64,000 nucleotides of DNA, taken from assembly GCA_017431005.1 (NCBI GenBank), contig JAFRLY010000001.1, positions 1-64,000 of the forward strand, given 5' to 3'. The position numbers were made by a program, and so were the translations under genes. The stretch comes from Clostridia bacterium (GTDB taxonomy: Bacteria; Bacillota; Clostridia; Christensenellales; Aristaeellaceae). Below, piece after piece: positions 1 to 64,000 of the stretch (within the stretch, counting starts at the first letter, position 1; every line of letters begins with the position of its first letter). The notes under the pieces were generated by a model, which ran no database searches, was not told the DNA's origin, and was given only the letters and a program-made list of their open reading frames with translations.

Positions 1-19
1 AATAAAATAGTTCACCATT

Positions 20-135
<116 letters not shown>

Positions 136-144
136 TTCCAATAT

Positions 145-216
<72 letters not shown>

Positions 217-252
217 CGAAATGAACGTCAGTCCAGTGGACTGTCGAAAGAA

Positions 253-280
253 AACCAGACCGAATGGTCTGGTTTTTTTT
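253..280 (+). terminator. Rho-independent terminator of the rRNA/tRNA unit
   Basis: A nine-base-pair stem (253-261 with 266-274) with a four-base loop runs into an eight-T tract (273-280). It sits 36 nt past tRNA-Asn and probably ends the rRNA operon. Confidence 0.9.
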
Positions 281-400
281 CGAAGTGAATTGAGCGAGTC
301 AACCGAAACGAGCCGCAGCCTTTACAGAAGGCTGTGGTGACGATTGAGGTTGCGGAGAGCACAGGGTTTTTATTGCTCCCCAAAGGAACAAAAAGAATGC

Positions 401-429
401 TTGAAACGGAATAAACCGTCCATTATAAT
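401..429 (+). promoter_or_regulatory. Sigma-A promoter of the EamA transporter gene
   Basis: TTGAAA at 401-406 and TATAAT at 424-429 are separated by 17 bp. Transcription would start near 436, leaving a short leader. The rest of 281-460 shows nothing else I can name. Confidence 0.75.
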
Positions 430-484
430 GGGCGGCAGTACGGTTTTCGTATGAATCCGGATGGATATGGCTGGAGTTATCGAT

Positions 485-1420
485 ATGAATGAATCTGACA
501 ATCGGAAAGCCCTGCGCGGCAGCCTGCTTTTGCTGATCGGATCTGTGATCTGGGGCGCTGCCTTTGTGGCCCAGCGGGCAGGCATGGACCATATGCCTCC
601 CTTTGCCTTTTCCGGAATCCGGATGCTTCTGGGCGGTATTGTGATGATCCCTGTGGCGCGGCTGCTGGACCGGAAGCAGGAGCTGAGCGCTGAAGCGTCT
701 GCAATCCGGAAGAAGGACCAGCGGCGGGCCGGCCTGATCTGCGGTCTTTTCCTGTTCGCGGCCACCTCGCTGCAGCAGGTGGGCCTGGTGAGCACATCAG
801 CCGGTAAGGCGGGCTTTCTGACGGCGCTGTATGTGGTGCTTGTACCCCTGGCAAGTCTGCTGGTTTTCCGCGTGCATCCCGGCCGGATCATCTGGATCGG
901 CGTGGCGCTGGCTGTGGCTGCCCTGTATCTGCTGTGCGTGCCCGCCTCCGGCTTTCAGGTGGAGGCAGGGGACCTGCTGCTGATCGGCTGCGCGGTATGC
1001 TTTACGGGGCAGATTCTGGGCATCGACAGATATGCTGCCAGGGTCAACGGGGCAGCCCTGGCCCGGGATGAGTTTCTGATAACCGGCGTGCTTTCCATGA
1101 TCGTTGCGCTCTGCACTGAAAAAATATCCTGGGACGGCATCCGCGAGGCGCTGATTCCGATTCTGTATACAGGCATTCTGTCCAGTGCGGTGGGCTATTC
1201 CCTGCAGATCTTCGGCCAGCGCGACGTGAATCCGACAGTGGCGTCCCTGCTGATGTGCCTGGAATCCGTTTTCGCGGTGACCACCGGCGCGCTGATTCTG
1301 GGTGAAATCATGACCTCCCGGGAGATTTTGGGAAGCGTGCTGATGTTCACGGCGGTGATCCTGGCCCAGCTTTCCCCGGTCATTGAAAAAAGAGTCAAAG
1401 AAAAAGCCGCGCAGGAATAA
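485..1420 (+). CDS. DMT-superfamily EamA transporter
   Basis: This is a hydrophobic protein of about 311 residues with ten predicted membrane segments in two EamA repeats, the usual size for drug/metabolite exporters. The start of the first repeat is recognisable in the stretch LLLLIGSVIWGAAFVAQRAG near the N terminus. Such proteins move small metabolites or amino acids across the cytoplasmic membrane, but substrate cannot be read from sequence. I chose the ATG at 485 because GGAG at 473-476 sits 8 nt upstream. An in-frame ATG at 461 would add eight residues and lacks a clear ribosome site. The gene stands alone behind its own promoter and converges with azlCD. Confidence 0.85.
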   Translation: MNESDNRKALRGSLLLLIGSVIWGAAFVAQRAGMDHMPPFAFSGIRMLLGGIVMIPVARLLDRKQELSAEASAIRKKDQRRAGLICGLFLFAATSLQQVGLVSTSAGKAGFLTALYVVLVPLASLLVFRVHPGRIIWIGVALAVAALYLLCVPASGFQVEAGDLLLIGCAVCFTGQILGIDRYAARVNGAALARDEFLITGVLSMIVALCTEKISWDGIREALIPILYTGILSSAVGYSLQIFGQRDVNPTVASLLMCLESVFAVTTGALILGEIMTSREILGSVLMFTAVILAQLSPVIEKRVKEKAAQE

Positions 1421-1449
1421 GCTCTGCGCGGCAGTGAAACAGTTATCAC

Positions 1450-1761
1450 TCAGAAAACAACCTGAATCAGTGCCATATAGATGATCGTCCCTCCCAGAAT
1501 GCTGAGGAGGGAGTTTCTTTTCCACGCCTGCAGCCCGATGACACAAGCAGCCGCGATTCCCTGCGGCAGGCCGTGGGGAGCGGCATGCAGGTTTATATCC
1601 TTCAGGCATTAAATCACCAGCATGCCGATGATGGCGGCAGGAAGGACCCTGCCGAGATAGGAGATATATGGCGGTGCCTTCTTCCGGAAAAGCAGGAAAG
1701 GCAGGAAGCGCAGCAGGATGGTTACGCCCGCCATGACGGCGACAAGGACAGCGGAAGTCAT
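1450..1761 (-). pseudogene. azlD: AzlD-family branched-chain amino acid transport protein with in-frame stop
   Basis: The frame from ATG 1761 codes for a small hydrophobic AzlD protein. AzlD partners AzlC to export branched-chain amino acids or their analogues. After residue 50 (ending GMLVI) there is a TAA at 1609-1611. The same frame then continues with CLKDINLHAAPHGLPQG and more hydrophobic sequence to a TGA at 1450-1452, about 103 codons in all, the normal family length. Family members have a tyrosine before CLKD, so one base change (TAT or TAC to TAA) explains the stop. The ATG overlaps the azlC stop as ATGA, showing translational coupling. It is a recent nonsense mutant, a recoded stop or a sequencing error. 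Confidence 0.8.
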
Positions 1762-2447
1762 ACGGACACCTCCTCTCTTCGGCGCACCAGCGTCAGCACC
1801 AGGGTGATTAGCAGCATGGCAGGGATCAGGAAGTTTTCCGGGCCGAACAGAAGCAGGCAGAGCAGTGTGCTCAGCAGGCCGGTGAGGGCTGGCAGATGAT
1901 CCCGACGGGTGATCCACTGTTCCGTAAAGGAAGCGATGAACAGCGCGGTCATGGAAAATTCGATACCCGCGGTGGAAAAGGGAAGGACAGCGCCAAGCAG
2001 ACTGCCCAGCACGCTGCCGAGAACCCAGTAGCTGTGATTAAAAAGGGAGACAAGAAACCGGTACAGATGCGGGTCTGCGCCTTCGGGGACATGGCTGTCG
2101 CTGAGCAGGGTATAGGTCTCGTCCGTCAGGGCAAAAATCATGTATGGCTTGTATTTTTCGGCGCCCTGATACCGGCTGATCATGGAAATGCTGGAAAACA
2201 GGTGGCGGGCATTGACCATGACGGTGGTCAGAGCTGTTGAGAGCAGGGAAGCTCCGCCGGTCAGCAGGCCGACGCCGACGTATTGCATGGAACCGGCGTA
2301 GATCAGTGCGCTCATGGCAAAAGCCCAGAGAACGCCATAGCCCGCGTTCCGGAGCAGGATTCCGAATCCCGTACCCAGCACGATATATCCGGCCATAACC
2401 GGCAGTGACTTCAGGAAAGCCTGCCGGGTGACCCCGGGATGATTCAT
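1758..2447 (-). CDS. azlC: AzlC-family amino acid exporter, large subunit
   Basis: A membrane protein of 229 residues, matching AzlC length, with several hydrophobic helices and the family opening seen in PVMAGYIVLGTGFGILLRNAG. AzlC with AzlD is known to export branched-chain amino acids such as azaleucine in Bacillus. The gene overlaps azlD by four bases (ATGA). Start ATG 2447 is preceded by a GAAAGGCGG stretch. If AzlD is truly truncated the pair may be non-functional. Transport direction and substrate come from family knowledge only. Confidence 0.88.
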   Translation of the reverse strand: MNHPGVTRQAFLKSLPVMAGYIVLGTGFGILLRNAGYGVLWAFAMSALIYAGSMQYVGVGLLTGGASLLSTALTTVMVNARHLFSSISMISRYQGAEKYKPYMIFALTDETYTLLSDSHVPEGADPHLYRFLVSLFNHSYWVLGSVLGSLLGAVLPFSTAGIEFSMTALFIASFTEQWITRRDHLPALTGLLSTLLCLLLFGPENFLIPAMLLITLVLTLVRRREEVSV

Positions 2448-2746
2448 GAATCAGTCCGCCTTTCTTTCAGGGATGGTTCGGAACGTGCAATTGAGCTTCT
2501 GATACGCCCCGAATTGCCGAAAATATAGCACAGTGCCGGAACGCTGTAAAGAAAAGAGACGGTGTAAGGCTGTGCTTTTTCTGTATCCTGCTTTATGAAT
2601 GTTATCAGCCTGTGTACCCATAAGCTGATGGGGTTCGTTTATCGGCATTTCCAAAACAGAAAACGGGCGCATCTGGTGGAACATTTCACCATAGAGATAA
2701 AAAACTGCAAAAGATGGAAATATTTCAACCAGAACACAAATAAATA

Positions 2747-2775
2747 TTGACATGCGATTGATGTTCTGCTAATAT
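2747..2775 (+). promoter_or_regulatory. Strong extended -10 promoter for the URO-D/ABC operon
   Basis: TTGACA at 2747-2752 and TAATAT at 2770-2775 are 17 bp apart, with a TG at 2767-2768 giving an extended -10. It probably drives the gene at 2867 and ABC cassette 1. The rest of the 2448-2866 gap holds only a doubtful minus-strand reading frame. Confidence 0.8.
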
Positions 2776-2791
2776 GATTACAAGAACATCA
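2759..2791. promoter_or_regulatory. Inverted-repeat operator over the -10 region
   Basis: TGATGTTCT (2759-2767) and AGAACATCA (2783-2791) form a perfect nine-base inverted repeat around the -10 box, with a 15-bp spacer. The centres are 24 bp apart, slightly more than two helical turns. This suits a dimeric repressor binding across the promoter. The GntR protein encoded at 8647 in the same orientation is one candidate. Confidence 0.5.
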
Positions 2792-2866
2792 GAACTGTGT
2801 AAATTCCGGACCGGCTGATCTGAAAAATCAAAAAAATGAATAAAATGAATGATAAGGGGGAGAAAA

Positions 2867-3835
2867 ATGGATAAGCGGACACGGGTATTCAATGCGATGG
2901 ACAAAAAACCGGTGGATCATGTACCGGTGGGCTTCTGGTATCATTTCGGCGGGGAGCAGGCGAAGGGAGAGGCCTGTGTCCAGGCTCACATTGACTATGT
3001 GAAGGACTGCGATCTGGATATTCTGAAGATCATGTGTGACAGCTTCTTCCCCTATCCGGTCCCGGATGACATTAAGACGGCCCACGACTGGTGGAAGCTG
3101 CAGCCGATCGGAAAGGATCATCCCTTCATTCAGGGCCAGGTCTGGCGGGCAAAGCGCCTTGTGGAAGAGCTGGGCAAGGAAATGCCCATCTTCTATAACG
3201 TATTTGCTCCCTTCTCTTCCATCCGCTTCGGCGCCGGAGATGACCGGGTCATGAAGGACCTGAAGGAGGATCGGCTCGCGGTCATGCACGCGCTGGACGT
3301 GATTGCCCAGGATAACGCGCTGCTGACAGAGCTGCTGATCACCGAGGCAGGCTGCGACGGTGTTTACTACTGTGTACAGGGCGGCGAGTACGGCCGGATG
3401 ACACCCGCGGAATACCGGTCCACGATTCGTCCCAGTGACCTGTATGTGCTGGAACGGGCGAACCGTTACAGCGATTACAACATCATGCACTGCTGCGGCT
3501 GGGCCGGCGCGAAGAATCAGATGGAGCTCTGGCAGGACTATCCTGTCAAGTGTGTCAACTGGGCGGTCTATGTGGAGGAAATGTCCCTGCCTGAAGGCCG
3601 GATCTTCTTCGGCGACCGGTGCTGCCTTGGCGGCTTCAAGAGCCTGCATCATGAAGGCCAGACCCATGACGGCCTGCTGCACAACGGCACGGAAGAGGAG
3701 ATCAAAGCCTTTACCCGTGATACGATCCTGACCTTTGGCAAGCGCGGCCTGATGCTGGGCGCGGACTGCACGGTCAACGAGCACATCGATCATAACCGGC
3801 TGCGCTGGGTCGTGGAAGCGGCGCGGTCCATCTGA
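2867..3835 (+). CDS. Uroporphyrinogen-decarboxylase-family protein (MtaA/CmuA-like)
   Basis: The 322-residue protein has the URO-D/methyltransferase fold signature: an opening like KRTRVFNAMDKKPVDHVPVG, HCCG around residues 208-211, and GADCT around residue 301. In the MtaA/CmuA branch a His-x-Cys plus a later Cys bind zinc for methyl transfer. H208, C210 and C301 fit that pattern, so methyl or decarboxylase chemistry on a small metabolite is more likely than haem synthesis. ATG 2867 follows a GGGGGAG ribosome site. It is first in an operon with ABC cassette 1 (40 nt to the next gene), as often seen for URO-D-like genes in gut Clostridia, so its substrate may be linked to the imported compound. 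Exact reaction unknown. Confidence 0.8.
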   Translation: MDKRTRVFNAMDKKPVDHVPVGFWYHFGGEQAKGEACVQAHIDYVKDCDLDILKIMCDSFFPYPVPDDIKTAHDWWKLQPIGKDHPFIQGQVWRAKRLVEELGKEMPIFYNVFAPFSSIRFGAGDDRVMKDLKEDRLAVMHALDVIAQDNALLTELLITEAGCDGVYYCVQGGEYGRMTPAEYRSTIRPSDLYVLERANRYSDYNIMHCCGWAGAKNQMELWQDYPVKCVNWAVYVEEMSLPEGRIFFGDRCCLGGFKSLHHEGQTHDGLLHNGTEEEIKAFTRDTILTFGKRGLMLGADCTVNEHIDHNRLRWVVEAARSI

Positions 3836-3875
3836 TGCCGGGACCGGAGGAAACTGAAGAGGAGGTGACGCCCCC

Positions 3876-4817
3876 GTGCAAAGCGTGGAGGCCTATCAGA
3901 AGGAACGGCGGAAGGCCGGACGGCTGCGGAAAGCCGGACGGTGCTGGCAGCTTTATCTGCTGCTGCTTCCCGCGGTTGCCTACATCTTCATTTTCAACTA
4001 TATGCCTCTGTACGGTATTCAGATTGCTTTCAGAAAATATTCCGCCCGCAAGGGCTACCTGGGCTCCGCCTGGGTGGGTTGGAAAAACTTCAACCGGTTC
4101 TTCAACTCCCCGGATCTGTGGCGGCTGATCAAAAACACCCTGACCCTGAGCGTGTACTCCCTGGTGGTGGGCTTCCCGCTGCCGATCATCCTTTCGCTGA
4201 TGCTGAACCAGTGCGCCAGCGGCGGAACCAAGCGCGTCGTGCAGAACGTGATTTACGCGCCGCACTTCGTTTCCATGGTGGTGCTGGTGGGCATGATCAA
4301 CGTCATGTTCTCGGTGAATTCCGGTGTGGTGAACACGGTGCTGGAGAAGCTGGGGCATGAGAGGGTGCTGTTCGTCGGCCAGGCCAGCATCTTTCCGCAC
4401 ATGTATGTGTGGAGCGGCATCTGGCAGAATGTAGGCTGGAACACGGTCATCTATTTCGCTGCCCTGTCCTCCGTCAGCGCGGACCTGCATGACGCGGCCA
4501 TCGTGGACGGAGCCAGCAAGCGTCAGCGCATCCTGCATATCGATCTGCCGACCATCATGCCGACCATCACCATCATGCTGATCCTGCAGATCGGCCAGCT
4601 GATGAATGTCGGCTTTGAAAAGGTTTTCCTGATGCAGAACAACCTGAATCTGCAGACATCAGAAACGATTCAGACCTATGTGTACAAGATGGGCCTGCAG
4701 AATTCGGATTACAGCTATTCCACAGCGGTGGGGCTGTTCAACAACGTCATCAATCTGATCCTGCTCTCGACAGTGAACATGATCACGCGCCGCATGGGCG
4801 GCAGCGGGCTCTGGTAA
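3876..4817 (+). CDS. ABC sugar transporter permease, LplB type (cassette 1)
   Basis: A 313-residue inner-membrane permease with six predicted helices. The N-terminal part has YLLLLPAVAYIFIFNYMPLY and the cytoplasmic EAA-like loop reads DAAIVDGASKRQRILHIDLP, which contacts the ATPase. This is the LplB branch of carbohydrate uptake transporter family 1. Translation starts with GTG at 3876 behind GAGGAGGTG. The partner permease starts 12 nt later. No ATPase gene is nearby, so a shared MsmX-type ATPase is expected. Substrate unknown, probably an oligosaccharide or glycoside. Confidence 0.92.
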   Translation: MQSVEAYQKERRKAGRLRKAGRCWQLYLLLLPAVAYIFIFNYMPLYGIQIAFRKYSARKGYLGSAWVGWKNFNRFFNSPDLWRLIKNTLTLSVYSLVVGFPLPIILSLMLNQCASGGTKRVVQNVIYAPHFVSMVVLVGMINVMFSVNSGVVNTVLEKLGHERVLFVGQASIFPHMYVWSGIWQNVGWNTVIYFAALSSVSADLHDAAIVDGASKRQRILHIDLPTIMPTITIMLILQIGQLMNVGFEKVFLMQNNLNLQTSETIQTYVYKMGLQNSDYSYSTAVGLFNNVINLILLSTVNMITRRMGGSGLW

Positions 4818-4829
4818 GGGGGCGGCGGT

Positions 4830-5726
4830 ATGATCAGAGACAGAAAAACCCGGGGCGACCGCGTGTTTGACGTGGTCAACATCACGCTGCTGGTGCTGAT
4901 CGGGCTGATTATCGCATATCCCCTGTATTTCGTGATTATTGCCTCCATCAGTGATCCGGACGTGGTCAACAAGGGACAGGTGATCCTGACTCCCAAAGGC
5001 GCGACCCTGCTGGGATACGAAAGGCTGTTCCAGGACAAGACGATCTGGCGGGGCTATGCGAACACTTTCTTCTATACCTTCGCGGGCACACTGCTGGACG
5101 TGACGGTGACAACCTGCGCGGCCTATGCGCTGTCCCGGAGCGATCTGGTGGGGCGGAAGCTCCTGATGAAATATTTCGTCTTTACGATGTATTTCTCCGG
5201 CGGTTTGATCCCGCTGTTCATCCAGGTCAACAACATGGGGCTGTACAACACGCGCTGGGTTCTGATTATTCTGGGCACGGTGTCGGTTTATAACCTGATT
5301 ATCGCCCGGTCCTTCTTTGAATCGACGATTCCTCTGGAGATGCTGGAGGCCGCGAAGCTGGACGGCTGCAGCGATATACAGTTCTTCCTGCTGATCGCGC
5401 TGCCACTGTCCAAGGCCATCCTGGCGGTGCTGACGGTGTACTATGGCGTAGGTCACTGGAACCAGTATTTCAATGCTTTGATTTACACCTCCAAGCAGGA
5501 ATACTATCCGCTGCAGATCGTGCTGCGGGAAATCCTGATCCAGGCCCGTCAGACAGAGGTGGCGGTGACGGAAGGGCAGATCGCGGAACTGATCGAGCGC
5601 AACCGGTACGCGGAGCTGATCAAATACGGCGTCATTGTCGTTTCCTCCCTGCCTGTCATGATCATGTACCCCTTTGCCCAGAAATTCTTCGTCAAGGGTG
5701 TTATGTTGGGAGCTGTTAAGGGGTGA
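4830..5726 (+). CDS. ABC sugar transporter permease, YtcP type (cassette 1)
   Basis: The second permease of the cassette has 298 residues with six membrane helices and the EAA loop around LEAAKLDGCSDIQFFLLIAL. It ends in the family tail FVKGVMLGAVKG. It forms a heterodimer channel with the LplB-type partner and works with the binding protein at 5893. The TGA stop lies inside the left arm of a long inverted repeat that begins the structured element at 5723-5832, so ribosomes ending here would cover part of that structure. Confidence 0.92.
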   Translation: MIRDRKTRGDRVFDVVNITLLVLIGLIIAYPLYFVIIASISDPDVVNKGQVILTPKGATLLGYERLFQDKTIWRGYANTFFYTFAGTLLDVTVTTCAAYALSRSDLVGRKLLMKYFVFTMYFSGGLIPLFIQVNNMGLYNTRWVLIILGTVSVYNLIIARSFFESTIPLEMLEAAKLDGCSDIQFFLLIALPLSKAILAVLTVYYGVGHWNQYFNALIYTSKQEYYPLQIVLREILIQARQTEVAVTEGQIAELIERNRYAELIKYGVIVVSSLPVMIMYPFAQKFFVKGVMLGAVKG

Positions 5727-5832
5727 GATTTTTCCGACCCGCAGTGCGGGATATTTCGGAAAAATCTCACAGAGTCCGCACAGAGCGAAGGCGGCATGAA
5801 GCCGCGTTCGCGACAATGCGGACGACCGGGGG
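5723..5832 (+). ncRNA. Candidate structured RNA element, copy 1 (permease/binding-protein intergenic)
   Basis: Stem A pairs 5723-5737 with 5756-5770 (15 perfect pairs). Inside it is hairpin B, 5738-5742 with 5746-5750. Stem C pairs 5774-5780 with 5817-5823 and encloses stem D (5785-5789 with 5807-5811) and hairpin E (5791-5795 with 5801-5805, loop ATGAA). It closes with CGACCGGGG at 5823-5831. A second copy of the same length and geometry lies at 16508-16617 on the minus strand. Stems A to D differ there by compensated changes, while hairpin E and the 3' block are identical. Possible roles are mRNA stabilisation or processing, raising binding-protein over permease expression, or translation-linked attenuation. 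No known family recognised. Confidence 0.75.
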
Positions 5833-5892
5833 AGCAAACCACATCTGTACCGAACGGAATAATCCGTTCAATATAAAAAAGGAGGGTTTCTC

Positions 5893-7485
5893 ATGTTTAA
5901 ACGTTTCCTGTGCGTCTTTCTGGCTGGCCTGATGCTGCTGGGAATGGCATCCGCGGCGCCGGAAGAAGAGATCCAGTTCCCCCTCGTGAACGAGCCTCTG
6001 ACCCTGCGCTTCATGGCACCCCGTCCGTCGGATTACGCGAACGGATATGAGGATATGAAGCTGCTGAAGGAATATGAGGAAAAGACCGGTATCGACATCG
6101 AATGGGAAGAAGTTCCGCAGTCCGGCTGGGATGAGAAGGTCCAGCTGGTGCTGAACTCCGTGGACCTGCCGGACGTCATCTACGGCGGAGGTATTTCCGC
6201 CAGTGACAGCGCCCGCTATGGTCTGGACGGCGTGCTGATGCCTCTGAATGATCTGATTGAGGAACACACCATCAACATTAAGTACTGGCTGGAGCAGCGG
6301 CCTGACATCAAGAAGCTGATCACCGCTCCGGACGGCAACATCTACGGCCTGCCCTCCATCGACGAGTCCCTGTCCACGCAGGTGGCCGGCATTATGGGCA
6401 TGAACATGACCTGGCTGGAAAATCTGGGGCTGGAGATTCCGAAGACCCTGGATGAGTTCACCGCTGTGCTGCGCGCCTTCAAGGAGCAGGATGCCAACAA
6501 GAACGGCGATCCCAATGACGAGATTCCGCTGAGCTTCCGTTCCACCAACTCTGCTGACCGCACCACCTGGATCGGCTCCTTCTTCGGACCCTTCGGCGTG
6601 GTGGATGATGAAACACACATCATGGTCAAAGACGGCAAGGTTGTTTTCACCCCCGAACAGGAAGGCTTCAAGGCTGCGCTGCAGTATTTCCACGGCCTGC
6701 TTGAGGAAGGCCTGATGGACAAGGAATCCTTCACGCAGGACAGCTCCGCCTTCTTTGCCAAGGCCCGTTCTCCTGAAGGTATCGGCGCGTCCTACGTCTT
6801 CTCCACCTTCGATCTGGACCAGAACGACAACACCTACAACAACTATGACCTGATCGATCCCATCACCGGCGCTGACGGCAAAGCCCTGGTCAACCTGGCG
6901 GTTTACATTGCCGGCGTTTCCCAGAACCGTTATATGATCACCGCGGACTGCAAGGATCCCGTGGCGGCCATCAAGTGGATCGACTACTGGTGCGACAACT
7001 GGGAGAACGCCCTGACCGTGCGCTTCGGCTATGAGGGAGATTCCTGGAAGTGGCTGGATGAGGATAAGAACCAGTTCACCGAGCTGGCCCAGGCGCCCAG
7101 CGGCGACACCGTCAACCAGGCTTATGTTTCCCAGTACACCCCCTATACCACCGCTGTGATGTGGGAGCTGCAGGACCTCTGGCGCCGTAAAAAGAATTCC
7201 GCTCCTTACTTCATCGAGCGCGCTGAGAAGGCCAACGGTTCCTACCGTGCCGCGGCTGTGACCGAAATGTGGCCCCGGGTTGCCTTTGACGAGGAGACCA
7301 ACGAGCGCTTCGCGGAAATCAACACGGACCTGAAGTCCTACATTGAGAACACGATGACCACCTTCATGCTCAATGGCTTCACCGATGCGGAATATGACGC
7401 GTTCCTGCAGAAGTGCAAGGATCTGAAATGCGATGAGCTGGTGGAAATCTATCAGACCCGGTATGACCAGTTCATGGGCAAATAA
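5893..7485 (+). CDS. Extracellular solute-binding protein (cassette 1)
   Basis: A 530-residue binding protein of the LipO/YtcQ type that delivers a carbohydrate to the permeases at 3876 and 4830. The N terminus is a Sec signal peptide with a hydrophobic core and a likely ASA cleavage site near residue 21. I see no usable lipobox cysteine, unusual for a Firmicute binding protein. An ideal AAGGAGG precedes ATG 5893. The gene follows the structured element and is closed by a terminator hairpin at 7505. Ligand cannot be told from sequence. Confidence 0.9.
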   Translation: MFKRFLCVFLAGLMLLGMASAAPEEEIQFPLVNEPLTLRFMAPRPSDYANGYEDMKLLKEYEEKTGIDIEWEEVPQSGWDEKVQLVLNSVDLPDVIYGGGISASDSARYGLDGVLMPLNDLIEEHTINIKYWLEQRPDIKKLITAPDGNIYGLPSIDESLSTQVAGIMGMNMTWLENLGLEIPKTLDEFTAVLRAFKEQDANKNGDPNDEIPLSFRSTNSADRTTWIGSFFGPFGVVDDETHIMVKDGKVVFTPEQEGFKAALQYFHGLLEEGLMDKESFTQDSSAFFAKARSPEGIGASYVFSTFDLDQNDNTYNNYDLIDPITGADGKALVNLAVYIAGVSQNRYMITADCKDPVAAIKWIDYWCDNWENALTVRFGYEGDSWKWLDEDKNQFTELAQAPSGDTVNQAYVSQYTPYTTAVMWELQDLWRRKKNSAPYFIERAEKANGSYRAAAVTEMWPRVAFDEETNERFAEINTDLKSYIENTMTTFMLNGFTDAEYDAFLQKCKDLKCDELVEIYQTRYDQFMGK

Positions 7486-7504
7486 TCCTGTTATCTGACC
7501 TGAC

Positions 7505-7535
7505 CGCGGGCTGTGGATGTCCACAGCCCGCGTAT
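7505..7535 (+). terminator. Terminator hairpin after cassette 1
   Basis: CGCGGGCTGTGGA (7505-7517) pairs with TCCACAGCCCGCG (7520-7532), a very stable stem followed by a short T-rich run. It separates the binding-protein gene from the aldo/keto reductase gene. The weak T tract suggests partial read-through. Confidence 0.65.
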
Positions 7536-7561
7536 TTGAAAATGCGAATGGGGCTGAGATC

Positions 7562-8536
7562 ATGCAATACAGAAGCGTTGGCAAATCCGGTCTGAAGGTC
7601 AGCAAGGTGGCTTTGGGCAGCTGGATGACGGATCTGAAGGGCGGTCCGGCGGTGGAAATCGCGGCGCAGACCGTAAGACTGGCTTTTGAGAACGGCGTGA
7701 ATTTCTTTGACTGCGCGGATGCCTACAGCGGCGGTGAGGCGGAAAAATTTCTGGGCCGCTGCCTGAAGGATTATCCCCGCAGCAAGCTGGTGATTTCCAG
7801 CAAGGTGTTCTTCCCCATGGGGGATGGTGTTAACGAGCGCGGCCTGTCCCGCAAGCATATCTTTGAGCAGGCGGAAAAGTCCCTGAAAAACATGGGCGTG
7901 GATTATCTGGATATGTATTTCTGCCACCGCTATGATCCCACCACGCCGGTGGAGGAAACCATGCGGGCCCTGGACGACCTGGTGCATCAGGGCAAAATTC
8001 TGTATTACGGCGTCAGTGAATGGAGCCCGGTGCAGATCATGAAGGCGCTGGAAGTGATTCACGGCCTGCATCTGTATCCGATGACGGTACTCCAGCCGGA
8101 ATACAATATGGTGGACCGGTATGTGGAGGATGAAATCTTTGATATCTGCAAAGAGAACGGCATGGGCATCGTGCCCTTCTCCCCGCTGGCCCAGGGTCTG
8201 CTGACCGGCAAGTACCGCAAGGGACAGCCGATACCGGAGGGCTCCCGGGCGACGCATCAGGCGGACCGGCAGATCAACAACCTGCTGACGGACGATCATC
8301 TGGATAAGGTGGAGAAGCTGCTGAAGGTGGCGGAGAGGCTGAATGTTCCGCTGAGCGTGCTTGCCCTGGCCTGGACGCTGCGGGATCCGGTGGTTTCCAG
8401 CGTGATCACCGGCGCCACGAAGCCGGAGCAGCTGGCTATGAACCTGCAGGCAACGGAGCTGGAGCTGGATGCGGAAACGCTGAAGGAGATTGAAGCTATT
8501 CTGGATTATCATCCTTTTTACCGGAAGATTGGATGA
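7562..8536 (+). CDS. Aldo/keto reductase (Kv-beta-like family)
   Basis: A 324-residue TIM-barrel NADPH-dependent oxidoreductase. The N terminus (MQYRSVGKSGLKVSKVALG) is characteristic. The catalytic tetrad is recognisable as Asp and Tyr in FFDCADAYSGGEAE, Lys in KLVISSKVFF and His in MYFCHRYDP. The YGVSEWSP segment and a late SSVITGATKPEQL nucleotide-binding segment also fit. I start it at ATG 7562; an upstream in-frame ATG at 7517 lies inside the terminator hairpin and is unlikely. It may reduce a sugar aldehyde or keto group from the compound imported by cassette 1. Confidence 0.9.
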   Translation: MQYRSVGKSGLKVSKVALGSWMTDLKGGPAVEIAAQTVRLAFENGVNFFDCADAYSGGEAEKFLGRCLKDYPRSKLVISSKVFFPMGDGVNERGLSRKHIFEQAEKSLKNMGVDYLDMYFCHRYDPTTPVEETMRALDDLVHQGKILYYGVSEWSPVQIMKALEVIHGLHLYPMTVLQPEYNMVDRYVEDEIFDICKENGMGIVPFSPLAQGLLTGKYRKGQPIPEGSRATHQADRQINNLLTDDHLDKVEKLLKVAERLNVPLSVLALAWTLRDPVVSSVITGATKPEQLAMNLQATELELDAETLKEIEAILDYHPFYRKIG

Positions 8537-8646
8537 CAGGAGTAACTTGTTCCGGCTTGTAATGCACGGAGGCCCGATGCGCTGAAAACAGCGAGGGAAA
8601 TACGAGGAAAACTAACAGCCCGCGGCTGAAAACGGAGGGAACCGGT

Positions 8647-9285
8647 ATGACGATCAACAAGACACTGTCTGAGCAGATTCATGATTCGATTCTGGAGATG
8701 GTGATTGATGCCGGTGGTTCCAGTGAGGAACTGCTGCTGACAGAGGGGGATCTGGTGGAACGCTTCGGTGTTTCGAAAGCGCCTGTACGAGAAGCTCTGC
8801 TGCGGCTTTGCTCCGAAGAGGTGCTGAAGAGCATCCCGCGCTGCGGCTATGTGGTGGTTCAGCTGGGGGAAAAGAGCGGTCGGGAGAACCTGGAGGTCCG
8901 GAAACTGCTTGAGCTCACCTCCCTGGACCGCTATTTCAACCGGTTTACGGAGGATAAGCTGGACGAAATTGGCCGGAGGCTGACGGCAAGCCGGGAGCAG
9001 TACGGCCAGGAGGCGACAGTCTGGCAGATCTGGCAGGCAAACCTGGAGTTCCACTGTGATCTGATATCTGTTTCCGATAACCGTTATCTGGTAAAGCATC
9101 TGAAAAACTGCATCGGTGTGGAACAGCGCTATTATGCGCAGAATCATTTCCGGCGGGAGGGTAAGTTCAATGTGCATTTCACGCCGGAAGCCCATGAGAA
9201 CATACTGAAAATGATCCGGAAGGGCAATAAGGAAAAGGCTTTGAAGTTGCTGGATTGCGATATCGGAGACGGCAGAACGATCTGA
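8647..9285 (+). CDS. GntR-family transcriptional regulator (FCD-type)
   Basis: A 212-residue DNA-binding protein. Residues 1-70 form the winged helix with the recognition segment LVERFGVSKAPVREALLRLC, and residues 80-205 resemble the helical FCD ligand-binding domain. Such proteins usually repress sugar-acid or amino-acid operons and release on binding a metabolite. ATG 8647 is preceded by GGAGGGAACCGGT. The 110-nt gap before it has only a weak CGCTG-AAAA-CAGCG hairpin at 8580-8593. It may act on the inverted repeat at 2759-2791. Confidence 0.88.
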   Translation: MTINKTLSEQIHDSILEMVIDAGGSSEELLLTEGDLVERFGVSKAPVREALLRLCSEEVLKSIPRCGYVVVQLGEKSGRENLEVRKLLELTSLDRYFNRFTEDKLDEIGRRLTASREQYGQEATVWQIWQANLEFHCDLISVSDNRYLVKHLKNCIGVEQRYYAQNHFRREGKFNVHFTPEAHENILKMIRKGNKEKALKLLDCDIGDGRTI

Positions 9286-9319
9286 GCGGCTTGTCAGCCG
9301 CAGAAGGGATGAGCGGAAA

Positions 9320-10765
9320 ATGTCGGAACAGTTCAGCCGGTGGATGCCGGCGGCGGAGCAATGGATCGCGGAGCACCGGGAGGAGCTGATCCGGGAGATT
9401 CAGGACGCGGTGCGGATTCCTTCCGTCAGCCGGCCGGATCAGGCGGCGCCCGGCGCGCCGTTCGGCCCGGAATGCCGGCGCATGCTGGATCATATGCTGG
9501 CGCGCGGTGCGGCTTACGGCTTCCGCACCCGGAACATGGACGGCTGGGCCGGCACCATATCCATGGGGGACGAGTCGCATGCCATCGGTATAGTAGGGCA
9601 TCTGGACGTGGTGCCCGTGGGGGACGGATGGGTTTATCCGCCCTTTGCCGGCACCTGGCTGCCGGAGCATAACGCGCTGATCGGCAGAGGCGGCGATGAC
9701 AACAAGGGCCCGGCGGTGGCCGGCCTGTTCCTGATGCGGATGATCCGGGATCTGGGCATTCCGATGCGGTGCGGCATCCGGCTTTACTGCGGTGTCAGCG
9801 AGGAAAACGGCATGGCGGATATGCGGCACATCCGGGAAAACGGGGAAAAATTCCCGGAGGTGTCCCTGGTGCCGGATGCCGGGTTCCCGGTGAACTACGG
9901 CCAGAAGGGACACCTGAACGGGACGGTTCAGGCCCGGGTCGACGGCAATCTGCTGGCCTTCCGGTCCGGCAGCGCCCTGAACATCATTCCGGATCTGGCG
10001 GAGTGTGAGGTTGCGGTTTCACTGTCTGAGGCCGCGGCAGCCGCGGAAAGGCTGGAGGAGGGCCTGCGGAAAACCCTGGAGCTGGCTGAAACCCCGGCGG
10101 GCGTCCGGATCCGGGCCAACGGGGTATCCGGCCATGCGGCCGCACCGGAAAGCAGTGTGAACGCCATTCATCTGCTGTGCGCGGCGCTGGCGGGGATGGG
10201 TATCCTGACCGGCAGCGGCCGGGAAGTGATCGGAGCCCTGGCGGAGCTGACGGCGGACAGCTGGTGCGAAAGCGAAGGGGCAGCCTTTGCCGATGACATC
10301 TCCGGGAAAACCACCCTGGTTTACTCAACGGCGGATCTGGCGGACGGCCTGCTGACCGTCGGCGTGGACAGCCGGTATTCGATAACCTATGACGCCGCGG
10401 AGCTTCGGGAAAAGCTGGACCGGGCCTGGGAAAAGCGGGGATTCGAAGAAGCGGATATTTCCGTGTCGCGGCCCTTCTACATCCCGAAGGATGATCCGAA
10501 GGTGACGGCCCTGCAGCAGGTGTACCGGGAGCTGACGGGCCGGGAGGATCCGCCCTACACGATGGGCGGAGGCACCTATTCCCGGGAAGTTCCGGACGCG
10601 ATCTCCTTCGGGTTCGGCATGCCGGGCATGCAGCACGATCTGAGCTTTCTGCCGGCGGGGCACGGCGGCGCTCACGGCCGGGATGAGGTGCTCTGGATGG
10701 ACAAGATTGAGAACGGCATGAAGCTGTATCTGGGCGCCTTGCTGGCGCTGGACAGTATCATCTGA
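9320..10765 (+). CDS. M20-family dipeptidase (PepV/Sapep-like)
   Basis: A 481-residue zinc peptidase. Metal and catalytic motifs appear in order: GHLDVVPVGD (metal His, then Asp), GRGGDDNKGP (bridging Asp) and GVSEENG (catalytic Glu pair), with a late metal His in LPAGHGGAHGRDEV. Length and the large insert after the second motif match PepV-type cytoplasmic dipeptidases, which split short peptides after import. The gene follows the GntR gene by 34 nt and ends before a strong terminator. Confidence 0.9.
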   Translation: MSEQFSRWMPAAEQWIAEHREELIREIQDAVRIPSVSRPDQAAPGAPFGPECRRMLDHMLARGAAYGFRTRNMDGWAGTISMGDESHAIGIVGHLDVVPVGDGWVYPPFAGTWLPEHNALIGRGGDDNKGPAVAGLFLMRMIRDLGIPMRCGIRLYCGVSEENGMADMRHIRENGEKFPEVSLVPDAGFPVNYGQKGHLNGTVQARVDGNLLAFRSGSALNIIPDLAECEVAVSLSEAAAAAERLEEGLRKTLELAETPAGVRIRANGVSGHAAAPESSVNAIHLLCAALAGMGILTGSGREVIGALAELTADSWCESEGAAFADDISGKTTLVYSTADLADGLLTVGVDSRYSITYDAAELREKLDRAWEKRGFEEADISVSRPFYIPKDDPKVTALQQVYRELTGREDPPYTMGGGTYSREVPDAISFGFGMPGMQHDLSFLPAGHGGAHGRDEVLWMDKIENGMKLYLGALLALDSII

Positions 10766-10788
10766 AAAAAGTGCATACAAATACGAAG

Positions 10789-10827
10789 TCAGCGCGTTTC
10801 GGATGGACAGAACGCGCTGATTTTGTT
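10789..10827 (+). terminator. Terminator after the dipeptidase gene
   Basis: TCAGCGCGTT (10789-10798) pairs perfectly with AACGCGCTGA (10811-10820) and runs into TTTTGTT. It ends the 7.5-10.8 kb gene group before the dTDP-sugar operon. Confidence 0.85.
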
Positions 10828-10871
10828 AAAATGAATTGTTCCGGAGGGAAATGAACGGAGGAGGCGCAAAG

Positions 10872-11756
10872 ATGAAAGGAATCATTCTGGCGGGCGGAGC
10901 CGGGACGCGGCTGTATCCGCTGACAATGGTGACATCCAAGCAGCTGCTGCCGGTATATGACAAGCCCATGATCTACTATCCGCTGAGCGTGCTGATGCTG
11001 GCGGGCATCCGGGATATCCTGATCATCTCCACCCCGGAGGACACGCCCCGGTTTGAGCACCTGCTGGGGGACGGAGCAACCTTCGGCCTGCATCTGGAAT
11101 ACAAGGTGCAGCCTTCTCCGGACGGGCTGGCCCAGGCCTTCCTGCTGGGGGAGGAATTCATCGGGGATGACGCCTGCGCCATGGTGCTCGGGGATAACAT
11201 TTTTTACGGCAACGGCTTCGGAAGGACGCTGCGGGCAGCCGCGGCAAACGCGGAGGCCGGCCGGGCGACGATCTTCGGCTATTATGTGACGGATCCGGAG
11301 CGGTTCGGTATCGTGGAATTCGATGAGAACGGCAAGGTGATCTCCGTGGAGGAGAAGCCGCAGCATCCGAAGAGCAATTACTGCATCACGGGCCTGTACT
11401 TCTACCCGAAGGGGGTCAGCGCCATGGCCCATGAGGTGAAGCCGTCCGCCCGGGGCGAGCTGGAGATCACGACCCTGAACAATATGTATCTGCAGAGCGG
11501 GGAGCTGGATGTGCAGCTGCTGGGCCGGGGCTATGCCTGGCTGGACACCGGGACGATGGATTCCCTGGTGGAGGCGGCGGACTTTGTGCGCATGGTGCAG
11601 AAACGGCAGAGTGTGGTCATTTCCGCGCCGGAAGAAATTGCGTACAAAAACGGCTGGATCAGCCGGGACAAGCTGCTGGAATCCGCGGAGCGGTACGGCA
11701 AGAGCCCCTACGGCGCGCATCTGCGGGCTGTGGCGGACGGGAAGGTGCGCTACTGA
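10872..11756 (+). CDS. rfbA: Glucose-1-phosphate thymidylyltransferase
   Basis: This 294-residue enzyme couples dTTP to glucose-1-phosphate, giving dTDP-glucose, the first step of dTDP-rhamnose and related sugar synthesis. The nucleotide signature [11 protein letters not shown] is at the N terminus, followed by [18 protein letters not shown] and the catalytic block [20 protein letters not shown] ribosome site sets the start at ATG 10872 rather than the in-frame ATG at 10836. It is first of three genes in order rfbA-rfbC-rfbB. Confidence 0.97.
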
Positions 11757-11788
11757 CAGGCGCATGAAAAAGAGAAAGAGACCAGCGT

Positions 11789-12349
11789 ATGAATAAAATC
11801 GCGACAAAACTGGACGGGGTCTGGATCATTGAGCCCCAGGTCTTCGGGGACAAGCGGGGATATTTCATGGAGATCTGGTCCACCCGGAATTTTGAGGAGC
11901 TGGGCCTGGATTATCACTTTGTGCAGGACAACCAGAGCTTTACGGCGCAGAAGGGTACCCTGCGGGGCATTCATTTCCAGAACAGTCCCATGTCCCAGGC
12001 GAAGCTGGTGCGGGTATCCCGCGGCGCGGTGATGGACGTGGCGGTGGATCTGCGTAAGGACAGCCCGACTTATCTGCAGTGGACGGCGGTGGAGCTTTCG
12101 GCGGACAACAAGCGCATGCTGATGATTCCCCGGGGCTTCGGCCACGGGTTCAAAACCCTGACGGACGACGTGGAATTCTGCTACAAGGTGGATAACCTGT
12201 ACAGCAAGGAGCATGACCGCGGCATCCGGTTCAACGATCCGGCCATCGGCGTGGACTGGGGAGAGGTGAAGGAGGAGCTGCTGAGCCCGAAGGATACCGC
12301 CTCCCCGCTGCTGGCGGACAGCGACTGCAATTTTGTTTACGAGGGATAA
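11789..12349 (+). CDS. rfbC: dTDP-4-dehydrorhamnose 3,5-epimerase
   Basis: A 186-residue cupin-fold enzyme that epimerises dTDP-4-keto-6-deoxyglucose at C3 and C5. The family motifs LRGIHFQ and VRVSRGAVMDVAVDLR are present, as is PRGFGHGF with a conserved histidine. It is 32 nt after rfbA and 15 nt before rfbB. The product would normally be reduced by RfbD to dTDP-L-rhamnose, but no rfbD is in this window. Confidence 0.96.
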   Translation: MNKIATKLDGVWIIEPQVFGDKRGYFMEIWSTRNFEELGLDYHFVQDNQSFTAQKGTLRGIHFQNSPMSQAKLVRVSRGAVMDVAVDLRKDSPTYLQWTAVELSADNKRMLMIPRGFGHGFKTLTDDVEFCYKVDNLYSKEHDRGIRFNDPAIGVDWGEVKEELLSPKDTASPLLADSDCNFVYEG

Positions 12350-12364
12350 GAAGGAGAGACGGCT

Positions 12365-13384
12365 ATGACGATTATCGTGACCGGCGGCGCCGGCTTTATC
12401 GGCTCCAATTTCATTTTCCACATGCTGAAGAAGTATCCGGATTACCGGATCATCTGCCTGGACAAGCTGACCTACGCCGGCAACCTGTCCACCCTGAAGA
12501 GCGTGATGGACAATCCGAACTTCCGCTTTGTCCGTGCGGACATCTGCGACCGGGAAACGGTCTACGAGCTGTTTGAGCGGGAATCGCCGGATATCGTGGT
12601 GAATTTCGCGGCGGAGAGCCATGTGGACCGGTCCATTGAGGATCCGGGCATTTTCCTGCAGACGAATATTCTCGGCACGGCAACGCTGATGGACGCCTGC
12701 CGGCGCTACGGCATTCAGCGGTATCATCAGGTATCCACGGACGAGGTGTACGGGGACCTGCCGCTGGACCGGCCGGACCTGCTGTTCACGGAGGAGACGC
12801 CGATCCATACCTCCAGCCCCTATTCCTCCTCGAAGGCCGGGGCTGATCTGCTGGTGATGGCCTATTACCGGACCTACGGGCTGCCCTGCACGATTTCCCG
12901 CTGCTCGAACAACTACGGGCCCTATCACTTCCCGGAGAAGCTGATTCCCCTGATGATCGCCAACGCGCTGAACGACAAGCCCCTGCCGGTGTACGGCGAG
13001 GGAAAGAACGTGCGGGACTGGCTGTATGTGGAGGATCACTGCAAGGCGATCGACCTGATCATCCACAAGGGCCGGGTCGGTGAGGTGTACAACATCGGCG
13101 GCCACAATGAGATGGCGAACATCGATATCGTAAAGCTGATCTGCAGGGAACTGGGCAAGCCGGAAAGCCTGATCACCTACGTGACGGACCGGAAGGGCCA
13201 CGACATGCGGTACGCCATCGACCCGACGAAGATCCACAACGAGCTGGGCTGGCTGCCGGAGACGAAGTTTGCCGACGGCATCAAAAAGACGATTCAGTGG
13301 TATCTGGACAACCGGGAATGGTGGGAGGAAATCATCTCCGGAGAATATCAGAATTATTACGAGAAAATGTACGGCAACCGCTGA
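12365..13384 (+). CDS. rfbB: dTDP-glucose 4,6-dehydratase
   Basis: A 339-residue extended short-chain dehydrogenase that turns dTDP-glucose into dTDP-4-keto-6-deoxyglucose using bound NAD. The Rossmann motif GGAGFIGSNF is at residues 7-16, the STDEVYGDL segment carries active-site Thr, Asp and Glu, and YSSSKAGAD gives the YxxxK pair. It is last in the rfbACB operon and is followed by a strong terminator. The product feeds surface polysaccharide synthesis. Confidence 0.97.
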   Translation: MTIIVTGGAGFIGSNFIFHMLKKYPDYRIICLDKLTYAGNLSTLKSVMDNPNFRFVRADICDRETVYELFERESPDIVVNFAAESHVDRSIEDPGIFLQTNILGTATLMDACRRYGIQRYHQVSTDEVYGDLPLDRPDLLFTEETPIHTSSPYSSSKAGADLLVMAYYRTYGLPCTISRCSNNYGPYHFPEKLIPLMIANALNDKPLPVYGEGKNVRDWLYVEDHCKAIDLIIHKGRVGEVYNIGGHNEMANIDIVKLICRELGKPESLITYVTDRKGHDMRYAIDPTKIHNELGWLPETKFADGIKKTIQWYLDNREWWEEIISGEYQNYYEKMYGNR

Positions 13385-13403
13385 GGCGGCGGCCGGAGAA
13401 CAC

Positions 13404-13440
13404 AAAGGAGCGGACGCGCGAAGGCGTCCGCTCCTTTTGT
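13404..13440. terminator. Bidirectional terminator between rfbB and pepT
   Basis: GGAGCGGACGC (13407-13417) pairs with GCGTCCGCTCC (13424-13434). TTTTGT follows on the plus strand and AAA precedes it, so it could serve both converging genes. Confidence 0.85.
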
Positions 13441-13463
13441 GTCTGTATGCAATGAAGCCGGAA

Positions 13464-14660
13464 TCAGATGAGAATGCTTTCCAGCACGTCCACCATCTTT
13501 TCCAGGGAGGGCACCGGAACCAGCTCCTTCCGGCCGTGGCAGTTGTAGCCGCCGGCGGACAGGTTCGGGCAGGGCAGGCCCATGTAGGACAGGCGGGCAC
13601 CGTCGGTGCCGCCGCGGATGGGCATTGTGACGGGGGTGACGCCGTTCAGCTCGAAGGCCTTTTTCGCGCGCTCCAGGATCTCCGGATGCTGCTCCACGAT
13701 CTCCTTCATGTTCCGGTAGGAATCCCGCAGGGTGACGGTGACAGTGCCCTCGCCGTAGCGGCCGTTCAGCAGGCTTGCGATGGCGAGCACGGTCTTCTTC
13801 CGCTCCTCCAGGCGGTCAGCGTTGTGATCCCGGAGGATGTAGTTCAGCTCCGCCAGCTCCTCGTGGCCGTTCATGCCGGTCAGGTGATAGAAGCCCTCGT
13901 AGCCCTCTGTGTGCTCCGGACGCTCCCAGGGCGGCAGCAGCCCGGCGAATTCCATGGCGATCAGGGCGGCGTTCTTCATCTGGTTTTTGGCGGAGCCGGG
14001 ATGGATGCTGACGCCCTTCACCGTGACCTTGCACGAGGCGGCGTTGAAGCATTCGTATTCCAGCTCGCCCACGGCGCCGCCGTCCACCGTGTAGGCGAAG
14101 TCCGCGCCGAAGCCCGGCACGTCGAACAGATCCGCCCCGCGGCCGATTTCCTCGTCCGGGGTGAAGGCCACGCAGATTTTGCCGTGGTCCGGCGCGTCCG
14201 ACGCCAGCATCCGTTCGCACAGCGTCATGATTTCCGCCACGCCGGCCTTGTCGTCCGCGCCGAGGACGGAATCGCCGGAGGTGACGATCAGCTCCTGGCC
14301 CGCCAGGGACGGCAGGAAATCAAACCCGTCGATGACGACGCCGTTCTCCAGCGTGATGGGCTTGCCGTCGTAGCAGGGGATGACCTGCGGCCGGGTGGCG
14401 CCTTTTACGGCGTCGGAGGTGTCCATGTGGGCGATCAGGCCGATGGCCGGGCGGTCCCCGGCGCCCTTTGCCGGAATGGAGCCGTAGACGTAGCCGTGCT
14501 CATCCACCCGGGCATCCGCCACGCCCATGTCCTTCAGCTCCTTCGCCAGCAGTTCCGCCAGGGTCCGCTGGCCGGGCGTGGAGGGGCAGCAGAGGTTCTC
14601 CTCGCAGGAGGTGGTTTCAATCTGTACGTAGCGCAGGAAGCGCTCTTTGACATTGCTCAT
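13464..14660 (-). CDS. pepT: Peptidase T (tripeptidase)
   Basis: A 398-residue cytoplasmic zinc aminopeptidase that removes the N-terminal residue of tripeptides. Motifs are in family order: AHMDTSD, VLGADDKAG, AFTPDEEIGRG, HPGSAKNQMKNA and a late GGTDGARLSYMGLP before the last metal histidine. Length equals typical PepT. The start ATG 14660 follows a GAAAGGATG stretch. It is a single gene converging on rfbB and appears to be housekeeping. Confidence 0.96.
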   Translation of the reverse strand: MSNVKERFLRYVQIETTSCEENLCCPSTPGQRTLAELLAKELKDMGVADARVDEHGYVYGSIPAKGAGDRPAIGLIAHMDTSDAVKGATRPQVIPCYDGKPITLENGVVIDGFDFLPSLAGQELIVTSGDSVLGADDKAGVAEIMTLCERMLASDAPDHGKICVAFTPDEEIGRGADLFDVPGFGADFAYTVDGGAVGELEYECFNAASCKVTVKGVSIHPGSAKNQMKNAALIAMEFAGLLPPWERPEHTEGYEGFYHLTGMNGHEELAELNYILRDHNADRLEERKKTVLAIASLLNGRYGEGTVTVTLRDSYRNMKEIVEQHPEILERAKKAFELNGVTPVTMPIRGGTDGARLSYMGLPCPNLSAGGYNCHGRKELVPVPSLEKMVDVLESILI

Positions 14661-14755
14661 GATGCTTCATCCTTTCGGAGATTTTTTTCGGAATCGGTTT
14701 ATTTTACCACAGAGCCGGCCCTCCGGTACAGGGCTGAGGGCCAAAAGAAGCGCGG

Positions 14756-14783
14756 AAAAAGGCCGCCCCGGATTGGGGCGGCC
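14756..14783 (-). terminator. Terminator of ABC cassette 2
   Basis: On the minus strand a GC-rich stem (14775-14783 with 14761-14769) is followed by a five-T tract (AAAAA at 14756-14760 on plus). It lies 24 nt past the binding-protein gene stop. Confidence 0.85.
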
Positions 14784-14806
14784 AGGTTTAAGGAGGATAT
14801 ACCCTC

Positions 14807-16429
14807 TTATTTGATGGGTTCCGCCGTCTGGTTCAGCATGTGGGTGGAGTTCCCGGCTTCCCAGGCAACTGCGCGCTCGTCGATGACTTCCTGATAACCG
14901 GCATCCAGGTATTCCTGGGCGAACTGGTCATACAGGGCGTCGAACTCTTCGGGCTTGCACATGGTCAGCTTGTCGCGGTATTCCTTGTACTTCTCAACCA
15001 GCGTGGTCTGATATTCCACTTCAGCGTCGATGCTGACGGAGAACAGCGCGTTGGCGATGGCCCAGCCGGCGTCGCGGACCTTGACCTTCTCGCCGTACCA
15101 GGCGACGATGTCCTCGGTGAAGTCCTGCGGCAGGTCATGGGGCAGGTTGTTGCTGATCAGGTCTTCGATGGTACCGGCCTGACGCGCTTCAATGGTGATG
15201 CACCAGTAGTCCTTGTTGTTGGAGAAGCCCAGCTTGTGCTCGCCTTCGTAGTCGCTGACGGTCACCGGCAGGCCATCCACATAGTTGAAGGTCTCGCCTT
15301 CGATACCCCACTGGAAGGGGAACAGGTTTTCAGGCTGGGTCAGCCATTCCATGTACATCCAGGCAGCCTTCAGCTGATCCTCGGTCGCCTTGGCGGAGAA
15401 GCCCACCATCATGCCGAAGGGGTTGTCCGTGCGGTAGCCGGGGTTGGTGCCGTAGGTCTCGTCAATGGCGGTGCTCACGGGAGCGATGGCCAGCTTGGCG
15501 TCGGGGTTCGCTTCATAGAAGGCGTTCAGCCAGTCCATGGACGCGGAGATGTAGGCGCCGTAGGAATAGGTTTCGCCGTTGATGAAGTTGGTCTTCTCGT
15601 CCTCGTTGGTGGTCAGGTAATATTCGGGATTCAGCAGGCCCTTGTTGTACTTGTCGTTCTCGTTCTTCAGGAACTTCCGGTTGGGTTCCCAGCCCAGGGA
15701 CGGGATGTTGTAGTCGCCGTACATGGCCCACTCTTTTTCATCCAGGGGCCAGGTGCGCCATGCGTAGTTCTGGTCAGCGCCGACACCGGAGATCATGACG
15801 CCGCCGGCGGGATGCTCGGCAATGCCCGCGTCCTTGATCTTCTGCATCGCATCGTTGTATTCGCTGGTGGTAAGCGGCACATGGTCATATCCGATCTGCT
15901 CCAGCCAGTCCATACGCACGAAGTTCTGGAAGGTGTAGGTGGTGTCATAGTAGGGGCGCAGCGCCGCGGCGAAATAGGTTTCGCCGTTGATCTGGGTGTA
16001 GGTCAGCTGGTTGTTCTCCACCATGCGGTTGTAATAGGTGGGAGCAACGGCGGCGAAGTCGTCCATGCTGAAGGTGGCCAGATAGCCGTCAGCGGCCCAC
16101 TGGGTGACCTTCGGATAGTCGTACTCCATCAGCACGGTGGGCAGGTCTTCCGCCGCAGCCAGCATGGAATACTTGGTCATGACGTCGGTCCGGGGGATGG
16201 CAACATAGTTCACGGTGATGTTGTACTTGTCGCCGAAGTTCTCCTGGATCCACTTGGTCCAGTAGTTGTCTTCCACGTTGGGAACGCCGGCCTGTCCGCG
16301 GTCATAAACCGGGATGGTGATGGATACGTTCTCAGCGAAGGGCTCCCACGCGGGGGTCTCAGCGGACGCCACAGATACCATGGACAGCATCATGATGGCA
16401 GCCAGTACCAGGGCAAACAGTTTCTTCAT
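14807..16429 (-). CDS. Extracellular solute-binding protein (cassette 2)
   Basis: A 540-residue sugar-binding protein of the LipO-like group. The signal peptide (MKKLFALVLAAIMMLSMVSV and then ASA) points to signal peptidase I cleavage and shows no lipobox cysteine. ATG 16429 has GGAGG upstream; an in-frame ATG at 16480 would put extra sequence before the signal peptide. It is the last gene of the minus-strand cassette, after the second copy of the structured element, and presumably the most highly expressed. Given the GH112 phosphorylase beyond the divergent regulator, a galactosyl disaccharide is a reasonable but unproven ligand. Confidence 0.9.
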   Translation of the reverse strand: MKKLFALVLAAIMMLSMVSVASAETPAWEPFAENVSITIPVYDRGQAGVPNVEDNYWTKWIQENFGDKYNITVNYVAIPRTDVMTKYSMLAAAEDLPTVLMEYDYPKVTQWAADGYLATFSMDDFAAVAPTYYNRMVENNQLTYTQINGETYFAAALRPYYDTTYTFQNFVRMDWLEQIGYDHVPLTTSEYNDAMQKIKDAGIAEHPAGGVMISGVGADQNYAWRTWPLDEKEWAMYGDYNIPSLGWEPNRKFLKNENDKYNKGLLNPEYYLTTNEDEKTNFINGETYSYGAYISASMDWLNAFYEANPDAKLAIAPVSTAIDETYGTNPGYRTDNPFGMMVGFSAKATEDQLKAAWMYMEWLTQPENLFPFQWGIEGETFNYVDGLPVTVSDYEGEHKLGFSNNKDYWCITIEARQAGTIEDLISNNLPHDLPQDFTEDIVAWYGEKVKVRDAGWAIANALFSVSIDAEVEYQTTLVEKYKEYRDKLTMCKPEEFDALYDQFAQEYLDAGYQEVIDERAVAWEAGNSTHMLNQTAEPIK

Positions 16430-16507
16430 GAGGGTTCCTCCTTTAAAATATATATTTGATACAGCCGTGGCTGTATGCAAAACGGGATAACGGGGGACGA
16501 AAATTTC

Positions 16508-16617
16508 TCCCCGGTCGCCAGCACAATCGCAGACGCGGCTTCATGCCGCCTCTGCTCATTGCTGGCTCACTGAGAATTTTTTGCGATTTCCGCCACCGGC
16601 GGGCAAAAAATTCTCAG
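16508..16617 (-). ncRNA. Candidate structured RNA element, copy 2 (permease/binding-protein intergenic)
   Basis: Given in plus coordinates, read on the minus strand. Stem A pairs 16603-16617 with 16570-16584 (15 pairs) and encloses hairpin B, 16598-16602 with 16590-16594. Stem C pairs 16560-16566 with 16517-16523 and encloses stem D (16551-16555 with 16529-16533) and hairpin E (16545-16549 with 16535-16539, loop ATGAA). The CGACCGGGG block is 16509-16517. Spacing matches copy 1 at 5723-5832: stem B directly abuts the left arm of A, its loop is 3 nt, and a 5-nt linker leads to the right arm. The permease TGA is again in the left arm of stem A. Confidence 0.75.
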
Positions 16618-17534
16618 CCCTTTACGGCCCCGACCATAACGCCCTTGACGAAGTACTTCTGCAGGAAGGGGTAGATGCAGATGATCGGGATGGTGGCGAA
16701 CATGATGCAGGAAGCCTGCAGCACCTCAGGCGTGCTGGTCACCTCAATGGCTTCGGACAGGGTGGCCGTCTGGGCCTCCGTGGCGGAAGCCACCAGCTGA
16801 TACAGCTTGTACTGAATCATCTTCAGGGCTTCCTTGGTGATGTAGTACTTATTATCGGCGTAGCTGTTCCAGCGCCCGACGGCATAGAACAGGCTCAGGG
16901 TCGCGATAATCGGCAGGGACAGGGGCAGCACGATCCGGAACAGAATCTGGAAATTGCTGGCGCCGTCCAGGAAGGCCGCTTCCTCCAGGGTATCCGGAAT
17001 GGTGCTCTGGAAGTAGTTCTTCATGATCAGCATGTTATAGGACGAATAGATCAGCGGCAGAATCAGCACCCACATGCTGTTCAGCATGTTCAGGTTCTTG
17101 TACAGCAGGTAGGTCGGAATCAGGCCGGCGCTGAAATACATCGGGATCATCAGCAGCACGGTGAAGAAGGCCCGGCCCTTGAGCCGCTTCTTGGACAGGG
17201 GATAGGCGGCGCAGGTGCAGGTGATCATGCCCAGCACGGTGAAGATCAGCACGACCTCCACGCTGTAGAGGAAGGAGTGCACCAGGGTGCCGTCCTGGAA
17301 GATCGAGTTGTAGGCGTCCAGGTTGAACCCGATGGGCCAGAGTACCACGGCCTTCTGCATGACAGCAGTATTGCTGGACACGGACTTTGCTGCCAGGTGG
17401 ACGAAGGGCAGCACGCAGGTCGCGCACAGGATCACCAGAATGAAGATGATCAGGAAGTCGCCGATCGTGAATTTCCGGATCGCGTGGGAACCGTCATTGA
17501 TGGTGTCGAATTCTTTTTCCTTATTCTTTGCCAT
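16614..17534 (-). CDS. ABC sugar transporter permease, YtcP type (cassette 2)
   Basis: A 306-residue six-helix permease with the EAA loop LEEAAFLDGASNFQILFRI and the family tail FVKGVMVGAVKG. It pairs with the LplB-type permease at 17548. ATG 17534 follows AAGGAGGTG; the longer frame would start at a GTG inside that ribosome site. The stop codon falls within stem A of the structured element, as in cassette 1. Confidence 0.92.
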   Translation of the reverse strand: MAKNKEKEFDTINDGSHAIRKFTIGDFLIIFILVILCATCVLPFVHLAAKSVSSNTAVMQKAVVLWPIGFNLDAYNSIFQDGTLVHSFLYSVEVVLIFTVLGMITCTCAAYPLSKKRLKGRAFFTVLLMIPMYFSAGLIPTYLLYKNLNMLNSMWVLILPLIYSSYNMLIMKNYFQSTIPDTLEEAAFLDGASNFQILFRIVLPLSLPIIATLSLFYAVGRWNSYADNKYYITKEALKMIQYKLYQLVASATEAQTATLSEAIEVTSTPEVLQASCIMFATIPIICIYPFLQKYFVKGVMVGAVKG

Positions 17535-17547
17535 GTTTCCCACCTCC

Positions 17548-18498
17548 TTACAGCAGGCCGTCTTCGCCGAGCGCTTTGGCGAAGCGGTCGCTGAGCAGCA
17601 CCAGGATCAGGCCCACCAGGGACTGGAACAGGCCCACGGCGGTGGCCATGCTGAACTTGGAACTGGCAAGACCTTTTTCATAAACGTAGATGGCCAGCTG
17701 GTACTGGAAATCACGGACCTGCGTGTTGGCGAAAACGTCCAGCCGCTCAAAGTTGCTGCCCATCAGCTTGCCGAGGTTCATGATCAGCAGCACCACGATG
17801 GTGGAGCGGATGCCCGGCAGGGTGATGTGCCAGATCCGCTGGATGCGGTTGGCGCCGTCGATCATGGCGGCTTCATACAGCTCGCCGCTGATGCCGGTGA
17901 TCGCGGCCAGGTAGATGATGGTGCCCCAGCCCATGCCCTGCCAGACGCCGATCAGCAGGTAGGTCACGGCCCAGTTGTTCTTTTCCGTCAGGAAGGGGAT
18001 GCCCTGGGAGATCCAGCCCCATTTCATCATCAGCACGTTGACGATGCCCGTGGAGGGCTTGAACAGCTGATAGGCCACGGCGCCGACGATGACCCAGCTC
18101 AGGAAGTGCGGCAGGTAAAGAATCGTCTGGGTGACCTTCTTGAAGCGGGGGAAGCGCAGCTCGTTCAGCATCAGCGCCAGGATAATCGGCATCGGGAAGG
18201 AAACCACCAGGTCCAGAATATTGAAGACCAGGGAGTTCTTCAGGGCTTTCAGGAAGTCCTTGTCCCGGAAAACCTTGGCGAAGGTTTCCCAGCCGACCCA
18301 CTTGCTGCCGGCGTAGCCCTTGGCGGGCTTGTAGTCCATGAAGACCATCCGCAGGCCGGGATAGGCGGCATAGTTGAAGATGATAACCAGCGCGATCGGG
18401 ATCAGCAGCATCAGGTACAGATGCCAGTCCCGCCGGAGCGCTTTGGCCCAGGTGGTCCTCTCCCTCAGGGAGGGAGCTTTGACAGATTTGGCCGTCAT
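17548..18498 (-). CDS. ABC sugar transporter permease, LplB type (cassette 2)
   Basis: A 316-residue inner-membrane permease beginning with a short basic cytoplasmic tail, then LYLMLLIPIALVIIFNYAAY as first helix. The ATPase-contact loop is LYEAAMIDGANRIQRIWHIT. I start at ATG 18498 because AGGA lies 7 nt upstream. It is the first gene of cassette 2, expressed from the promoter at 18591-18619 and controlled from the divergent region it shares with the AraC gene. No ATPase is encoded nearby. Confidence 0.92.
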   Translation of the reverse strand: MTAKSVKAPSLRERTTWAKALRRDWHLYLMLLIPIALVIIFNYAAYPGLRMVFMDYKPAKGYAGSKWVGWETFAKVFRDKDFLKALKNSLVFNILDLVVSFPMPIILALMLNELRFPRFKKVTQTILYLPHFLSWVIVGAVAYQLFKPSTGIVNVLMMKWGWISQGIPFLTEKNNWAVTYLLIGVWQGMGWGTIIYLAAITGISGELYEAAMIDGANRIQRIWHITLPGIRSTIVVLLIMNLGKLMGSNFERLDVFANTQVRDFQYQLAIYVYEKGLASSKFSMATAVGLFQSLVGLILVLLSDRFAKALGEDGLL

Positions 18499-18590
18499 GC
18501 GTTTTCCTCGCTTTCGATAAATGGGGGTCTTATGCGAACGACAAACGAAAAGGATATTTTTATCCTGCACTGCTGTTTTATGTACTCTGT

Positions 18591-18619
18591 ATTATAGACT
18601 TTTTCAGCGGCGTTTACAA
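18591..18619 (-). promoter_or_regulatory. Promoter of ABC cassette 2
   Basis: On the minus strand TTGTAA (18614-18619) and TATAAT (18591-18596) are 17 bp apart. An inverted-repeat half-site lies upstream of the -35 box at 18645-18656. Confidence 0.8.
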
Positions 18620-18644
18620 GCGCAGATATTTCTGTTTTTATATC

Positions 18645-18712
18645 AAATATGTCCAAGAACGCATTTAGAACTGCCGGAAACACAAATAATATCTCCCAGA
18701 TTGGACATATTT
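18645..18712. promoter_or_regulatory. Paired 12-bp half-sites in the AraC/ABC divergent region
   Basis: AAATATGTCCAA (18645-18656) and TTGGACATATTT (18701-18712) are exact inverted copies, 44 bp apart. Each lies just upstream of one of the divergent promoters. They are the natural binding sites for the AraC-family protein encoded at 18776, which could both activate the transporter and control itself. Confidence 0.65.
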
Positions 18713-18725
18713 TATGAATATCGGC

Positions 18726-18754
18726 TTGTATTTACAAATCAGAAATGATAGAAT
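18726..18754 (+). promoter_or_regulatory. Promoter of the AraC-family regulator gene
   Basis: TTGTAT (18726-18731) and TAGAAT (18749-18754) are 17 bp apart. The predicted start site is only about 15 nt before the ATG, giving a very short leader that still holds the AGAGGTGAG ribosome site. Confidence 0.6.
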
Positions 18755-18775
18755 ACCTGCAAAAGAGGTGAGCAT

Positions 18776-19741
18776 ATGGGGCGGCCGAAACGGAAACAGG
18801 TGGAGCTGCGGAACTATGATCTGACGGAAGAACCTTATCTGGTCATTCACCGCGGAGAGAGCTGGCGGATCAGCCCGGTGGAGAGTCTGATTCTGCATTT
18901 TCATAACTGCTTTGAGGTTGGCGTCTGCCTGACGGAGAGCGCGTTTGTCCGTTTCGGGGACGAGCGGATTCCGGTGCAGGCGGGGGATATCGTCTGCGTG
19001 GCGCGGAATGTGGCGCACACGATCTGGTCCGCTCCGGGGACGGAGAGCGAGTGGTGCTTCATCCACCTGGATGAGGAGCATGTGCTGGACCGGCAGCTGA
19101 TCGGCCGGATGCCGGATCCGCAGCGCTTTATGAAAATGATGTCCGACTGCCATCTGGTGCTGCGGGCGGCGGAAAGCGGATGGGCGGACGCGCTGCTGCG
19201 CCAGCTGGTGCAGGAGGCGGAACGGCAGGAGCCGGGCTATGCCCTGTGCATCAGCGGCCTGTGCGCCGCGTTCTTCACGCGGCTGCTGCGGCTTTACGGC
19301 CAGAATGGGGAGGATGAGGGCGCCGTGCTGCCGACGGTGACGCTGTCTCCCGCGCTGGATTATTTTTATGAGCATTATCAGGAAAAGTTTTCCCTGGAGA
19401 AGCTGGCGCAGGCCTGTCACATGAGCCCCACCAATTTCCGGCGGCGCTTCCTGCAGGAGACGGGCACCAGCCCGCTGGACTTTCTGCATCAGGTGCGGAT
19501 CATGAAGAGCTGCGCCCTGCTGCGGACCACGGGGACGGACGTGGCGGGCGTGGCTTTCCAGGTGGGCTACAGCTCCATGAGCAGCTTCAACCGTCATTTC
19601 CTGGAGCTGGTCGGCTGCACGCCGTCCGCCTGGCGGAGCATGCGCAGCGACAGCCAGGACCGGATCCTGCTGTCCCTGAACGGGTGGCAGCGGGCGGAAA
19701 CCAGCGAGGAGATTGAGGCCCGCAACGCAGGCATCCTGTAA
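18776..19741 (+). CDS. AraC-family regulator with cupin sensor
   Basis: A 321-residue regulator. Residues 25-110 resemble the cupin sugar-sensing fold (HFHNCFEVGVCL, then VQAGDIVCVARNVAHT). Residues about 200-290 hold the two AraC helix-turn-helix motifs, including LAQACHMSPTNFRRRFLQET and VGYSSMSSFNRHF. It is divergent from ABC cassette 2 and 65 nt upstream of the GH112 phosphorylase gene in the same direction, so it likely controls both. Candidate sites are the 12-bp inverted copies at 18645 and 18701. Confidence 0.9.
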   Translation: MGRPKRKQVELRNYDLTEEPYLVIHRGESWRISPVESLILHFHNCFEVGVCLTESAFVRFGDERIPVQAGDIVCVARNVAHTIWSAPGTESEWCFIHLDEEHVLDRQLIGRMPDPQRFMKMMSDCHLVLRAAESGWADALLRQLVQEAERQEPGYALCISGLCAAFFTRLLRLYGQNGEDEGAVLPTVTLSPALDYFYEHYQEKFSLEKLAQACHMSPTNFRRRFLQETGTSPLDFLHQVRIMKSCALLRTTGTDVAGVAFQVGYSSMSSFNRHFLELVGCTPSAWRSMRSDSQDRILLSLNGWQRAETSEEIEARNAGIL

Positions 19742-19806
19742 AACGGAATCAGAAGCTTCATTATATTAAAACAGAATCGCAAAGCAGAGGCAAGGGAGGG
19801 CTCAGA

Positions 19807-21948
19807 ATGGATACCAGGCTGAAGGGAGATTTCACACTGCCGGGAGAAGCGGGCTATGAGAAGCTGACGCTGGAGCTGGCGGAAAAATGGGGCGCGGATG
19901 TCATCCGCGACAGCGACGGCACCAAGCTGTCCCCGGAGATCGCGGAGGCGGGCTACCGCATCTATTCCACGATCTGCATCATCCGGGAGCACAACGCCTT
20001 CGCCGCCGCGCATCCGGATGCGCAGCAGCAGTGCTTCCTGTCCTCCGATCCGGTGACGGCGGAGGGAGAGGTTCTGGAGATCAGCCCGCTGCAGGGATAT
20101 TTCACCGAGCAGTTTGAAGTGAACGATACTCCCGAAGCCCTGGCTTACTGGGAGGTCCGGGACCGGACGGCGGGCTGCCCCGTGCCCCGGGAGAACTGGC
20201 AGTGGGCGGACGGAAAGGTGAAGGTCAGCGGCTGCACGCCCTGGCACCGCTATACGGTGTCCTTCCTCTGCTGGCGCATCTGGGAAGAGATCAACATGTA
20301 CAACCATACCACGAACCACTGGACCAGCGAGCATCTGCGCCAGCTGGACCCGCGGCATCCGGAGGCCTGGGAGTACCTGAAGGGCTGGCTGGAAAACTGG
20401 TGCCGGGAAAACCCGCAGACCAACGTGGTCCGGCTGACCTCCCTGTTCTACAACTTTGTCTGGATCTTCGGCGAGGATCTGCGGAGGCGCACCCGGTTTG
20501 TGGACTGGGGCAGCTATGACTTCACCGTCAGCCCGGCGGCCCTGAAGGCCTTCGAGGCGGAATACGGCTACGCCCTGACCGCGGAGGATTTCATTCATCA
20601 GGGCCGGCTGCAGGCCACCCACCGGATTCCCACCGCGCACAAGCGGGATTACATGGACTTCATTCAGCGCTTCGTGGCGGAGAAGGCGAAGGTCCTGGTG
20701 GAGATCATTCATAAGTACGGCAAGCAGGCCTACGTGTTCTATGATGACTCCTGGGTCGGCATGGAGCCCTGGGGCAGATATTTCGCCTCCGTGGGCTTTG
20801 ACGGTCTGATCAAGTGCGTGTTCTCCGGCTTCGAGTGCCGGCTGTGCGCCGGGGCGGAGGCGCCGGTGCATGAGCTGCGGTTCCATCCCTACCTGTTCCC
20901 GGTGGGGCTGGGCGGCCTGCCCACCTTCATGGAGGGCGGCCATCCGGAGAAGGACGCCATGGATTACTGGCTCCATGTCCGCCGGGCGCTGCTGCGCCAG
21001 ACGGTGGACCGCATCGGCCTCGGCGGCTATCTGCATCTGACGCTGGATCAGCCGGCCTTTGTGGAAACGATCGCCCGCATGGCGGATGAGTTCCGGCGGA
21101 TCAAGGCGCTCCACGGCGAAGGCGCGCCGGCGGAGCTGCCGGTCCGGGTGGCGGTGGTGCACACCTGGGGCAGCCTGCGCAGCTGGACGCTCAGCGGCCA
21201 CTTCCATGAGACGGACGCGAACATCCTGATTCATATCAACGAGGCGCTTTCCGGCCTGCCGGTCAGCGTGAAGTTCATCGATTTTGCTCAGGCGAAGAGC
21301 GGTGCCCTGGCGGACTGCGATGTGCTGATCAACGCCGGTCGGGCCGGGGATGCCTGGAGCGGCGGGGATGCCTGGAAGGATCCGGAGCTGCAGGCGGCGG
21401 TGACCCGCTTCGTGCATGACGGCGGCTGCCTGATCGGCGCCGGCGAGCCCACGGCCGCGGAGGGCGGGGATACCTTCCTGGCGCTGGCGGGGCTCTTCGG
21501 GGTGGATGTGGACGACGGCGCGTATGCCTGCCATATGCCCTGGAGTTTTGAGACGGAGGCGGCGCCCTTTGAGGTGTGCCGCGAGGCTCTGACGCCGAAG
21601 CCCGGCGTGCGGGTCATCGATCCGGAGACGAAGGTCTGGGCGGCGGAGGGAGATACCCCCACGATGACCTGCCGGACCTTCGGAAAGGGCAAAGCGGTTT
21701 ATCTTTCGGGCTTCCGTTACAGCCCGGCGGCCGCGGCCATGCTGCTGCGCCTGCTGCGGTCCGTGACCGGATGCTCCGGCGAGGCGGCGGCGGTCAGCGC
21801 GGATTCCCGGGTGGAGTGCGCCTGGTTCCCGGCGAGCCATGCCCTGGTGCTGCTGAACAACGCGGAGGAACCGGTGACGGCGGAGATCACCTGGCCGGAG
21901 GGGAAAAAGGCGTTCGCTCTGGAACCCCTGGAGACGCGGTTTGTGTAA
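19807..21948 (+). CDS. GH112 galactosyl phosphorylase (galacto-N-biose/lacto-N-biose type or galactosyl-rhamnose type)
   Basis: A 713-residue cytoplasmic phosphorylase. The N-terminal segment matches the family, and YDDSWVGMEPWG places Asp313 in the position I recall as the general acid of the Bifidobacterium enzyme. GH112 enzymes split galactosyl-beta-1,3-GlcNAc or GalNAc, or galactosyl-beta-1,4-rhamnose, with phosphate to give galactose-1-phosphate. Which one applies is not decidable by eye. GGGAGG precedes ATG 19807. Together with the AraC gene and ABC cassette 2 it forms an import-and-phosphorolysis unit, saving one ATP per disaccharide. A host-glycan or plant-pectin fragment source are both possible. 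Confidence 0.85.
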   Translation: MDTRLKGDFTLPGEAGYEKLTLELAEKWGADVIRDSDGTKLSPEIAEAGYRIYSTICIIREHNAFAAAHPDAQQQCFLSSDPVTAEGEVLEISPLQGYFTEQFEVNDTPEALAYWEVRDRTAGCPVPRENWQWADGKVKVSGCTPWHRYTVSFLCWRIWEEINMYNHTTNHWTSEHLRQLDPRHPEAWEYLKGWLENWCRENPQTNVVRLTSLFYNFVWIFGEDLRRRTRFVDWGSYDFTVSPAALKAFEAEYGYALTAEDFIHQGRLQATHRIPTAHKRDYMDFIQRFVAEKAKVLVEIIHKYGKQAYVFYDDSWVGMEPWGRYFASVGFDGLIKCVFSGFECRLCAGAEAPVHELRFHPYLFPVGLGGLPTFMEGGHPEKDAMDYWLHVRRALLRQTVDRIGLGGYLHLTLDQPAFVETIARMADEFRRIKALHGEGAPAELPVRVAVVHTWGSLRSWTLSGHFHETDANILIHINEALSGLPVSVKFIDFAQAKSGALADCDVLINAGRAGDAWSGGDAWKDPELQAAVTRFVHDGGCLIGAGEPTAAEGGDTFLALAGLFGVDVDDGAYACHMPWSFETEAAPFEVCREALTPKPGVRVIDPETKVWAAEGDTPTMTCRTFGKGKAVYLSGFRYSPAAAAMLLRLLRSVTGCSGEAAAVSADSRVECAWFPASHALVLLNNAEEPVTAEITWPEGKKAFALEPLETRFV

Positions 21949-21967
21949 GTGTAAAAAAACCCTATTT

Positions 21968-22004
21968 GCGTGATCAGGAAAGTATCCTGGTCACGCACTT
22001 TTTT
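21968..22004 (+). terminator. Terminator after the GH112 gene
   Basis: GCGTGATCAGGA (21968-21979) pairs with TCCTGGTCACGC (21985-21996), followed by a six-T tract. It marks the left border of the lower-GC block. Confidence 0.85.
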
Positions 22005-22055
22005 GTTGGGGAGTTGGGTGACGGCAAGCAGATCCTGCTGAGACATGAAATCTGG

Positions 22056-23546
22056 TTATGTCCCCTGCTTCATCGTGAAAGACAGAATAGCCGCTTTGCT
22101 CTTTTCTGAAGCGCTGCACAGAGCATAAAGGCCGATCAGTGTGCCGGTAAAGCCTTTCCCCGCGTCAGCTTTGGTCAGCACGGGCACAGTGGATATGCGC
22201 TGAAAGCTTTGCCTGCTGCATGCGCAGGATAAGGTATATTCCTGCTTGGAGGCTTTGATTTTCAATCGAATGGGGCCGTTTTCAGCGGGGATTTGAACGG
22301 GTACGAAGCTGCTGTCCTGTCGATAGACAATGATCCATTTTTTTCCTTGCTCCCGCTTGATGCCAAAAGCGTAATAACCGTAATCGGCAATATAGATCAC
22401 CAGACCCGCTTCGCTTCCATCAGCAGCAGGGTCAAAGCTGATTTCCGTTTCCACCGTGCATTCGATGTCCATTTGACGCATGCCAAGGAAAGTGGGCTGC
22501 CCCAAAGGAGATGATAGCTGATCCGTGGAGGGGATAAGCAGCAGTTGATCTCCCAGAAATTCATAGTTTTCCCAAATGGGTTTACGCACAAGCAGCCATT
22601 CATTTTGCCGGCAGCTGAAATCAGCCTGCCAGGGTTCCAGGGGCTTTTGCTCCGCCCAAAGGGGCCCTTCGCTGGCAATGTGGGAAACGCCGTCGTCAAT
22701 CACCGGCCAATCATGTTCCCATGTGACGGGCAGAAGGAAGGTTTCACGGCCTATATGGGAATACCAAAGATCATCCGGGCGGGTGGCCAGGTGCACGATC
22801 CACCAGTTGCCGTGCCCATCCTCAAATAAATCGCCGTGGCCGCTGCACGCGACGCCGGTACCTTTGGTATACCGATTGGTCAGCAGCGGTTTCTCACAGG
22901 ATGCGTACGGGCCCCAAATGCCCCGGCTCCGGGCGGCGGTGATCATGTGGCTGAAGCCCGTGCCGCCCTCCGCCGCCAGCAAATAGTACCAATTCCCGAT
23001 ATGATAAATGTGGGGCGCTTCCAAGTATTGGGGCCGGTCATTACTCATGCCATGCCAGATCATCCGGGCACCTGAAAGCATCTCGCCGGTGTCGGGATCA
23101 ATTTCCGCCAGGGAAATCGCTTCCCTGTCATCGGCACCCCGCTGGTTAGTACAGTAATACGCTTTGTCGCCGTCAAACAGGATAGAAGGGTCGATGCCTG
23201 TCATGTTCACCTTCACCGGATCAGACCAACCTGTAGCGGGATCAGCGGAATGAATGATAAAATTCCCATACCCCTTGAAAGTGGACGTCACATAGAACAG
23301 CCCAAGATGATACCGAATGGTAGGGGCCCAGATACCTTCCCCTGCCTTGGCGGTTTCAAAGGGCAATTGCGATGGGCGCTCTATGCAGTTGCCGATCTGC
23401 CGCCAGTTCACCAGGTCGGTGCTGTGATAGACCGGAATGCCGGGGAAAAACTCAAAGGAGCTGGTGACCAGATAAAAATCGTTCCCTACCCGGCAGATGC
23501 TGGGGTCCGGGTTGAAGCCGCGAATGATGGGATTCTGATATTGCAT
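22056..23546 (-). CDS. Glycoside hydrolase family 43 (beta-xylosidase/arabinofuranosidase type)
   Basis: A 496-residue enzyme without a signal peptide, so intracellular. The five-bladed propeller carries the three catalytic acids: Asp14 in NPDPSI, Asp in GIDPSILFDG, and Glu in LEAPHIYHIGNWYY. The last ~190 residues resemble the beta-sandwich found at the C terminus of GH43 xylosidases. It would release xylose or arabinose from short plant oligosaccharides. Its ATG overlaps the stop of the esterase gene by one base (TAATG), so the two are translationally coupled. Final gene of the minus-strand glycan operon. Confidence 0.9.
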   Translation of the reverse strand: MQYQNPIIRGFNPDPSICRVGNDFYLVTSSFEFFPGIPVYHSTDLVNWRQIGNCIERPSQLPFETAKAGEGIWAPTIRYHLGLFYVTSTFKGYGNFIIHSADPATGWSDPVKVNMTGIDPSILFDGDKAYYCTNQRGADDREAISLAEIDPDTGEMLSGARMIWHGMSNDRPQYLEAPHIYHIGNWYYLLAAEGGTGFSHMITAARSRGIWGPYASCEKPLLTNRYTKGTGVACSGHGDLFEDGHGNWWIVHLATRPDDLWYSHIGRETFLLPVTWEHDWPVIDDGVSHIASEGPLWAEQKPLEPWQADFSCRQNEWLLVRKPIWENYEFLGDQLLLIPSTDQLSSPLGQPTFLGMRQMDIECTVETEISFDPAADGSEAGLVIYIADYGYYAFGIKREQGKKWIIVYRQDSSFVPVQIPAENGPIRLKIKASKQEYTLSCACSRQSFQRISTVPVLTKADAGKGFTGTLIGLYALCSASEKSKAAILSFTMKQGT

Positions 23547-24556
23547 TATCGTTTACTCCATTGTCTGTCTTTGTTGCTAAAATGATTATTCATCATATTG
23601 AACCATCTGTCTGCAATCTTTTCCATACCCTCCAAGGTTGGATGAACGCCGTCCTGGGAAATATAAGCGTCTTGATTCAGCAATTCCAATCCATCGACAA
23701 ACAGTAGCCGGCTTTCCGCATATTTTTTTACGATAGCGCGGAATTGATCAGCCCGTTTCTGGTCGCCAGGAAATCCAAAGATGCTGGTAGCAAACACTGG
23801 CCGTGGATCTTTCGCCAGGATGGCTGTAAACCGATCAATGTTTTGTTCAAACCCTTTTTCTGAAAAGCTTTCACCCAGCATATTAACGCCCATTTCCACC
23901 GAAGCAAAAGACCAATCCTTCCGTGAAACAATGTACTCTGCCATGGCAGGCTCCATCTGCGCCGTTCCCGCGAAGCCAAGATTCAGATAGTCACATTTCA
24001 TTTTCTGTGCAATGCGGAATGGATAGGTATACGGCGCTGCCAGAGCCAAACTGCCATGGGTAATGGATGATCCGTAGGCGAGATAGCAATCTGCGGGGGT
24101 ATCTCCCGGACGTGGAGGTTCCATATCCCCTTCTGCTTTGAGAAAGATACAATTTCCATAGGGCAGCACCAGCCGGATCACTTCTGGAGAAAAGGGAAGC
24201 CGCTCCTTTTCCGTGATTCTTTTCAATGTTTCCAGATTGTCAGGCTTTTGCAGATGGAGCCTGGTGGGTTCCGTACCGATGACATAGGAGGACATTTGCC
24301 AGCCGCCTTGAATGGAGCCGTAAAACAGATAAGCCACCTGTGCTTCCAATTCCGGCATGGCACGCAGCCACAAATCCACGCTGTCGGAATTCAAACGGAA
24401 CCGCAGTTCAATACCTGTGGAATAAAAGCCTGAACGTTCCCGTATTCCCTGATTCACTCGTTGAAAAACCGTTTCGGGCAGACGCGCCATGTGGTATCCA
24501 TTTTCCCAAGGAATCATTTGCTCCACATTATGAAAATCTATCTGCTGAAAGATCAT
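23546..24556 (-). CDS. SGNH/GDSL-family carbohydrate esterase
   Basis: A 336-residue protein. The N-terminal ~130 residues look like the beta-sandwich seen before SGNH domains in some acetyl-xylan esterases. Catalytic Ser is in AYGSSITHGS and the Asp-His pair in DGVHPTLEG. It probably removes acetyl groups from plant oligosaccharides inside the cell, as no signal peptide is seen. ATG 24556 follows GGAGGG and overlaps the GH2 stop by four bases (ATGA). Confidence 0.85.
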   Translation of the reverse strand: MIFQQIDFHNVEQMIPWENGYHMARLPETVFQRVNQGIRERSGFYSTGIELRFRLNSDSVDLWLRAMPELEAQVAYLFYGSIQGGWQMSSYVIGTEPTRLHLQKPDNLETLKRITEKERLPFSPEVIRLVLPYGNCIFLKAEGDMEPPRPGDTPADCYLAYGSSITHGSLALAAPYTYPFRIAQKMKCDYLNLGFAGTAQMEPAMAEYIVSRKDWSFASVEMGVNMLGESFSEKGFEQNIDRFTAILAKDPRPVFATSIFGFPGDQKRADQFRAIVKKYAESRLLFVDGLELLNQDAYISQDGVHPTLEGMEKIADRWFNMMNNHFSNKDRQWSKR

Positions 24557-26856
24557 TTGTGAATTCCCTCCGCTTCCCAAAGTGCGCTTTCCAGTTCATC
24601 CGTTTCCGCGATGATCCTAAAAGCGCCATCGCCGGTTCGCCTGAAAACCACGGAAGCTTTCCCATGCCAGGCCGGCATGGCATGGGCGGAATAGGGCGTC
24701 TGCTCCATCAGGTTGCAGTTGTCTGTGGCAAGGATCTCCGCACTGCCCTCCGCCCGGAAGAAAATCAGGCGTTCTTCCCGGATGCAGGGATGATCCTGCG
24801 CGTCCACGATGGAGGCGGTCAGCAGCATTTCTTCACCCGGGGCGGGAACGCGATGAACCATGGGCGAAAGCGTCAGCTTGGCAGGAGCTTCAGGGGTAAA
24901 CAGCGCGTGGCTGCATACGCATTGGCCATTCACAAAGCCCCATACTTCGATTTTACCGGGCATCCAGGGCACAAAGCCCGTGATGTATCCGTCCGGATTC
25001 TCTTGGGGCAGCGGCGGATAAAACACGCGATTACCGCAGTGGATTTCCACCCGGTCACAGTTGGTGGCGATTAGGTACGGCAGCACGCCTTGGTGCAATT
25101 GCGGAAAATCCCAAACGTCCTCAAAGGGAGGATTGGCCCAATGGGCCTTGGTGAATTCGTCGCCCAGGACGTTATCCAGAATGGCAATGTGCACCATGGC
25201 TTCTTTCGTCCAGTGGCTTTTCAGGATATGGGCGGCGATCCGGGGCATTCCATCCATCCGGAACAAGCTGCCCGTCCATCCTTTGCTGGGCCAGCCCATG
25301 GATTCGCCCAGGTAATCGTACCCCGCCCAGACAAAGCTGCCGATGGCATAGGGCAGCGCTTCCGGGATCAGGGCCGGGATGCGTTGGGTGTAGTTTTGCA
25401 TACTGTCCGGGTGCCCCACAAAGAAGGGGTAAGCTTCGGTGCTGAGGATGGGCTTTCCCGGCAATCGGCGGTGAATGGCATCGAACCACTGCTCCTGATA
25501 ATTGCAGGAAATGATGTCTACGTGCCGGGCAATGGCGCTGATGCAGTCGATGCGTTCCTCCAAATCCTCAATTTCCCGTTCGTCCACCTCGTCCACCAAT
25601 TGCTGAATATCCTTCACCTGGGCAAAGTCGATCTTCTTTCCAGCCCGCTTGAAATGGGGGTTCATGGCGTAGGTGACAGGACGGGAATCGTCCAGTTCAT
25701 GGGCTTTTTGGGAGAGCATCGCCAGCGTGTCCACCATGGATTGCTGGCCCTGGTTTTCCACCTCGTTGCCCACGCCCCAGATGATCACGCTGGGACGGTT
25801 GCGATCCCGCAGGATCATGGCGGACAAATCGCGCTCCCAATCCCTGTCAAAGTACCGCCCGTACAGGCCGCTGTGCCATTTATCGAAGCATTCGGAATAG
25901 ACGTAGAAGCCCATTTTGTCGCACAGATCCAGCATTTCATTGCTGTGCATATGGTGGGCCAGGCGAAGGGCGTTGACACCCATTCCCTTCAGAATCGTCA
26001 GCCTGTCCCGCCACATCTCCTTGGTAGCGGCGATGCCCCGGCAGCCCATGTCCTGGTGCAGGCAAACGCCATGCAGCTTGACGGGACTTCCGTTGACCCG
26101 CAAGCCCTTTTCGGCGTCGATTTCCACAATGCGCAAGCCGATGCGCAGGGAAACAGCGTCGCCATTTTCCAACTGCAAACTAAGTGTATAAAGATTGGGC
26201 GTTTCAGCTGACCACAATTGCGGCTTCTTCACACGCAGGGTGATCTCCCCGCTGCCGCTGTCTTCCGCAGCCAAGCTGCCATCCTGCGCGGTAAACCGGG
26301 CCGCGACAGGCGATAGCGTCCCTGTTAGAATCCGGATCATGGCCTGATCGCACGTTATTTCAGAATGAACGACGATCTTCTGCTCATCCAGGTATTCCTT
26401 CTCCGTTTCCATCCAATGCACCGGGCGATAGATGCCGCAGCCGGAATACCAGCGGTCGGCGGGCTCCTGGGTGCAGTCCACCCGCACCAAGATGCTGTTT
26501 TCCCCGGTCTGCACGGCGTCCGACACATCCAGGCGGAAGGGGGTATACCCATAGCGCTGGCCGCCCGCTTCGACACCGTTGACCCATACTGTGGCGCATT
26601 CCCAGACTCCGCCAAAGTCCAGGAAATAGCGGAGATTTGGATTCTTTTCCGCAATCGTCACCGTGTTTTGATACCAGCCGATATCCTTCCGGTTGAACCA
26701 CCCTTGGGCCATGTCCAAAGGCGCGTCCTGTGAAATGGGACGCCCTATTGCCCAATCGTGGGGAATGGAAACAGGCGTAAAATCCTTCTTTTCCGGCTGT
26801 TCTTTGTTCAGCGCGAAAAGCCAGCCCTCCTGCAAGGGAAAAATAACTCGTTCCAT
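24553..26856 (-). CDS. Glycoside hydrolase family 2 (beta-galactosidase-like)
   Basis: A 767-residue GH2 enzyme with the usual order: sugar-binding sandwich (1-170), immunoglobulin-like domain (170-260), TIM barrel (260-560) and extra C-terminal beta domains. The acid/base Glu is at about residue 365 in WGVGNEVEN and the nucleophile Glu at about 474 in PILSTEAYP. Activity on beta-galactosides is most likely, with other beta-glycosides possible. AAGGAGA precedes ATG 26856; a longer frame from 26922 lacks support. It heads the GH2-SGNH-GH43 run, whose stops and starts overlap. Confidence 0.9.
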   Translation of the reverse strand: MERVIFPLQEGWLFALNKEQPEKKDFTPVSIPHDWAIGRPISQDAPLDMAQGWFNRKDIGWYQNTVTIAEKNPNLRYFLDFGGVWECATVWVNGVEAGGQRYGYTPFRLDVSDAVQTGENSILVRVDCTQEPADRWYSGCGIYRPVHWMETEKEYLDEQKIVVHSEITCDQAMIRILTGTLSPVAARFTAQDGSLAAEDSGSGEITLRVKKPQLWSAETPNLYTLSLQLENGDAVSLRIGLRIVEIDAEKGLRVNGSPVKLHGVCLHQDMGCRGIAATKEMWRDRLTILKGMGVNALRLAHHMHSNEMLDLCDKMGFYVYSECFDKWHSGLYGRYFDRDWERDLSAMILRDRNRPSVIIWGVGNEVENQGQQSMVDTLAMLSQKAHELDDSRPVTYAMNPHFKRAGKKIDFAQVKDIQQLVDEVDEREIEDLEERIDCISAIARHVDIISCNYQEQWFDAIHRRLPGKPILSTEAYPFFVGHPDSMQNYTQRIPALIPEALPYAIGSFVWAGYDYLGESMGWPSKGWTGSLFRMDGMPRIAAHILKSHWTKEAMVHIAILDNVLGDEFTKAHWANPPFEDVWDFPQLHQGVLPYLIATNCDRVEIHCGNRVFYPPLPQENPDGYITGFVPWMPGKIEVWGFVNGQCVCSHALFTPEAPAKLTLSPMVHRVPAPGEEMLLTASIVDAQDHPCIREERLIFFRAEGSAEILATDNCNLMEQTPYSAHAMPAWHGKASVVFRRTGDGAFRIIAETDELESALWEAEGIHK

Positions 26857-26962
26857 GATCTGTCTCCTTATAAGTTTCTTCGCACGCCCTGCGCTTCGCT
26901 TGCGCGCGCTATCGACGCGCATGCTTGTTGGCCTATTTCGCGTCGCAAACCATGTTTGCTCC

Positions 26963-29182
26963 TTATGCTTGGTTCGTTTCGTTTTGCTGGCGGAACTGCT
27001 GCGGCGTGCAGCCAGAATAGGATTTGAAGCGCCGATTGAAGGCGGAAATGTCGTAATAGCCGCACTCGGTGGCGATATCCTTGACGGGCATTTCGGTGGT
27101 ACGAAGCAAACGCTGGGCCCGGTTCATGCGGGATTGGGTGATGCACTCCAGCGGCGTTTCCTGGTAGATCCGCTTGAATTCCAGGGACAGCTTGGAATCG
27201 CTCATGCCCACCTCTTCCGCGATGCTGGACACGGTAAGCCCTGGCTCCGAAAAGCGGCGTTGAATCATGTCGTACGCCTTTTTCACAGGCTCCGGGATTT
27301 CTTCTTTTTCCGGTTGTGATTGCAGGGATACGATTTTCCGGCACACCTGGCTTAAGATGCCGTCCAGTTCATCCACGGAAAGGCAGCGGCTCAGGCGGAA
27401 CAGATCGTACAATTCTTCCTCATTGATGCCGTTGGCCCGTGCCTCCGCGCCGACGGCGGTAATGATTTCGCTGTACATGCAGCGGAAGCCGAACAGGGAG
27501 GATCGGGTGTTGTGCATGGCCTGGGAAACCTCCGCAAGGGCTTTTTCTACCCGGGCAGCGTCCCCCTTGCGCAGGGAGGAACGCAAATGTTCCACGGCCT
27601 GGCGGTTATAATCCGACTCGGATGCCTGGTTTTCATCCAGGTCGGAAAAGAAGATGGGAGCCATGCTGCCCTTTACAAAGCGCATTTCAAAGGCGGTATC
27701 CGCTTCCAGATAAGCCCGCTGCCCTTCCGTCCAGGCGGTGTGGTAATTGCTGACGCCCATGGTGATGGATTTGCTGCACGCCTTGAGGCCCGTGAACTTG
27801 CTTTCCAGGAAGGAACGCAGATGCTCCTGCTCGTTGGCGAAGGCCACCAGCACCAAATGGCTTTCTGTGGAAACCAGAGCCAGGGATGCTCCGGAAACCT
27901 TTTCATCAAACAGCCGGTCGATTTTTTCCGTGGTCAGTTCATAGGAAGATTCGACGGCCTTTGCAATGATTGCAACAACGAAATAGCGCGTGTCCACGTT
28001 CACCGCTACATTTTCTGCCATTTGCAGGAAACTGTCCTCATCCGCAAAGCCTCCAAGCAGGAATTGATGCACAAATTCACTGCGCTGGGCGTCCGCCATG
28101 TCTGAAAGCCTGGTGGTCATGGAGGCGTTTTCATTGATCAGGCGCTGAATGCCGTCCCGGATTTCGATCAGTTCATTATCGCTGGGTGAATGTATTTCCA
28201 GCATGGTTTGAAGCAACTTGATGCCCTTCATCCTGGACTGTACAAAGCGGGTGATAAGCAGTACGGCAATTGCTGCCACCACGGCAGACACTACAACCAG
28301 CGCTTTAGTGGAATCAGAAATGGCGATACTGAATTCCCGGTCCGATATAAGCGCCGCGCAGGAAAGGTTGCTGCTTCCCTTTTCACTGAGCACGTGATAC
28401 AATTGGCCCTCAAAGCGAAGCGTTTCCTTGCCGTCTTCCAGCGCCTGAATGGACGCTTCCCCGGAGATGCCCGTCCTCGCCTGCGATGCCACCACCACGT
28501 CTTTATACTGCATTACAACGTCCGCGTCAGAAAGGCCAAAGGAACGGCACCAATTCATATATACCTGCTCATCCACCAGATACATGACGGTGCCCACCCG
28601 CGCCCCGCCCGGGTAGCTCAAAGGCACCAGGAAGGTGACCACGCTGTGGATGCCGGAATCGTTTCTTACGGCGTATCCATCTACTTGCTGGACTGGCAGG
28701 ATGGAGAGGGACACCGTTTTTTCCAGCGCGGATTTGAGTTCCTCCGGCGCAGTGTTTTCCAGCGTCAGGGCCTGGCTGACGAACCGGTCCAGCAAATAAA
28801 AACTGGTGGATGAATACACGTAATCATCCCCAGTAAAATGAATATAGATTTCCTTGATGGTATCGTTGACCGCGCGATAGGAAGCCAGCTTCCCGGAAAA
28901 GCGGGATGCCTTTACCGGGTCGGTAGCATACTTGACGGGGGTAATATCGTTATTAGTCATTTGACCTGCAATGGAAATCAGAGTGGACACCAAATTCTCC
29001 TGGGCGTCCTGGATCAGATTCAGGTTGGACTGATAGGTGTTAAGCAGGATTTGGGTATGCAGACGGGAAAAGGAGCGATAGGCATATGAAACCATTACGA
29101 TCATCACAACCAGCAAAATGACCAGGTAAGACGCAAAATTCTTTAGCAGCAATTTGCTGACCTTTCGTGGCTTTTCCTGCAT
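26963..29182 (-). CDS. Membrane-anchored AraC-family sensor regulator
   Basis: A 739-residue one-component sensor. Transmembrane helices lie near residues 17-35 and 293-314 and flank an extracellular domain of about 250 residues that is probably Cache-like. After a cytoplasmic linker, the C-terminal ~100 residues carry two AraC helix-turn-helix motifs (SSIAEEVGMSDSKLSLEFKR and then GYYDISAFNRRFKS). Such proteins detect a sugar outside the cell and switch on the adjacent ABC/hydrolase genes. ATG 29182 follows AAAGGGG. It lies between the hydrolase genes and cassette 3, all on minus. The 105-nt gap after it has a small GCAAAC-CAT-GTTTGC hairpin at 26945-26959. Confidence 0.88.
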   Translation of the reverse strand: MQEKPRKVSKLLLKNFASYLVILLVVMIVMVSYAYRSFSRLHTQILLNTYQSNLNLIQDAQENLVSTLISIAGQMTNNDITPVKYATDPVKASRFSGKLASYRAVNDTIKEIYIHFTGDDYVYSSTSFYLLDRFVSQALTLENTAPEELKSALEKTVSLSILPVQQVDGYAVRNDSGIHSVVTFLVPLSYPGGARVGTVMYLVDEQVYMNWCRSFGLSDADVVMQYKDVVVASQARTGISGEASIQALEDGKETLRFEGQLYHVLSEKGSSNLSCAALISDREFSIAISDSTKALVVVSAVVAAIAVLLITRFVQSRMKGIKLLQTMLEIHSPSDNELIEIRDGIQRLINENASMTTRLSDMADAQRSEFVHQFLLGGFADEDSFLQMAENVAVNVDTRYFVVAIIAKAVESSYELTTEKIDRLFDEKVSGASLALVSTESHLVLVAFANEQEHLRSFLESKFTGLKACSKSITMGVSNYHTAWTEGQRAYLEADTAFEMRFVKGSMAPIFFSDLDENQASESDYNRQAVEHLRSSLRKGDAARVEKALAEVSQAMHNTRSSLFGFRCMYSEIITAVGAEARANGINEEELYDLFRLSRCLSVDELDGILSQVCRKIVSLQSQPEKEEIPEPVKKAYDMIQRRFSEPGLTVSSIAEEVGMSDSKLSLEFKRIYQETPLECITQSRMNRAQRLLRTTEMPVKDIATECGYYDISAFNRRFKSYSGCTPQQFRQQNETNQA

Positions 29183-29301
29183 ATGTATCGCCCCTTTGGC
29201 ATTATGATGGAAGCAGAACGCGCACCCCGTCCGGAGAATCGAGGTGCGTATCCTGCATAAAATTATATCATACAAGAAGATAGGGAATCCACTGGGAAGG
29301 C

Positions 29302-30837
29302 TTACTGATTCGCTTCCACGTACCGATTGTAAACGGTCTGGTACAGGGCGATATAATCGTCCAGGCGAATATTCTCAAGTGTGTTCAGGTAGGTATTCCA
29401 GCTCTCGTCGGTGACGCCTTTCACGATGAAGTTTGCCAGGGATTCCTTGGCGTACTTATCGATTTCGGCGTGTAGCAGGGAACGCTGCGTGGATTCATCC
29501 ACGGTCATGGTGACCAATTTAGACAGGATGTTCCAGCTGTTCTTTTCGATCACGCCCGCGGCTTCATATTCTTCGCAGTAGGTGGTCTTTTCAATGCGGT
29601 GGGAGGGCATGTTCACCTTGGCGAAGTATTCGGGGCCGGAGCAGTACATCATGGCGGACTGGCCGGGCACCGTGCGGGTCCCGTCGCTCATGGGGAAGAT
29701 GACCACTTTGCCTTCGTCGTCATAGCCCCAGAATTCATCCTTGGCGCCGTTGTAGCCGGTGATCATGTTTTCCCAGGAAAACTGAGTATCCAGCCACTTG
29801 GCAGCCGCTTCCACATCCTTACAGCCGGTGGTGATGGCCGCGCCGAAGGAGGGAATTTCCAGGTAGCGCTGCAGGGTAGCCTGGTAGCCGTCGGCGGAGA
29901 AGGGGATCACGCAGATATACTGTTGCCAGATAGCGTCATCGGTTCCCATGGCAGACATGCGCCAGCGCCAGGTAACGCCTACGTTGCCGGCGTTGATCTT
30001 GGCTTCGGAAGCATTGGAATCCTGTGAAATGGCTTCCACGTCGATCAGGCCCTCGTTGTACCAGCGGCTGATGGTTTCCAGAGCGGGACGCAGGCCTTCC
30101 GCCTGGAGGGGAGAATACACGTTGCCTTCATCGTCCAGAGCGACGTGAATTTCATTGTTGGGCACGCCCCAGAAGTTTGTCAGATGGGCAATGCCGTCCA
30201 CCAGGTTGCGCAGAGTGCCACCCATTGGGATTTCGTTGGAGGGATCGCCGTCGCCGTCCGCGTCCTGATCCCGGAAGGCAATAAGCACCTGTTCAAATTC
30301 TTCCACGGTGGAGGGCACCGAAAGCCCCAGGTTGTCCAGCCATACCTTGTTGATGAACAGGTGGCTGTCGGTGTTAATGTTCTGGGGGATCAGCCAGCCC
30401 AGCTGATAGGTTTTGCCGTTGGAAGATTTGAGACTCTGGGCCGTTTGGGGGTCAAATTCAAGGTAGGCTTTGTAGTTGGGCATATACTGGTCGATGATGT
30501 CGTCCAGAGGGATCAGGATTTCCTGGTCCACGCCGTACATCTCCAGATCCAGCCCGCCGCGGACGATCACATCGGGATATTCGCCGCTGGCCAGCATCAG
30601 GTTCACCTTGGTGCTCCAGTCGGAACCCTTGATCTGGTTAAAGGTGGCATGCACGCCGCTCTGCGCGGTGATGCCGATTTCAGGATCGTTGAAGTAGGGC
30701 ATGTTGGCAAAGTCCAGGTCGTCAATGTCGCGGTATTGGATCATCACGCTGATTTCCTTGGTGTCATCCGCAAAGGCGGCGGGGATGCAGGCCAGGATCA
30801 TGATCGCGGCCAGCAGCAGGGCAAGAGTCTTTTTCAT
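29302..30837 (-). CDS. Extracellular solute-binding protein (cassette 3)
   Basis: A 511-residue binding protein for the permeases at 30931 and 31881. The signal peptide ends at AFA near residue 23. An earlier LAC (cysteine about residue 17) could be a poor lipobox, so anchoring is uncertain. The gene has a strong AAAAAGGAGGTTTC ribosome site. With GH28, GH43, GH2 and an esterase around it, a pectin- or hemicellulose-derived oligosaccharide is the probable ligand. The 93-nt gap before it holds small hairpins but not the 110-nt element of cassettes 1 and 2. Confidence 0.9.
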   Translation of the reverse strand: MKKTLALLLAAIMILACIPAAFADDTKEISVMIQYRDIDDLDFANMPYFNDPEIGITAQSGVHATFNQIKGSDWSTKVNLMLASGEYPDVIVRGGLDLEMYGVDQEILIPLDDIIDQYMPNYKAYLEFDPQTAQSLKSSNGKTYQLGWLIPQNINTDSHLFINKVWLDNLGLSVPSTVEEFEQVLIAFRDQDADGDGDPSNEIPMGGTLRNLVDGIAHLTNFWGVPNNEIHVALDDEGNVYSPLQAEGLRPALETISRWYNEGLIDVEAISQDSNASEAKINAGNVGVTWRWRMSAMGTDDAIWQQYICVIPFSADGYQATLQRYLEIPSFGAAITTGCKDVEAAAKWLDTQFSWENMITGYNGAKDEFWGYDDEGKVVIFPMSDGTRTVPGQSAMMYCSGPEYFAKVNMPSHRIEKTTYCEEYEAAGVIEKNSWNILSKLVTMTVDESTQRSLLHAEIDKYAKESLANFIVKGVTDESWNTYLNTLENIRLDDYIALYQTVYNRYVEANQ

Positions 30838-30930
30838 GGGGAAACCTCCTTTTTATGATTGATCGGGATTGCGTCCCGAAGGGGACCGGGGGTGTGAGGA
30901 GTGAAGAATGAGGGAGAAAAGAGTTAATCG

Positions 30931-31863
30931 TTATCCTTTGACAGAGCCGATCATAACGCCTTTGACGAAGAATTTCTGCATGCACAGGTACAGCACCACG
31001 GCGGGAGCGGTGGAAACCACGATGATGCAGTATTTGGCGATCTGCGCCCGGTTCAGGAGCTCCGCGTCCTGGGCCGCTGTGTCGCTGACCATGCTCATGA
31101 GCAGCTCCCGGCTGGATTCCAGGGAAGCCAGGATTTCCTTCAGGATGGTTTGCAGGGGAAGCAGCGACCGGGTTTGCAGGTAAATCAAACCCGTCCAGTA
31201 ATCGTTCCATTTGGCTACGCCATAGTACACAGATAAAACCGCGATGATGGTGCCGCTCAGGGGGATCACGATGCGGATGAAGTATTGCAGCTGGGAAGCG
31301 CCGTCCAGGTTTGCCGCTTCATAGAGCGCTTCAGGGATGGTGGAGGTAATGTAGGTACGGGCTACCATCACGTTCCACACTGACACGCAGCCCATCAGGA
31401 TGCACACCCAGGCTTTGTTGTACAATCCCACGTCCCGAACGGTCAGGAAGGTGGGAATCAGACCGCCGTTAAAGAACATGGTGAAAGCGAACAGGAAGGA
31501 CAGCAGCTTTTTCCCCGGAAACTTCCTGGACAGGGTGAAGGCCGCACCCATGGTGACCACCAGGCTGATGGCCGTTCCCGCTACCGTATATAAAACGGAA
31601 TTGAAGAAGGAATGAATCAGTTCCTGGTTCTGGAACACCGCGTTGTATCCCAGCATCGTTACGCCTCTGGGGTAGAGCGTTACCTGGCCGGAGGTGACTA
31701 AAGTGGCGTCTGAGAAGGAACAGATGATGACCAGATAGATGGGATACAGCGTTACGATCAGCACCAGCGCCACCATCACCCCGACGAAAATATTGAACGC
31801 CTTATCCGCCATGATATCCTTCTGCTTCATGGGATTTACGCTTTTATTCGCAATGGTTGTCAT
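30931..31863 (-). CDS. ABC sugar transporter permease, YtcP type (cassette 3)
   Basis: A 310-residue six-helix permease with ATPase-contact loop LYEAANLDGASQLQYFIRIV and family tail FVKGVMIGSVKG. ATG 31863 follows GGGAGGAAAGGG; the earlier in-frame ATG is inside that ribosome site. It starts 17 nt after the LplB-type permease gene and forms a heterodimer with that protein. Confidence 0.92.
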   Translation of the reverse strand: MTTIANKSVNPMKQKDIMADKAFNIFVGVMVALVLIVTLYPIYLVIICSFSDATLVTSGQVTLYPRGVTMLGYNAVFQNQELIHSFFNSVLYTVAGTAISLVVTMGAAFTLSRKFPGKKLLSFLFAFTMFFNGGLIPTFLTVRDVGLYNKAWVCILMGCVSVWNVMVARTYITSTIPEALYEAANLDGASQLQYFIRIVIPLSGTIIAVLSVYYGVAKWNDYWTGLIYLQTRSLLPLQTILKEILASLESSRELLMSMVSDTAAQDAELLNRAQIAKYCIIVVSTAPAVVLYLCMQKFFVKGVMIGSVKG

Positions 31864-31880
31864 ACCCTTTCCTCCCATCC

Positions 31881-32837
31881 TTAGAACAACGTTTCGCCGT
31901 TCATCCTGGCGGAAATCTTATTGGTGGATAATACCAGAATGAAGTTGACTATATTGACGAACAGCCCGATGGCGGCGGTATAGGAGAACTGGCCGGAGCC
32001 AAGCCCCATGCTGTATACATACGTGCCGATAATATCCGAGGTGGCCATGTTGCCGCCCGTTTGCAGCAGCAGTGTTTTTTGGGTGGAGGAGGAAAGCAGG
32101 GAGCCACTGTTCAAAATCAGCATCATGGTGGCAGTAGGGATGATGTGGGGCAGATCGATGTAGCGCACTTTTTGCCACTTGTTGGCCCCATCGATGGTGG
32201 CTGCCTCATACAGCTCAGGATCAACGCCCGCCAGTGCGGCAATATAGAGGATGGAATCCCATCCAGCATTCTGCCAGATGCCGGAAATGATGTATACCGG
32301 GCGGAACCAGCTGGCTTCATTCATAAAGTAGATGGATTTTCCACCCAGCGCTGTAATCAGGTGATTCACAATGCCGTTAGTGGGTGAAAGCAGGATATAG
32401 AGGATACCGGCCAGCACCACCGTGGAAATGAAATGGGGCACATAAATGGCCGTCTGGGTGAATTTTTTCAGTCGTTGAGAGCGGATGTTGTTCACGATCA
32501 GCGCCAGTGCAATGGGCATGGGAAAGGAGAAAACGAGGCCCAGCACATTCAGCAGCAGCGTGTTGCTGATCAGACGGCCAAAGTAATATGCGTTAAAGAA
32601 GGTATAAAAGTGCTTGAAGCCGTTCATATCCGTCCATGGACTTCCTGTGATGCCGCGCACTGCCTTGTAATCCTTGAACGCGATCTGGATGCCGTACATA
32701 GGCAGATAATTGAAGATAATCAGGTAGACCAGCGCCGGAAGAATGAGCACATAGAGCCAGCGATTCTGGATAATTCCCTGCCCGATTTTTTTCATTCGGG
32801 TATTCATGGGCACTTTTCGTTTAGCGGTTTGCTGCAC
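31881..32837 (-). CDS. ABC sugar transporter permease, LplB type (cassette 3)
   Basis: A permease of about 318 residues with opening helix LYVLILPALVYLIIFNYLPMY and contact loop LYEAATIDGANKWQKVRYID. I prefer GTG 32837, which has AAAGGGGG about 8 nt upstream. A frame from ATG 32930 would add 31 atypical residues encoded by a stretch that also carries a repeat used as operator. First gene of the minus-strand transport unit, divergent from the GH28 gene. Confidence 0.88.
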   Translation of the reverse strand: MQQTAKRKVPMNTRMKKIGQGIIQNRWLYVLILPALVYLIIFNYLPMYGIQIAFKDYKAVRGITGSPWTDMNGFKHFYTFFNAYYFGRLISNTLLLNVLGLVFSFPMPIALALIVNNIRSQRLKKFTQTAIYVPHFISTVVLAGILYILLSPTNGIVNHLITALGGKSIYFMNEASWFRPVYIISGIWQNAGWDSILYIAALAGVDPELYEAATIDGANKWQKVRYIDLPHIIPTATMMLILNSGSLLSSSTQKTLLLQTGGNMATSDIIGTYVYSMGLGSGQFSYTAAIGLFVNIVNFILVLSTNKISARMNGETLF

Positions 32838-32914
32838 GGATGATCCCCCTTTTTCTTTGGTCGTTTTCTTTCCGGCAAGGACATTGTTGTACAAAAAAAG
32901 CCGGAACGCAATCG

Positions 32915-32996
32915 GCAGAAATTTCAGCATCTACCCCAAAAGAGAAAGATGCTGATTTTGCCGATGTTTTTCCGCTTTGTGCAGAAATTTCAGCAT
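32915..32996. promoter_or_regulatory. Repeated 16-bp operator sites between cassette 3 and GH28
   Basis: GCAGAAATTTCAGCAT occurs twice as an exact direct repeat, at 32915-32930 and 32981-32996, 66 bp apart. An imperfect inverted copy (AGATGCTGATTTTGCCGAT, 32947-32965) lies between them. This triple arrangement in a divergent control region fits AraC-type binding, most simply by the membrane sensor encoded at 26963. A TAAAAT box at 33021-33026 could be the GH28 -10. Confidence 0.65.
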
Positions 32997-33064
32997 AGTT
33001 TCAAATGACAGAAATGTTGGTAAAATAGGCCAGGATCGAATGATACAAAAGGGAGGAAAACAAA

Positions 33065-34558
33065 ATGAATCTGTACTCTCCCTCCGAAGCCAGGACTGCC
33101 GATACGCTGCTGATCTGCTGGGATAAATATCAGGAAGGGCCGAATGTGATCCGGTACAAAGTATATGTGGATGGAACCCTCTTTTCCTGCGTCACCTGCA
33201 CGGACGAAACGATTACCGGCCTTTTACCGGACAGGGAATACACCCTGCGCGTCACAGCGGAGAAGGATGGAAAGCTGCTGGATTCGGCAGATCCGATTTC
33301 CGTGCGCACGAAGCCTGTTGGGGAAATCCTGGACGTGAAGGCCTTCGGCGCGGTGGGCGATGGTGAAAGGCTGAATACCGCCCAAATCCAGCGGGCTATC
33401 GACGCCTGCCCTATTGGCGGCACAGTCTATGTGCCAGACGGTGTATACCGCACCGGGGCTTTGTTCCTCAAAAGCCACATGACGCTGTGCCTTTCGGACA
33501 AGGCTATGTTGCTTGGCAGCGGGAACATTCAGGATTATCCGGTTTATATTTATCGTTACGAAGGCCGGGAAAAGCCGCGTTTTGCCAGCCTGATCAACAT
33601 GCCCATGGAAATCCATGACGAGAACGGAACCGCCCCCGTGTGGGAGGACGTGACCATCCGCGGTGGTGTACTGAACGCCAACGGCATGGCGCTGTTCCAT
33701 CAGGAACTGGACAGTCCTGAGGGGAATCGCGGCAGCGCAGTGGCTTTGCGCAATATCGACGGGCTGTATCTGTACGATACCACTGTCCGGCAATCGCCTT
33801 TTTGGTGCCTGCACGTAATCTATTCCAACCATGTGACTATCAACCGCATCAGGATCCGCAACAAGTTTGATGAAAACGGCAACCGCTATCGGGACTTATA
33901 CAATGGAGACGGCATCGACCCCGATTCCTGCGGCTATGTGAACATCCTGCATTCCAGCATAGAAAGCCAGGACGACTGCATTGCCGTCAAGTCCGGCCGG
34001 GACGAGGAAGGGCGCGCTGTGGGCGTTCCTTCCCATCACATCCGGATCACGAACTGCGAATTTTCCAACGGCTTTGGCGCGGCCGTGGGCAGCGAAATGT
34101 CTGGTGGCGTTTGGGACGTACTGGTGCAGGACTGTGTATTCCGCCAGTCCTTCAGCCTGGCCAGCGTAAAAAACTGCCGCGGGCGCGGCAGCGTGATCGA
34201 ACGGGTGTTATATGAAAACATCAAGATGATCAATACTTCTACGGAACACGATGTGACCAAATGGTTCAAAGGCGCGATCTATGTGGATCAGGCCTACGGA
34301 CTGGACAGCTTTTCTGCGGACGATGCTCAGCCCGTTACGGAAGCGACCCCAACCATCCGCGATATTGCTTTTCGAAACATTACCATCGACACCGTGAGGG
34401 GCTACGCTATCTATCTTTGCGGACTGCCTGAAAACCATATCCGGAATATCCGCCTGGAGAATATCACGGCCTGTGCGCCGCACGGCATCCTGTCTGAAAA
34501 CGCAGATGCGGTTTCCATGAACCACGTTGACGTGGATCATTCCACACAAATTGTGTAA
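33065..34558 (+). CDS. Glycoside hydrolase family 28 (polygalacturonase-like) with N-terminal FN3-like domain
   Basis: A 497-residue protein. Residues 1-90 resemble a fibronectin-III module seen before GH28 domains, and 95-495 form the right-handed beta-helix. The acids are kept: DGIDPDS with Asp285 and Asp287, and SQDDC with Asp303-304. Where the family usually has GHG, here the sequence is GFGAAVGSE, and the usual RIK is SVK. No signal peptide is seen, so it acts inside on imported pectic oligomers, probably as an exo-enzyme. GGGAGG precedes ATG 33065. Divergent from cassette 3, it closes the lower-GC block. Confidence 0.88.
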   Translation: MNLYSPSEARTADTLLICWDKYQEGPNVIRYKVYVDGTLFSCVTCTDETITGLLPDREYTLRVTAEKDGKLLDSADPISVRTKPVGEILDVKAFGAVGDGERLNTAQIQRAIDACPIGGTVYVPDGVYRTGALFLKSHMTLCLSDKAMLLGSGNIQDYPVYIYRYEGREKPRFASLINMPMEIHDENGTAPVWEDVTIRGGVLNANGMALFHQELDSPEGNRGSAVALRNIDGLYLYDTTVRQSPFWCLHVIYSNHVTINRIRIRNKFDENGNRYRDLYNGDGIDPDSCGYVNILHSSIESQDDCIAVKSGRDEEGRAVGVPSHHIRITNCEFSNGFGAAVGSEMSGGVWDVLVQDCVFRQSFSLASVKNCRGRGSVIERVLYENIKMINTSTEHDVTKWFKGAIYVDQAYGLDSFSADDAQPVTEATPTIRDIAFRNITIDTVRGYAIYLCGLPENHIRNIRLENITACAPHGILSENADAVSMNHVDVDHSTQIV

Positions 34559-34580
34559 TTTTCGGAGACGGGCATAACCT

Positions 34581-35987
34581 TTACCGGGCGGGCCGGAATT
34601 TCAGCTTCAGATTTTTCACGGGACGGACGACGGCGGCGAGCAGCTGCATGGGCGTACCGTCCCGATCGTTTTGCAGGCGGGGCACCAGCAGCACGGCCAC
34701 CAGCAGCCGTAGGGTCACGGAGACGATGACCAGCATCTTCAGCCGGTCGAGGCTGCCGGTGAAAAGCCCCGCTGTTTCCCATCCCTCCAGCAGCGCGCCG
34801 CCGGTCAGCGTGCCCAGCGTGGTGCCGATCAGGGAGGTGACGCAGGCGAACACGGCGATATAGGAGGGCCGGGTGTCGTCCGGGGAGGCGGAAAGCTGCA
34901 TGCTGTTGGCGGAAAGGTTGCAGCCGCTCCAGAACAGGGCGCCCGCGAAGTTCCGCAGCAGCACCGGCAGCACGCTGCCCGGCACGGACAGCAGGTAGAA
35001 GGCATCCGTCAGGGAGGTCGCTATGGCGGCTACCAGCATGACGCTGCGGCAGCCGAAGCGGTCCAGCGCCTTGCCCCAGCGGGACATGGCCAGCATGGTG
35101 GCGATGGAGGCGGCCGCGGTGCCGAAGATCATCATCTGGGTGAAGGAAAGGCCCATTTCATTGACGGAATACCGGCTGAGATAGGGTGCGCAGAGGTTGG
35201 CCGTGAAGCACCATGCGGTCCACATGATGGTCAGGTTGCGGAAGGGGGGATTGCTGCCGATCTCCTTCAGTACGGGAAGGATATGCAGCTTCCGGGGCGG
35301 GGAATTGTACTGCTCGGTGCACATGCTGAAGCAGAGCATGTCCAGCATGCCCAGCGTGCCGCCGATCAGGAAGATGATGATATATTTGTTTTCCGGCGGC
35401 AGGGTGTCCAGCAGCCGGGCGGAGATCAGGCCGAAGATCAGGTTGCAGCCGGAGGCCAGCATATCCCGTATGGAGAACCACCGGCCGCGGATGCCGATCG
35501 GCGCCAGGTCGGAGAACCAGGGGAGCCAGCACACGTTGATGACCGCGCTGCAGCAGGAGGAAATGCCCAGCAGGAAAATCAGCGTCCACAGCGGCAGCCA
35601 GGCCGGATCCGCCGGAACGATCAGGGGAATCAGGCCGAAAATCAGCCACAGGGCGCGGGAAAACACGCCCAGGGTCATCATATATTTTTTTCGCTTGTGG
35701 GTCCGGTTGACCAGCAGCGAGAAGGGAATCTGCAGCAGGGCGGCGGCCTGGGGAATGCCGTTGATGATGCCGAAGGCGAGGTCCCCGGCATGCATCTCAT
35801 TGGCCAGGCCGATCATGGCGGTGGTGCCGCCGCCGCAGATGATGCCGAACAGGTTGCCGAAGATGTTGCCGAGCAGAATGAGGGAAAGGCTCCGGCGGAT
35901 TTTGGCCGGCAGCCGCGCCTCGTCGTACAGCAGGGTCAGTGGGTTGTGGTTGAACAGTCCGGAAAGCTTCCGCATCAGGCGCTTCAT
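34581..35987 (-). CDS. Major facilitator superfamily transporter
   Basis: A membrane protein of about 468 residues with around twelve helices. It contains the loop RTHKRKKYMMTLG, a variant of the charged loop between helices 2 and 3. Substrate unknown. The start is ATG 35987, the first plausible codon after the promoter at 36055-36082. The longer open frame runs antisense through rarA and is not coding. The ribosome site (GGAAG) is weak. It converges with GH28 with only 22 nt between them, and its GC-rich codon use contrasts with that gene. Confidence 0.8.
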   Translation of the reverse strand: MKRLMRKLSGLFNHNPLTLLYDEARLPAKIRRSLSLILLGNIFGNLFGIICGGGTTAMIGLANEMHAGDLAFGIINGIPQAAALLQIPFSLLVNRTHKRKKYMMTLGVFSRALWLIFGLIPLIVPADPAWLPLWTLIFLLGISSCCSAVINVCWLPWFSDLAPIGIRGRWFSIRDMLASGCNLIFGLISARLLDTLPPENKYIIIFLIGGTLGMLDMLCFSMCTEQYNSPPRKLHILPVLKEIGSNPPFRNLTIMWTAWCFTANLCAPYLSRYSVNEMGLSFTQMMIFGTAAASIATMLAMSRWGKALDRFGCRSVMLVAAIATSLTDAFYLLSVPGSVLPVLLRNFAGALFWSGCNLSANSMQLSASPDDTRPSYIAVFACVTSLIGTTLGTLTGGALLEGWETAGLFTGSLDRLKMLVIVSVTLRLLVAVLLVPRLQNDRDGTPMQLLAAVVRPVKNLKLKFRPAR

Positions 35988-36054
35988 CTGGGGGAACTTC
36001 CTTTCAGCCGGCGGCCCGTCTTTTTTCACTCTGAAGACAGCATATTTCGCGCTG

Positions 36055-36082
36055 ATTATAGCATATTCCGGGTGTACGTCAA
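36055..36082 (-). promoter_or_regulatory. Promoter of the MFS transporter gene
   Basis: On the minus strand TTGACG (36077-36082) and a perfect TATAAT (36055-36060) are 16 bp apart. Confidence 0.7.
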
Positions 36083-36134
36083 GCCTGCTGATGCCTTGTA
36101 TTTCATGCCCTGCGGCGCCGCATGCGCAGACCGG

Positions 36135-36163
36135 TTGCCTTTTAGCCCGGAACGCGTTAAGAT
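36135..36163 (+). promoter_or_regulatory. Promoter of rarA
   Basis: TTGCCT (36135-36140) and TAAGAT (36158-36163) are 17 bp apart, about 45 nt before the rarA start codon. Confidence 0.55.
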
Positions 36164-36207
36164 AGGGAAAAACCCGCGGTATTTTTTTGAAATCAGAGGA
36201 GACAGCT

Positions 36208-37563
36208 ATGGACGTGGAACAGGGATTCCTGCAGGGCATGGAGCCGGAGGGCGCCGCGGCGGGACAGCCGCTGGCGGCCCGGATGCGCCCGCGCACCCTG
36301 GAGGAGTTCGCGGGGCAGAAGCATCTGCTCGGTGAAGGCAAGGTGTTGCGGCGGCTGATAGCCGCGGACACGGTTTCCTCCATGATTTTCTGGGGCCCGC
36401 CCGGCGTGGGGAAAACGACGCTGGCGCGGATCATCGCCCAGCGCACCCAGGCCTCCTTTATTGATTTTTCAGCCGTCACCAGCGGCATCAAGGAAATCCG
36501 CCAGGTCATGATGAAGGCGGAGGAGAACCGGATTTACGGCATGCGGACCATCGTCTTCGTGGACGAAATCCACCGGTTCAACAAGGCGCAGCAGGACGCG
36601 TTCCTGCCCTTTGTGGAGAAGGGGAGCATCGTGCTGATCGGCGCCACGACGGAGAATCCGTCCTTTGAGGTCAACAGCGCGCTGCTGTCCCGGTGCAAGG
36701 TGTTCGTGCTGCAGGCCCTGAGCCGGGAGGACATCCTGGGGCTGCTGAGAAGGGCGCTGACGGATGAGCGCGGCTTCGGCCGGGACCATGTGGAGATCAG
36801 CGAAAAGGCGCTGGGGGCCATCGCGGACTTCTGCAACGGGGACGCGCGCAGCGCTCTGAGCACGCTGGAGATGGTGGTGCTCAACGGCGACGCGGACGAG
36901 CACGGCATCCGGGTGACGGATGAGATTATTGCCCAGTGCCTGTCCCGCAAGAGCCTGATGTACGACAAGGACGGGGAGGAGCATTACAACCTGATCTCCG
37001 CCCTGCACAAGTCCATGCGCAATTCGGACCCCGACGCGGCGGTTTACTGGATGATGCGTATGCTGGAGGGCGGGGAGGACCCGCTGTATATTGCCCGGCG
37101 GGTGCTGCGCTTCGCGGCGGAGGACGTCGGCCTGGCGGATCCCCGGGCTATGGAGGTCGGGGTCGCGGCCTATCAGGCCTGCCATTTCATCGGCGTGCCG
37201 GAATGCAACGTGCATCTGGCGGAGGCGGTTGTCTATATGTCCCTGGCCTCCAAGTCCAACGCCATGGAGATGGCGGTGAACGAGGCCCGGGAGGCTATTG
37301 AGAAGGAGCCGGACGCGCCGGTGCCCCTGGTGATCCGGAACGCGCCGACAAAGCTCATGAAGGACCTGCATTACGGCGAGGGCTACCGGTATGCCCATGA
37401 CTACGCGGAAAAGCTGACGGCCATGCAGTGCCTGCCGGACGTCCTGAAGGACCGGAAATTCTATCATCCCACAACCCAGGGGCAGGAGGCCCGCTACAAG
37501 GAGCGCCTGGAGCAGATTGAGGCCTGGAAGGCGGAGCAGCGGAAGAAGGAAAAGGAGAAATAA
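36208..37563 (+). CDS. rarA: Replication-associated recombination protein A (MgsA-type AAA ATPase)
   Basis: A 451-residue cytoplasmic AAA+ ATPase acting at stalled replication forks. Walker A is GPPGVGKTTLA near residue 63, Walker B is IVFVDEIHRF near 115, and sensor 1 is IGATTENPSFEVN. The C-terminal half matches the MgsA tetramerisation region (ADPRAMEVGVAAYQACHFIG). Length is typical. AGAGGAGA supports ATG 36208 over the in-frame ATG at 36187. Confidence 0.96.
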   Translation: MDVEQGFLQGMEPEGAAAGQPLAARMRPRTLEEFAGQKHLLGEGKVLRRLIAADTVSSMIFWGPPGVGKTTLARIIAQRTQASFIDFSAVTSGIKEIRQVMMKAEENRIYGMRTIVFVDEIHRFNKAQQDAFLPFVEKGSIVLIGATTENPSFEVNSALLSRCKVFVLQALSREDILGLLRRALTDERGFGRDHVEISEKALGAIADFCNGDARSALSTLEMVVLNGDADEHGIRVTDEIIAQCLSRKSLMYDKDGEEHYNLISALHKSMRNSDPDAAVYWMMRMLEGGEDPLYIARRVLRFAAEDVGLADPRAMEVGVAAYQACHFIGVPECNVHLAEAVVYMSLASKSNAMEMAVNEAREAIEKEPDAPVPLVIRNAPTKLMKDLHYGEGYRYAHDYAEKLTAMQCLPDVLKDRKFYHPTTQGQEARYKERLEQIEAWKAEQRKKEKEK

Positions 37564-37565
37564 CG

Positions 37566-38357
37566 GTGGCGCTGACAGCGTATTGCAAAAAATGCGGCCG
37601 GGAAGTGGAGGCGGGCGAGGTCTGCCCCTTCTGCGGCACCCGGCTGGGAAAGACGTCCGCCCACGTCGTCTGGTGCGAGGAGGTTACGCCTGTCCGGGAC
37701 TGGATGAGCTGGAACGCGGTGCTGCGGGTGCTGCTGCCGGCGGTGCTGGCGGTGCTGCTGCTGATCCTGCTGCTGGAGGGCTTCAGCGGCGGCATGGCGG
37801 CCGTGGAAAGGCTGCTGGCCTCCGGGCTGCTGGTGACGCTGGCCATCCTCCTGGGCACGGCCCTGGCGCTGGTGATGCTGATCCTGCTTCTGCAGGGGCC
37901 GGAGCTGGCGGATTACACTGTGGACAACCGGGGCATCCATGAAACGCGGTATCTGCCGAACCCCACGGCGGTGAAGCTGCTGACCCGGCTGAAGTCCCCC
38001 GCGCTGGCGCGGGAGGCCCAGGGGCGGGTCCCCGTCGTGAAAACAGGGGAGCGGAGCATTGCCTGGCGGGACGTGGCGCGGGTGCAGCTCTGGCCGGAAA
38101 AATGCATGGTGCTGATTTACGCGCCGTCCTGGTGGATGCGCATCGCGGTGGCCTGCACGCCCTTCACCTGGGATGATACGCTGGGAATCATCCGCAATAA
38201 GCTCGGGAAAAAGAAAAAGGTGCTGCTGCCGCCCGCCCTGGTGATTCCGCCGGCGCCGGCAAAGCCGAAAACAAAACCCCAGGCGCAGCTTGTGCCTGAG
38301 GTGGAGGAAGCGATTGAGCAGATCCGGATGGAAGAGCTGATGGAGGAGCAGGGTTAA
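37566..38357 (+). CDS. Zinc-ribbon membrane protein of unknown function
   Basis: A 263-residue protein. Residues 7-23 form a zinc ribbon (Cys7, Cys10, Cys20, Cys23). Two hydrophobic segments near residues 54-72 and 92-115 anchor it, followed by a soluble region with a possible PH-like fold and a Lys/Pro-rich tail. Function not recognised. GTG 37566 is 3 nt after the rarA stop, with AAGGAG inside the end of rarA, so the two are co-translated. Its stop overlaps the last bases of the convergent gene at 38354. Confidence 0.75.
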   Translation: MALTAYCKKCGREVEAGEVCPFCGTRLGKTSAHVVWCEEVTPVRDWMSWNAVLRVLLPAVLAVLLLILLLEGFSGGMAAVERLLASGLLVTLAILLGTALALVMLILLLQGPELADYTVDNRGIHETRYLPNPTAVKLLTRLKSPALAREAQGRVPVVKTGERSIAWRDVARVQLWPEKCMVLIYAPSWWMRIAVACTPFTWDDTLGIIRNKLGKKKKVLLPPALVIPPAPAKPKTKPQAQLVPEVEEAIEQIRMEELMEEQG

Positions 38358-39358
38358 GGTAGATGGGACAGGTTCTGCGGGCCGGGGGTCAGCTTCCCGT
38401 CCTGGATGGCCTGAACCGTCTGCACAATCCAGTCGTTGACCGGGGTGGGAACCCCGGTTTTTTTGCCCCATGCGCGGACGACGCCGTTGATGGCGTCAAT
38501 CTCGCAGGGCCTGCCCTTCTTCAGATCCTGCAGCATGGAGGGCTCGATGGCGGCGTGCTTCTTCATGGCGACGGGCATGATGAGCTTCGCGAAGGCCTTT
38601 TTGACGGGGCCCTTCCAGTAGAACAGCTTTATGATGTCCTTTCCCTGGACCGGGGCGAAGGTGACGCCGGCCGCGCGGCCCACGTCAATGACCTCCTTCA
38701 TGCAGCGGGCCGCCAGGTCCCGGGCCGCGGGATCCGCGGTCACGGCGCCGAAGGTGCCGCCGATGACGGTGCCGATACCGGAGAAGGTCGCGTTGATCAG
38801 CAGCTTGGACCAGCGGGCGCCGGGCAGGTTGGTTTCCAGCTCCACGGGGCACATGTGCTCCAGCACGGCCTTTACCTTTTCCAGCCGGTCAGCCGGGATG
38901 CCGGGCATGCCGCCCATGTGGAAGGAAAGGCTGTCCGGGACGGAGGTCAGCATGCTTTCGCCGGGGGCGGTCATTGTCGCGCCCCATTCCACAACGCAGC
39001 CCACGGTCCGGTCCGCGCCGACGATTTCAGCGATGCCGTCCTCGGGGATGCCGTTCTGCAGCGTCACGAGAATGCCGTCGTCCGCCAGGAAGTCCTTCAG
39101 GAAGGCGACGGTTTCCCGGTTGTTCAGCTGCTTGGTCATCAGGAAAATGATGTCGTATTTCCCGGCCATTTCCTCCGGGAGCAGGGCGCGGACCGGGACG
39201 GTCATCTCCACCGTGCCGGTGATATGGGCGCCGTTCCTTTTCAGGGCCTCCACGTGAGCCCGGTTCCGGTTGATCAGATCAACGTCGATATGGTCTTGTG
39301 TCAGATAAGCGCCGAGAACGGTTCCCAGGGAACCGGCGCCGTAAATCGCTGTGCGCAT
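38354..39358 (-). CDS. Ketopantoate reductase-family (PanE/ApbA) oxidoreductase
   Basis: A 334-residue NADPH-dependent enzyme. Rossmann motif GAGSLGTVLGAYL is at residues 7-19. The C-terminal domain has the family lysine region WSKLLINATFSGIGT and the late segment EIDAINGVV. True PanE makes pantoate for coenzyme A, but many family members reduce other 2-keto acids, so I do not assign a symbol. It is tail-to-tail with the zinc-ribbon gene, overlapping by four bases. Confidence 0.85.
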   Translation of the reverse strand: MRTAIYGAGSLGTVLGAYLTQDHIDVDLINRNRAHVEALKRNGAHITGTVEMTVPVRALLPEEMAGKYDIIFLMTKQLNNRETVAFLKDFLADDGILVTLQNGIPEDGIAEIVGADRTVGCVVEWGATMTAPGESMLTSVPDSLSFHMGGMPGIPADRLEKVKAVLEHMCPVELETNLPGARWSKLLINATFSGIGTVIGGTFGAVTADPAARDLAARCMKEVIDVGRAAGVTFAPVQGKDIIKLFYWKGPVKKAFAKLIMPVAMKKHAAIEPSMLQDLKKGRPCEIDAINGVVRAWGKKTGVPTPVNDWIVQTVQAIQDGKLTPGPQNLSHLP

Positions 39359-39401
39359 TGCGGATCATCCTTTCGGGGTGTTTTTCCGGGACAACCCGCA
39401 T

Positions 39402-39430
39402 AATCTAACATATTGCCGGATAAAAAGCAA
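39402..39430 (-). promoter_or_regulatory. Promoter of the PanE-family gene
   Basis: On the minus strand TTGCTT (39425-39430) and TAGATT (39402-39407) are 17 bp apart. Confidence 0.55.
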
Positions 39431-39484
39431 TCCGGTCTGAACCGTATATTCTGACAGGAAGGGGAGACCGGCCCGCCCGGGGGA

Positions 39485-39512
39485 TTGACTGTTTTTCCGG
39501 AAGGGGTAAACT
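39485..39512 (+). promoter_or_regulatory. Promoter of the RluA-family/YitT pair
   Basis: TTGACT (39485-39490) and TAAACT (39507-39512) are 16 bp apart, about 25 nt before the start codon at 39537. Confidence 0.5.
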
Positions 39513-39536
39513 ATGGGGGAGAAGGAGTGAGCGGGG

Positions 39537-40166
39537 ATGGATCAGGCCGTGACGCCGGACTGGGTGGTGCGTGTCAAGCCGGCGGGAATGGATTCGGAAA
39601 AGGAGTTTCCGGAGCTGCTCCGGCAGGAGCTGGGCGGGAGGATTTATCCCGTGCACCGGCTGGACCGGAACGTGGCCGGGCTCATGGTGTACGCCCGGAC
39701 GCAGGCCGCTGCGGCGGAGCTTTCCCGATGCGTTCAGGAAGGCCGGATGATCAAGGAATACGTGGCGATCTGCCACGGAACGCCGCCGGAGCCGGAGGGC
39801 CGGATGGAGGACCTGCTCTGGAAGGATCCCCGGCAGAACAAGGTCTTTGTGGTGAAGCGCCTGCGGGCCGGCGTGCGGCCGGCGGCGCTGACCTACCGGG
39901 TGCTGGGCCCGGCGAGGCCGGAGGGGACGCTGGTCCGCGTCCGGCTGGAAACCGGCCGGAGCCACCAGATCCGTGTGCAGTTCGCCTCCCGGGGCTGTCC
40001 GCTGCGGGGGGATCACAAATACGGCGCCCGGGACCGGGAAACGGCGCCGGCGCTCTTTTCCTGCGGGCTGCGCTTTCCCTGGCGGGGAGAGGAGCAGCGC
40101 TTTGAATGTCTGCCGCCCTGGGCGGAAGGAGAGAAGAAAGACGATGGCTGTGAAGCTGAAGAATAA
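39537..40166 (+). CDS. RluA-family pseudouridine synthase
   Basis: A 209-residue enzyme that isomerises uridine to pseudouridine in rRNA or tRNA. The catalytic Asp is in HRLDRNVAGLMVYAR near residue 43, and the C-terminal motif RLETGRSHQIRVQFA is present. No S4 RNA-binding domain is seen, so it is a minimal member like TruC or YqcB types. The target base is unknown. Its 3' end overlaps the YitT gene by 23 bp. Confidence 0.88.
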   Translation: MDQAVTPDWVVRVKPAGMDSEKEFPELLRQELGGRIYPVHRLDRNVAGLMVYARTQAAAAELSRCVQEGRMIKEYVAICHGTPPEPEGRMEDLLWKDPRQNKVFVVKRLRAGVRPAALTYRVLGPARPEGTLVRVRLETGRSHQIRVQFASRGCPLRGDHKYGARDRETAPALFSCGLRFPWRGEEQRFECLPPWAEGEKKDDGCEAEE

Positions 40167-41034
40167 GGAGAGCCTGCTGTCGGATTACGGCGTCATCACC
40201 CTGGCCGCCATGCTGATGGCGCTGAACTATTATGTGTTTATCCTGCCCAATCAGTTCGCGCCCTCCGGCCTCGGCGGCATCAATACGATGATCCAGTATG
40301 TGTTTCATATCAGCGTCGGCTGGCTGACCCTGGTGATGAACATCCCCCTCGCGATCGTCTGCTGGTTCACGGTGGACAGGCAGTTCACCCTGAAGACCGT
40401 TGTCAGCGTGGTGGTCTTTTCCGTGACGCTGCTGCTGATGCAGAACCGCGTGATCGACGTGCACCGCTTTATCTACTTTACCGGGGACGGGCGCAGCACG
40501 CTGCTGGCGCCGGTGGCCGCGGGCACGATCAACGGCATGATCGAGGCGGCCTCCCTGCGGGCGGGGGGCAGCACCGGCGGCATGGATTACGTGTCCGCGA
40601 TGATCCACAAGAAGCATCCGGCTTATTCCATGACTCATATTACCTTCACCATCAACCTGCTGATCGCCTCGGCGTCCTATGTGGTTTATGATTTCCAGAT
40701 CGAGCCGGTCATCCTGTGCATCGTTTACAGCTTTGTGACCACGCAGATGGGCGACGCGATCCTCCGGGGCGGCAAGACCGCCATGAAGGTGGAAATGATC
40801 ACTGCCCATCCCCGGGAGATCACCGATCATATCGTGCGGGAGCTGCACCACAGCACGACGATCCTGCAGGCGGAGGGCGGCTTCAGCCATCAGGGAAAAA
40901 CGATGCTGATCACGGTTGTCGGCAGGCATCAGATCACGAAGGTGATGGATATCATCAGTCAGTATCCGGACACCTTTGCTTGCGTTTCCCAGGTTTCGGA
41001 AACCGTGGGTAATTTTAACCGCCGGCCCGGATAA
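40144..41034 (+). CDS. YitT-family membrane protein with DUF2179 domain
   Basis: A 296-residue protein. The first ~205 residues hold about five membrane helices (starting LNYYVFILPNQFAPSGLGG). The last ~85 residues match the soluble DUF2179 domain (MKVEMITAHPREITDHI). The role of this widespread Firmicute family is not settled. ATG 40144 lies inside the end of the RluA-type gene and has GGAAGGAG upstream. The terminator at 41019-41051 overlaps its last codons. Confidence 0.9.
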   Translation: MAVKLKNKESLLSDYGVITLAAMLMALNYYVFILPNQFAPSGLGGINTMIQYVFHISVGWLTLVMNIPLAIVCWFTVDRQFTLKTVVSVVVFSVTLLLMQNRVIDVHRFIYFTGDGRSTLLAPVAAGTINGMIEAASLRAGGSTGGMDYVSAMIHKKHPAYSMTHITFTINLLIASASYVVYDFQIEPVILCIVYSFVTTQMGDAILRGGKTAMKVEMITAHPREITDHIVRELHHSTTILQAEGGFSHQGKTMLITVVGRHQITKVMDIISQYPDTFACVSQVSETVGNFNRRPG

Positions 41035-41051
41035 GGGCCGGCGGCATTTTT
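41019..41051. terminator. Terminator shared by YitT and the ParB/HAD-like gene
   Basis: CCGCCGGCCC (41019-41028) pairs perfectly with GGGCCGGCGG (41035-41044), then CATTTTTAT. It includes the YitT stop codon and lies just past the stop of the converging minus-strand gene. Confidence 0.85.
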
Positions 41052-41940
41052 ATGCTTTTTCGGTTTCGGGAATGATGTCCATGATCTCCCGGGACCAGGC
41101 GGCGGGGTCCCCGCTGAGGGGGAATTCCCGGAAGCCTTGCGTGCCGCTCTCGGTTTTCAGCACCAGGTTCCGGTCGATGTGGATCGTTTCCTGGTAGTGG
41201 GCGGACAGGAGGGCTTCCATCGCCTTCCGGGAGCTTTCCGGCACCTTGCGCGCGGTGCCGGTGATGATGCCGTTCACGTGCGCCCGGTGGTGCTTCAGCC
41301 AGCGGGCGATCTGATCCTGGGAATGATATTCCGCGGAGTAGACCCAGATGTCGTATCCCCGGCGGTTGAAGAACCGGGCCAGGGCCGGGAAGCCCAGCCG
41401 CATCGGCTGCCGGTAAACGAGATTCCAGGGGAAGGGCGTCTTTTCCGCGGGGCCTTCCTTCGGATCGGCGAAGATCACCTCGTCCAGATCCAGGGAAACG
41501 CGCCGGTGGTGGCTGGAGGCCGCCAGCATTCTGCGGATATCCTTTTCCTGCGTCAGGTTCACGATCTTCACCGGCAGGCTGGGAACGTTGGCCCGGAGGG
41601 CGGCGGCCCAGCGGTGGTGGCCGTTCAGGATCAGGTAGCCGTCCGGCTTCATCCGTTCCACCGTCAGCGGCTCGTGCTTCCCGTGGAAATGCTCGGCATG
41701 CATGTAGTTCCCGTGCATCATGGTCCGGAACTGCTTTTCGTAATCCGCGATGATGCCGCGGTTGGGCCCGATCTCCGGCTGGCTGAACTCATCCTCCGGG
41801 TTCGGATGCATGTCGTAGGGGGAAAGCTTCCGGATCATCCTGCGGCGCAGGAGGCTGGAGTGCACGGGCACGCAGACGCCTTTGTATTTCTCAAGTTCCC
41901 GGGCGAGGTACTCATCAAAGCTCATCGCTTTTTCCGCCAT
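41050..41940 (-). CDS. ParB-like/HAD-like two-domain protein of unknown function
   Basis: A 296-residue protein of unusual build. Residues ~1-135 end in a ParB/sulfiredoxin-like motif (LILNGHHRWAAALRANVP), which binds nucleotide in relatives. Residues ~145-290 look like a HAD hydrolase core: VSLDLDEVIFAD carries the DxD pair, and VYSAEYHSQDQIARWLKHH resembles the polynucleotidase-type segment. Catalysis is plausible but untested. ATG 41940 has AAGGAG about 11 nt upstream. It is divergent from the PEP mutase gene with promoters for both, which suggests a link to nucleotide-activated phosphonates or another nucleotide substrate. Confidence 0.65.
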   Translation of the reverse strand: MAEKAMSFDEYLARELEKYKGVCVPVHSSLLRRRMIRKLSPYDMHPNPEDEFSQPEIGPNRGIIADYEKQFRTMMHGNYMHAEHFHGKHEPLTVERMKPDGYLILNGHHRWAAALRANVPSLPVKIVNLTQEKDIRRMLAASSHHRRVSLDLDEVIFADPKEGPAEKTPFPWNLVYRQPMRLGFPALARFFNRRGYDIWVYSAEYHSQDQIARWLKHHRAHVNGIITGTARKVPESSRKAMEALLSAHYQETIHIDRNLVLKTESGTQGFREFPLSGDPAAWSREIMDIIPETEKA

Positions 41941-42009
41941 TGGGGTATCCGCTCCTTCCGCGCGCGGCCGGGAACAGGGTTCCCTGCTTTTTCTGCTGTG
42001 ATCAAAGGC

Positions 42010-42038
42010 ATTATAATGCTTTTGCGCGGCGGAGACAA
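42010..42038 (-). promoter_or_regulatory. Promoter of the ParB/HAD-like gene
   Basis: On the minus strand TTGTCT (42033-42038) and a perfect TATAAT (42010-42015) are 17 bp apart. Confidence 0.75.
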
Positions 42039-42044
42039 GTTCAT

Positions 42045-42073
42045 TTGATTCCTGAAACAAGGTGTGGCATAAT
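42045..42073 (+). promoter_or_regulatory. Promoter of the phosphonate gene pair
   Basis: TTGATT (42045-42050) and CATAAT (42068-42073) are 17 bp apart, about 45 nt before the mutase start codon. The two divergent -35 boxes are only 6 bp apart. Confidence 0.65.
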
Positions 42074-42118
42074 GAAGGGACAGACCGGGGTGATCCCGGA
42101 GTACCGCGGAGGGAAAAA

Positions 42119-44128
42119 ATGAAAGCGCTGATTCTGAATTCCGGCATGGGAAGCCGCATGGGCGCGCTCACGTCGGAGTATCCGAAATGCATGACGGAGA
42201 TTTCACCCCGGGAGACGATTCTGTCCCGGCAGCTGCGGCTGCTGGCGGAGGCGGGCGTCGAAGAGGTGGTCATGACCACGGGCCTGTTTGACACGGTGCT
42301 GACGGATTACTGCGCCGGCCTGGGCCTGCCCCTGCGTTTCACCTTCGTGAAGAATCCGAAATTCAGCGAAACCAACTATATATACAGCATATACTGCGCC
42401 CGGGAGTACCTGGACGACGAAATCCTCCTGATGCACGGGGACCTGGTGTTTGAGTATGAGGTGCTGGAGCAGGTGATTGCCTCTCCGGTGTCCTGCATGG
42501 CCGTGTCTACAACCCTGCCGCTGCCCGATAAGGATTTCAAGGCCGTCGTGAAGGACGGGAAGGTGCTGAAGGTAGGCGTGGAGTTCTTTGACAGCGCCGT
42601 GGAGGCCCAGGCGCTCTATCATCTGAAGCGGGAGAACTGGCGCCTCTGGCTGGACCGGATCTGCGCCTTCTGCGAAGCGGGGAACACAGGGGTATACGCG
42701 GAGAACGCCCTGAACGCGCTGGACGGCGCGGCGGATATTCACGCCCTGGACGCCGGGGATCTGCTCTGCGCGGAGATCGACAATCCGGAGGACCTGGCCG
42801 CGGTCAGCGCGCGCCTGCGGGAGATTGAGAACCGCACGGTGTACATGTGCTTCTCTACGGATATTCTCCACGGCGGGCATATCGCGATCATCCGCCGGGC
42901 CCAGAAGCTGGGCAGGCTGGTCATCGGCGTGCTGAGCGACGAGGCGGTGGCCTCCTACAAGCGCTTCCCGCTGGTGAGCTTTGCCGACCGGAAAATGATG
43001 ATGGAAAACATTGCCGGGGTGGACCGGGTCGTGGAGCAGCGGACGCTCAGCTACCGGGAAAACCTGGAAAAGCTGCGGCCGGACATCGTGGTCCACGGGG
43101 ATGACTGGCGCACCGGGTTCCAGAAGCCCGTGCGGGACGAGGTCGTGTCCCTGCTGGCCTCCTGGGGCGGCCGGCTGGTGGAGTATCCCTATTCCCGGGA
43201 CGACCGCTTCCGGGATCTGGACGCCCGGACCCGGGCGGACCTGGCCATGCCGGACATCCGCCGGGGGCGCCTTCGCCGGATGATGGACGCCAAGGGCCTT
43301 GTGACCGCCATGGAAGCGCACGACGGGCTGACGGGCCTCGTGGTGGAAAACACCGTGGTCTATCAGGACGGCGGCGCCCGGCAGTATGACGCCATGTGGA
43401 TCAGCTCCCTGTGCGATTCCACGGCCAAGGGCAAGCCGGATATCGAGCTGGTGGACATGACCAGCCGCTTCCGCACGATTGAGGATATCATGGAGGTGAC
43501 CACCAAGCCGATCATTTTCGACGGGGACACCGGCGGCAGGACGGAGCATTTTGTCTACACCGTGCGGACCCTGGAGCGGCTGGGGGTTTCCATGGTCATC
43601 ATTGAGGACAAGACCGGGCTGAAGAAGAACAGCCTCTTCGGCACCGAGGTGCAGCAGACCCAGGACAACATTGAGAACTTCAGCGAGAAGATCCGGGCGG
43701 GCAAGCGGGCTCAGAAGACCCGGGAGTTCATGATCTGCGCCCGGATCGAGAGCCTGATCCTCGAGCGCGGCATGGACGATGCCCTGGAGCGGGCCTTTGC
43801 CTTCGCGGCGGCCGGCGCGGACGCGATCATGATCCACAGCCGGAAGAAGGATCCCGCGGAGATCTTTGAGTTCATTGAAAAGTTCCGGGCGAAGGATCCG
43901 GTGACGCCGATCGTGCTGGTGCCGACCTCCTTCAACTCCGTGAAGGAGGAGGAGTGGAAGGCGCGCGGCGCCAACGTCATCATCTACGCGAACCAGCTGA
44001 TGCGGGCCCAGGTGCCGGCGATTCAGAACGCGGCCCGGATGATCCTGGAGAACCACCGGGCGGAGGAATGCGACGCCATGCTGATGCCCTTCAAGGACAT
44101 CATCCGGCTGATTCCCGTGGAGGATTGA
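42119..44128 (+). CDS. pepM: Tri-domain phosphonate enzyme: nucleotidyltransferase + cytidylyltransferase + PEP phosphomutase
   Basis: A 669-residue fusion. Residues 1-235 are a sugar-nucleotidyltransferase-like domain (LNSGMGSRMG, then PKCM), as in phosphocholine and phosphonate cytidylyltransferases. Residues ~238-370 are a TagD-like cytidylyltransferase with the HGGH motif near 252. Residues ~385-669 are PEP phosphomutase, with DGDTGG and EDKTGLKKNS near 494-503, the signature that marks true mutases. PepM turns phosphoenolpyruvate into phosphonopyruvate, and the next gene removes CO2. Two activation domains suggest the phosphonate ends up CDP-linked for attachment to lipid or polysaccharide. 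GGAGGG precedes ATG 42119. Fusions of one transferase to PepM are known; this double fusion seems less usual. Confidence 0.9.
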   Translation: MKALILNSGMGSRMGALTSEYPKCMTEISPRETILSRQLRLLAEAGVEEVVMTTGLFDTVLTDYCAGLGLPLRFTFVKNPKFSETNYIYSIYCAREYLDDEILLMHGDLVFEYEVLEQVIASPVSCMAVSTTLPLPDKDFKAVVKDGKVLKVGVEFFDSAVEAQALYHLKRENWRLWLDRICAFCEAGNTGVYAENALNALDGAADIHALDAGDLLCAEIDNPEDLAAVSARLREIENRTVYMCFSTDILHGGHIAIIRRAQKLGRLVIGVLSDEAVASYKRFPLVSFADRKMMMENIAGVDRVVEQRTLSYRENLEKLRPDIVVHGDDWRTGFQKPVRDEVVSLLASWGGRLVEYPYSRDDRFRDLDARTRADLAMPDIRRGRLRRMMDAKGLVTAMEAHDGLTGLVVENTVVYQDGGARQYDAMWISSLCDSTAKGKPDIELVDMTSRFRTIEDIMEVTTKPIIFDGDTGGRTEHFVYTVRTLERLGVSMVIIEDKTGLKKNSLFGTEVQQTQDNIENFSEKIRAGKRAQKTREFMICARIESLILERGMDDALERAFAFAAAGADAIMIHSRKKDPAEIFEFIEKFRAKDPVTPIVLVPTSFNSVKEEEWKARGANVIIYANQLMRAQVPAIQNAARMILENHRAEECDAMLMPFKDIIRLIPVED

Positions 44129-44142
44129 AACGGAGGACGGTT

Positions 44143-45261
44143 ATGAAGGTTGAGAAACTCGCGGAGATCATCGGCGCGGACTTTTACACCGGCGTGCCGG
44201 ATTCCCAGCTGCGGGCGCTGTGCGACTGGCTGATGAACACGTACGGCATCGATCCGCAGCATCATATCATCGCCGCCAACGAGGGGAACTGCGCCGCGAT
44301 CGCGGCGGGCTATTACCTGGCCACCGGGCGGGTCCCGGTCGTCTATATGCAGAACAGCGGGGAGGGGAACATCATCAACCCCGCAGCCTCGCTGCTGAAC
44401 CAGAAGGTGTACGGCATCCCCGTGGTGTTCATCGTGGGCTGGCGCGGCGAGCCCGGCGTGCATGACGAGCCCCAGCATATCTATCAGGGCGAGGTGACCC
44501 TCCGGCTGCTGGAGGACATGGGCATCCAGCCCTTCGTGATCAGTCAGGATACGACGGGCCAGGATGTCACGGACGCGATGGACGGCTTCCTGGGCCGGCT
44601 GGCGGAGGGCCTGGACGTGGCGTTCGTCATCCGCAAGGGCGCCCTGGAATACGGGGAAAAGGTGACCTACAAAAACGACAATATGATGAAGCGGGAGGAG
44701 ATCATCGACCATATCCTGCGGTTCAGCGGGGACGATCCCGTGGTCAGCACCACCGGCAAGGCCAGCCGGGAGCTGTTCGAGCTCCGGGAGGCAAACGGGC
44801 AGAAGCACCGCTCGGATTTCCTGACCGTGGGTTCCATGGGCCACAGCAGCTCGATCGCCCTGGGGGTGGCGCTCCACCGGCCGGAGAAGCGGGTCTGGTG
44901 CATCGACGGCGACGGCGCCGCCCTGATGCACATGGGCGCCCTGGCGGTCATCGGCGCCAACAAACCGAAGAACCTGATCCATATCGTCATCAACAACGGC
45001 GCCCATGAAACCGTGGGCGGCATGCCCACCGTGGCCGCCGGCACCGACTGGGTGAAGGTGGCGGAGGGCTGCGGCTATCCCCATGCCGTGAGCGTGGACA
45101 GCTTTGAGGCCCTGGACCGGGAGCTGCAGGCCGCGAAGGACCGGCAGGCCCTGAGCCTGATCGAGGTCAAATGCGCCATCGGCGCCCGTGCCGATCTGGG
45201 CCGCCCCACCGTTCCGGCGATTGAGAACCGCCGTCAGTTCATGCATTACCTGAACCCGTAA
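44143..45261 (+). CDS. ppd: Phosphonopyruvate decarboxylase
   Basis: A 372-residue thiamine-diphosphate enzyme that pulls the unfavourable PepM reaction forward by making phosphonoacetaldehyde. The N-terminal half has FYTGVPDSQLRALC and the catalytic Glu region ANEGNCAAIAAGYY. The cofactor motif GDGAALMHMGALAVIG extends to INNGAHE. It starts 14 nt after the mutase gene with GGAGGACGG upstream, so the two form an operon. No 2-aminoethylphosphonate transaminase follows. The next step must be encoded elsewhere or use another enzyme. Confidence 0.95.
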   Translation: MKVEKLAEIIGADFYTGVPDSQLRALCDWLMNTYGIDPQHHIIAANEGNCAAIAAGYYLATGRVPVVYMQNSGEGNIINPAASLLNQKVYGIPVVFIVGWRGEPGVHDEPQHIYQGEVTLRLLEDMGIQPFVISQDTTGQDVTDAMDGFLGRLAEGLDVAFVIRKGALEYGEKVTYKNDNMMKREEIIDHILRFSGDDPVVSTTGKASRELFELREANGQKHRSDFLTVGSMGHSSSIALGVALHRPEKRVWCIDGDGAALMHMGALAVIGANKPKNLIHIVINNGAHETVGGMPTVAAGTDWVKVAEGCGYPHAVSVDSFEALDRELQAAKDRQALSLIEVKCAIGARADLGRPTVPAIENRRQFMHYLNP

Positions 45262-45311
45262 CCCGGCATTTTTCCGAAGTTACTTTTCCGGTTACTTTTT
45301 TCAGATTCTTA

Positions 45312-45482
45312 CTGCCGTCCGTTTTTTCTTCCCATATAGGCGGACTGGCCGGGGGACTCGGTATAACCGCTCTGGTGACCGGTCCGGTGGGCTGGGGAGC
45401 CCTTGCGATCGCGGGAGGCGTTACCGTTCTTGGCGCTGTCATCGGCGGCGGCTCTGCAGCGATTGCCACAGCTGACGACTGA
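45312..45482 (+). pseudogene. Headless glycine-rich hydrophobic ORF remnant
   Basis: The frame ending at TGA 45480-45482 encodes an unusual tail, starting GGLAGGLGITALVTGPVGWG near 45339 and ending IATADD. It reads like a membrane-inserting glycine-rich segment. The frame is open upstream into ppd but has no ATG, GTG or TTG; only a CTG at 45312 could start it. A strong terminator follows directly. The simplest reading is the 3' end of a deleted gene, though a small peptide with an unusual start is possible. I do not recognise the family. Confidence 0.35.
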
Positions 45483-45510
45483 GCCGGCGGGGACAGGCTT
45501 TCCCAATATA

Positions 45511-45546
45511 TAAAAACAGTGCGGTTTCCGGACCGCACTGTTTTGC
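45511..45546. terminator. Bidirectional terminator
   Basis: AAAACAGTGCGGT (45513-45525) pairs perfectly with ACCGCACTGTTTT (45532-45544). It can stop transcripts from the phosphonate genes and from the minus-strand esterase operon. The remainder of 45547-45631 shows nothing further. Confidence 0.9.
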
Positions 45547-45631
45547 TTTCAAAAAAACCATGCCGGGCGGGGATCTGTATTCCCGGGCCTGCGGCTGCGT
45601 GTAAAAAGTTGCCCGCTGTGACGGAAAATAT

Positions 45632-46447
45632 TTACTGTTTTATAAACCTGACAGCGCGCCGGAACCAGTCCTGAACATCCGGAACGATCATATGCTGCTG
45701 GAGCTCCGGATGCGCGGCGGCATCTGAGGCCAGACCGATTCCGTGGGGTCCCTTCGGATAGAGATGGACCTCGGCCTCAATACCGTGCTCCGCCAGGGCA
45801 GAAGCAAACAGCAGGGAGTTCTGCACGGGCACAATTTTATCCTCCCAGGTATGCCACAGGAAGGTTCTCGGCGTTTCCGGGGTTACAAGCTTTTCCAGGG
45901 AAAGCGGGCTGTGATCCGCGGGGTTCTCCGAACCGGTGAGCCGGCTGAAGCTGTCGCGGTGGGCGTACCGTCCGGCCGTAATGACCGGGTAGCAAAGCAC
46001 CAGGGTATCAGGCCGCACGTCCTTTTTCCAGTCCAGGCCGATCTCCTGCCATATCTCCGGGTATTGCCCCGTCACGCCGAGGCTTGCCGCCAGATGCCCG
46101 CCGGAGGAAAAGCCCATGACGCAGACGTGCTGCGGGTCCAGCCGGTATTCCTCCGCGTGCGTTCTCAGATAATGGACGGCGGCGCCGGCATCCTGCTGCG
46201 GACGGGGGAAACGGCTGGGCGCGACATGGTAATCGACAATAAAGGCGTTGATTCCTTCGGCGGCCAGAGCCAGCGCTGCCGGCTCGTCCTCGTTAAAATC
46301 TCTGCGCCGGTATCCGCCGCCGGGACAGATGACCGCGGCGGGACGCCGGTAAGCGGCGGGCCATGCCGGATCACACTGGGGGCAGTAAGACCTTAGCGTA
46401 ACGGTTCCGAGACTGCCCACCGGTATTTCGATTTCGCTGTACAGCAT
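45632..46447 (-). CDS. Alpha/beta hydrolase, acetyl-esterase-like
   Basis: A 271-residue intracellular serine hydrolase. The oxyanion segment is ICPGGGYRRRDF, the nucleophile Ser is in GFSSGGHLA, the Asp in HTWEDKIVPVQ and the His in GPHGIGLA. The layout matches carbohydrate acetyl esterases of the BD-FAE/Axe type, so deacetylation of an imported sugar is likely. Last gene of the minus-strand run kinase-aldolase-dehydrogenase-esterase, 12 nt after the dehydrogenase gene. Confidence 0.85.
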   Translation of the reverse strand: MLYSEIEIPVGSLGTVTLRSYCPQCDPAWPAAYRRPAAVICPGGGYRRRDFNEDEPAALALAAEGINAFIVDYHVAPSRFPRPQQDAGAAVHYLRTHAEEYRLDPQHVCVMGFSSGGHLAASLGVTGQYPEIWQEIGLDWKKDVRPDTLVLCYPVITAGRYAHRDSFSRLTGSENPADHSPLSLEKLVTPETPRTFLWHTWEDKIVPVQNSLLFASALAEHGIEAEVHLYPKGPHGIGLASDAAAHPELQQHMIVPDVQDWFRRAVRFIKQ

Positions 46448-46459
46448 GGTTTTCGTCCT

Positions 46460-47425
46460 TTATGGGTTCACAACGTTCTGCGGATGACCTTCCAGGAAGG
46501 CACGTACGTTATCCACGGCGATATCCATCAGCCGCTGCCTGCTTTCTTTGGGCGCCCAGGCGATGTGAGGCGTCACCAGGCAGTTCGGAGCGGAAAGCAG
46601 CGGATTGTCCGGCCGGGGAGGCTCCGCGGACAGCACATCCACCGCCGCTCCGGCGACTTTTCCGCTTCGCAGCGCCGCGGCCAGATCCTCTTCGTTGATC
46701 AGCGGTCCGCGGGCGGTGTTCAGAATCATCACGCCGGTTTTCATTTTTCCGATGGCGTCGGCGTGGATCATGCCGGTGTTTTCGGGAAACAGCGGGCAGT
46801 GCAGGGATATCACGTCGCTCTGCGCGTACAGCTCATCCAGAGACACCTTTTCAGCCGTGCCGTCCGGGCCCGCGAACGTGTCATAGTACAGAACCCGCAT
46901 GCCGAAGGCTTTCGCCAGCCGTGCCACCGCCTTTCCGATCCGGCCGTAACCGATCAGGCCCATGGTTTTTCCGGCCAGTTCGATCAGGGGATAATCCCAG
47001 AAGCAGAAATCCCCGCACCGGGTCCAGGCGCCGTCACGCACCCTTTGGCTGTGGGCGCCGGCGTGATGGCATAATTCGAGCAGCAGCGCCAGCGTAAACT
47101 GCGCCACGGCGGTGGTGCCGTAGGTCGGAATATTGCATACGGGGATCCCGTGTTCGCGGGCGGCGGCCGTGTCCACAACATTGTATCCCGTGGCCAGTAC
47201 GCCGATATACCGCAGACTGCCGGCCAGCCCGCTGATCACAGCAGCGTTCAGCGGGGTTTTGTTGGTGATCAGGATTTCCGCGCCTTCAGCCCGCCGCAGG
47301 ATTTCGTCCGTTCCCTGCGCGTACGGGGTGCGGTCATATACAGTCAGGCTTCCCAGCGCCTCCAGGCCTTCCCAACTCAGATCTCCCGGGTTTTCAGTAT
47401 ATCCGTCCAGTACAACGATTTTCAT
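46460..47425 (-). CDS. D-isomer-specific 2-hydroxyacid dehydrogenase
   Basis: A 321-residue NAD-dependent enzyme that interconverts 2-keto and D-2-hydroxy acids. The NAD motif GLIGYGRIGKAVARLA is near residue 145. The catalytic Arg lies in NTARGPLINEEDL, the Glu lies downstream and the His is in TPHIAWAP. Hydroxypyruvate or glyoxylate reductases are the closest relatives by look. ATG 47425 follows GAGGGG, only 4 nt after the aldolase gene, whose pyruvate, glyoxylate or hydroxypyruvate product it may reduce. Confidence 0.88.
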   Translation of the reverse strand: MKIVVLDGYTENPGDLSWEGLEALGSLTVYDRTPYAQGTDEILRRAEGAEILITNKTPLNAAVISGLAGSLRYIGVLATGYNVVDTAAAREHGIPVCNIPTYGTTAVAQFTLALLLELCHHAGAHSQRVRDGAWTRCGDFCFWDYPLIELAGKTMGLIGYGRIGKAVARLAKAFGMRVLYYDTFAGPDGTAEKVSLDELYAQSDVISLHCPLFPENTGMIHADAIGKMKTGVMILNTARGPLINEEDLAAALRSGKVAGAAVDVLSAEPPRPDNPLLSAPNCLVTPHIAWAPKESRQRLMDIAVDNVRAFLEGHPQNVVNP

Positions 47426-47429
47426 ATTC

Positions 47430-48191
47430 TTACCCCTCACGCAGTTCCGCCATGGCTCCGGCGCCAAGTGAAAGCAGACCGGTATCGCTGTTCCACATAT
47501 TGATTTGCATTCCCTTCCGCAGCCAGGGCTTCAGGGGCTCCGCCTTGCCGAAGTGCACGCCGCTCCATTTTCCCTGTCCGGCGGCGGCGTGAATCACCCG
47601 CTCGAAAGCTTCTGTCATCCGCGGATGGCTGTACTGGCCCAGAATGCCGAAGTCCTGGCTCATGTCATTGGGCCCGATCAGCGCGGCGTCAATACCGGGT
47701 ACTGCCATGATTTCCGCAATATGATCCACCCCTGCCTGGGATTCAATCTGGCACATCAGGAAGGTTTCCTCGTTGGCCTTCGCCATATATTCCGGCCCGT
47801 TCACCTTCTGAAAGCCGGTATGGGGACGGGAGAGGGAAACGCCGCGGTGGCCCATGGGGGCGTATTTGGCATAATCCACCAGCTGCCGGGCCTGTTCGGC
47901 GCTTTCCGTGTTGGGAAGCAGCAGCCCGGCCGCACCCATTTCCATATAGTGCAGCACATGCTCCCTGCGGATTTCGGGTATGCGCACAAGTACAGGCATC
48001 CCGCAGCCGCGGCCTCCGCTGATCATGTCGGACACTTCCCGTGTCGTAAAGGAACCGTGCTCGCAGTCCACCATGCAAAAATCAAATCCGCAGTTTTTCA
48101 GAATGATGACCAGATCATGACTCGCAAAGGTGGTTATCATGGTGCCGAGCAGCTGCCGGCCCTGCCGCAGGCATTGCTTTATTGAATCCAT
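47430..48191 (-). CDS. HpcH/HpaI-family aldolase
   Basis: A 253-residue class II, metal-dependent aldolase that splits 2-keto-3-deoxy sugar acids to pyruvate (or a relative) and an aldehyde. The motifs are VDCEHGSFT, LLPNTESAEQARQ and CQIESQAGV, with the acidic pair binding metal. ATG 48191 follows GGAGGAAAAACG. It is between the PfkB kinase and the dehydrogenase genes, consistent with cleavage of a keto-deoxy acid intermediate. Confidence 0.88.
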   Translation of the reverse strand: MDSIKQCLRQGRQLLGTMITTFASHDLVIILKNCGFDFCMVDCEHGSFTTREVSDMISGGRGCGMPVLVRIPEIRREHVLHYMEMGAAGLLLPNTESAEQARQLVDYAKYAPMGHRGVSLSRPHTGFQKVNGPEYMAKANEETFLMCQIESQAGVDHIAEIMAVPGIDAALIGPNDMSQDFGILGQYSHPRMTEAFERVIHAAAGQGKWSGVHFGKAEPLKPWLRKGMQINMWNSDTGLLSLGAGAMAELREG

Positions 48192-48211
48192 CGTTTTTCC
48201 TCCTGGTTCTT

Positions 48212-49213
48212 TTATGCTAATTGTGACAGCGTTGTTTCCCGGAGCCTGCAGGTGCCTGAATGAACCAGGGCGTCCGCTTCCGCTCTGGAAGGCAGCGCCA
48301 TGCCGATGGCTCCGCGCCGGGTGACCGCAAGCGCTCCGGCAGCGTTGCAGAACAGGGCAAGGGAACACAGATCCATGCCCTCCCGGAGGCCTGTGCACAG
48401 GGCTGCCGCGAACGTATCGCCCGCGCCGGTGGGATCTGTTTCCTCAACGTCCGCGGCGGCCTGAATCACCCGGTTTCCGGCACAGAGGAGCGCGCCGTCC
48501 CGGTCCATGGTCAGGGCAATCAACCGCGGGCCCAGATCCTTCAGAGCGCGCAGCACAGCGCCGGGACTGCTTTGCCCGGTCAGCTGCTTTCCCTCCTCCA
48601 GCGTGGGGGAGATGACATCCGCCATGCTGATGATATCCAGCATGCGTTTTTTCGCGGCATCCTCCCGGATCATTTCCCGGCGGATGTTGGGATCGAAGGA
48701 CAGCATCACCCCGTGCTGTTTTGCCAGCCGCGCGGCGTGCAGGCATGCCTCCCGCATGGATTCGTTCAGCTCCAGCAGCATGCCGGGAAAATGGAGCGCG
48801 AAGGCGCCGGAAATGCAGGATTCCTGTACGTCGGCGGCGCAGAGCCGGCTCCCGACGGAATCGCTGCGGTAATACTGATAGTTGCGGCCCGCTTCGGTAT
48901 ATTCCAGAAAAGCCAGGCCGATCTGGCCTTCGTCAGATACCGTGAGGCACCGGGTGTCCACGCCTTCCCGCTGAATGGCTTCGGTCACCATCCGGCTTAA
49001 GGGGTCGCGCCCGACCTTCCCGATAAATCCCACCGGCGCGCCGAGCCTTGCCGCCGCACAGGCAAAGATACCGGCGGATCCGCTGGCGGTTTTCAGAACC
49101 GGGCCGGTATCCTGAATTCGCATCTGTTGTTCCGCCGGAATCAGATCCACCAGAAGCTCGCCCAGCGCGAGAATCTTTCCCTGTGGATTTGCGGACCAGA
49201 CTTTTTCTCCCAT
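48212..49213 (-). CDS. PfkB-family sugar kinase (fructokinase or 2-keto-3-deoxygluconate kinase type)
   Basis: A 333-residue ribokinase-fold enzyme. The N-terminal sugar-binding motif is GELLVDLIP, then GSAGIFACAAARLG, and the catalytic Asp is in DPTGAGDTFAAAL near residue 267. It phosphorylates a sugar or keto-deoxy acid before the aldolase step. ATG 49213 follows GGGAGAGCAGG. First gene of this minus-strand operon, divergent from the LacI gene with 108 nt between them. Confidence 0.88.
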   Translation of the reverse strand: MGEKVWSANPQGKILALGELLVDLIPAEQQMRIQDTGPVLKTASGSAGIFACAAARLGAPVGFIGKVGRDPLSRMVTEAIQREGVDTRCLTVSDEGQIGLAFLEYTEAGRNYQYYRSDSVGSRLCAADVQESCISGAFALHFPGMLLELNESMREACLHAARLAKQHGVMLSFDPNIRREMIREDAAKKRMLDIISMADVISPTLEEGKQLTGQSSPGAVLRALKDLGPRLIALTMDRDGALLCAGNRVIQAAADVEETDPTGAGDTFAAALCTGLREGMDLCSLALFCNAAGALAVTRRGAIGMALPSRAEADALVHSGTCRLRETTLSQLA

Positions 49214-49262
49214 TCCTGCTCTCCCTTCATTTTGATGCGGTGGCTCCCGGTTTCCCGGTGAA

Positions 49263-49291
49263 TTGACTGGGTCCGGAAAAAAGATTAAGAT
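49263..49291 (+). promoter_or_regulatory. Promoter of the LacI-family gene
   Basis: TTGACT (49263-49268) and TAAGAT (49286-49291) are 17 bp apart, about 30 nt before the start codon. Confidence 0.65.
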
Positions 49292-49321
49292 AAAACAAAT
49301 ACAAGCCGGACGGTGAAAAGA

Positions 49322-50389
49322 ATGAAGAAGGCAACCTCCACAGATGTAGCCAGGCTGGCCGGGGTTTCGCAGACCACGGTTTCCATGGTCCTGGGCGGGC
49401 ATCTGAAAATATCTGTCAGCGAGGAAACACGGAAGCGGATTTTCAGGGCTGCCGAAGAACTGGATTATCATCTGCCGGCAAACCGGAAGAGGAAGACGGC
49501 GCCCGGGAAAAAACGCATGCTGCTTCTGCTGGTGCCGACCCTGACCAACCATTATTACACGGATCTTGCGCGCATGGTGGAGGACTACGCCGAAACAGTG
49601 AACTTTCAGGTGGTGATCTGCAACACCTTCCGCCGCCCCGAACTGGAAAAGCAGTATCTGGAAACCTATGCGGATGATCTGGCAGGCGGCGTGATCTACA
49701 CCTTTCTTCCCAGCTTCCCCGAGCAGGCGGAAGTGCTGTCCCGGCGGATCCCCATGGTCATCATCGGGGAAAAGCAGAGCAGTCTGCGCGTATGCTCCAT
49801 CGAACTGAGCAACGAGGTGGCCGGAGCGATGCTGGCGGAACACCTGTATGCGCTGGGACACCGGAAAATGGTTTTCATTTCCACCCCGTTTAATCAGCTC
49901 AGTCTGGCCCGGACCCAGCGGCTGGAAGGCATCCGGCGTCTGCTGGAGAAAAACGGGCGGGAGAACGCGCTTGAGGTGCTGGCGGCGGAACCCTCCAAGG
50001 AAGGAGACCGGCAGGATGATATGCCCTACGAATACTCTGTCGGGCGTCAGCTGACCGCGGAGCTGATGAACCGCGGCACGGACGCCACGGCGCTGATCGG
50101 GGTGAACGATATGACCGCCTTCGGAATCCTGGACGAACTGCATGTCCGCGGACTGCGGGTGCCGGAAGATTTCTCGGTGTGCGGCTTCGACAATATTTTT
50201 TCATCCAGGCTGGAAGCTCTCAGCCTGACGACCATTGATCACAGGATGCGCCTGCGCTGCCGGGAGGCGGTTGACATGATTCTGGCGCAGTGGAACGGCG
50301 GACAGGCCCCGGCTTTGCATAAAATCGAGTATGCGCCGCAGCTGATTATCCGGCGGACGACCGGTCCGGCCCGTCCGGCGGCAGAGTGA
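49322..50389 (+). CDS. LacI-family transcriptional regulator
   Basis: A 355-residue repressor. The DNA-binding head carries TSTDVARLAGVSQTTVSMVL, and residues ~65-345 form the periplasmic-binding-protein-like sensor (VCGFDNIFSSRLEALSLTTI near the end). Start is ATG 49322, with an in-frame GTG at 49313 as alternative. It sits between the two minus-strand catabolic operons and probably controls one or both, with the palindromes at 57140 and 57322 as candidate sites. Its last 44 bp overlap the end of the convergent oxidoreductase gene. Confidence 0.9.
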   Translation: MKKATSTDVARLAGVSQTTVSMVLGGHLKISVSEETRKRIFRAAEELDYHLPANRKRKTAPGKKRMLLLLVPTLTNHYYTDLARMVEDYAETVNFQVVICNTFRRPELEKQYLETYADDLAGGVIYTFLPSFPEQAEVLSRRIPMVIIGEKQSSLRVCSIELSNEVAGAMLAEHLYALGHRKMVFISTPFNQLSLARTQRLEGIRRLLEKNGRENALEVLAAEPSKEGDRQDDMPYEYSVGRQLTAELMNRGTDATALIGVNDMTAFGILDELHVRGLRVPEDFSVCGFDNIFSSRLEALSLTTIDHRMRLRCREAVDMILAQWNGGQAPALHKIEYAPQLIIRRTTGPARPAAE

Positions 50390-51512
50390 CGGTTCTTCCC
50401 TGTTCATAGGCCATGAGCGCCGCGGTAAGCAGCTCATGGCTTTTTTTTGCCTCCTCCGGCGTAAAGCAGGGAAAGGCGCACGGCAGCCCCTTCAGTTCGC
50501 TGATGAAGGCCGCGAACATCTGAAGCAGCGAATCCGGGAAGCCGAATTCAAAAATGCCGCCGGTGATGACGGGATAGAGGGTTTTCTGGCCGACCGGCAG
50601 CCTGGCCCAGGCCTGCGTCTGTCCGTGGGACACGGTATAGTACAGGGCGTTGGGATCATCTGTGGTGAACCGGGCCGAAAGGTCCATGCCGTAAATCCCG
50701 TATTCCACCGTGTTGCTGCAGCCCGGAGCCATGCGTTTCATTTCAAAGGTCATGGGGAAACGGTCTCCGGAAAGGTTCTGTCCTTCGCACAGCAGCAGCG
50801 CGTTATCCCAGGTTTCACAGGGACGCATTTCACCGGTCCGGGCGTCCGGACGCTCCGTCACAAGGTTGGCGAGCACGGCGTTTACCGTCCGCGGATTCAT
50901 CCCGAGCCGGAAGGGGAGATGCTGCACATGGATGCCCAGATCGCCCATGCAGCCGTAGGCGCCGTTGGCCGCCAGTGTGCGCTTCCAGTTGATGGGCTTA
51001 TGGATGTCCATATCGGAGGAATGGCGGATAGAGAATTTTCCCTCAATGATCCGGCCGAATTTTCCCTCCCGGTACCAGGCTGCCATCTGCTGCACGGCAG
51101 GATAATAGGGGAATTCGCTGGTGCAGCGCACGAGCACATCCGGCCTTTCCGCGGCGGCTTTTTCAATTTCCAGAAACGCGGCCCGGTCCATGCCGAAGGG
51201 CTTTTCGCCCAGCAGATGCTTTCCGGACCGGATCACATCGCAGTATACCGCGGCGTGCAGATGATGCGGAACGGCGCAGTAAACAGCCTCAATCTCCGGA
51301 TTGCTGAGCATTTCATGATAATCCCGGTAAAAAAACCGGGTATCCGGATTCCTTCTGAACCAGTTCAGGTTTTCCTCCAGGGTGTCGCAGGCGGCGATGA
51401 TCCGGGGCCGGGGAATGCTCCCCTGCAGATGCAGCCAGCGCAGGGAAGCGCTGGCGAACTCGCGCCCCATCAGCCCGCAGCCGATGACGCCGAACGCAAC
51501 GGTGTCTTTCAT
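50346..51512 (-). CDS. Gfo/Idh/MocA-family oxidoreductase (first copy)
   Basis: A 388-residue NAD(P)-dependent sugar or cyclitol dehydrogenase. Rossmann motif GVIGCGLMGREFA is at residues 8-20 and the hallmark EKPFGMD (family EKP) is near 98. ATG 51512 follows GGGGAGG and overlaps the stop of the aminotransferase-fold gene (ATGA). It closes the five-gene catabolic operon and overlaps the LacI gene tail-to-tail by 44 bp. Confidence 0.88.
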   Translation of the reverse strand: MKDTVAFGVIGCGLMGREFASASLRWLHLQGSIPRPRIIAACDTLEENLNWFRRNPDTRFFYRDYHEMLSNPEIEAVYCAVPHHLHAAVYCDVIRSGKHLLGEKPFGMDRAAFLEIEKAAAERPDVLVRCTSEFPYYPAVQQMAAWYREGKFGRIIEGKFSIRHSSDMDIHKPINWKRTLAANGAYGCMGDLGIHVQHLPFRLGMNPRTVNAVLANLVTERPDARTGEMRPCETWDNALLLCEGQNLSGDRFPMTFEMKRMAPGCSNTVEYGIYGMDLSARFTTDDPNALYYTVSHGQTQAWARLPVGQKTLYPVITGGIFEFGFPDSLLQMFAAFISELKGLPCAFPCFTPEEAKKSHELLTAALMAYEQGRTVTLPPDGPDRSSAG

Positions 51513-53068
51513 ACGGAAGCCTCCCCGCGCAGAGTCTGCTGCAGAGCCTGCTCCATCAGCGCTGTCAGCCGCTCCGCCATGCTCTCCGAGGTGATCAGAG
51601 GCAGCTTGGTCAGCACGACGGGCGGGCAGTTGATCTTGTAGGTCTGGGCGCTGGCGTCCACGCACAGGTTATTGTTGAGATATCTGCAGAATGCGGCGGC
51701 TTGCTCAATCCGCCGGAAGGAAAGGGCGCTCATGTGCCCGTCCCCGGTGACGCCGTCGCACAGGTCCGGATACCGGGCGGCCAGCGAGCGGAGGCATTCA
51801 TGGTAAAACCGGCCGGTCTGCTCCATGGCTTCTCCGTTTTCCCGGATAAACGCCATGGTGATCAGATAGGACAGGCTGGCCAGCTCCTCCTGGCCGTTGG
51901 TTACAAGCGCGCCGAACTGGCTCATGGAATCGAACGCGCTGCTGGCCAGGATCTTGCTGGCCGGGTATTCCCCGCCGGGGAAACCCTTTCCGACGGAGAC
52001 GAAATCCGGTTCAAGGCCGTATCTGCGGAACAGGAACAGGCCGCCGTACCAGGCGCAGGACTGGATTTCATCGCACAGGACGGGCGTATCGGTCTTTCTG
52101 CACAGGGCATAGGCCCTTTGCAGATACTGCTCCTCCAGCCGGATGCCGCCGTAGTTCATCAGGATGAGCTCGTGACAGAATCCGGCGGTTTTATACGGCG
52201 CCTGATTGTACCGCGTCAGGATTGCCTCAAACGCGTCCGGATCGTTGATGGGGACAGGCACAACCTTATACAGCGCGGTCTCCTCGGCCTGCCGGTACAG
52301 CTGAGGCCACAGCCCGCGGAGCGTCTGGGCAAGCACTGTGGTGCCGTGGTAGTTGCCGGTAAGCCCGCCGGCGTGATCCGCCATCACCAGAAACACCGGA
52401 ATCCTGCCCGCGTATTCCGGCTCCGTCTGCCCGTCCAGGGAGAAGAACCGCGTCAGCATCATTTTCAGCGCCGCTTCCACGGCCAGGGAGCCTGTTTCCA
52501 GATTGATGACGGTGTTCAGCACGCCCGGCTTCCGGGAACTGAGCACCTGCTCCATCCGGGGGTCATCGGGCTCCAGCCCATTGGCCGCGGCAATCAGCGC
52601 GCGCTCCAGCCTGCGGGTGATATATCCGCGGGTATTGTTGTGGGTGGCGTTGGGGATGCCCAGCTCTCTGGCTTTTTCAATGAGCCGGTATCCGGGAAAG
52701 GCATGCCCCAGCGGAATCTGATAATGCTCGCTCTTGCCGGCGAAATACAGGCGGCCGTCCTCGCCGGTCCGGAAGGCTCCGAAGCCGCTCAGCGGCGCGG
52801 CGTGGGTATGCTGCGCGGCGGCGTAGGCCCGGGTCGGCGCGCCGGATTCGGAGTCCGGAAACGCCGGAACGACGCGGGTTCCCACGCTGGCCATCAGCTC
52901 CTCCTGCCGGCGGGCAAAGGACTCCGGCCAGAAATCGGTTTTCTCTTCCGCGGCGGCCTTCAGAGCGGCCCCGCTTTCACCTGTCAGGAAAGACCTGGCC
53001 GCGCAGACCGCGGAAATGTATTCGTCACCCAGCAAATCCGCCAGGGACAGTTGAAGGTTTTTCAGCAT
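51509..53068 (-). CDS. Class III aminotransferase-fold PLP enzyme
   Basis: A 519-residue protein, longer than the usual 420-450. The PLP-ring Asp is in VLCDEIQSC and the Schiff-base Lys in SVGKGFPGGEYPASKIL. The N-terminal ~80 residues are an unassigned helical addition. Class III enzymes move amino groups or catalyse related eliminations and mutations at aldehydes and ketones. ATG 53068 follows GGGGAGG. Lying between an isomerase gene and a Gfo/Idh gene, it may act on an amino sugar or amino-polyol, but the reaction is unknown. Confidence 0.8.
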   Translation of the reverse strand: MLKNLQLSLADLLGDEYISAVCAARSFLTGESGAALKAAAEEKTDFWPESFARRQEELMASVGTRVVPAFPDSESGAPTRAYAAAQHTHAAPLSGFGAFRTGEDGRLYFAGKSEHYQIPLGHAFPGYRLIEKARELGIPNATHNNTRGYITRRLERALIAAANGLEPDDPRMEQVLSSRKPGVLNTVINLETGSLAVEAALKMMLTRFFSLDGQTEPEYAGRIPVFLVMADHAGGLTGNYHGTTVLAQTLRGLWPQLYRQAEETALYKVVPVPINDPDAFEAILTRYNQAPYKTAGFCHELILMNYGGIRLEEQYLQRAYALCRKTDTPVLCDEIQSCAWYGGLFLFRRYGLEPDFVSVGKGFPGGEYPASKILASSAFDSMSQFGALVTNGQEELASLSYLITMAFIRENGEAMEQTGRFYHECLRSLAARYPDLCDGVTGDGHMSALSFRRIEQAAAFCRYLNNNLCVDASAQTYKINCPPVVLTKLPLITSESMAERLTALMEQALQQTLRGEASV

Positions 53069-53090
53069 TCTGATCCTCCCCGGAAACTGC

Positions 53091-54482
53091 TCAGACAGGG
53101 CAGAATTCAATGTTCAGCAGGCGGCAGAGCATCCGGATCCGCTCCGTATAATCGCCCAGAACCACGGTCTCATGGTGTGTGCCGCCCTGCTCAAGCCAGG
53201 ACCGGACACAGCCGCGGACACCGGAATCAGGCCGGAAGAACATATAGGGCATGTCGATCTTTTTCAGTCCGCATTCGTCGAGTATTTCACCCGCGGCGCA
53301 GACCAGCCTGAACCGGCTGCCGCTGACATGAACCAGGCTCATCAGCTGCGCCCGGCCCGGGCGCGGGGCGAAAATGGGCGTGGGCGGGTTGTCCAGTCCG
53401 CCCTCCGCCATGACGCGGTTCATCAGGAACGGCCTGCGGTCCGTCCGGCAGGTTTTCCAGTTGCCCTCGCCCGCGTGGCAGAGCAGGATGGCCTCCCGTT
53501 TCAGGTCCATCATGTACATTTCACTGAAATTGGCCTCCCCGCACAGGCAGTGCATCAGGGCGACCGTCATGGCCGTGGACGCGTCGCCTTCGGCGGCGTA
53601 GCCGTAGCCGTCCGCCATCAGGCTGGACGCGGCAAGCAGCGGAAGCTGGGTGAAGCGTCCGTCGGCTCCGCATTCCTCAAAGTGGAGCGTATAGCCGTCA
53701 TATCCCATGTCCTTCAGATACTGCCGGATGCCCAGGTACATGCGCACGGCTTCCTCGTGCTGGCCGGGCCGCATGGAGGGATCGATCTCGAAAACACTGC
53801 GCTCGAAGGCGATCCGGTCCGCGATCTCCTGCTCCGTAACCGCAGCGCACCGGCTCTGCACCGTGCCGATGGAATCATACACAAATTCCGCGCCGAGATG
53901 GTTGTAAACCGCCATGTCGTCGCTGATGACATCCCCCATTCCGGGCAGCTTTCCGATCACGCCGATCCGCATACGGCGCAGGAACCGGGCGGCGCGCGCG
54001 GCGGCGCCGAAGTCGGCCGCGAAACGGTTCAGCTCCCCGTTCATCCTGCTCCCGGCAAAGAAGACACAGGGAATACCCGCCCGCATCAGACAGTTTGCGT
54101 TGTCCTGGGATCCGTGGATTCCCTGGTTGACGGTGAGCTCCCATTCCTCAAAGTCTTCCCCGACGGTCTCGTCCGGCTGAACCAGGGCGAGGGCGAGCGG
54201 CAGACGGTTCTCCTGCATGGCCCGCACCAGATACTGCCCCTGCGAATAGCTGCACAGGAGGATCAGTATGCCGTCCAGGTCATCGCGGTTGTACCGGCGG
54301 GTGATCTCCTCAATATCCTGCCGGTTCAGCGCGACACGGTCAAACACGCAGTCCGCTTCGCCGGCCAGCGAGGCGGCGACGGACCGCACATATTCGGTCT
54401 GGGCCTGTGTGATTCCGGGGAAAAGGGGCTCGTAGCCCTCCAGCATCAGGGCAAGAATGCCGAGTCTGGGCTTCTGATTCAT
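53091..54482 (-). CDS. L-fucose/L-arabinose isomerase-family protein
   Basis: A 463-residue aldose-ketose isomerase relative. Similarity to AraA is seen in ADGYGYAAEGDASTAM (metal Glu), in the His of ILLCHAGEGN and in GGTHHETVVLG near the C terminus. Length is a little below typical AraA (about 490). The actual sugar is not known. It is 12 nt after the FGGY kinase gene, matching the isomerase-kinase pairing of pentose and 6-deoxyhexose pathways. Confidence 0.85.
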   Translation of the reverse strand: MNQKPRLGILALMLEGYEPLFPGITQAQTEYVRSVAASLAGEADCVFDRVALNRQDIEEITRRYNRDDLDGILILLCSYSQGQYLVRAMQENRLPLALALVQPDETVGEDFEEWELTVNQGIHGSQDNANCLMRAGIPCVFFAGSRMNGELNRFAADFGAAARAARFLRRMRIGVIGKLPGMGDVISDDMAVYNHLGAEFVYDSIGTVQSRCAAVTEQEIADRIAFERSVFEIDPSMRPGQHEEAVRMYLGIRQYLKDMGYDGYTLHFEECGADGRFTQLPLLAASSLMADGYGYAAEGDASTAMTVALMHCLCGEANFSEMYMMDLKREAILLCHAGEGNWKTCRTDRRPFLMNRVMAEGGLDNPPTPIFAPRPGRAQLMSLVHVSGSRFRLVCAAGEILDECGLKKIDMPYMFFRPDSGVRGCVRSWLEQGGTHHETVVLGDYTERIRMLCRLLNIEFCPV

Positions 54483-54494
54483 GGCGGTTCCTCC

Positions 54495-55961
54495 TTAAAA
54501 CAGCGGCCTGACGGCCTGATAAAGCGCCCTGTATTTTCTGCGGGCGCGCTCATAAACCTCGGCATGAGCCGGATCGGGGGTATAGCGGACGGATCCGGCA
54601 AGCAGCGGAGCCGTATCCGGCACGGGCATTCCCGCGCCGCGGGCCGCAAGCAGCGCGGCGCCCAGGGCGGGAGCCTCCTCGCAGGAAAGCGTGATAAATT
54701 CCCGGCAGCAGATATCGGCTTTGATCTGTTCCCATTCCGCGCTTCTGGCGCCTCCGCCGAGGGAAATGACCGGTCCGTCCGGCGCGCCCCACAGAGCCAT
54801 CGTTTCCAGCAGCTCCGCCAGCAGATGGGCGACTCCCTCCATCACGGCGCGGACAAAATGATCCCGGCCGGTGGAGAGGGAAGCGCCGAAGAATACGCCG
54901 CGGGCTTCGGGGCAGAAATCCGGATCCACCGATCCGTCCAGGAAGGGCAGGAACAGCAGCCCCTCCGCGCCGGGCGGCGCGTTCTGTGCCATCCGGCTGA
55001 GTCCGCTGTAGCTGACGCCGGGGCAGAAGCTGTCGCGGAACCAGGTCAGCGACATGCCGCCTGTATTCCCGATGGGCAGAACCATGTATTCGCCTGCATT
55101 GACATGGCGGTATACGGTCGTATGCGGAAGACCCGGCCGATCCGTCGGATCCGGACTGTGCAGCACGGCTCCGGTCACCAGCGCTGTTCCCGTGGTTTCC
55201 ATGGCGGCGCCGGGCAGCAGCCGGTCCATGGCGTAGGAAGCGGCGACCTGATCCATGGCGCCGGCGATTACCGGGATTCCGGACGGAAGCCCCAGCGCGG
55301 ACGCGGCGGCGGGTGTCAGCACACCGGCCTGCATGCCGCTGTCAAGCAGCTCGGGCAGCTCCTCCGCGCTGAGGCCTGCCGCGTCCAGCGCCTCCGGCCA
55401 CCAGCCGTCCCTCCGCAGGCTGAACCAGCCCGTGGAGGTCTGCAGCGTTTTTTCCGTGACGAAGCGTCCTGTCAGGAAATGAAGCAGATAATCCTCGAGC
55501 AGCAGCAGCCTGCGCCCGGGAGCGAACAGCAGGGGCTCGTGCCGTTTCAGCCACAGCGCCTTGGCGAGAGGCACTGCGCCGGTCAGCCCGGGCAGTCCGG
55601 TTTCCCTGTGGAAGACGTCATCCGGGAACTGCTTTTTCAGGAGTTCCGCTTCGCTGTCCGCCCGCTGGTCCAGCCATACCAGGAAGGGCCGCAGGGGCTC
55701 TCCCGACGGATCGGCCACGGTCAGGGTTTCTCCCTGGGTGGTCAGCGCGACGGCGGCAACGGACGCCCCGTCCGCGCAGACTTCCCGGACGCCCTGCCGG
55801 ACGGCCTCCAGATAGGTGCCGCCGCCGGCTTCGGCCCGGCTGCCGGAGATTTCCAGGCGGTATTCCTGAATGCTTTTTTTCTGCAGCGTCATATCCGCTG
55901 CAAACAGGCAGACCTTGACGGACGTGGTGCCCGCGTCGACGGTCAGAATGCGGGGAATCAT
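54495..55961 (-). CDS. FGGY-family carbohydrate kinase
   Basis: A 488-residue kinase with the N-terminal phosphate loop VDAGTTSVKVCLF, a catalytic Asp in GAMDQVAASYA near 235, and the C-terminal ATP motif SLGGGARSAEWEQIKAD. The family includes xylulokinase, L-ribulokinase and L-fuculokinase. With the adjacent isomerase it would trap a ketose as its phosphate. It starts 14 nt after the first oxidoreductase gene of the operon. Confidence 0.92.
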   Translation of the reverse strand: MIPRILTVDAGTTSVKVCLFAADMTLQKKSIQEYRLEISGSRAEAGGGTYLEAVRQGVREVCADGASVAAVALTTQGETLTVADPSGEPLRPFLVWLDQRADSEAELLKKQFPDDVFHRETGLPGLTGAVPLAKALWLKRHEPLLFAPGRRLLLLEDYLLHFLTGRFVTEKTLQTSTGWFSLRRDGWWPEALDAAGLSAEELPELLDSGMQAGVLTPAAASALGLPSGIPVIAGAMDQVAASYAMDRLLPGAAMETTGTALVTGAVLHSPDPTDRPGLPHTTVYRHVNAGEYMVLPIGNTGGMSLTWFRDSFCPGVSYSGLSRMAQNAPPGAEGLLFLPFLDGSVDPDFCPEARGVFFGASLSTGRDHFVRAVMEGVAHLLAELLETMALWGAPDGPVISLGGGARSAEWEQIKADICCREFITLSCEEAPALGAALLAARGAGMPVPDTAPLLAGSVRYTPDPAHAEVYERARRKYRALYQAVRPLF

Positions 55962-55975
55962 GCTTTTCCCTCCCG

Positions 55976-57118
55976 TCAGTATACAATGGGGACGAACCGC
56001 TCCGCGGCGTCGGCGTCCCGGGCGGCCAGGCAGATTGCAGCGCTTTCCAGGCCCGCCGTCAGACCGGACTGCGCCGGCAGCCCGTCAAGAACGTTCAGAA
56101 AATCGAGCGCCAGCGCTTCGTCGCCTCCGAAATGCTGGCCTGAGCCGAACCGGAAGGAATGGGTTACGGTCTGGGCTGTCAGGTAGCGGTCCTCCCGGAT
56201 TTCCCCGGTGTTGAAATCAAATTCGGCGCTGCCTTCCGTTCCGATCAGGCGAGCTCCGCGCCTGGCCGCGCTCTTTTTGACCGTGAAGACCTGGCTGTAG
56301 CTGATCAGCGCGCCGCTTTCCGTCTGCAGAAGCATGGCCGCGGTGTCCTCGTTGCCTGTATCTTCGGCAAAGCAGCACTGGTTTCCCTGCACCTCTTCCT
56401 TATAAATATGCGCGACCGAATAGCTGCTTTCCCGGCAGGTGCGGTATTCCGGGCACTCGGGGCAGGTGAGGCCCGCGGGCCGGTCCCCGCGGAAATACAG
56501 CTTGGCTGTTTTTGAACAGACGGAAACGGGCCTGTCTCCGGTCAGGTAATTGATGTAGTCCACGTCATGAGTGGCCTTCTGCAGAAACAGTCCGCCGGTT
56601 TCCGACGGATCCCTGTACCAGCTGTGATAGTATACGCTGCCGTAGGGGACGTTGTTGACCGCCTGCACCATGGTGATCCTTCCGAGGACGCCGCTGCTGA
56701 CGATGCGCTTCATTTCCTGCACGATGGAGGTGACCCGCAGGGGGAAGGATACAACCACCCTGCTTTCCTTTCCTTCGCCCGCGGCCTTCAGTTCAGCGTA
56801 CTGCTCCCGCGAGATGCAGACAGGCTTTTCCAGAAAAAGCGGCAGGCCCTCCCGCAGCGCCAGGCAGGCATACCGGGTATGCAGGGAGCAGCGCGTTCCG
56901 ATAAAGACGCCGTCCAGGGTTTCCCTGCGCAGCATTTCCTCAGCGCTGTCGTACCAGGCAGTGCCGGAAAAATACGGGTCATCCCGGACTTCCGGGCTGA
57001 TGCGCGGCCAGGCGGGATCCGCAGCGGCTGCAACCTGAATATCCGCCTCCAGGGAGCGGAATGCGTTCATCATGGTTGCTGATCTCAGACCGTATCCGAT
57101 GAACCCGATTTTTTTCAA
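55976..57118 (-). CDS. Gfo/Idh/MocA-family oxidoreductase (second copy)
   Basis: A 380-residue NAD(P)-dependent dehydrogenase. The nucleotide motif is GFIGYGLRSATMM and the hallmark EKPVCIS is near residue 97. The HDVDYINYLTG segment carries the usual catalytic His. A cysteine cluster, CPECPEYRTCRES, near 224-236 is not usual for the family and might bind metal. It is the first gene of the minus operon, under the promoter at 57139-57167 and an overlapping operator. Confidence 0.9.
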   Translation of the reverse strand: MKKIGFIGYGLRSATMMNAFRSLEADIQVAAAADPAWPRISPEVRDDPYFSGTAWYDSAEEMLRRETLDGVFIGTRCSLHTRYACLALREGLPLFLEKPVCISREQYAELKAAGEGKESRVVVSFPLRVTSIVQEMKRIVSSGVLGRITMVQAVNNVPYGSVYYHSWYRDPSETGGLFLQKATHDVDYINYLTGDRPVSVCSKTAKLYFRGDRPAGLTCPECPEYRTCRESSYSVAHIYKEEVQGNQCCFAEDTGNEDTAAMLLQTESGALISYSQVFTVKKSAARRGARLIGTEGSAEFDFNTGEIREDRYLTAQTVTHSFRFGSGQHFGGDEALALDFLNVLDGLPAQSGLTAGLESAAICLAARDADAAERFVPIVY

Positions 57119-57138
57119 GGAAATCTCCTCTTTTCAGA

Positions 57139-57167
57139 ATATTAGTAATAAAAATGATGATTTCCAA
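57139..57167 (-). promoter_or_regulatory. Promoter of the isomerase/kinase operon
   Basis: On the minus strand TTGGAA (57162-57167) and TAATAT (57139-57144) are 17 bp apart. The palindrome TATTAGTAATA (57140-57150) covers the -10 box. Confidence 0.7.
57140..57150. promoter_or_regulatory. Palindromic operator O1
   Basis: TATTAGTAATA is a perfect 11-bp palindrome around a central G. It lies on the -10 of the minus-strand promoter, so a bound repressor would block that operon. The same site recurs at 57322-57332. Confidence 0.65.
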
Positions 57168-57174
57168 CCTTTTG

Positions 57175-57203
57175 TTGACAGAACAATGCAAAACTGTTAT
57201 AGT
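57175..57203 (+). promoter_or_regulatory. Promoter of ABC cassette 4
   Basis: A perfect TTGACA (57175-57180) and TATAGT (57198-57203) are 17 bp apart. The predicted transcript has a leader of about 145 nt with operator O2 near its end. Confidence 0.8.
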
Positions 57204-57319
57204 GTTTCTGGATACAAATCGATCATATTCTGACATAAATCAGGAAATAAGTCAAGGGCGCTTGGAATCTGCAGCCGCTTTTCCCCTGCCGGAGAACGGG
57301 GGAAAGAGCTCATCCCAAA

Positions 57320-57334
57320 ATTATTACTAATAAT
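57320..57334. promoter_or_regulatory. Palindromic operator O2
   Basis: ATTATTACTAATAAT is a perfect 15-bp palindrome around a central C. Its core TATTACTAATA (57322-57332) is the exact reverse complement of O1. It lies just before the ribosome site of the LplB-type permease gene, about 180 bp from O1, a distance that would allow DNA looping or a roadblock. Confidence 0.65.
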
Positions 57335-57353
57335 ATGGAGAGGGAGGTGGCCT

Positions 57354-58331
57354 ATGACAGTCCGACAAGCCGGCGCCGTGCGGCAGCCTGATCTGCGGAA
57401 GCAGAAGACAGGTTTTGTCGCGTATATCAGGAAATACTGGTTCCTGTACATGCTGGTGCTGCCCGGGTTTGTTTTCATGGCGGTGTTTGACTACGGCCCC
57501 ATGTACGGCATTCAGCTGGCCTTCAAAAAGTATTCTCCCAAGGCCGGCGTCTGGGCCAGCCAGTGGATCGGCCTGGACAACTTCCGGCGTATGGTGGGGG
57601 ATCCCAGCTTTATCCGGGCGTTTAAGAACACCATCATCATCAATATCTACCACCTGATCTTCGGCTTCAGCTTCAACGTGTTTCTGGCGCTGATGCTGAA
57701 CGAGCTGAAGCTGCGGAAATATAAATCCGTTATGCAGACCTGCGTGTATCTCCCGTATTTCCTGTCCTGGGTCATCTTTTCCGGCCTTGTGCAGGTCTTT
57801 CTGGAATCCCCGGGCACCGCGGATTCCGGGGGCCTGGTCAACCAGCTGATCGCCATGGCGGGCGGCGAGCCCATCGATTTCCTCAAGCGGCCGGAGCTGT
57901 TCCGGGGCATTCTGGTGATCAGCAACATTATCAAGAGCTCCGGCTATTCGACCATTGTTTATCTGGCGGCGATCGCCGGCATTGATCCCGCGCTGTATGA
58001 AAGCGCGGCCATCGACGGGGCCAACCGCAGGGACGCGCTGATCCATATCACCTTTCCCCGCATTCTTCCCAGCGTGGTGATCATGCTGATCCTGCAGCTG
58101 TCAGGCCTGTTCCTGTCCAACTTTGACCAGGTGTACAACCTGTATAACAACTATGTCCTGTCCACCGGCGACGTGCTCTCCACGTACATTTACCGGATCA
58201 GTCTCGGCGGCGGCGGAACGGATTTCGAACTGTCCACGGCAATGAACCTGATCATGAACGTGATGGGCCTGATTGTGGTCGGCATTACCAACCGGTACGT
58301 ATCGCGGCTTGATGTACAGGGCATATTCTGA
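57354..58331 (+). CDS. ABC sugar transporter permease, LplB type (cassette 4)
   Basis: A 325-residue permease with first helix WFLYMLVLPGFVFMAVFDYG and contact loop LYESAAIDGANRRDALIHIT. GGGAGGTGG precedes ATG 57354. First gene of the plus-strand operon that is divergent from the isomerase/kinase genes, so the imported compound is probably the substrate of those enzymes. Confidence 0.92.
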   Translation: MTVRQAGAVRQPDLRKQKTGFVAYIRKYWFLYMLVLPGFVFMAVFDYGPMYGIQLAFKKYSPKAGVWASQWIGLDNFRRMVGDPSFIRAFKNTIIINIYHLIFGFSFNVFLALMLNELKLRKYKSVMQTCVYLPYFLSWVIFSGLVQVFLESPGTADSGGLVNQLIAMAGGEPIDFLKRPELFRGILVISNIIKSSGYSTIVYLAAIAGIDPALYESAAIDGANRRDALIHITFPRILPSVVIMLILQLSGLFLSNFDQVYNLYNNYVLSTGDVLSTYIYRISLGGGGTDFELSTAMNLIMNVMGLIVVGITNRYVSRLDVQGIF

Positions 58332-58344
58332 GAGGAGGGGGAAA

Positions 58345-59271
58345 ATGACAGCAGGAAGCAAGGAAAAACCGTCCCGGGTCAGTATGCTGCAGAGGTTTGG
58401 CTTTAACTTCTATGATGTTTTCGTTTTTGCCTTTGTCACGTTGTTTGCCCTGCTCTGCGTATATCCCATGTGGTATGTGCTGGTGGCTTCCGTGACCCCC
58501 TACAGTGAGTTCGTCAAGGGAGGCCTGATGCTCTGGCCTACGGGCGGGATTGATTTTCAGTATTATCACGCGATTTTCACAACCCGTTCCTTCATTAACA
58601 GCATGTGGATTTCCGCCTCCAAGACGGTTCTTTCGACGGTTGCCAGCGTGCTGGTGACGGCCGCCATGGCCTACGGCGTCAGCAAAACGCATGTGAAGGG
58701 CATGAAAATCATCAATGCGCTGGTGGTTTTCAATCTGTTCTTCTCCGGCGGCCTGATTCCGCAGTACATGCTGTATAAGGATCTGGGGCTGATCCGCAGC
58801 TACTGGGTCATGGTGCTGCCCGGGGTGCTGAATATCACCTATTTCATCATTATGCGCAATTACTATTCCTACTCTGTTCCCAAGTCTCTGGAGGAAGCCG
58901 CCCTGCTGGACGGATGCACGGAGGTGGGAACGTTTTTCCGGATTGTGACGCCCGTCAGCCGCAGCATGCTGGCGGCCATCGCGCTGTTCATCGCGGTGCT
59001 CAACTGGAACGATTATTACAGCTACATGATGTTTATCGGCAACAAAACCAATCTGCAGCCGTTTGCCTGGATTCTGCGCAGAATGCTGGTGGACCAGACC
59101 ATGATGAACCAGGTGCGCAAGGGAGCCATGAGTCTGGGCAGCCAGCCGCCGCCTCCCATGGCGCTGCGCATGTCCACCATCATCTGCGCCATGGTGCCCA
59201 TTATGTGCGTGTATCCCTTCCTGCAAAGGTATTTTACCAGCGGCATCACGCTGGGCGCGGTCAAGGAATAA
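58345..59271 (+). CDS. ABC sugar transporter permease, YtcP type (cassette 4)
   Basis: A 308-residue six-helix permease with contact loop LEEAALLDGCTEVGTFFRIV and tail FTSGITLGAVKE. ATG 58345 has GAGGAGGGGG upstream. It pairs with the permease at 57354. The 66-nt gap to the binding-protein gene carries only a small CTCCGCC-TG-GGCGGAG hairpin (about 59290-59305), not the 110-nt element of cassettes 1 and 2. Confidence 0.92.
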   Translation: MTAGSKEKPSRVSMLQRFGFNFYDVFVFAFVTLFALLCVYPMWYVLVASVTPYSEFVKGGLMLWPTGGIDFQYYHAIFTTRSFINSMWISASKTVLSTVASVLVTAAMAYGVSKTHVKGMKIINALVVFNLFFSGGLIPQYMLYKDLGLIRSYWVMVLPGVLNITYFIIMRNYYSYSVPKSLEEAALLDGCTEVGTFFRIVTPVSRSMLAAIALFIAVLNWNDYYSYMMFIGNKTNLQPFAWILRRMLVDQTMMNQVRKGAMSLGSQPPPPMALRMSTIICAMVPIMCVYPFLQRYFTSGITLGAVKE

Positions 59272-59337
59272 CGCTTTTCAGCCGGTTCTGTCTCCGCCTG
59301 GGCGGAGTAAGATAAAAAAACAAAGGAGGATCCATTC

Positions 59338-61002
59338 ATGAAAAGAACCCTGTTGATTCTCGTCGCGCTGGTCATGGCGCTTTCCCTGGCGCTGCCTGCC
59401 ATGGCGGAAGGAAATGCCGCGCGGGAAAAAGTAACCGTCCGCTTCGCTCAGTTCGGCAACAGCACGGATGATGTCGAAGGCATGGAAAACGATCCCATAA
59501 AAAAGGCGATCGAGGAAGCCGTGAATATTGAGCTGGAATACGATACCGGCACCGATGGATTCATCGAGCGCATGGAAACCGAGCTCTATACCGGCGGCGC
59601 TGCCGAGCTGTTCTGCTCCTTCGGTGAAACCGAAAAGATCCAGAAGTATGTGGAGGAAGAACTGGTCTATGACCTGGCGGCGATCGTAAACGCCGAGCCG
59701 GAGCGGTATCCGACGCTGTTCAAAATTATGAACGCGCCTGAATACAAGGCATACAACAAGCTGTACACCGGAGATCCGGAAAAGGCTTATGCCTTCTATT
59801 CCATCTTCTCCTTCGCCAGCCCCATCTACGGCGGCGTGCCTGCCTACAACAAGGCGATCCTGGATGAAGTGAACGAGGGTAAGGTCCCGGCCACCCTGGA
59901 TGAGTTTACGGCCTTTATGAAAGCTTGCGCGGACAAGGGCTATGTAGGCTACTGGCCCCGCAACAGCAAGCTGACGGACTGGACCTATTTCAACTTTACC
60001 TTTGCCGTGCCGATGGGCACCAGCATCATGGCACCCGCGGGCGACGCCTGGACCGGCTTTGTGCAGACCGGCGAGCTGGGCACGGACACCGAGGCCTGGA
60101 AGCTGATGACCACCAGCGAGGAATCCAAGGAAGTCGTCAGGCTGCTGGCTGATCTGTATGCTGCCGGCGCGCTGGACAAGAACCTGGGTATCAAGGGCGA
60201 CTTCGACGACGCTTATTCCGATTTTGCCGCCGGCAAGATCGGCGCGGCCGATTTCGGATTCGGATTCCCCACCCAGTACGCGGACTTCTTCAACCGCCCC
60301 TGGAAGGAAGCCCATCCGGACGCTTCCACGGATGATCTGGTGCTGGGCACCGCTCTGACGGTTGACGGAAAATACGGCGATGTATATTCCCTGCTGAACT
60401 GGGTAAGCTACCATTACTTTGTGCCCACCAGCTGCTCCTATCCGGACCGGGTGCTGGATCTGATCGAGTATCTGGCTTCCGCTGCCGGCCAGGATCTGAT
60501 TCATAACACAACCAATTATGCATACCGTGAGGATCAGGGCTCTGACTTCTGGAACAGCGTCAACTCCGCTTACGGCTATAATGACGGACGCTGCAAGTAT
60601 GTGTGGTTCGCGCCGATGTTTGCCGGCGGCGAATATGAAGTGGACTTCACCAACCGCGAGTGGTGGGACGCTTCCACGCATCCCATCGACAACAGCTGGC
60701 ACTGGCAGGATGCGGAGTATGCCGGCCTGGTGGAATATTCCATGGGCGTGACATCTCAGTTCGTCGGTGATCTGGTTGTGGATCTGCCCCAGTATTACAC
60801 CCGGATTCAGCTGCCCGCCGAGGCGGCAGACATCCGCGCCAAGCTGACTGAAATCACCAATCAGTATCTGACCCAGATGATCGGCGGCCAGCTGGATATC
60901 GATACGGGCTGGGCCCAGTATCAGGCGGAATATGAAGCTGCGGGCGCCGCGCAGATTGAGCAGATGGTGAATGATGCCATCGCCGCGGCCCGGGCGGAAT
61001 AA
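59338..61002 (+). CDS. Extracellular solute-binding protein (cassette 4)
   Basis: A 554-residue binding protein with a Sec signal peptide ending AMA near residue 23 and no lipobox cysteine. AAAGGAGGATCC supports ATG 59338. It would hand its sugar to the permeases at 57354 and 58345. A terminator hairpin at 61025 follows, so the transporter genes should be expressed above the downstream enzyme genes. Confidence 0.9.
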   Translation: MKRTLLILVALVMALSLALPAMAEGNAAREKVTVRFAQFGNSTDDVEGMENDPIKKAIEEAVNIELEYDTGTDGFIERMETELYTGGAAELFCSFGETEKIQKYVEEELVYDLAAIVNAEPERYPTLFKIMNAPEYKAYNKLYTGDPEKAYAFYSIFSFASPIYGGVPAYNKAILDEVNEGKVPATLDEFTAFMKACADKGYVGYWPRNSKLTDWTYFNFTFAVPMGTSIMAPAGDAWTGFVQTGELGTDTEAWKLMTTSEESKEVVRLLADLYAAGALDKNLGIKGDFDDAYSDFAAGKIGAADFGFGFPTQYADFFNRPWKEAHPDASTDDLVLGTALTVDGKYGDVYSLLNWVSYHYFVPTSCSYPDRVLDLIEYLASAAGQDLIHNTTNYAYREDQGSDFWNSVNSAYGYNDGRCKYVWFAPMFAGGEYEVDFTNREWWDASTHPIDNSWHWQDAEYAGLVEYSMGVTSQFVGDLVVDLPQYYTRIQLPAEAADIRAKLTEITNQYLTQMIGGQLDIDTGWAQYQAEYEAAGAAQIEQMVNDAIAAARAE

Positions 61003-61024
61003 TCTCTTTCATCGGACAGCTTGC

Positions 61025-61053
61025 GGGAGGGGGAGCAATCCTCCTCCCTTTAT
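61025..61053 (+). terminator. Terminator or attenuator after cassette 4
   Basis: A ten-pair stem (61025-61034 with 61039-61048, one G-U) closed by a GCAA loop is followed by TTTAT. A second hairpin, CCGGCG-GCATGA-CGCCGG (61061-61078), follows at once. Confidence 0.7.
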
Positions 61054-61128
61054 GCCCGGTCCGGCGGCATGACGCCGGGCAGGGCGGAGGAAAGATATTT
61101 TATCATTCATCAGGGGGAGGAATTCAGT

Positions 61129-62361
61129 ATGCCTGAGCAGGCTAAGCTTTCAGATCCGTCCGGCCGCGGCAGGGTGGACGGGTACAAGGTTATTTTCCCG
61201 CAGATGCAGCATCCCTATACGGAAGAGGAAATACAGGCGGTCGTTTCCGTTATGCGGAATGCGGAGGGCCAGACCCAGGGCAAATACCTGGAGCAGTTTG
61301 AGAAGGATTTTGCCGCCTTTGTCGGCGCGAAGTACGCCTTCGGCGTCAATAACTGCACCAACGCGCTGAAGCTGGCGGCGATTTTCTGCCATATTCAGCC
61401 GGGCGATGAGGTGATTATTCCGGCCTATACCTACTGCGCTTCCGCGATTCCCTTCGGCGATCTGGGAGCCAGAATCGTATGGGCGGATATCCATCCGGAA
61501 ACCTGGACCATCGATCCGGACGATTTTGAACGGAAGATTACGGATAAAACCAAGGCGGTTGTGGCCGTTCACCTGCTGGGCATTCCCTGCGATATGAAGC
61601 GCATTGTGGATATTGCGCGCCGTCACGGCATCAAAGTGGTGGAGGACTGCGCCCAGGCGCTGGACTGCCGGATCGACGGGCAGCATGTGGGCACCTTCGG
61701 CGACTTTGGCTGCTTCAGCTTCCATGCGGCCAAGACGATGACGACGCTGGGCGAAGGCGGCATGTTTGTCTGCCAGGACGATGAAATCGCGCATCAGGTG
61801 CCGGGCATCCGGCATAACGGGCTCTGCGCGTTCCAGGGGCCGAGGGAGCGCTTCTGGAAGCCCGCGATGAGCAACGTCGATGAATTCCTGGAGGACCGCT
61901 GGCCGCAGAACTTCTGCATCGGCGAGGCGCAGTGCGCGCTGGGCTCCGTGCAGCTCAAATCCGTGATTGCCAACAATGACATTCTGATTGAGCAGGACAG
62001 GCGGATCCGGGAATGGCTTAAGGATGTGCCGGAGATTTCCTTCCCTGCGATCGTGGAAGGCGGCCGCTATGTGGTGCATCAGTATATTATGCACTATGAC
62101 GGCAGCAGGAGCGGAAAGACCAGGGATGACCTGCTGGATCTGATGACGCAGAAATACGGCGTGCGCTGCATCGTGCAGTATTATCCGCTGTACCGGTATC
62201 CGCTTTTCCGGAAAAAGGGAATGGGCGCCTATGACTGCCCGGTGCTGGACGCCTGGTGGGATAACAGCTTCTCGTTCCCCTGGTGGTGTGGCATTGACGA
62301 TGAAAGCATGCGCATTATGTGCGAGGGACTGAAGGCCGCCGTGGAGGAGCTGCGCGGCTGA
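61129..62361 (+). CDS. DegT/DnrJ/EryC1/StrS-family aminotransferase
   Basis: A 410-residue PLP enzyme that normally aminates keto sugars or cyclitols. The cofactor Asp is in VVEDCAQALDC, the Schiff-base Lys in SFHAAKTMTTLGEGG, and VNNCTNALKLA binds phosphate. GGGGGAGG sets the start at ATG 61129. In most bacteria these enzymes build sugar antigens or amino-cyclitols, but here it follows an import cassette, so it may work in reverse on an amino sugar. The exact substrate is unknown. Confidence 0.88.
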   Translation: MPEQAKLSDPSGRGRVDGYKVIFPQMQHPYTEEEIQAVVSVMRNAEGQTQGKYLEQFEKDFAAFVGAKYAFGVNNCTNALKLAAIFCHIQPGDEVIIPAYTYCASAIPFGDLGARIVWADIHPETWTIDPDDFERKITDKTKAVVAVHLLGIPCDMKRIVDIARRHGIKVVEDCAQALDCRIDGQHVGTFGDFGCFSFHAAKTMTTLGEGGMFVCQDDEIAHQVPGIRHNGLCAFQGPRERFWKPAMSNVDEFLEDRWPQNFCIGEAQCALGSVQLKSVIANNDILIEQDRRIREWLKDVPEISFPAIVEGGRYVVHQYIMHYDGSRSGKTRDDLLDLMTQKYGVRCIVQYYPLYRYPLFRKKGMGAYDCPVLDAWWDNSFSFPWWCGIDDESMRIMCEGLKAAVEELRG

Positions 62362-62383
62362 ACGGAAAACCGGAACTGAACAG

Positions 62384-62437
62384 GCGGTCGAAAAGGCAGT
62401 GACCGTGAAACCGCTGCCTTTCGGCCGCTTTATTATA
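62384..62437 (+). terminator. Terminator-like hairpin between the aminotransferase and lyase genes
   Basis: A long imperfect stem (62384-62401 with 62412-62428, G-U pairs and one bulge) is followed by TTTATTAT. It may lower expression of the next genes rather than end transcription fully. Confidence 0.5.
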
Positions 62438-62458
62438 AAAAAAGAAGGATGAAAGCAA

Positions 62459-63358
62459 ATGAATGCAGAAAAATTCCGGGGGATTGTCGTGCCGGTGGTA
62501 AACCCGTGCACACCCGATGACGGGGTGGATGAGGAAGCGCTGATGCGTTTTTATGCCCGGCTGGAAAAGGCGCCGGTTCAGGGCCTGTATATTAACGGAG
62601 GCACCGGCGACGGCGGCAGCCTGACCCGGGAAGAGCGGGAAAGGACGGCGGAGCTGCTGCTGCCTGAAATGAAAAAAGCAAGGCGCTGCGCCATTGTGCA
62701 TGTGGGGCAGACCACCACGCGCCAGGCGGTTCTTCTGGCGGAGCACGCCATGAAGCACGGGGCGGACGCGGTCGCCAGCATTCCTCCCCGGAAGGGCTGG
62801 GATCAGGTGGAAGCCTATTACCGGACCCTGGCGGCGACCGGAGCGCCGGTGTTTGTGTATTATATTCCCGGCGTGACCGGCATGACGGCCGGCCTGAACG
62901 AGATGAAACGCATCCTGGATATTCCGGGGGTTGCGGGGCTGAAGCTCAGCGACTGGAATGTTTTTCTGCTCAGGCAGGTAAAGCTGGCTTATCCGGAGAA
63001 AATCGTATACTCCGGCTTTGACGAGATGCTGCTGCCCGGGCTGCTGTACGGCGCGGACGGCTGCATCGGCACATGGGAAAACCTGCTTCCGGAGCTGTAT
63101 GCCAAAGTGTATCAGCTGATCCGCGCGGGACGGACGGAGGAAGCCCGCCCGCTGGGCGAGGCCTTCACCGCTTTCCTGGCGGTCGGGTGGCGGTACGGCA
63201 TTATTGACACCTTTGAGGAGCTGATGCGCGCGAAGGGCTATGCGCAGCGCTGCTTCCGCGGACCGTCCTCCTGGTATCCCGGAAAGGTTCCGGCGGAGGT
63301 TGTGGCGGAGCTTCTGGGGCGGATGGACGAAATCAACAAAATGGTACAATCTGTATAA
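62459..63358 (+). CDS. Dihydrodipicolinate synthase/N-acetylneuraminate lyase-family protein
   Basis: A 299-residue class I aldolase with a TIM barrel. The N-terminal loop is INGGTGDGGSLT where DapA has GTTGE. Tyr is in YYIPGVTG and the Schiff-base Lys in AGLKLSDWN near 163. The family splits or joins pyruvate with aldehydes (sialic acid, keto-deoxy acids, dihydrodipicolinate). By setting, a sugar-acid or amino-sugar lyase is more likely than lysine synthesis. GAAGGATG precedes ATG 62459. Confidence 0.88.
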   Translation: MNAEKFRGIVVPVVNPCTPDDGVDEEALMRFYARLEKAPVQGLYINGGTGDGGSLTREERERTAELLLPEMKKARRCAIVHVGQTTTRQAVLLAEHAMKHGADAVASIPPRKGWDQVEAYYRTLAATGAPVFVYYIPGVTGMTAGLNEMKRILDIPGVAGLKLSDWNVFLLRQVKLAYPEKIVYSGFDEMLLPGLLYGADGCIGTWENLLPELYAKVYQLIRAGRTEEARPLGEAFTAFLAVGWRYGIIDTFEELMRAKGYAQRCFRGPSSWYPGKVPAEVVAELLGRMDEINKMVQSV

Positions 63359-63377
63359 GGAAATACAGGAGGCTTCC

Positions 63378-64000
63378 ATGGAATATGCAGTGATTCCGGG
63401 CACGGAGATGAAGGTCAGCCGTTTATGCCTGGGAACCATGACGTTCGGCGTGCCGGTGCCGGAGGCGGAGGCTGTCCGGCTGACAAGGTTCGCGCTGGAC
63501 GCCTGCGGGATCAATTTTATCGACACGGCGAATATGTACGAGGGCTACAACCGCTCGGCGGGCAGCGCGGGCGGCGTGGCGGAGGAAATTGTGGGGAAGG
63601 CCGCGGAGGGGCGGCGGAGCGATTTCGTGATCGCCACAAAGCTGGGAATGAAAGTCGGCGCCGCTCCGGAGGATGACATGACGAGCCCCGCGGCGGTCCG
63701 CATCCAGCTGACCCGCAGCCTGAAGCGGCTGAAAACTGATTATGTGGACGTGTATTATCTGCATCGCTTTGACCCTGTCACACCGCCGGGGGAAATTGCC
63801 CGCGCGATGGGAGAGGAGCTGAAGGCGGGGCGCATCCGGGCCTGGGGCGTAAGCAATTACACCTGCGGACAGCTGAAGGCGCTGATCGCGGCGGCCCGGG
63901 AGGAAAACGTGCCGCAGCCGGTGCTGTGCCAGCCCCAGATGAGCCTGCTCTGCCAAGGGCCGCTGGAGGACCTGGTGCCGTACTGCCGGGAACGGGGAAT
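63378..64000 (+). CDS. Aldo/keto reductase, partial (cut by window end)
   Basis: The first 207 codons of an aldo/keto reductase. The N terminus has VSRLCLGTMTFG, the catalytic Asp and Tyr are in FIDTANMYEG, Lys in FVIATKLG and His in VYYLHRFDP, followed by WGVSNYTCGQ. AGGAGGCTTCC precedes ATG 63378. It continues the operon 19 nt after the lyase gene. The C-terminal third lies outside the window. Confidence 0.9.
   Translation, partial: MEYAVIPGTEMKVSRLCLGTMTFGVPVPEAEAVRLTRFALDACGINFIDTANMYEGYNRSAGSAGGVAEEIVGKAAEGRRSDFVIATKLGMKVGAAPEDDMTSPAAVRIQLTRSLKRLKTDYVDVYYLHRFDPVTPPGEIARAMGEELKAGRIRAWGVSNYTCGQLKALIAAAREENVPQPVLCQPQMSLLCQGPLEDLVPYCRERG

Follow-up and report, generated by a model that had tools for sequence, protein, structure and literature searches.

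A structured element between permease and binding-protein genes of a Clostridia bacterium probably belongs to a large family of mobile DNA repeats

The interspersed repeats bcr1-bcr18 of the Bacillus cereus group, some MITE-like and some structure-conserved, are described in excerpts of PMC3446304 as often located in UTRs or between the genes of operons. In the portion of PMC3733652 that concerns them, REPs are palindromic, mostly intergenic sequences that are thought to be mobile in trans, and the ends of GTAG REPs often give flanking ORFs a stop codon; an excerpt of PMC8266576 describes REPs as hairpins of 20-50 nt that follow a tetranucleotide, mostly GTAG. The window analyzed here, a 64,000-nucleotide stretch of DNA from a Clostridia bacterium, contains two copies of an element with some of these properties, and the sequences at 5723-5832 (plus strand) and 16508-16617 (minus strand) match their description in the first-pass annotation. 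Both copies are located, as had been claimed, between a permease gene upstream and a binding-protein gene downstream (all four assigned from Pfam), with the TGA stop codon of the permease inside the left arm of stem A. Copy 1 follows a BPD_transp_1 permease gene (4830-5726, plus strand) that ends in GAVKG* with its stop codon at 5724-5726, and precedes an SBP_bac_1 gene (5893-7485, plus strand). Copy 2, with its stem A left arm at 16603-16617 (minus strand), follows a BPD_transp_1 permease gene (16614-17543, minus strand; stop codon at 16614-16616) and precedes an SBP_bac_8 gene (14807-16429, minus strand) for which the ATG at 16429 was chosen as the start, the ORF list having a start at 16480. 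The copies themselves are real but their borders had been misplaced: two conserved G residues precede stem A and the 3' end lies about three bases earlier, the whole model spans being 5721-5829 on the plus strand (R2 match of 75.9 bits, E = 1.9e-15 in the window) and 16511-16619 on the minus strand (76.4 bits, E = 1.5e-15). They are two of the 20 R2 matches in the source genome at E <= 0.01, and the R2 search with default filters found no third credible copy in the window (next best E of 0.91).

In copy 1 (plus strand throughout), the conserved GG of the 5' border (5721-5722) forms bases 1-2 of the last glycine codon of the permease, and is followed by the left arm of stem A (5723-5737), hairpin B (5738-5750; CCCGC-AGT-GCGGG), a one-sided bulge of 5 nt (5751-5755) between hairpin B and the right arm, the right arm of stem A (5756-5770), the 3' domain (5774-5823) and a 3' tail, GACCGG (5824-5829), of which the GA may form an outer tandem G-A with 5772-5773. 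The 3' domain consists of stem C (5774-5780/5817-5823), an internal loop with tandem G-A, stem D (5785-5789/5807-5811) and hairpin E (5791-5805). Each copy folded alone reproduces the proposed plan, with minimum free energies of -63.6 and -64.5 kcal/mol and z-scores of -8.6 and -7.6 (none of 200 shuffles folded as well). Stem A has 15 pairs in each copy, and the differences in hairpin B, stem C and stem D are paired changes; no difference is seen in the innermost hairpin (GCGGC AUGAA GCCGC) or in the tail CGACCGGGG. The expectation that the element matches no named RNA family held for Rfam, in which none of 4227 families matched at gathering scores and the matches with E <= 5 were at chance level; the only matches in the window at the gathering threshold were 5S rRNA and tRNA, and a known RNA family was ruled out on these covariance-model scores.

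Further copies in related genomes, which the first-pass annotation had proposed to look for, do exist, and paired changes are in large excess among them. Element matches occur in all 45 genomes searched from the genus, which we take to be Aristaeella of the order Christensenellales (20, 42 and 39 R2 matches in three of these genomes), and diverged forms occur in other genera of the same family; outside the family, the order-wide search scored only nine candidates per genome and tested absence only weakly. The unit of approximately 106 bp opens with GG and a 15-bp stem capped by a hairpin, continues with a second hairpin domain that contains tandem G-A pairs and closes with a CGG tail; it recurs as an interspersed repeat with conserved secondary structure, in many dispersed copies with sharp borders. 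Copies of the same genome align from about -2 to 106-111 and have unrelated flanks (for example, 97.4% identity over 114 nt), and the two border positions are G in 91% and 98% of 121 copies. Presence versus absence between close relatives was observed in one clean case; the other absences, in two composite blocks, involve composite repeats. In the clean case, a site filled in genome G041 is empty in genome G022, the genomes being approximately 95% identical, and the insertion point follows ..GATTTGG, i.e. at GG, which we infer to be the insertion dinucleotide; no target duplication beyond GG was seen, this one clean junction repeating GG at most. The 59 good matches in three genomes that do not lie at gene ends are found in all orientations relative to their neighbors (>E> 19, <E< 13, >E< 11, <E> 9, region edge 7), and tandem arrays of copies were seen. 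Because copies correspond over their full length while their flanks are unrelated, occur in both orientations and in tandem arrays, and include a clean presence/absence case, the two window copies are assigned, with a probability of about three in four, to a large family of structured DNA repeats of approximately 106 bp that are mobile but non-autonomous. Some gene-end loci are filled in several species, and this could reflect an ancestral cis-function instead of recent mobility. A phage or plasmid vehicle was rejected, as there were no matches to two element queries in a phage collection, to one element query in a plasmid collection or to two exact element patterns in viral contigs. Three copies (one of them L026) follow genes ending in YMDGI*, and the one such gene that was scanned encodes a major capsid protein. 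There were also no matches within approximately 2.5 kb at 80 pyrE loci from genome contigs, a search that tests little.

Covariation across the copies is very strong (1088 double-sided cells and 39 of 43 pairs; none in 500 shuffles), but its earlier use as an argument for selection on RNA structure is doubtful, because G-U is as rare as A-C, tRNAs being different in this respect, and because whole hairpins differ between near-identical loci. Among 4631 cells of the 39 helix pairs, 30 are G-T and 32 are A-C, a parity that must be read with the knowledge that the copies are not independent, that the alignment was fitted to the structure and that young copies would also give parity; the four internal-loop pairs left out of this count hold 2 G-T and 35 A-C cells. 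The tRNA control (23 of 41 sequences) has 20 G-T and 3 A-C among 276 cells, and although the first filter applied to it favored G-U, a filter on the CCA end only keeps the same sequences and counts; all 37 tRNAs of suitable length, misregistered ones included, give 42 G-T, 18 A-C and 103 other cells out of 444. At the guaA locus, identity is 97.0% over 600 nt upstream and 65.4% within the element, and all six of the stem A differences are matched on both arms. The parity of G-U and A-C, which tRNAs do not show, together with six of six paired stem A differences at one locus, suggests that hairpins turn over as matched units, probably through DNA copying. Very strong covariation, usually taken as proof of a functional RNA, can stem from a mobile DNA repeat with matched-unit hairpin turnover, and in this repeat a simple count of G-U versus A-C spoke against the usual functional-RNA reading.

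Twenty of the 79 good matches in three genomes overlap the 3' end of a gene (16 permeases, atpG, guaA, pyrE and purA); in 16 of these 20 the stop codon occupies columns 4-6, compared to one of the 59 others, and the partner of column 4 is Watson-Crick in all 20 rows. This subset runs with transcription, with GG inside the last codons, the stop codon in the foot of stem A and the partner strand matching. At atpG, the native end of the protein is encoded within the left arm, an arrangement that is not accounted for if a complete element was simply inserted. An alternative that we hold tentatively, and that has an appreciable though minor chance of being correct, is that stem A is rewritten in both arms at every gene-end site: host sequence would become the left arm and then act as the template for the right arm, the switch of template taking place at the capping hairpin. 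It would account for the stop-codon foot that is peculiar to gene-end copies, for the atpG left arms in G004, G052 and G050, which encode SGL* or SGVGxxR*, the ends of element-free relatives, and have complementary or nearly complementary right arms, for the native E* retained in the guaA copies and the pairing of all six arm differences there, and for the pyrE left arm in G050, which ends in WANL* where one relative has WATL*. However, the left arm at the clean G041/G022 insertion was carried by the element and not derived from the host, copies in G002 that are 95-97% identical have common left arms at unrelated sites, the inner left-arm bases are similar by eye among permease copies, the other 13 of the 14 pyrE relatives compared end differently, an element may have been lost from atpG in G014, and the same outcome could arise if suitable variants were selected and copies converted one another. 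The carried left arm of the clean filled/empty pair also speaks against guide-RNA or target-matching insertion. Stop codons can lie inside integron attC sites, which were considered and dropped as the copies follow core genes (atpG, guaA, pyrE). If rewriting is true, the repeat re-tailors its structure to every site and leaves the host protein unchanged, and each gene-end copy carries a hairpin of almost perfect pairing to which host coding DNA, stop codon included, has contributed.

It is improbable that the element is instead a cis-acting RNA of transporter operons, a stabilizer or processing site maintained by RNA-level selection for overproduction of the binding protein. With one weak match included, 17 of 21 gene-end copies in the three genomes follow permeases, of which nine precede an SBP or DUF3502 domain protein and four precede a protein for which Pfam gives no match at 1e-5; the strand-specific tandem G-A pairs imply that the top strand is the one folded; one permease-ATPase junction is filled in each of G000, G004 and G002; and the gene-end sites include atpG-atpD. 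The products of atpG and atpD, too, differ in stoichiometry. On the other side, the genes downstream of gene-end copies also include two ATPases, DHDPS, a GH43 protein and pyrB- and purB-type genes, the excess of G-U is absent, and the element was found at only 15 of 62 matches to the permease-end pattern in three genomes, so that most such gene ends lack it. The majority of good matches (59 of 79) are away from gene ends, in all orientations and between varied genes, and with permeases at 16 of the 20 gene ends there is no fixed association with one gene class. Thus, the idea of a transporter-specific element was not sustained, and the scatter without regard to transporter genes that the first-pass annotation had named as contrary evidence is largely what the 79 good matches in three genomes present.

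Mobilization by a Y1 transposase, as for elements of REP/RAYT type or IS200 type, is likewise unlikely. Mismatched hairpins, high copy number and ends that supply stop codons are properties shared with REPs as excerpted from PMC3733652, and Y1 genes were found in 28 of the 45 genomes, most frames being approximately 250-340 aa and some approximately 155 aa. In wider searches, 2 of 13 Y1 loci had an element, both in G050, at 213 bp from an IS200-like gene and 1.6 kb from a Y1 gene. Nevertheless, none of 20 Y1 loci with flanks of approximately 1.5 kb contained the element, in G050 and G002, which have 12 Y1 genes between them, the other ten are separated from the nearest placed match by 12-67 kb, 17 of the 45 genomes (many of them incomplete) have element matches but no Y1 match, and the border of the two-hairpin unit of approximately 106 bp has no GTAG or CGTC tag beside a hairpin, being GG followed by variable sequence. 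That the element is an ordinary intrinsic terminator or a chance inverted repeat is almost certainly wrong and is refuted by the existence of the repeat family: there are strong hairpins 3' of the stop codon, but a U-tract is absent after both copies, a terminator scan covering 3800-7600 gave no terminator at copy 1, and a model built from the two copies recovers further members with E down to 2.3e-22 in the same genome and 4.4e-18 elsewhere.

For a mobile structured DNA repeat, the top strand may fold as single-stranded DNA during mobilization by a putative trans-acting enzyme, and a single-strand, hairpin-recognizing transposase would fit this role; the perfection of the hairpins would be due to templated copying, or to conversion of one copy by another, and not to stepwise compensation. 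Copies retained in operons would be transcribed and would set two strong hairpins as a boundary between the permease and the binding protein, possibly changing how the mRNA is processed or degraded, with a possible effect on expression of the binding protein. If operon copies do shift the ratio of permease to binding protein, they would show recruitment of a repeat into many operons at one exact position. The genus is dense in copies and several of its genomes are in one or two contigs, so that one can follow directly how compensated stems arise and how repeats become fitted to gene ends.

In kind, the element resembles the BOX, RUP, ERIC and Correia/NEMIS repeats, which are short and structured, can be part of transcripts and can then influence mRNA. 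The REP between malE and malF is an intercistronic mRNA stabilizer and might by analogy serve as a model for the copies between permease and binding-protein genes, but most copies of the element lie outside such operons. MITE-like features, namely terminal inverted repeats and a target duplication of defined length, were not found, the ends being GG and CGG. The literature searched contained no description of the element, which is no proof that none exists. Like bcr1-bcr18, it is interspersed within one bacterial group and, like some of them, has conserved secondary structure, but it differs from them, by the description excerpted from PMC3446304 only, in its two-domain plan, tandem G-A motif and GG border. 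Like the GTAG REPs of the PMC3733652 excerpt, it has ends that can supply the stop codon of a gene; unlike REP/REPIN sequences with RAYT (TnpA-REP), it has a GG border, a unit of approximately 106 bp and an association with Y1 genes that is at best rare. The element belongs with the structured interspersed repeats of which bcr1 is an example.

The first-pass annotation had described the two window copies (model spans 5721-5829 on the plus strand and 16511-16619 on the minus strand) as sharing a five-stem plan, differing by paired changes, lying between permease and binding-protein genes and belonging to no named RNA family, and all of this was borne out. Reading and folding gave the planned structure in both (MFE -63.6 and -64.5 kcal/mol, equalled by none of 200 shuffles), the differences between copies come in pairs, both operons place two BPD_transp_1 permeases 5' of the element and one SBP-family protein 3' of it, and an Rfam search found no family for either copy. 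The opposite strands fold almost equally (-62.3 and -59.0), so folding energy alone cannot assign the strand. A 5S rRNA and a tRNA occupy the very start of the window (20-216).

A covariance model built from the two copies (R1) made 14 matches at E <= 1 in their own genome, the best beyond the copies themselves at 2.3e-22, and matched 18 of 41 genomes: 18 of the 25 that belong to the same genus, the copies' own genome counted, and none of the 16 outside it. Further copies with paired changes, which the first-pass annotation had proposed to look for in related genomes, do exist. A second model (R2) was made from A4, an ungapped alignment of 19 copies picked for equal length, with the long-stem copies, including both window copies, left out; it matched all 45 genomes of the genus examined at E <= 0.01, with 1 to 42 matches per genome. 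An order-wide search that scored only nine candidates per genome gave matches at E <= 1e-4 in 9 of 396 genomes; eight of these belong to the genus and the ninth to a different genus of the same family. Closer search of 20 genomes from the family's other genera matched six at E <= 0.1, many of the matches weak; by eye, five (G197, G253, G284, G358 and G171, from four genera) have the same anatomy and the matches in G314 resemble a different palindrome. Many related copies in G197 lie close to contig ends (e.g. L092, L101, L105, L107, L111), as if a longer repeat had broken the assembly.

Covariation was counted in 120 distinct copies, which came from the 123 matches that 100 chosen loci gave at E <= 1e-7. 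Standard pairs fill 86.7% of 5074 cells and double-sided changes affect 39 of 43 pairs, in 1088 cells versus a shuffled mean of 318, counts that lean towards the structure because the alignment was fitted to it. Sliding the structure as a control lowers the paired fraction to 33-43%. The model-free A4 alignment is 90.2% paired, with double-sided changes at 30 of 43 pairs (142 cells), the structure being drawn from the same copies. Three places alternate, with few exceptions, between two Watson-Crick pairs and tandem 5'-GA/GA: the foot (57 and 54 of 120, respectively, 9 other or gapped), the middle (29 and 84, 7 other or gapped) and the outer place (101 and 18, 1 other or gapped). Outer and middle GA/GA never occur together in any of the 120 copies, and a fourth place, beside stem D, has GA/GA in 60, other bases in 45 and gaps in 15. 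Tandem G-A pairing is stable in single-stranded DNA as well as in RNA, and the opposite strand would give TC/TC at these places; the top strand is therefore probably the one that folds.

Specificity for transporters was not upheld by the genomic setting. From three genomes (G000, G050 and G002), 100 of 101 R2 matches were placed, a 28.5-bit match being left out, and genes were called with our own codon-usage script. Among the 79 placed matches scoring at least 56 bits, 20 overlap the 3' end of a same-strand gene, the other 59 lie in varied orientations (>E> 19, <E< 13, >E< 11, <E> 9, region edges 7), and two of the 79 are flagged inside a called gene. With one weak match included, 21 gene-end copies follow 17 permeases (13 identified by Pfam, four by C-terminus only), purA (by Pfam), and guaA, pyrE and atpG (by sequence). 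The genes 3' of the 17 permease copies encode SBP or DUF3502 domains in nine cases, proteins without a Pfam match at 1e-5 in four, ABC ATPases in two, and a DHDPS and a GH43 protein in one case each. The permease-end pattern G[AS]-x-KG*, whose matches were checked for permease identity in part and which misses two known permease-end copies (G000 50217, G050 1850449), carries the element at 8 of 33 sites in G000, 4 of 15 in G050 and 3 of 14 in G002 (one a weak match). Gene-end copies elsewhere in the genus come after a relA-type gene, after the gene for an amino-acid kinase that precedes one for a class-III aminotransferase, and after genes of a baseplate-plug type and for a major capsid protein. 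In three genomes the element lies directly 3' of a gene ending YMDGI* (L035:1504-1609, L033:1504-1610, L026:1504-1609); the L035 gene is for a major capsid protein (PF09950), which would make prophages possible carriers of the element. One copy in G012 (L039:1504-1608) is apparently in frame within an open reading frame and may thus be translated.

The element is dispersed with sharp borders and in one clean case has inserted at GG. Within-genome copy pairs can be aligned from about -2 to 106-111, with unrelated flanks; copies 370609 and 491997 of G002 are 97.4% identical over 114 nt, and other pairs align over the 3' domain only or inside longer composite repeats. The two bases of the 5' border are G in 91% and 98% of 121 copies, and the GG of the 3' end is conserved in 86% and 93%. 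In 400 kb each of G041 and G022 (95.2% identity in a sampled 8.4-kb stretch), R2 made five matches per genome, just one of those in G022 being full-length. Of the five G041 copies, one has that copy as its orthologue, another recurs in G022 with a different repeat breaking it, and for two no complete G022 counterpart was found. Opposite the fifth, G022 has a clean empty site, ..ATCTCTGATTTGG joined to GTAACAACTG..; G041 carries its copy behind this same GG, and the two genomes differ in a few bases next to the 3' end. G002 has, and G005 lacks, a 199-bp block in which one element is joined to another repeat, and a longer block with a second G002 copy is absent from G041 and G022. Composite blocks of G002 and its relatives often join the element to two further dispersed repeats (L158:4105-4181 and L158:10444-10570, in G002). 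G000 has tandem arrays: in C41:32588-32880, at a contig end, three copies follow each other head to tail every 104 nt, and in C11:111245-111483 a full copy precedes copies that lack stem A.

At gene ends the foot of stem A bears the stop codon, at alignment columns 4-6, in 16 of 20 gene-end copies versus 1 of the 59 others, which start mostly GCGA (35) or ACGA (6). Column 4 forms a Watson-Crick pair with its partner in 20 of 20 gene-end rows, so the foot suits the host reading frame and the partner strand matches it. The element fills 3 of the 30 atpG sites examined, and its left arms there encode the protein end of relatives that lack it (SGL* in G004 and G052, SGVGDNR* in G050); G014, a close relative of G050, ends SGVGEGR* with no element and could have lost it. 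The G050 atpG-atpD locus (L218:1192-1503) has three tandem copies, with atpG codons copied in the second repeat. The atpG 3' end of G011 (L223) has GGCAGCGGACTTTGACGA and no element; this resembles a lone left arm and may be what is left of a lost copy, or else a native look-alike. The same guaA position is filled in G050, G014 and G057 among 30 loci, two of them cut at a contig end, and E* is kept in each filled copy. The pyrE end is WANL* in G050; one of 14 relatives read has WATL* and 13 end otherwise.

Differences at one orthologous position are matched. The guaA loci of G050 and G014 show 97.0% identity in the 600 nt upstream, against 65.4% within the element, and all six differences in stem A are matched on both arms; downstream agreement is short (55.9% over 260 nt), and an old insertion may have been replaced or two insertions may have occurred at one site. 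The orthologous pair of G041 and G022, whose flanks are 95.5% identical upstream and similar for no more than about 75 nt downstream, differs mainly by exchange of stem E on both arms. Selection on RNA folding would be expected to tolerate G-U and not A-C. Across helices A, B, C and D-E (39 pairs, 4631 cells) the element shows 30 G-T and 32 A-C cells; once the four pairs in internal loops, set aside in this count, are added with their 2 and 35, the totals for all 43 pairs are 32 and 67 of 5074. As a control, 23 of the 41 distinct tRNA sequences from the same loci were counted over their acceptor and T stems (a CCA-end filter keeps the same 23 and the same counts), giving 20 G-T and 3 A-C among 276 cells. 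The near parity in the element is an argument, not proof, against RNA-level selection, because the copies are related and many are young.

The element might move via a folded single strand with an enzyme acting in trans, its perfect stems being kept up by conversion or template switching, and operon copies would be transcribed and might affect mRNA processing. Y1 transposase genes, considered as candidate mobilisers, are present in 28 of 45 genomes; the element was near them in none of 20 loci with 1.5-kb flanks and in 2 of 13 wider loci. The closest pair seen, in G050, is an element (L216:3570-3675, 3043043-3043148) 213 bp from an IS200-like Y1 transposase gene (3042474-3042830); another G050 element lies 1.6 kb from a longer Y1 gene, and the remaining ten of the 12 Y1 genes of G050 and G002 are 12-67 kb from the nearest placed match. 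The feature is real and striking, and on this evidence it is no transporter-specific regulatory RNA; it is a new variant of a structured, mobile interspersed repeat, a subset of whose copies is fitted to gene ends.
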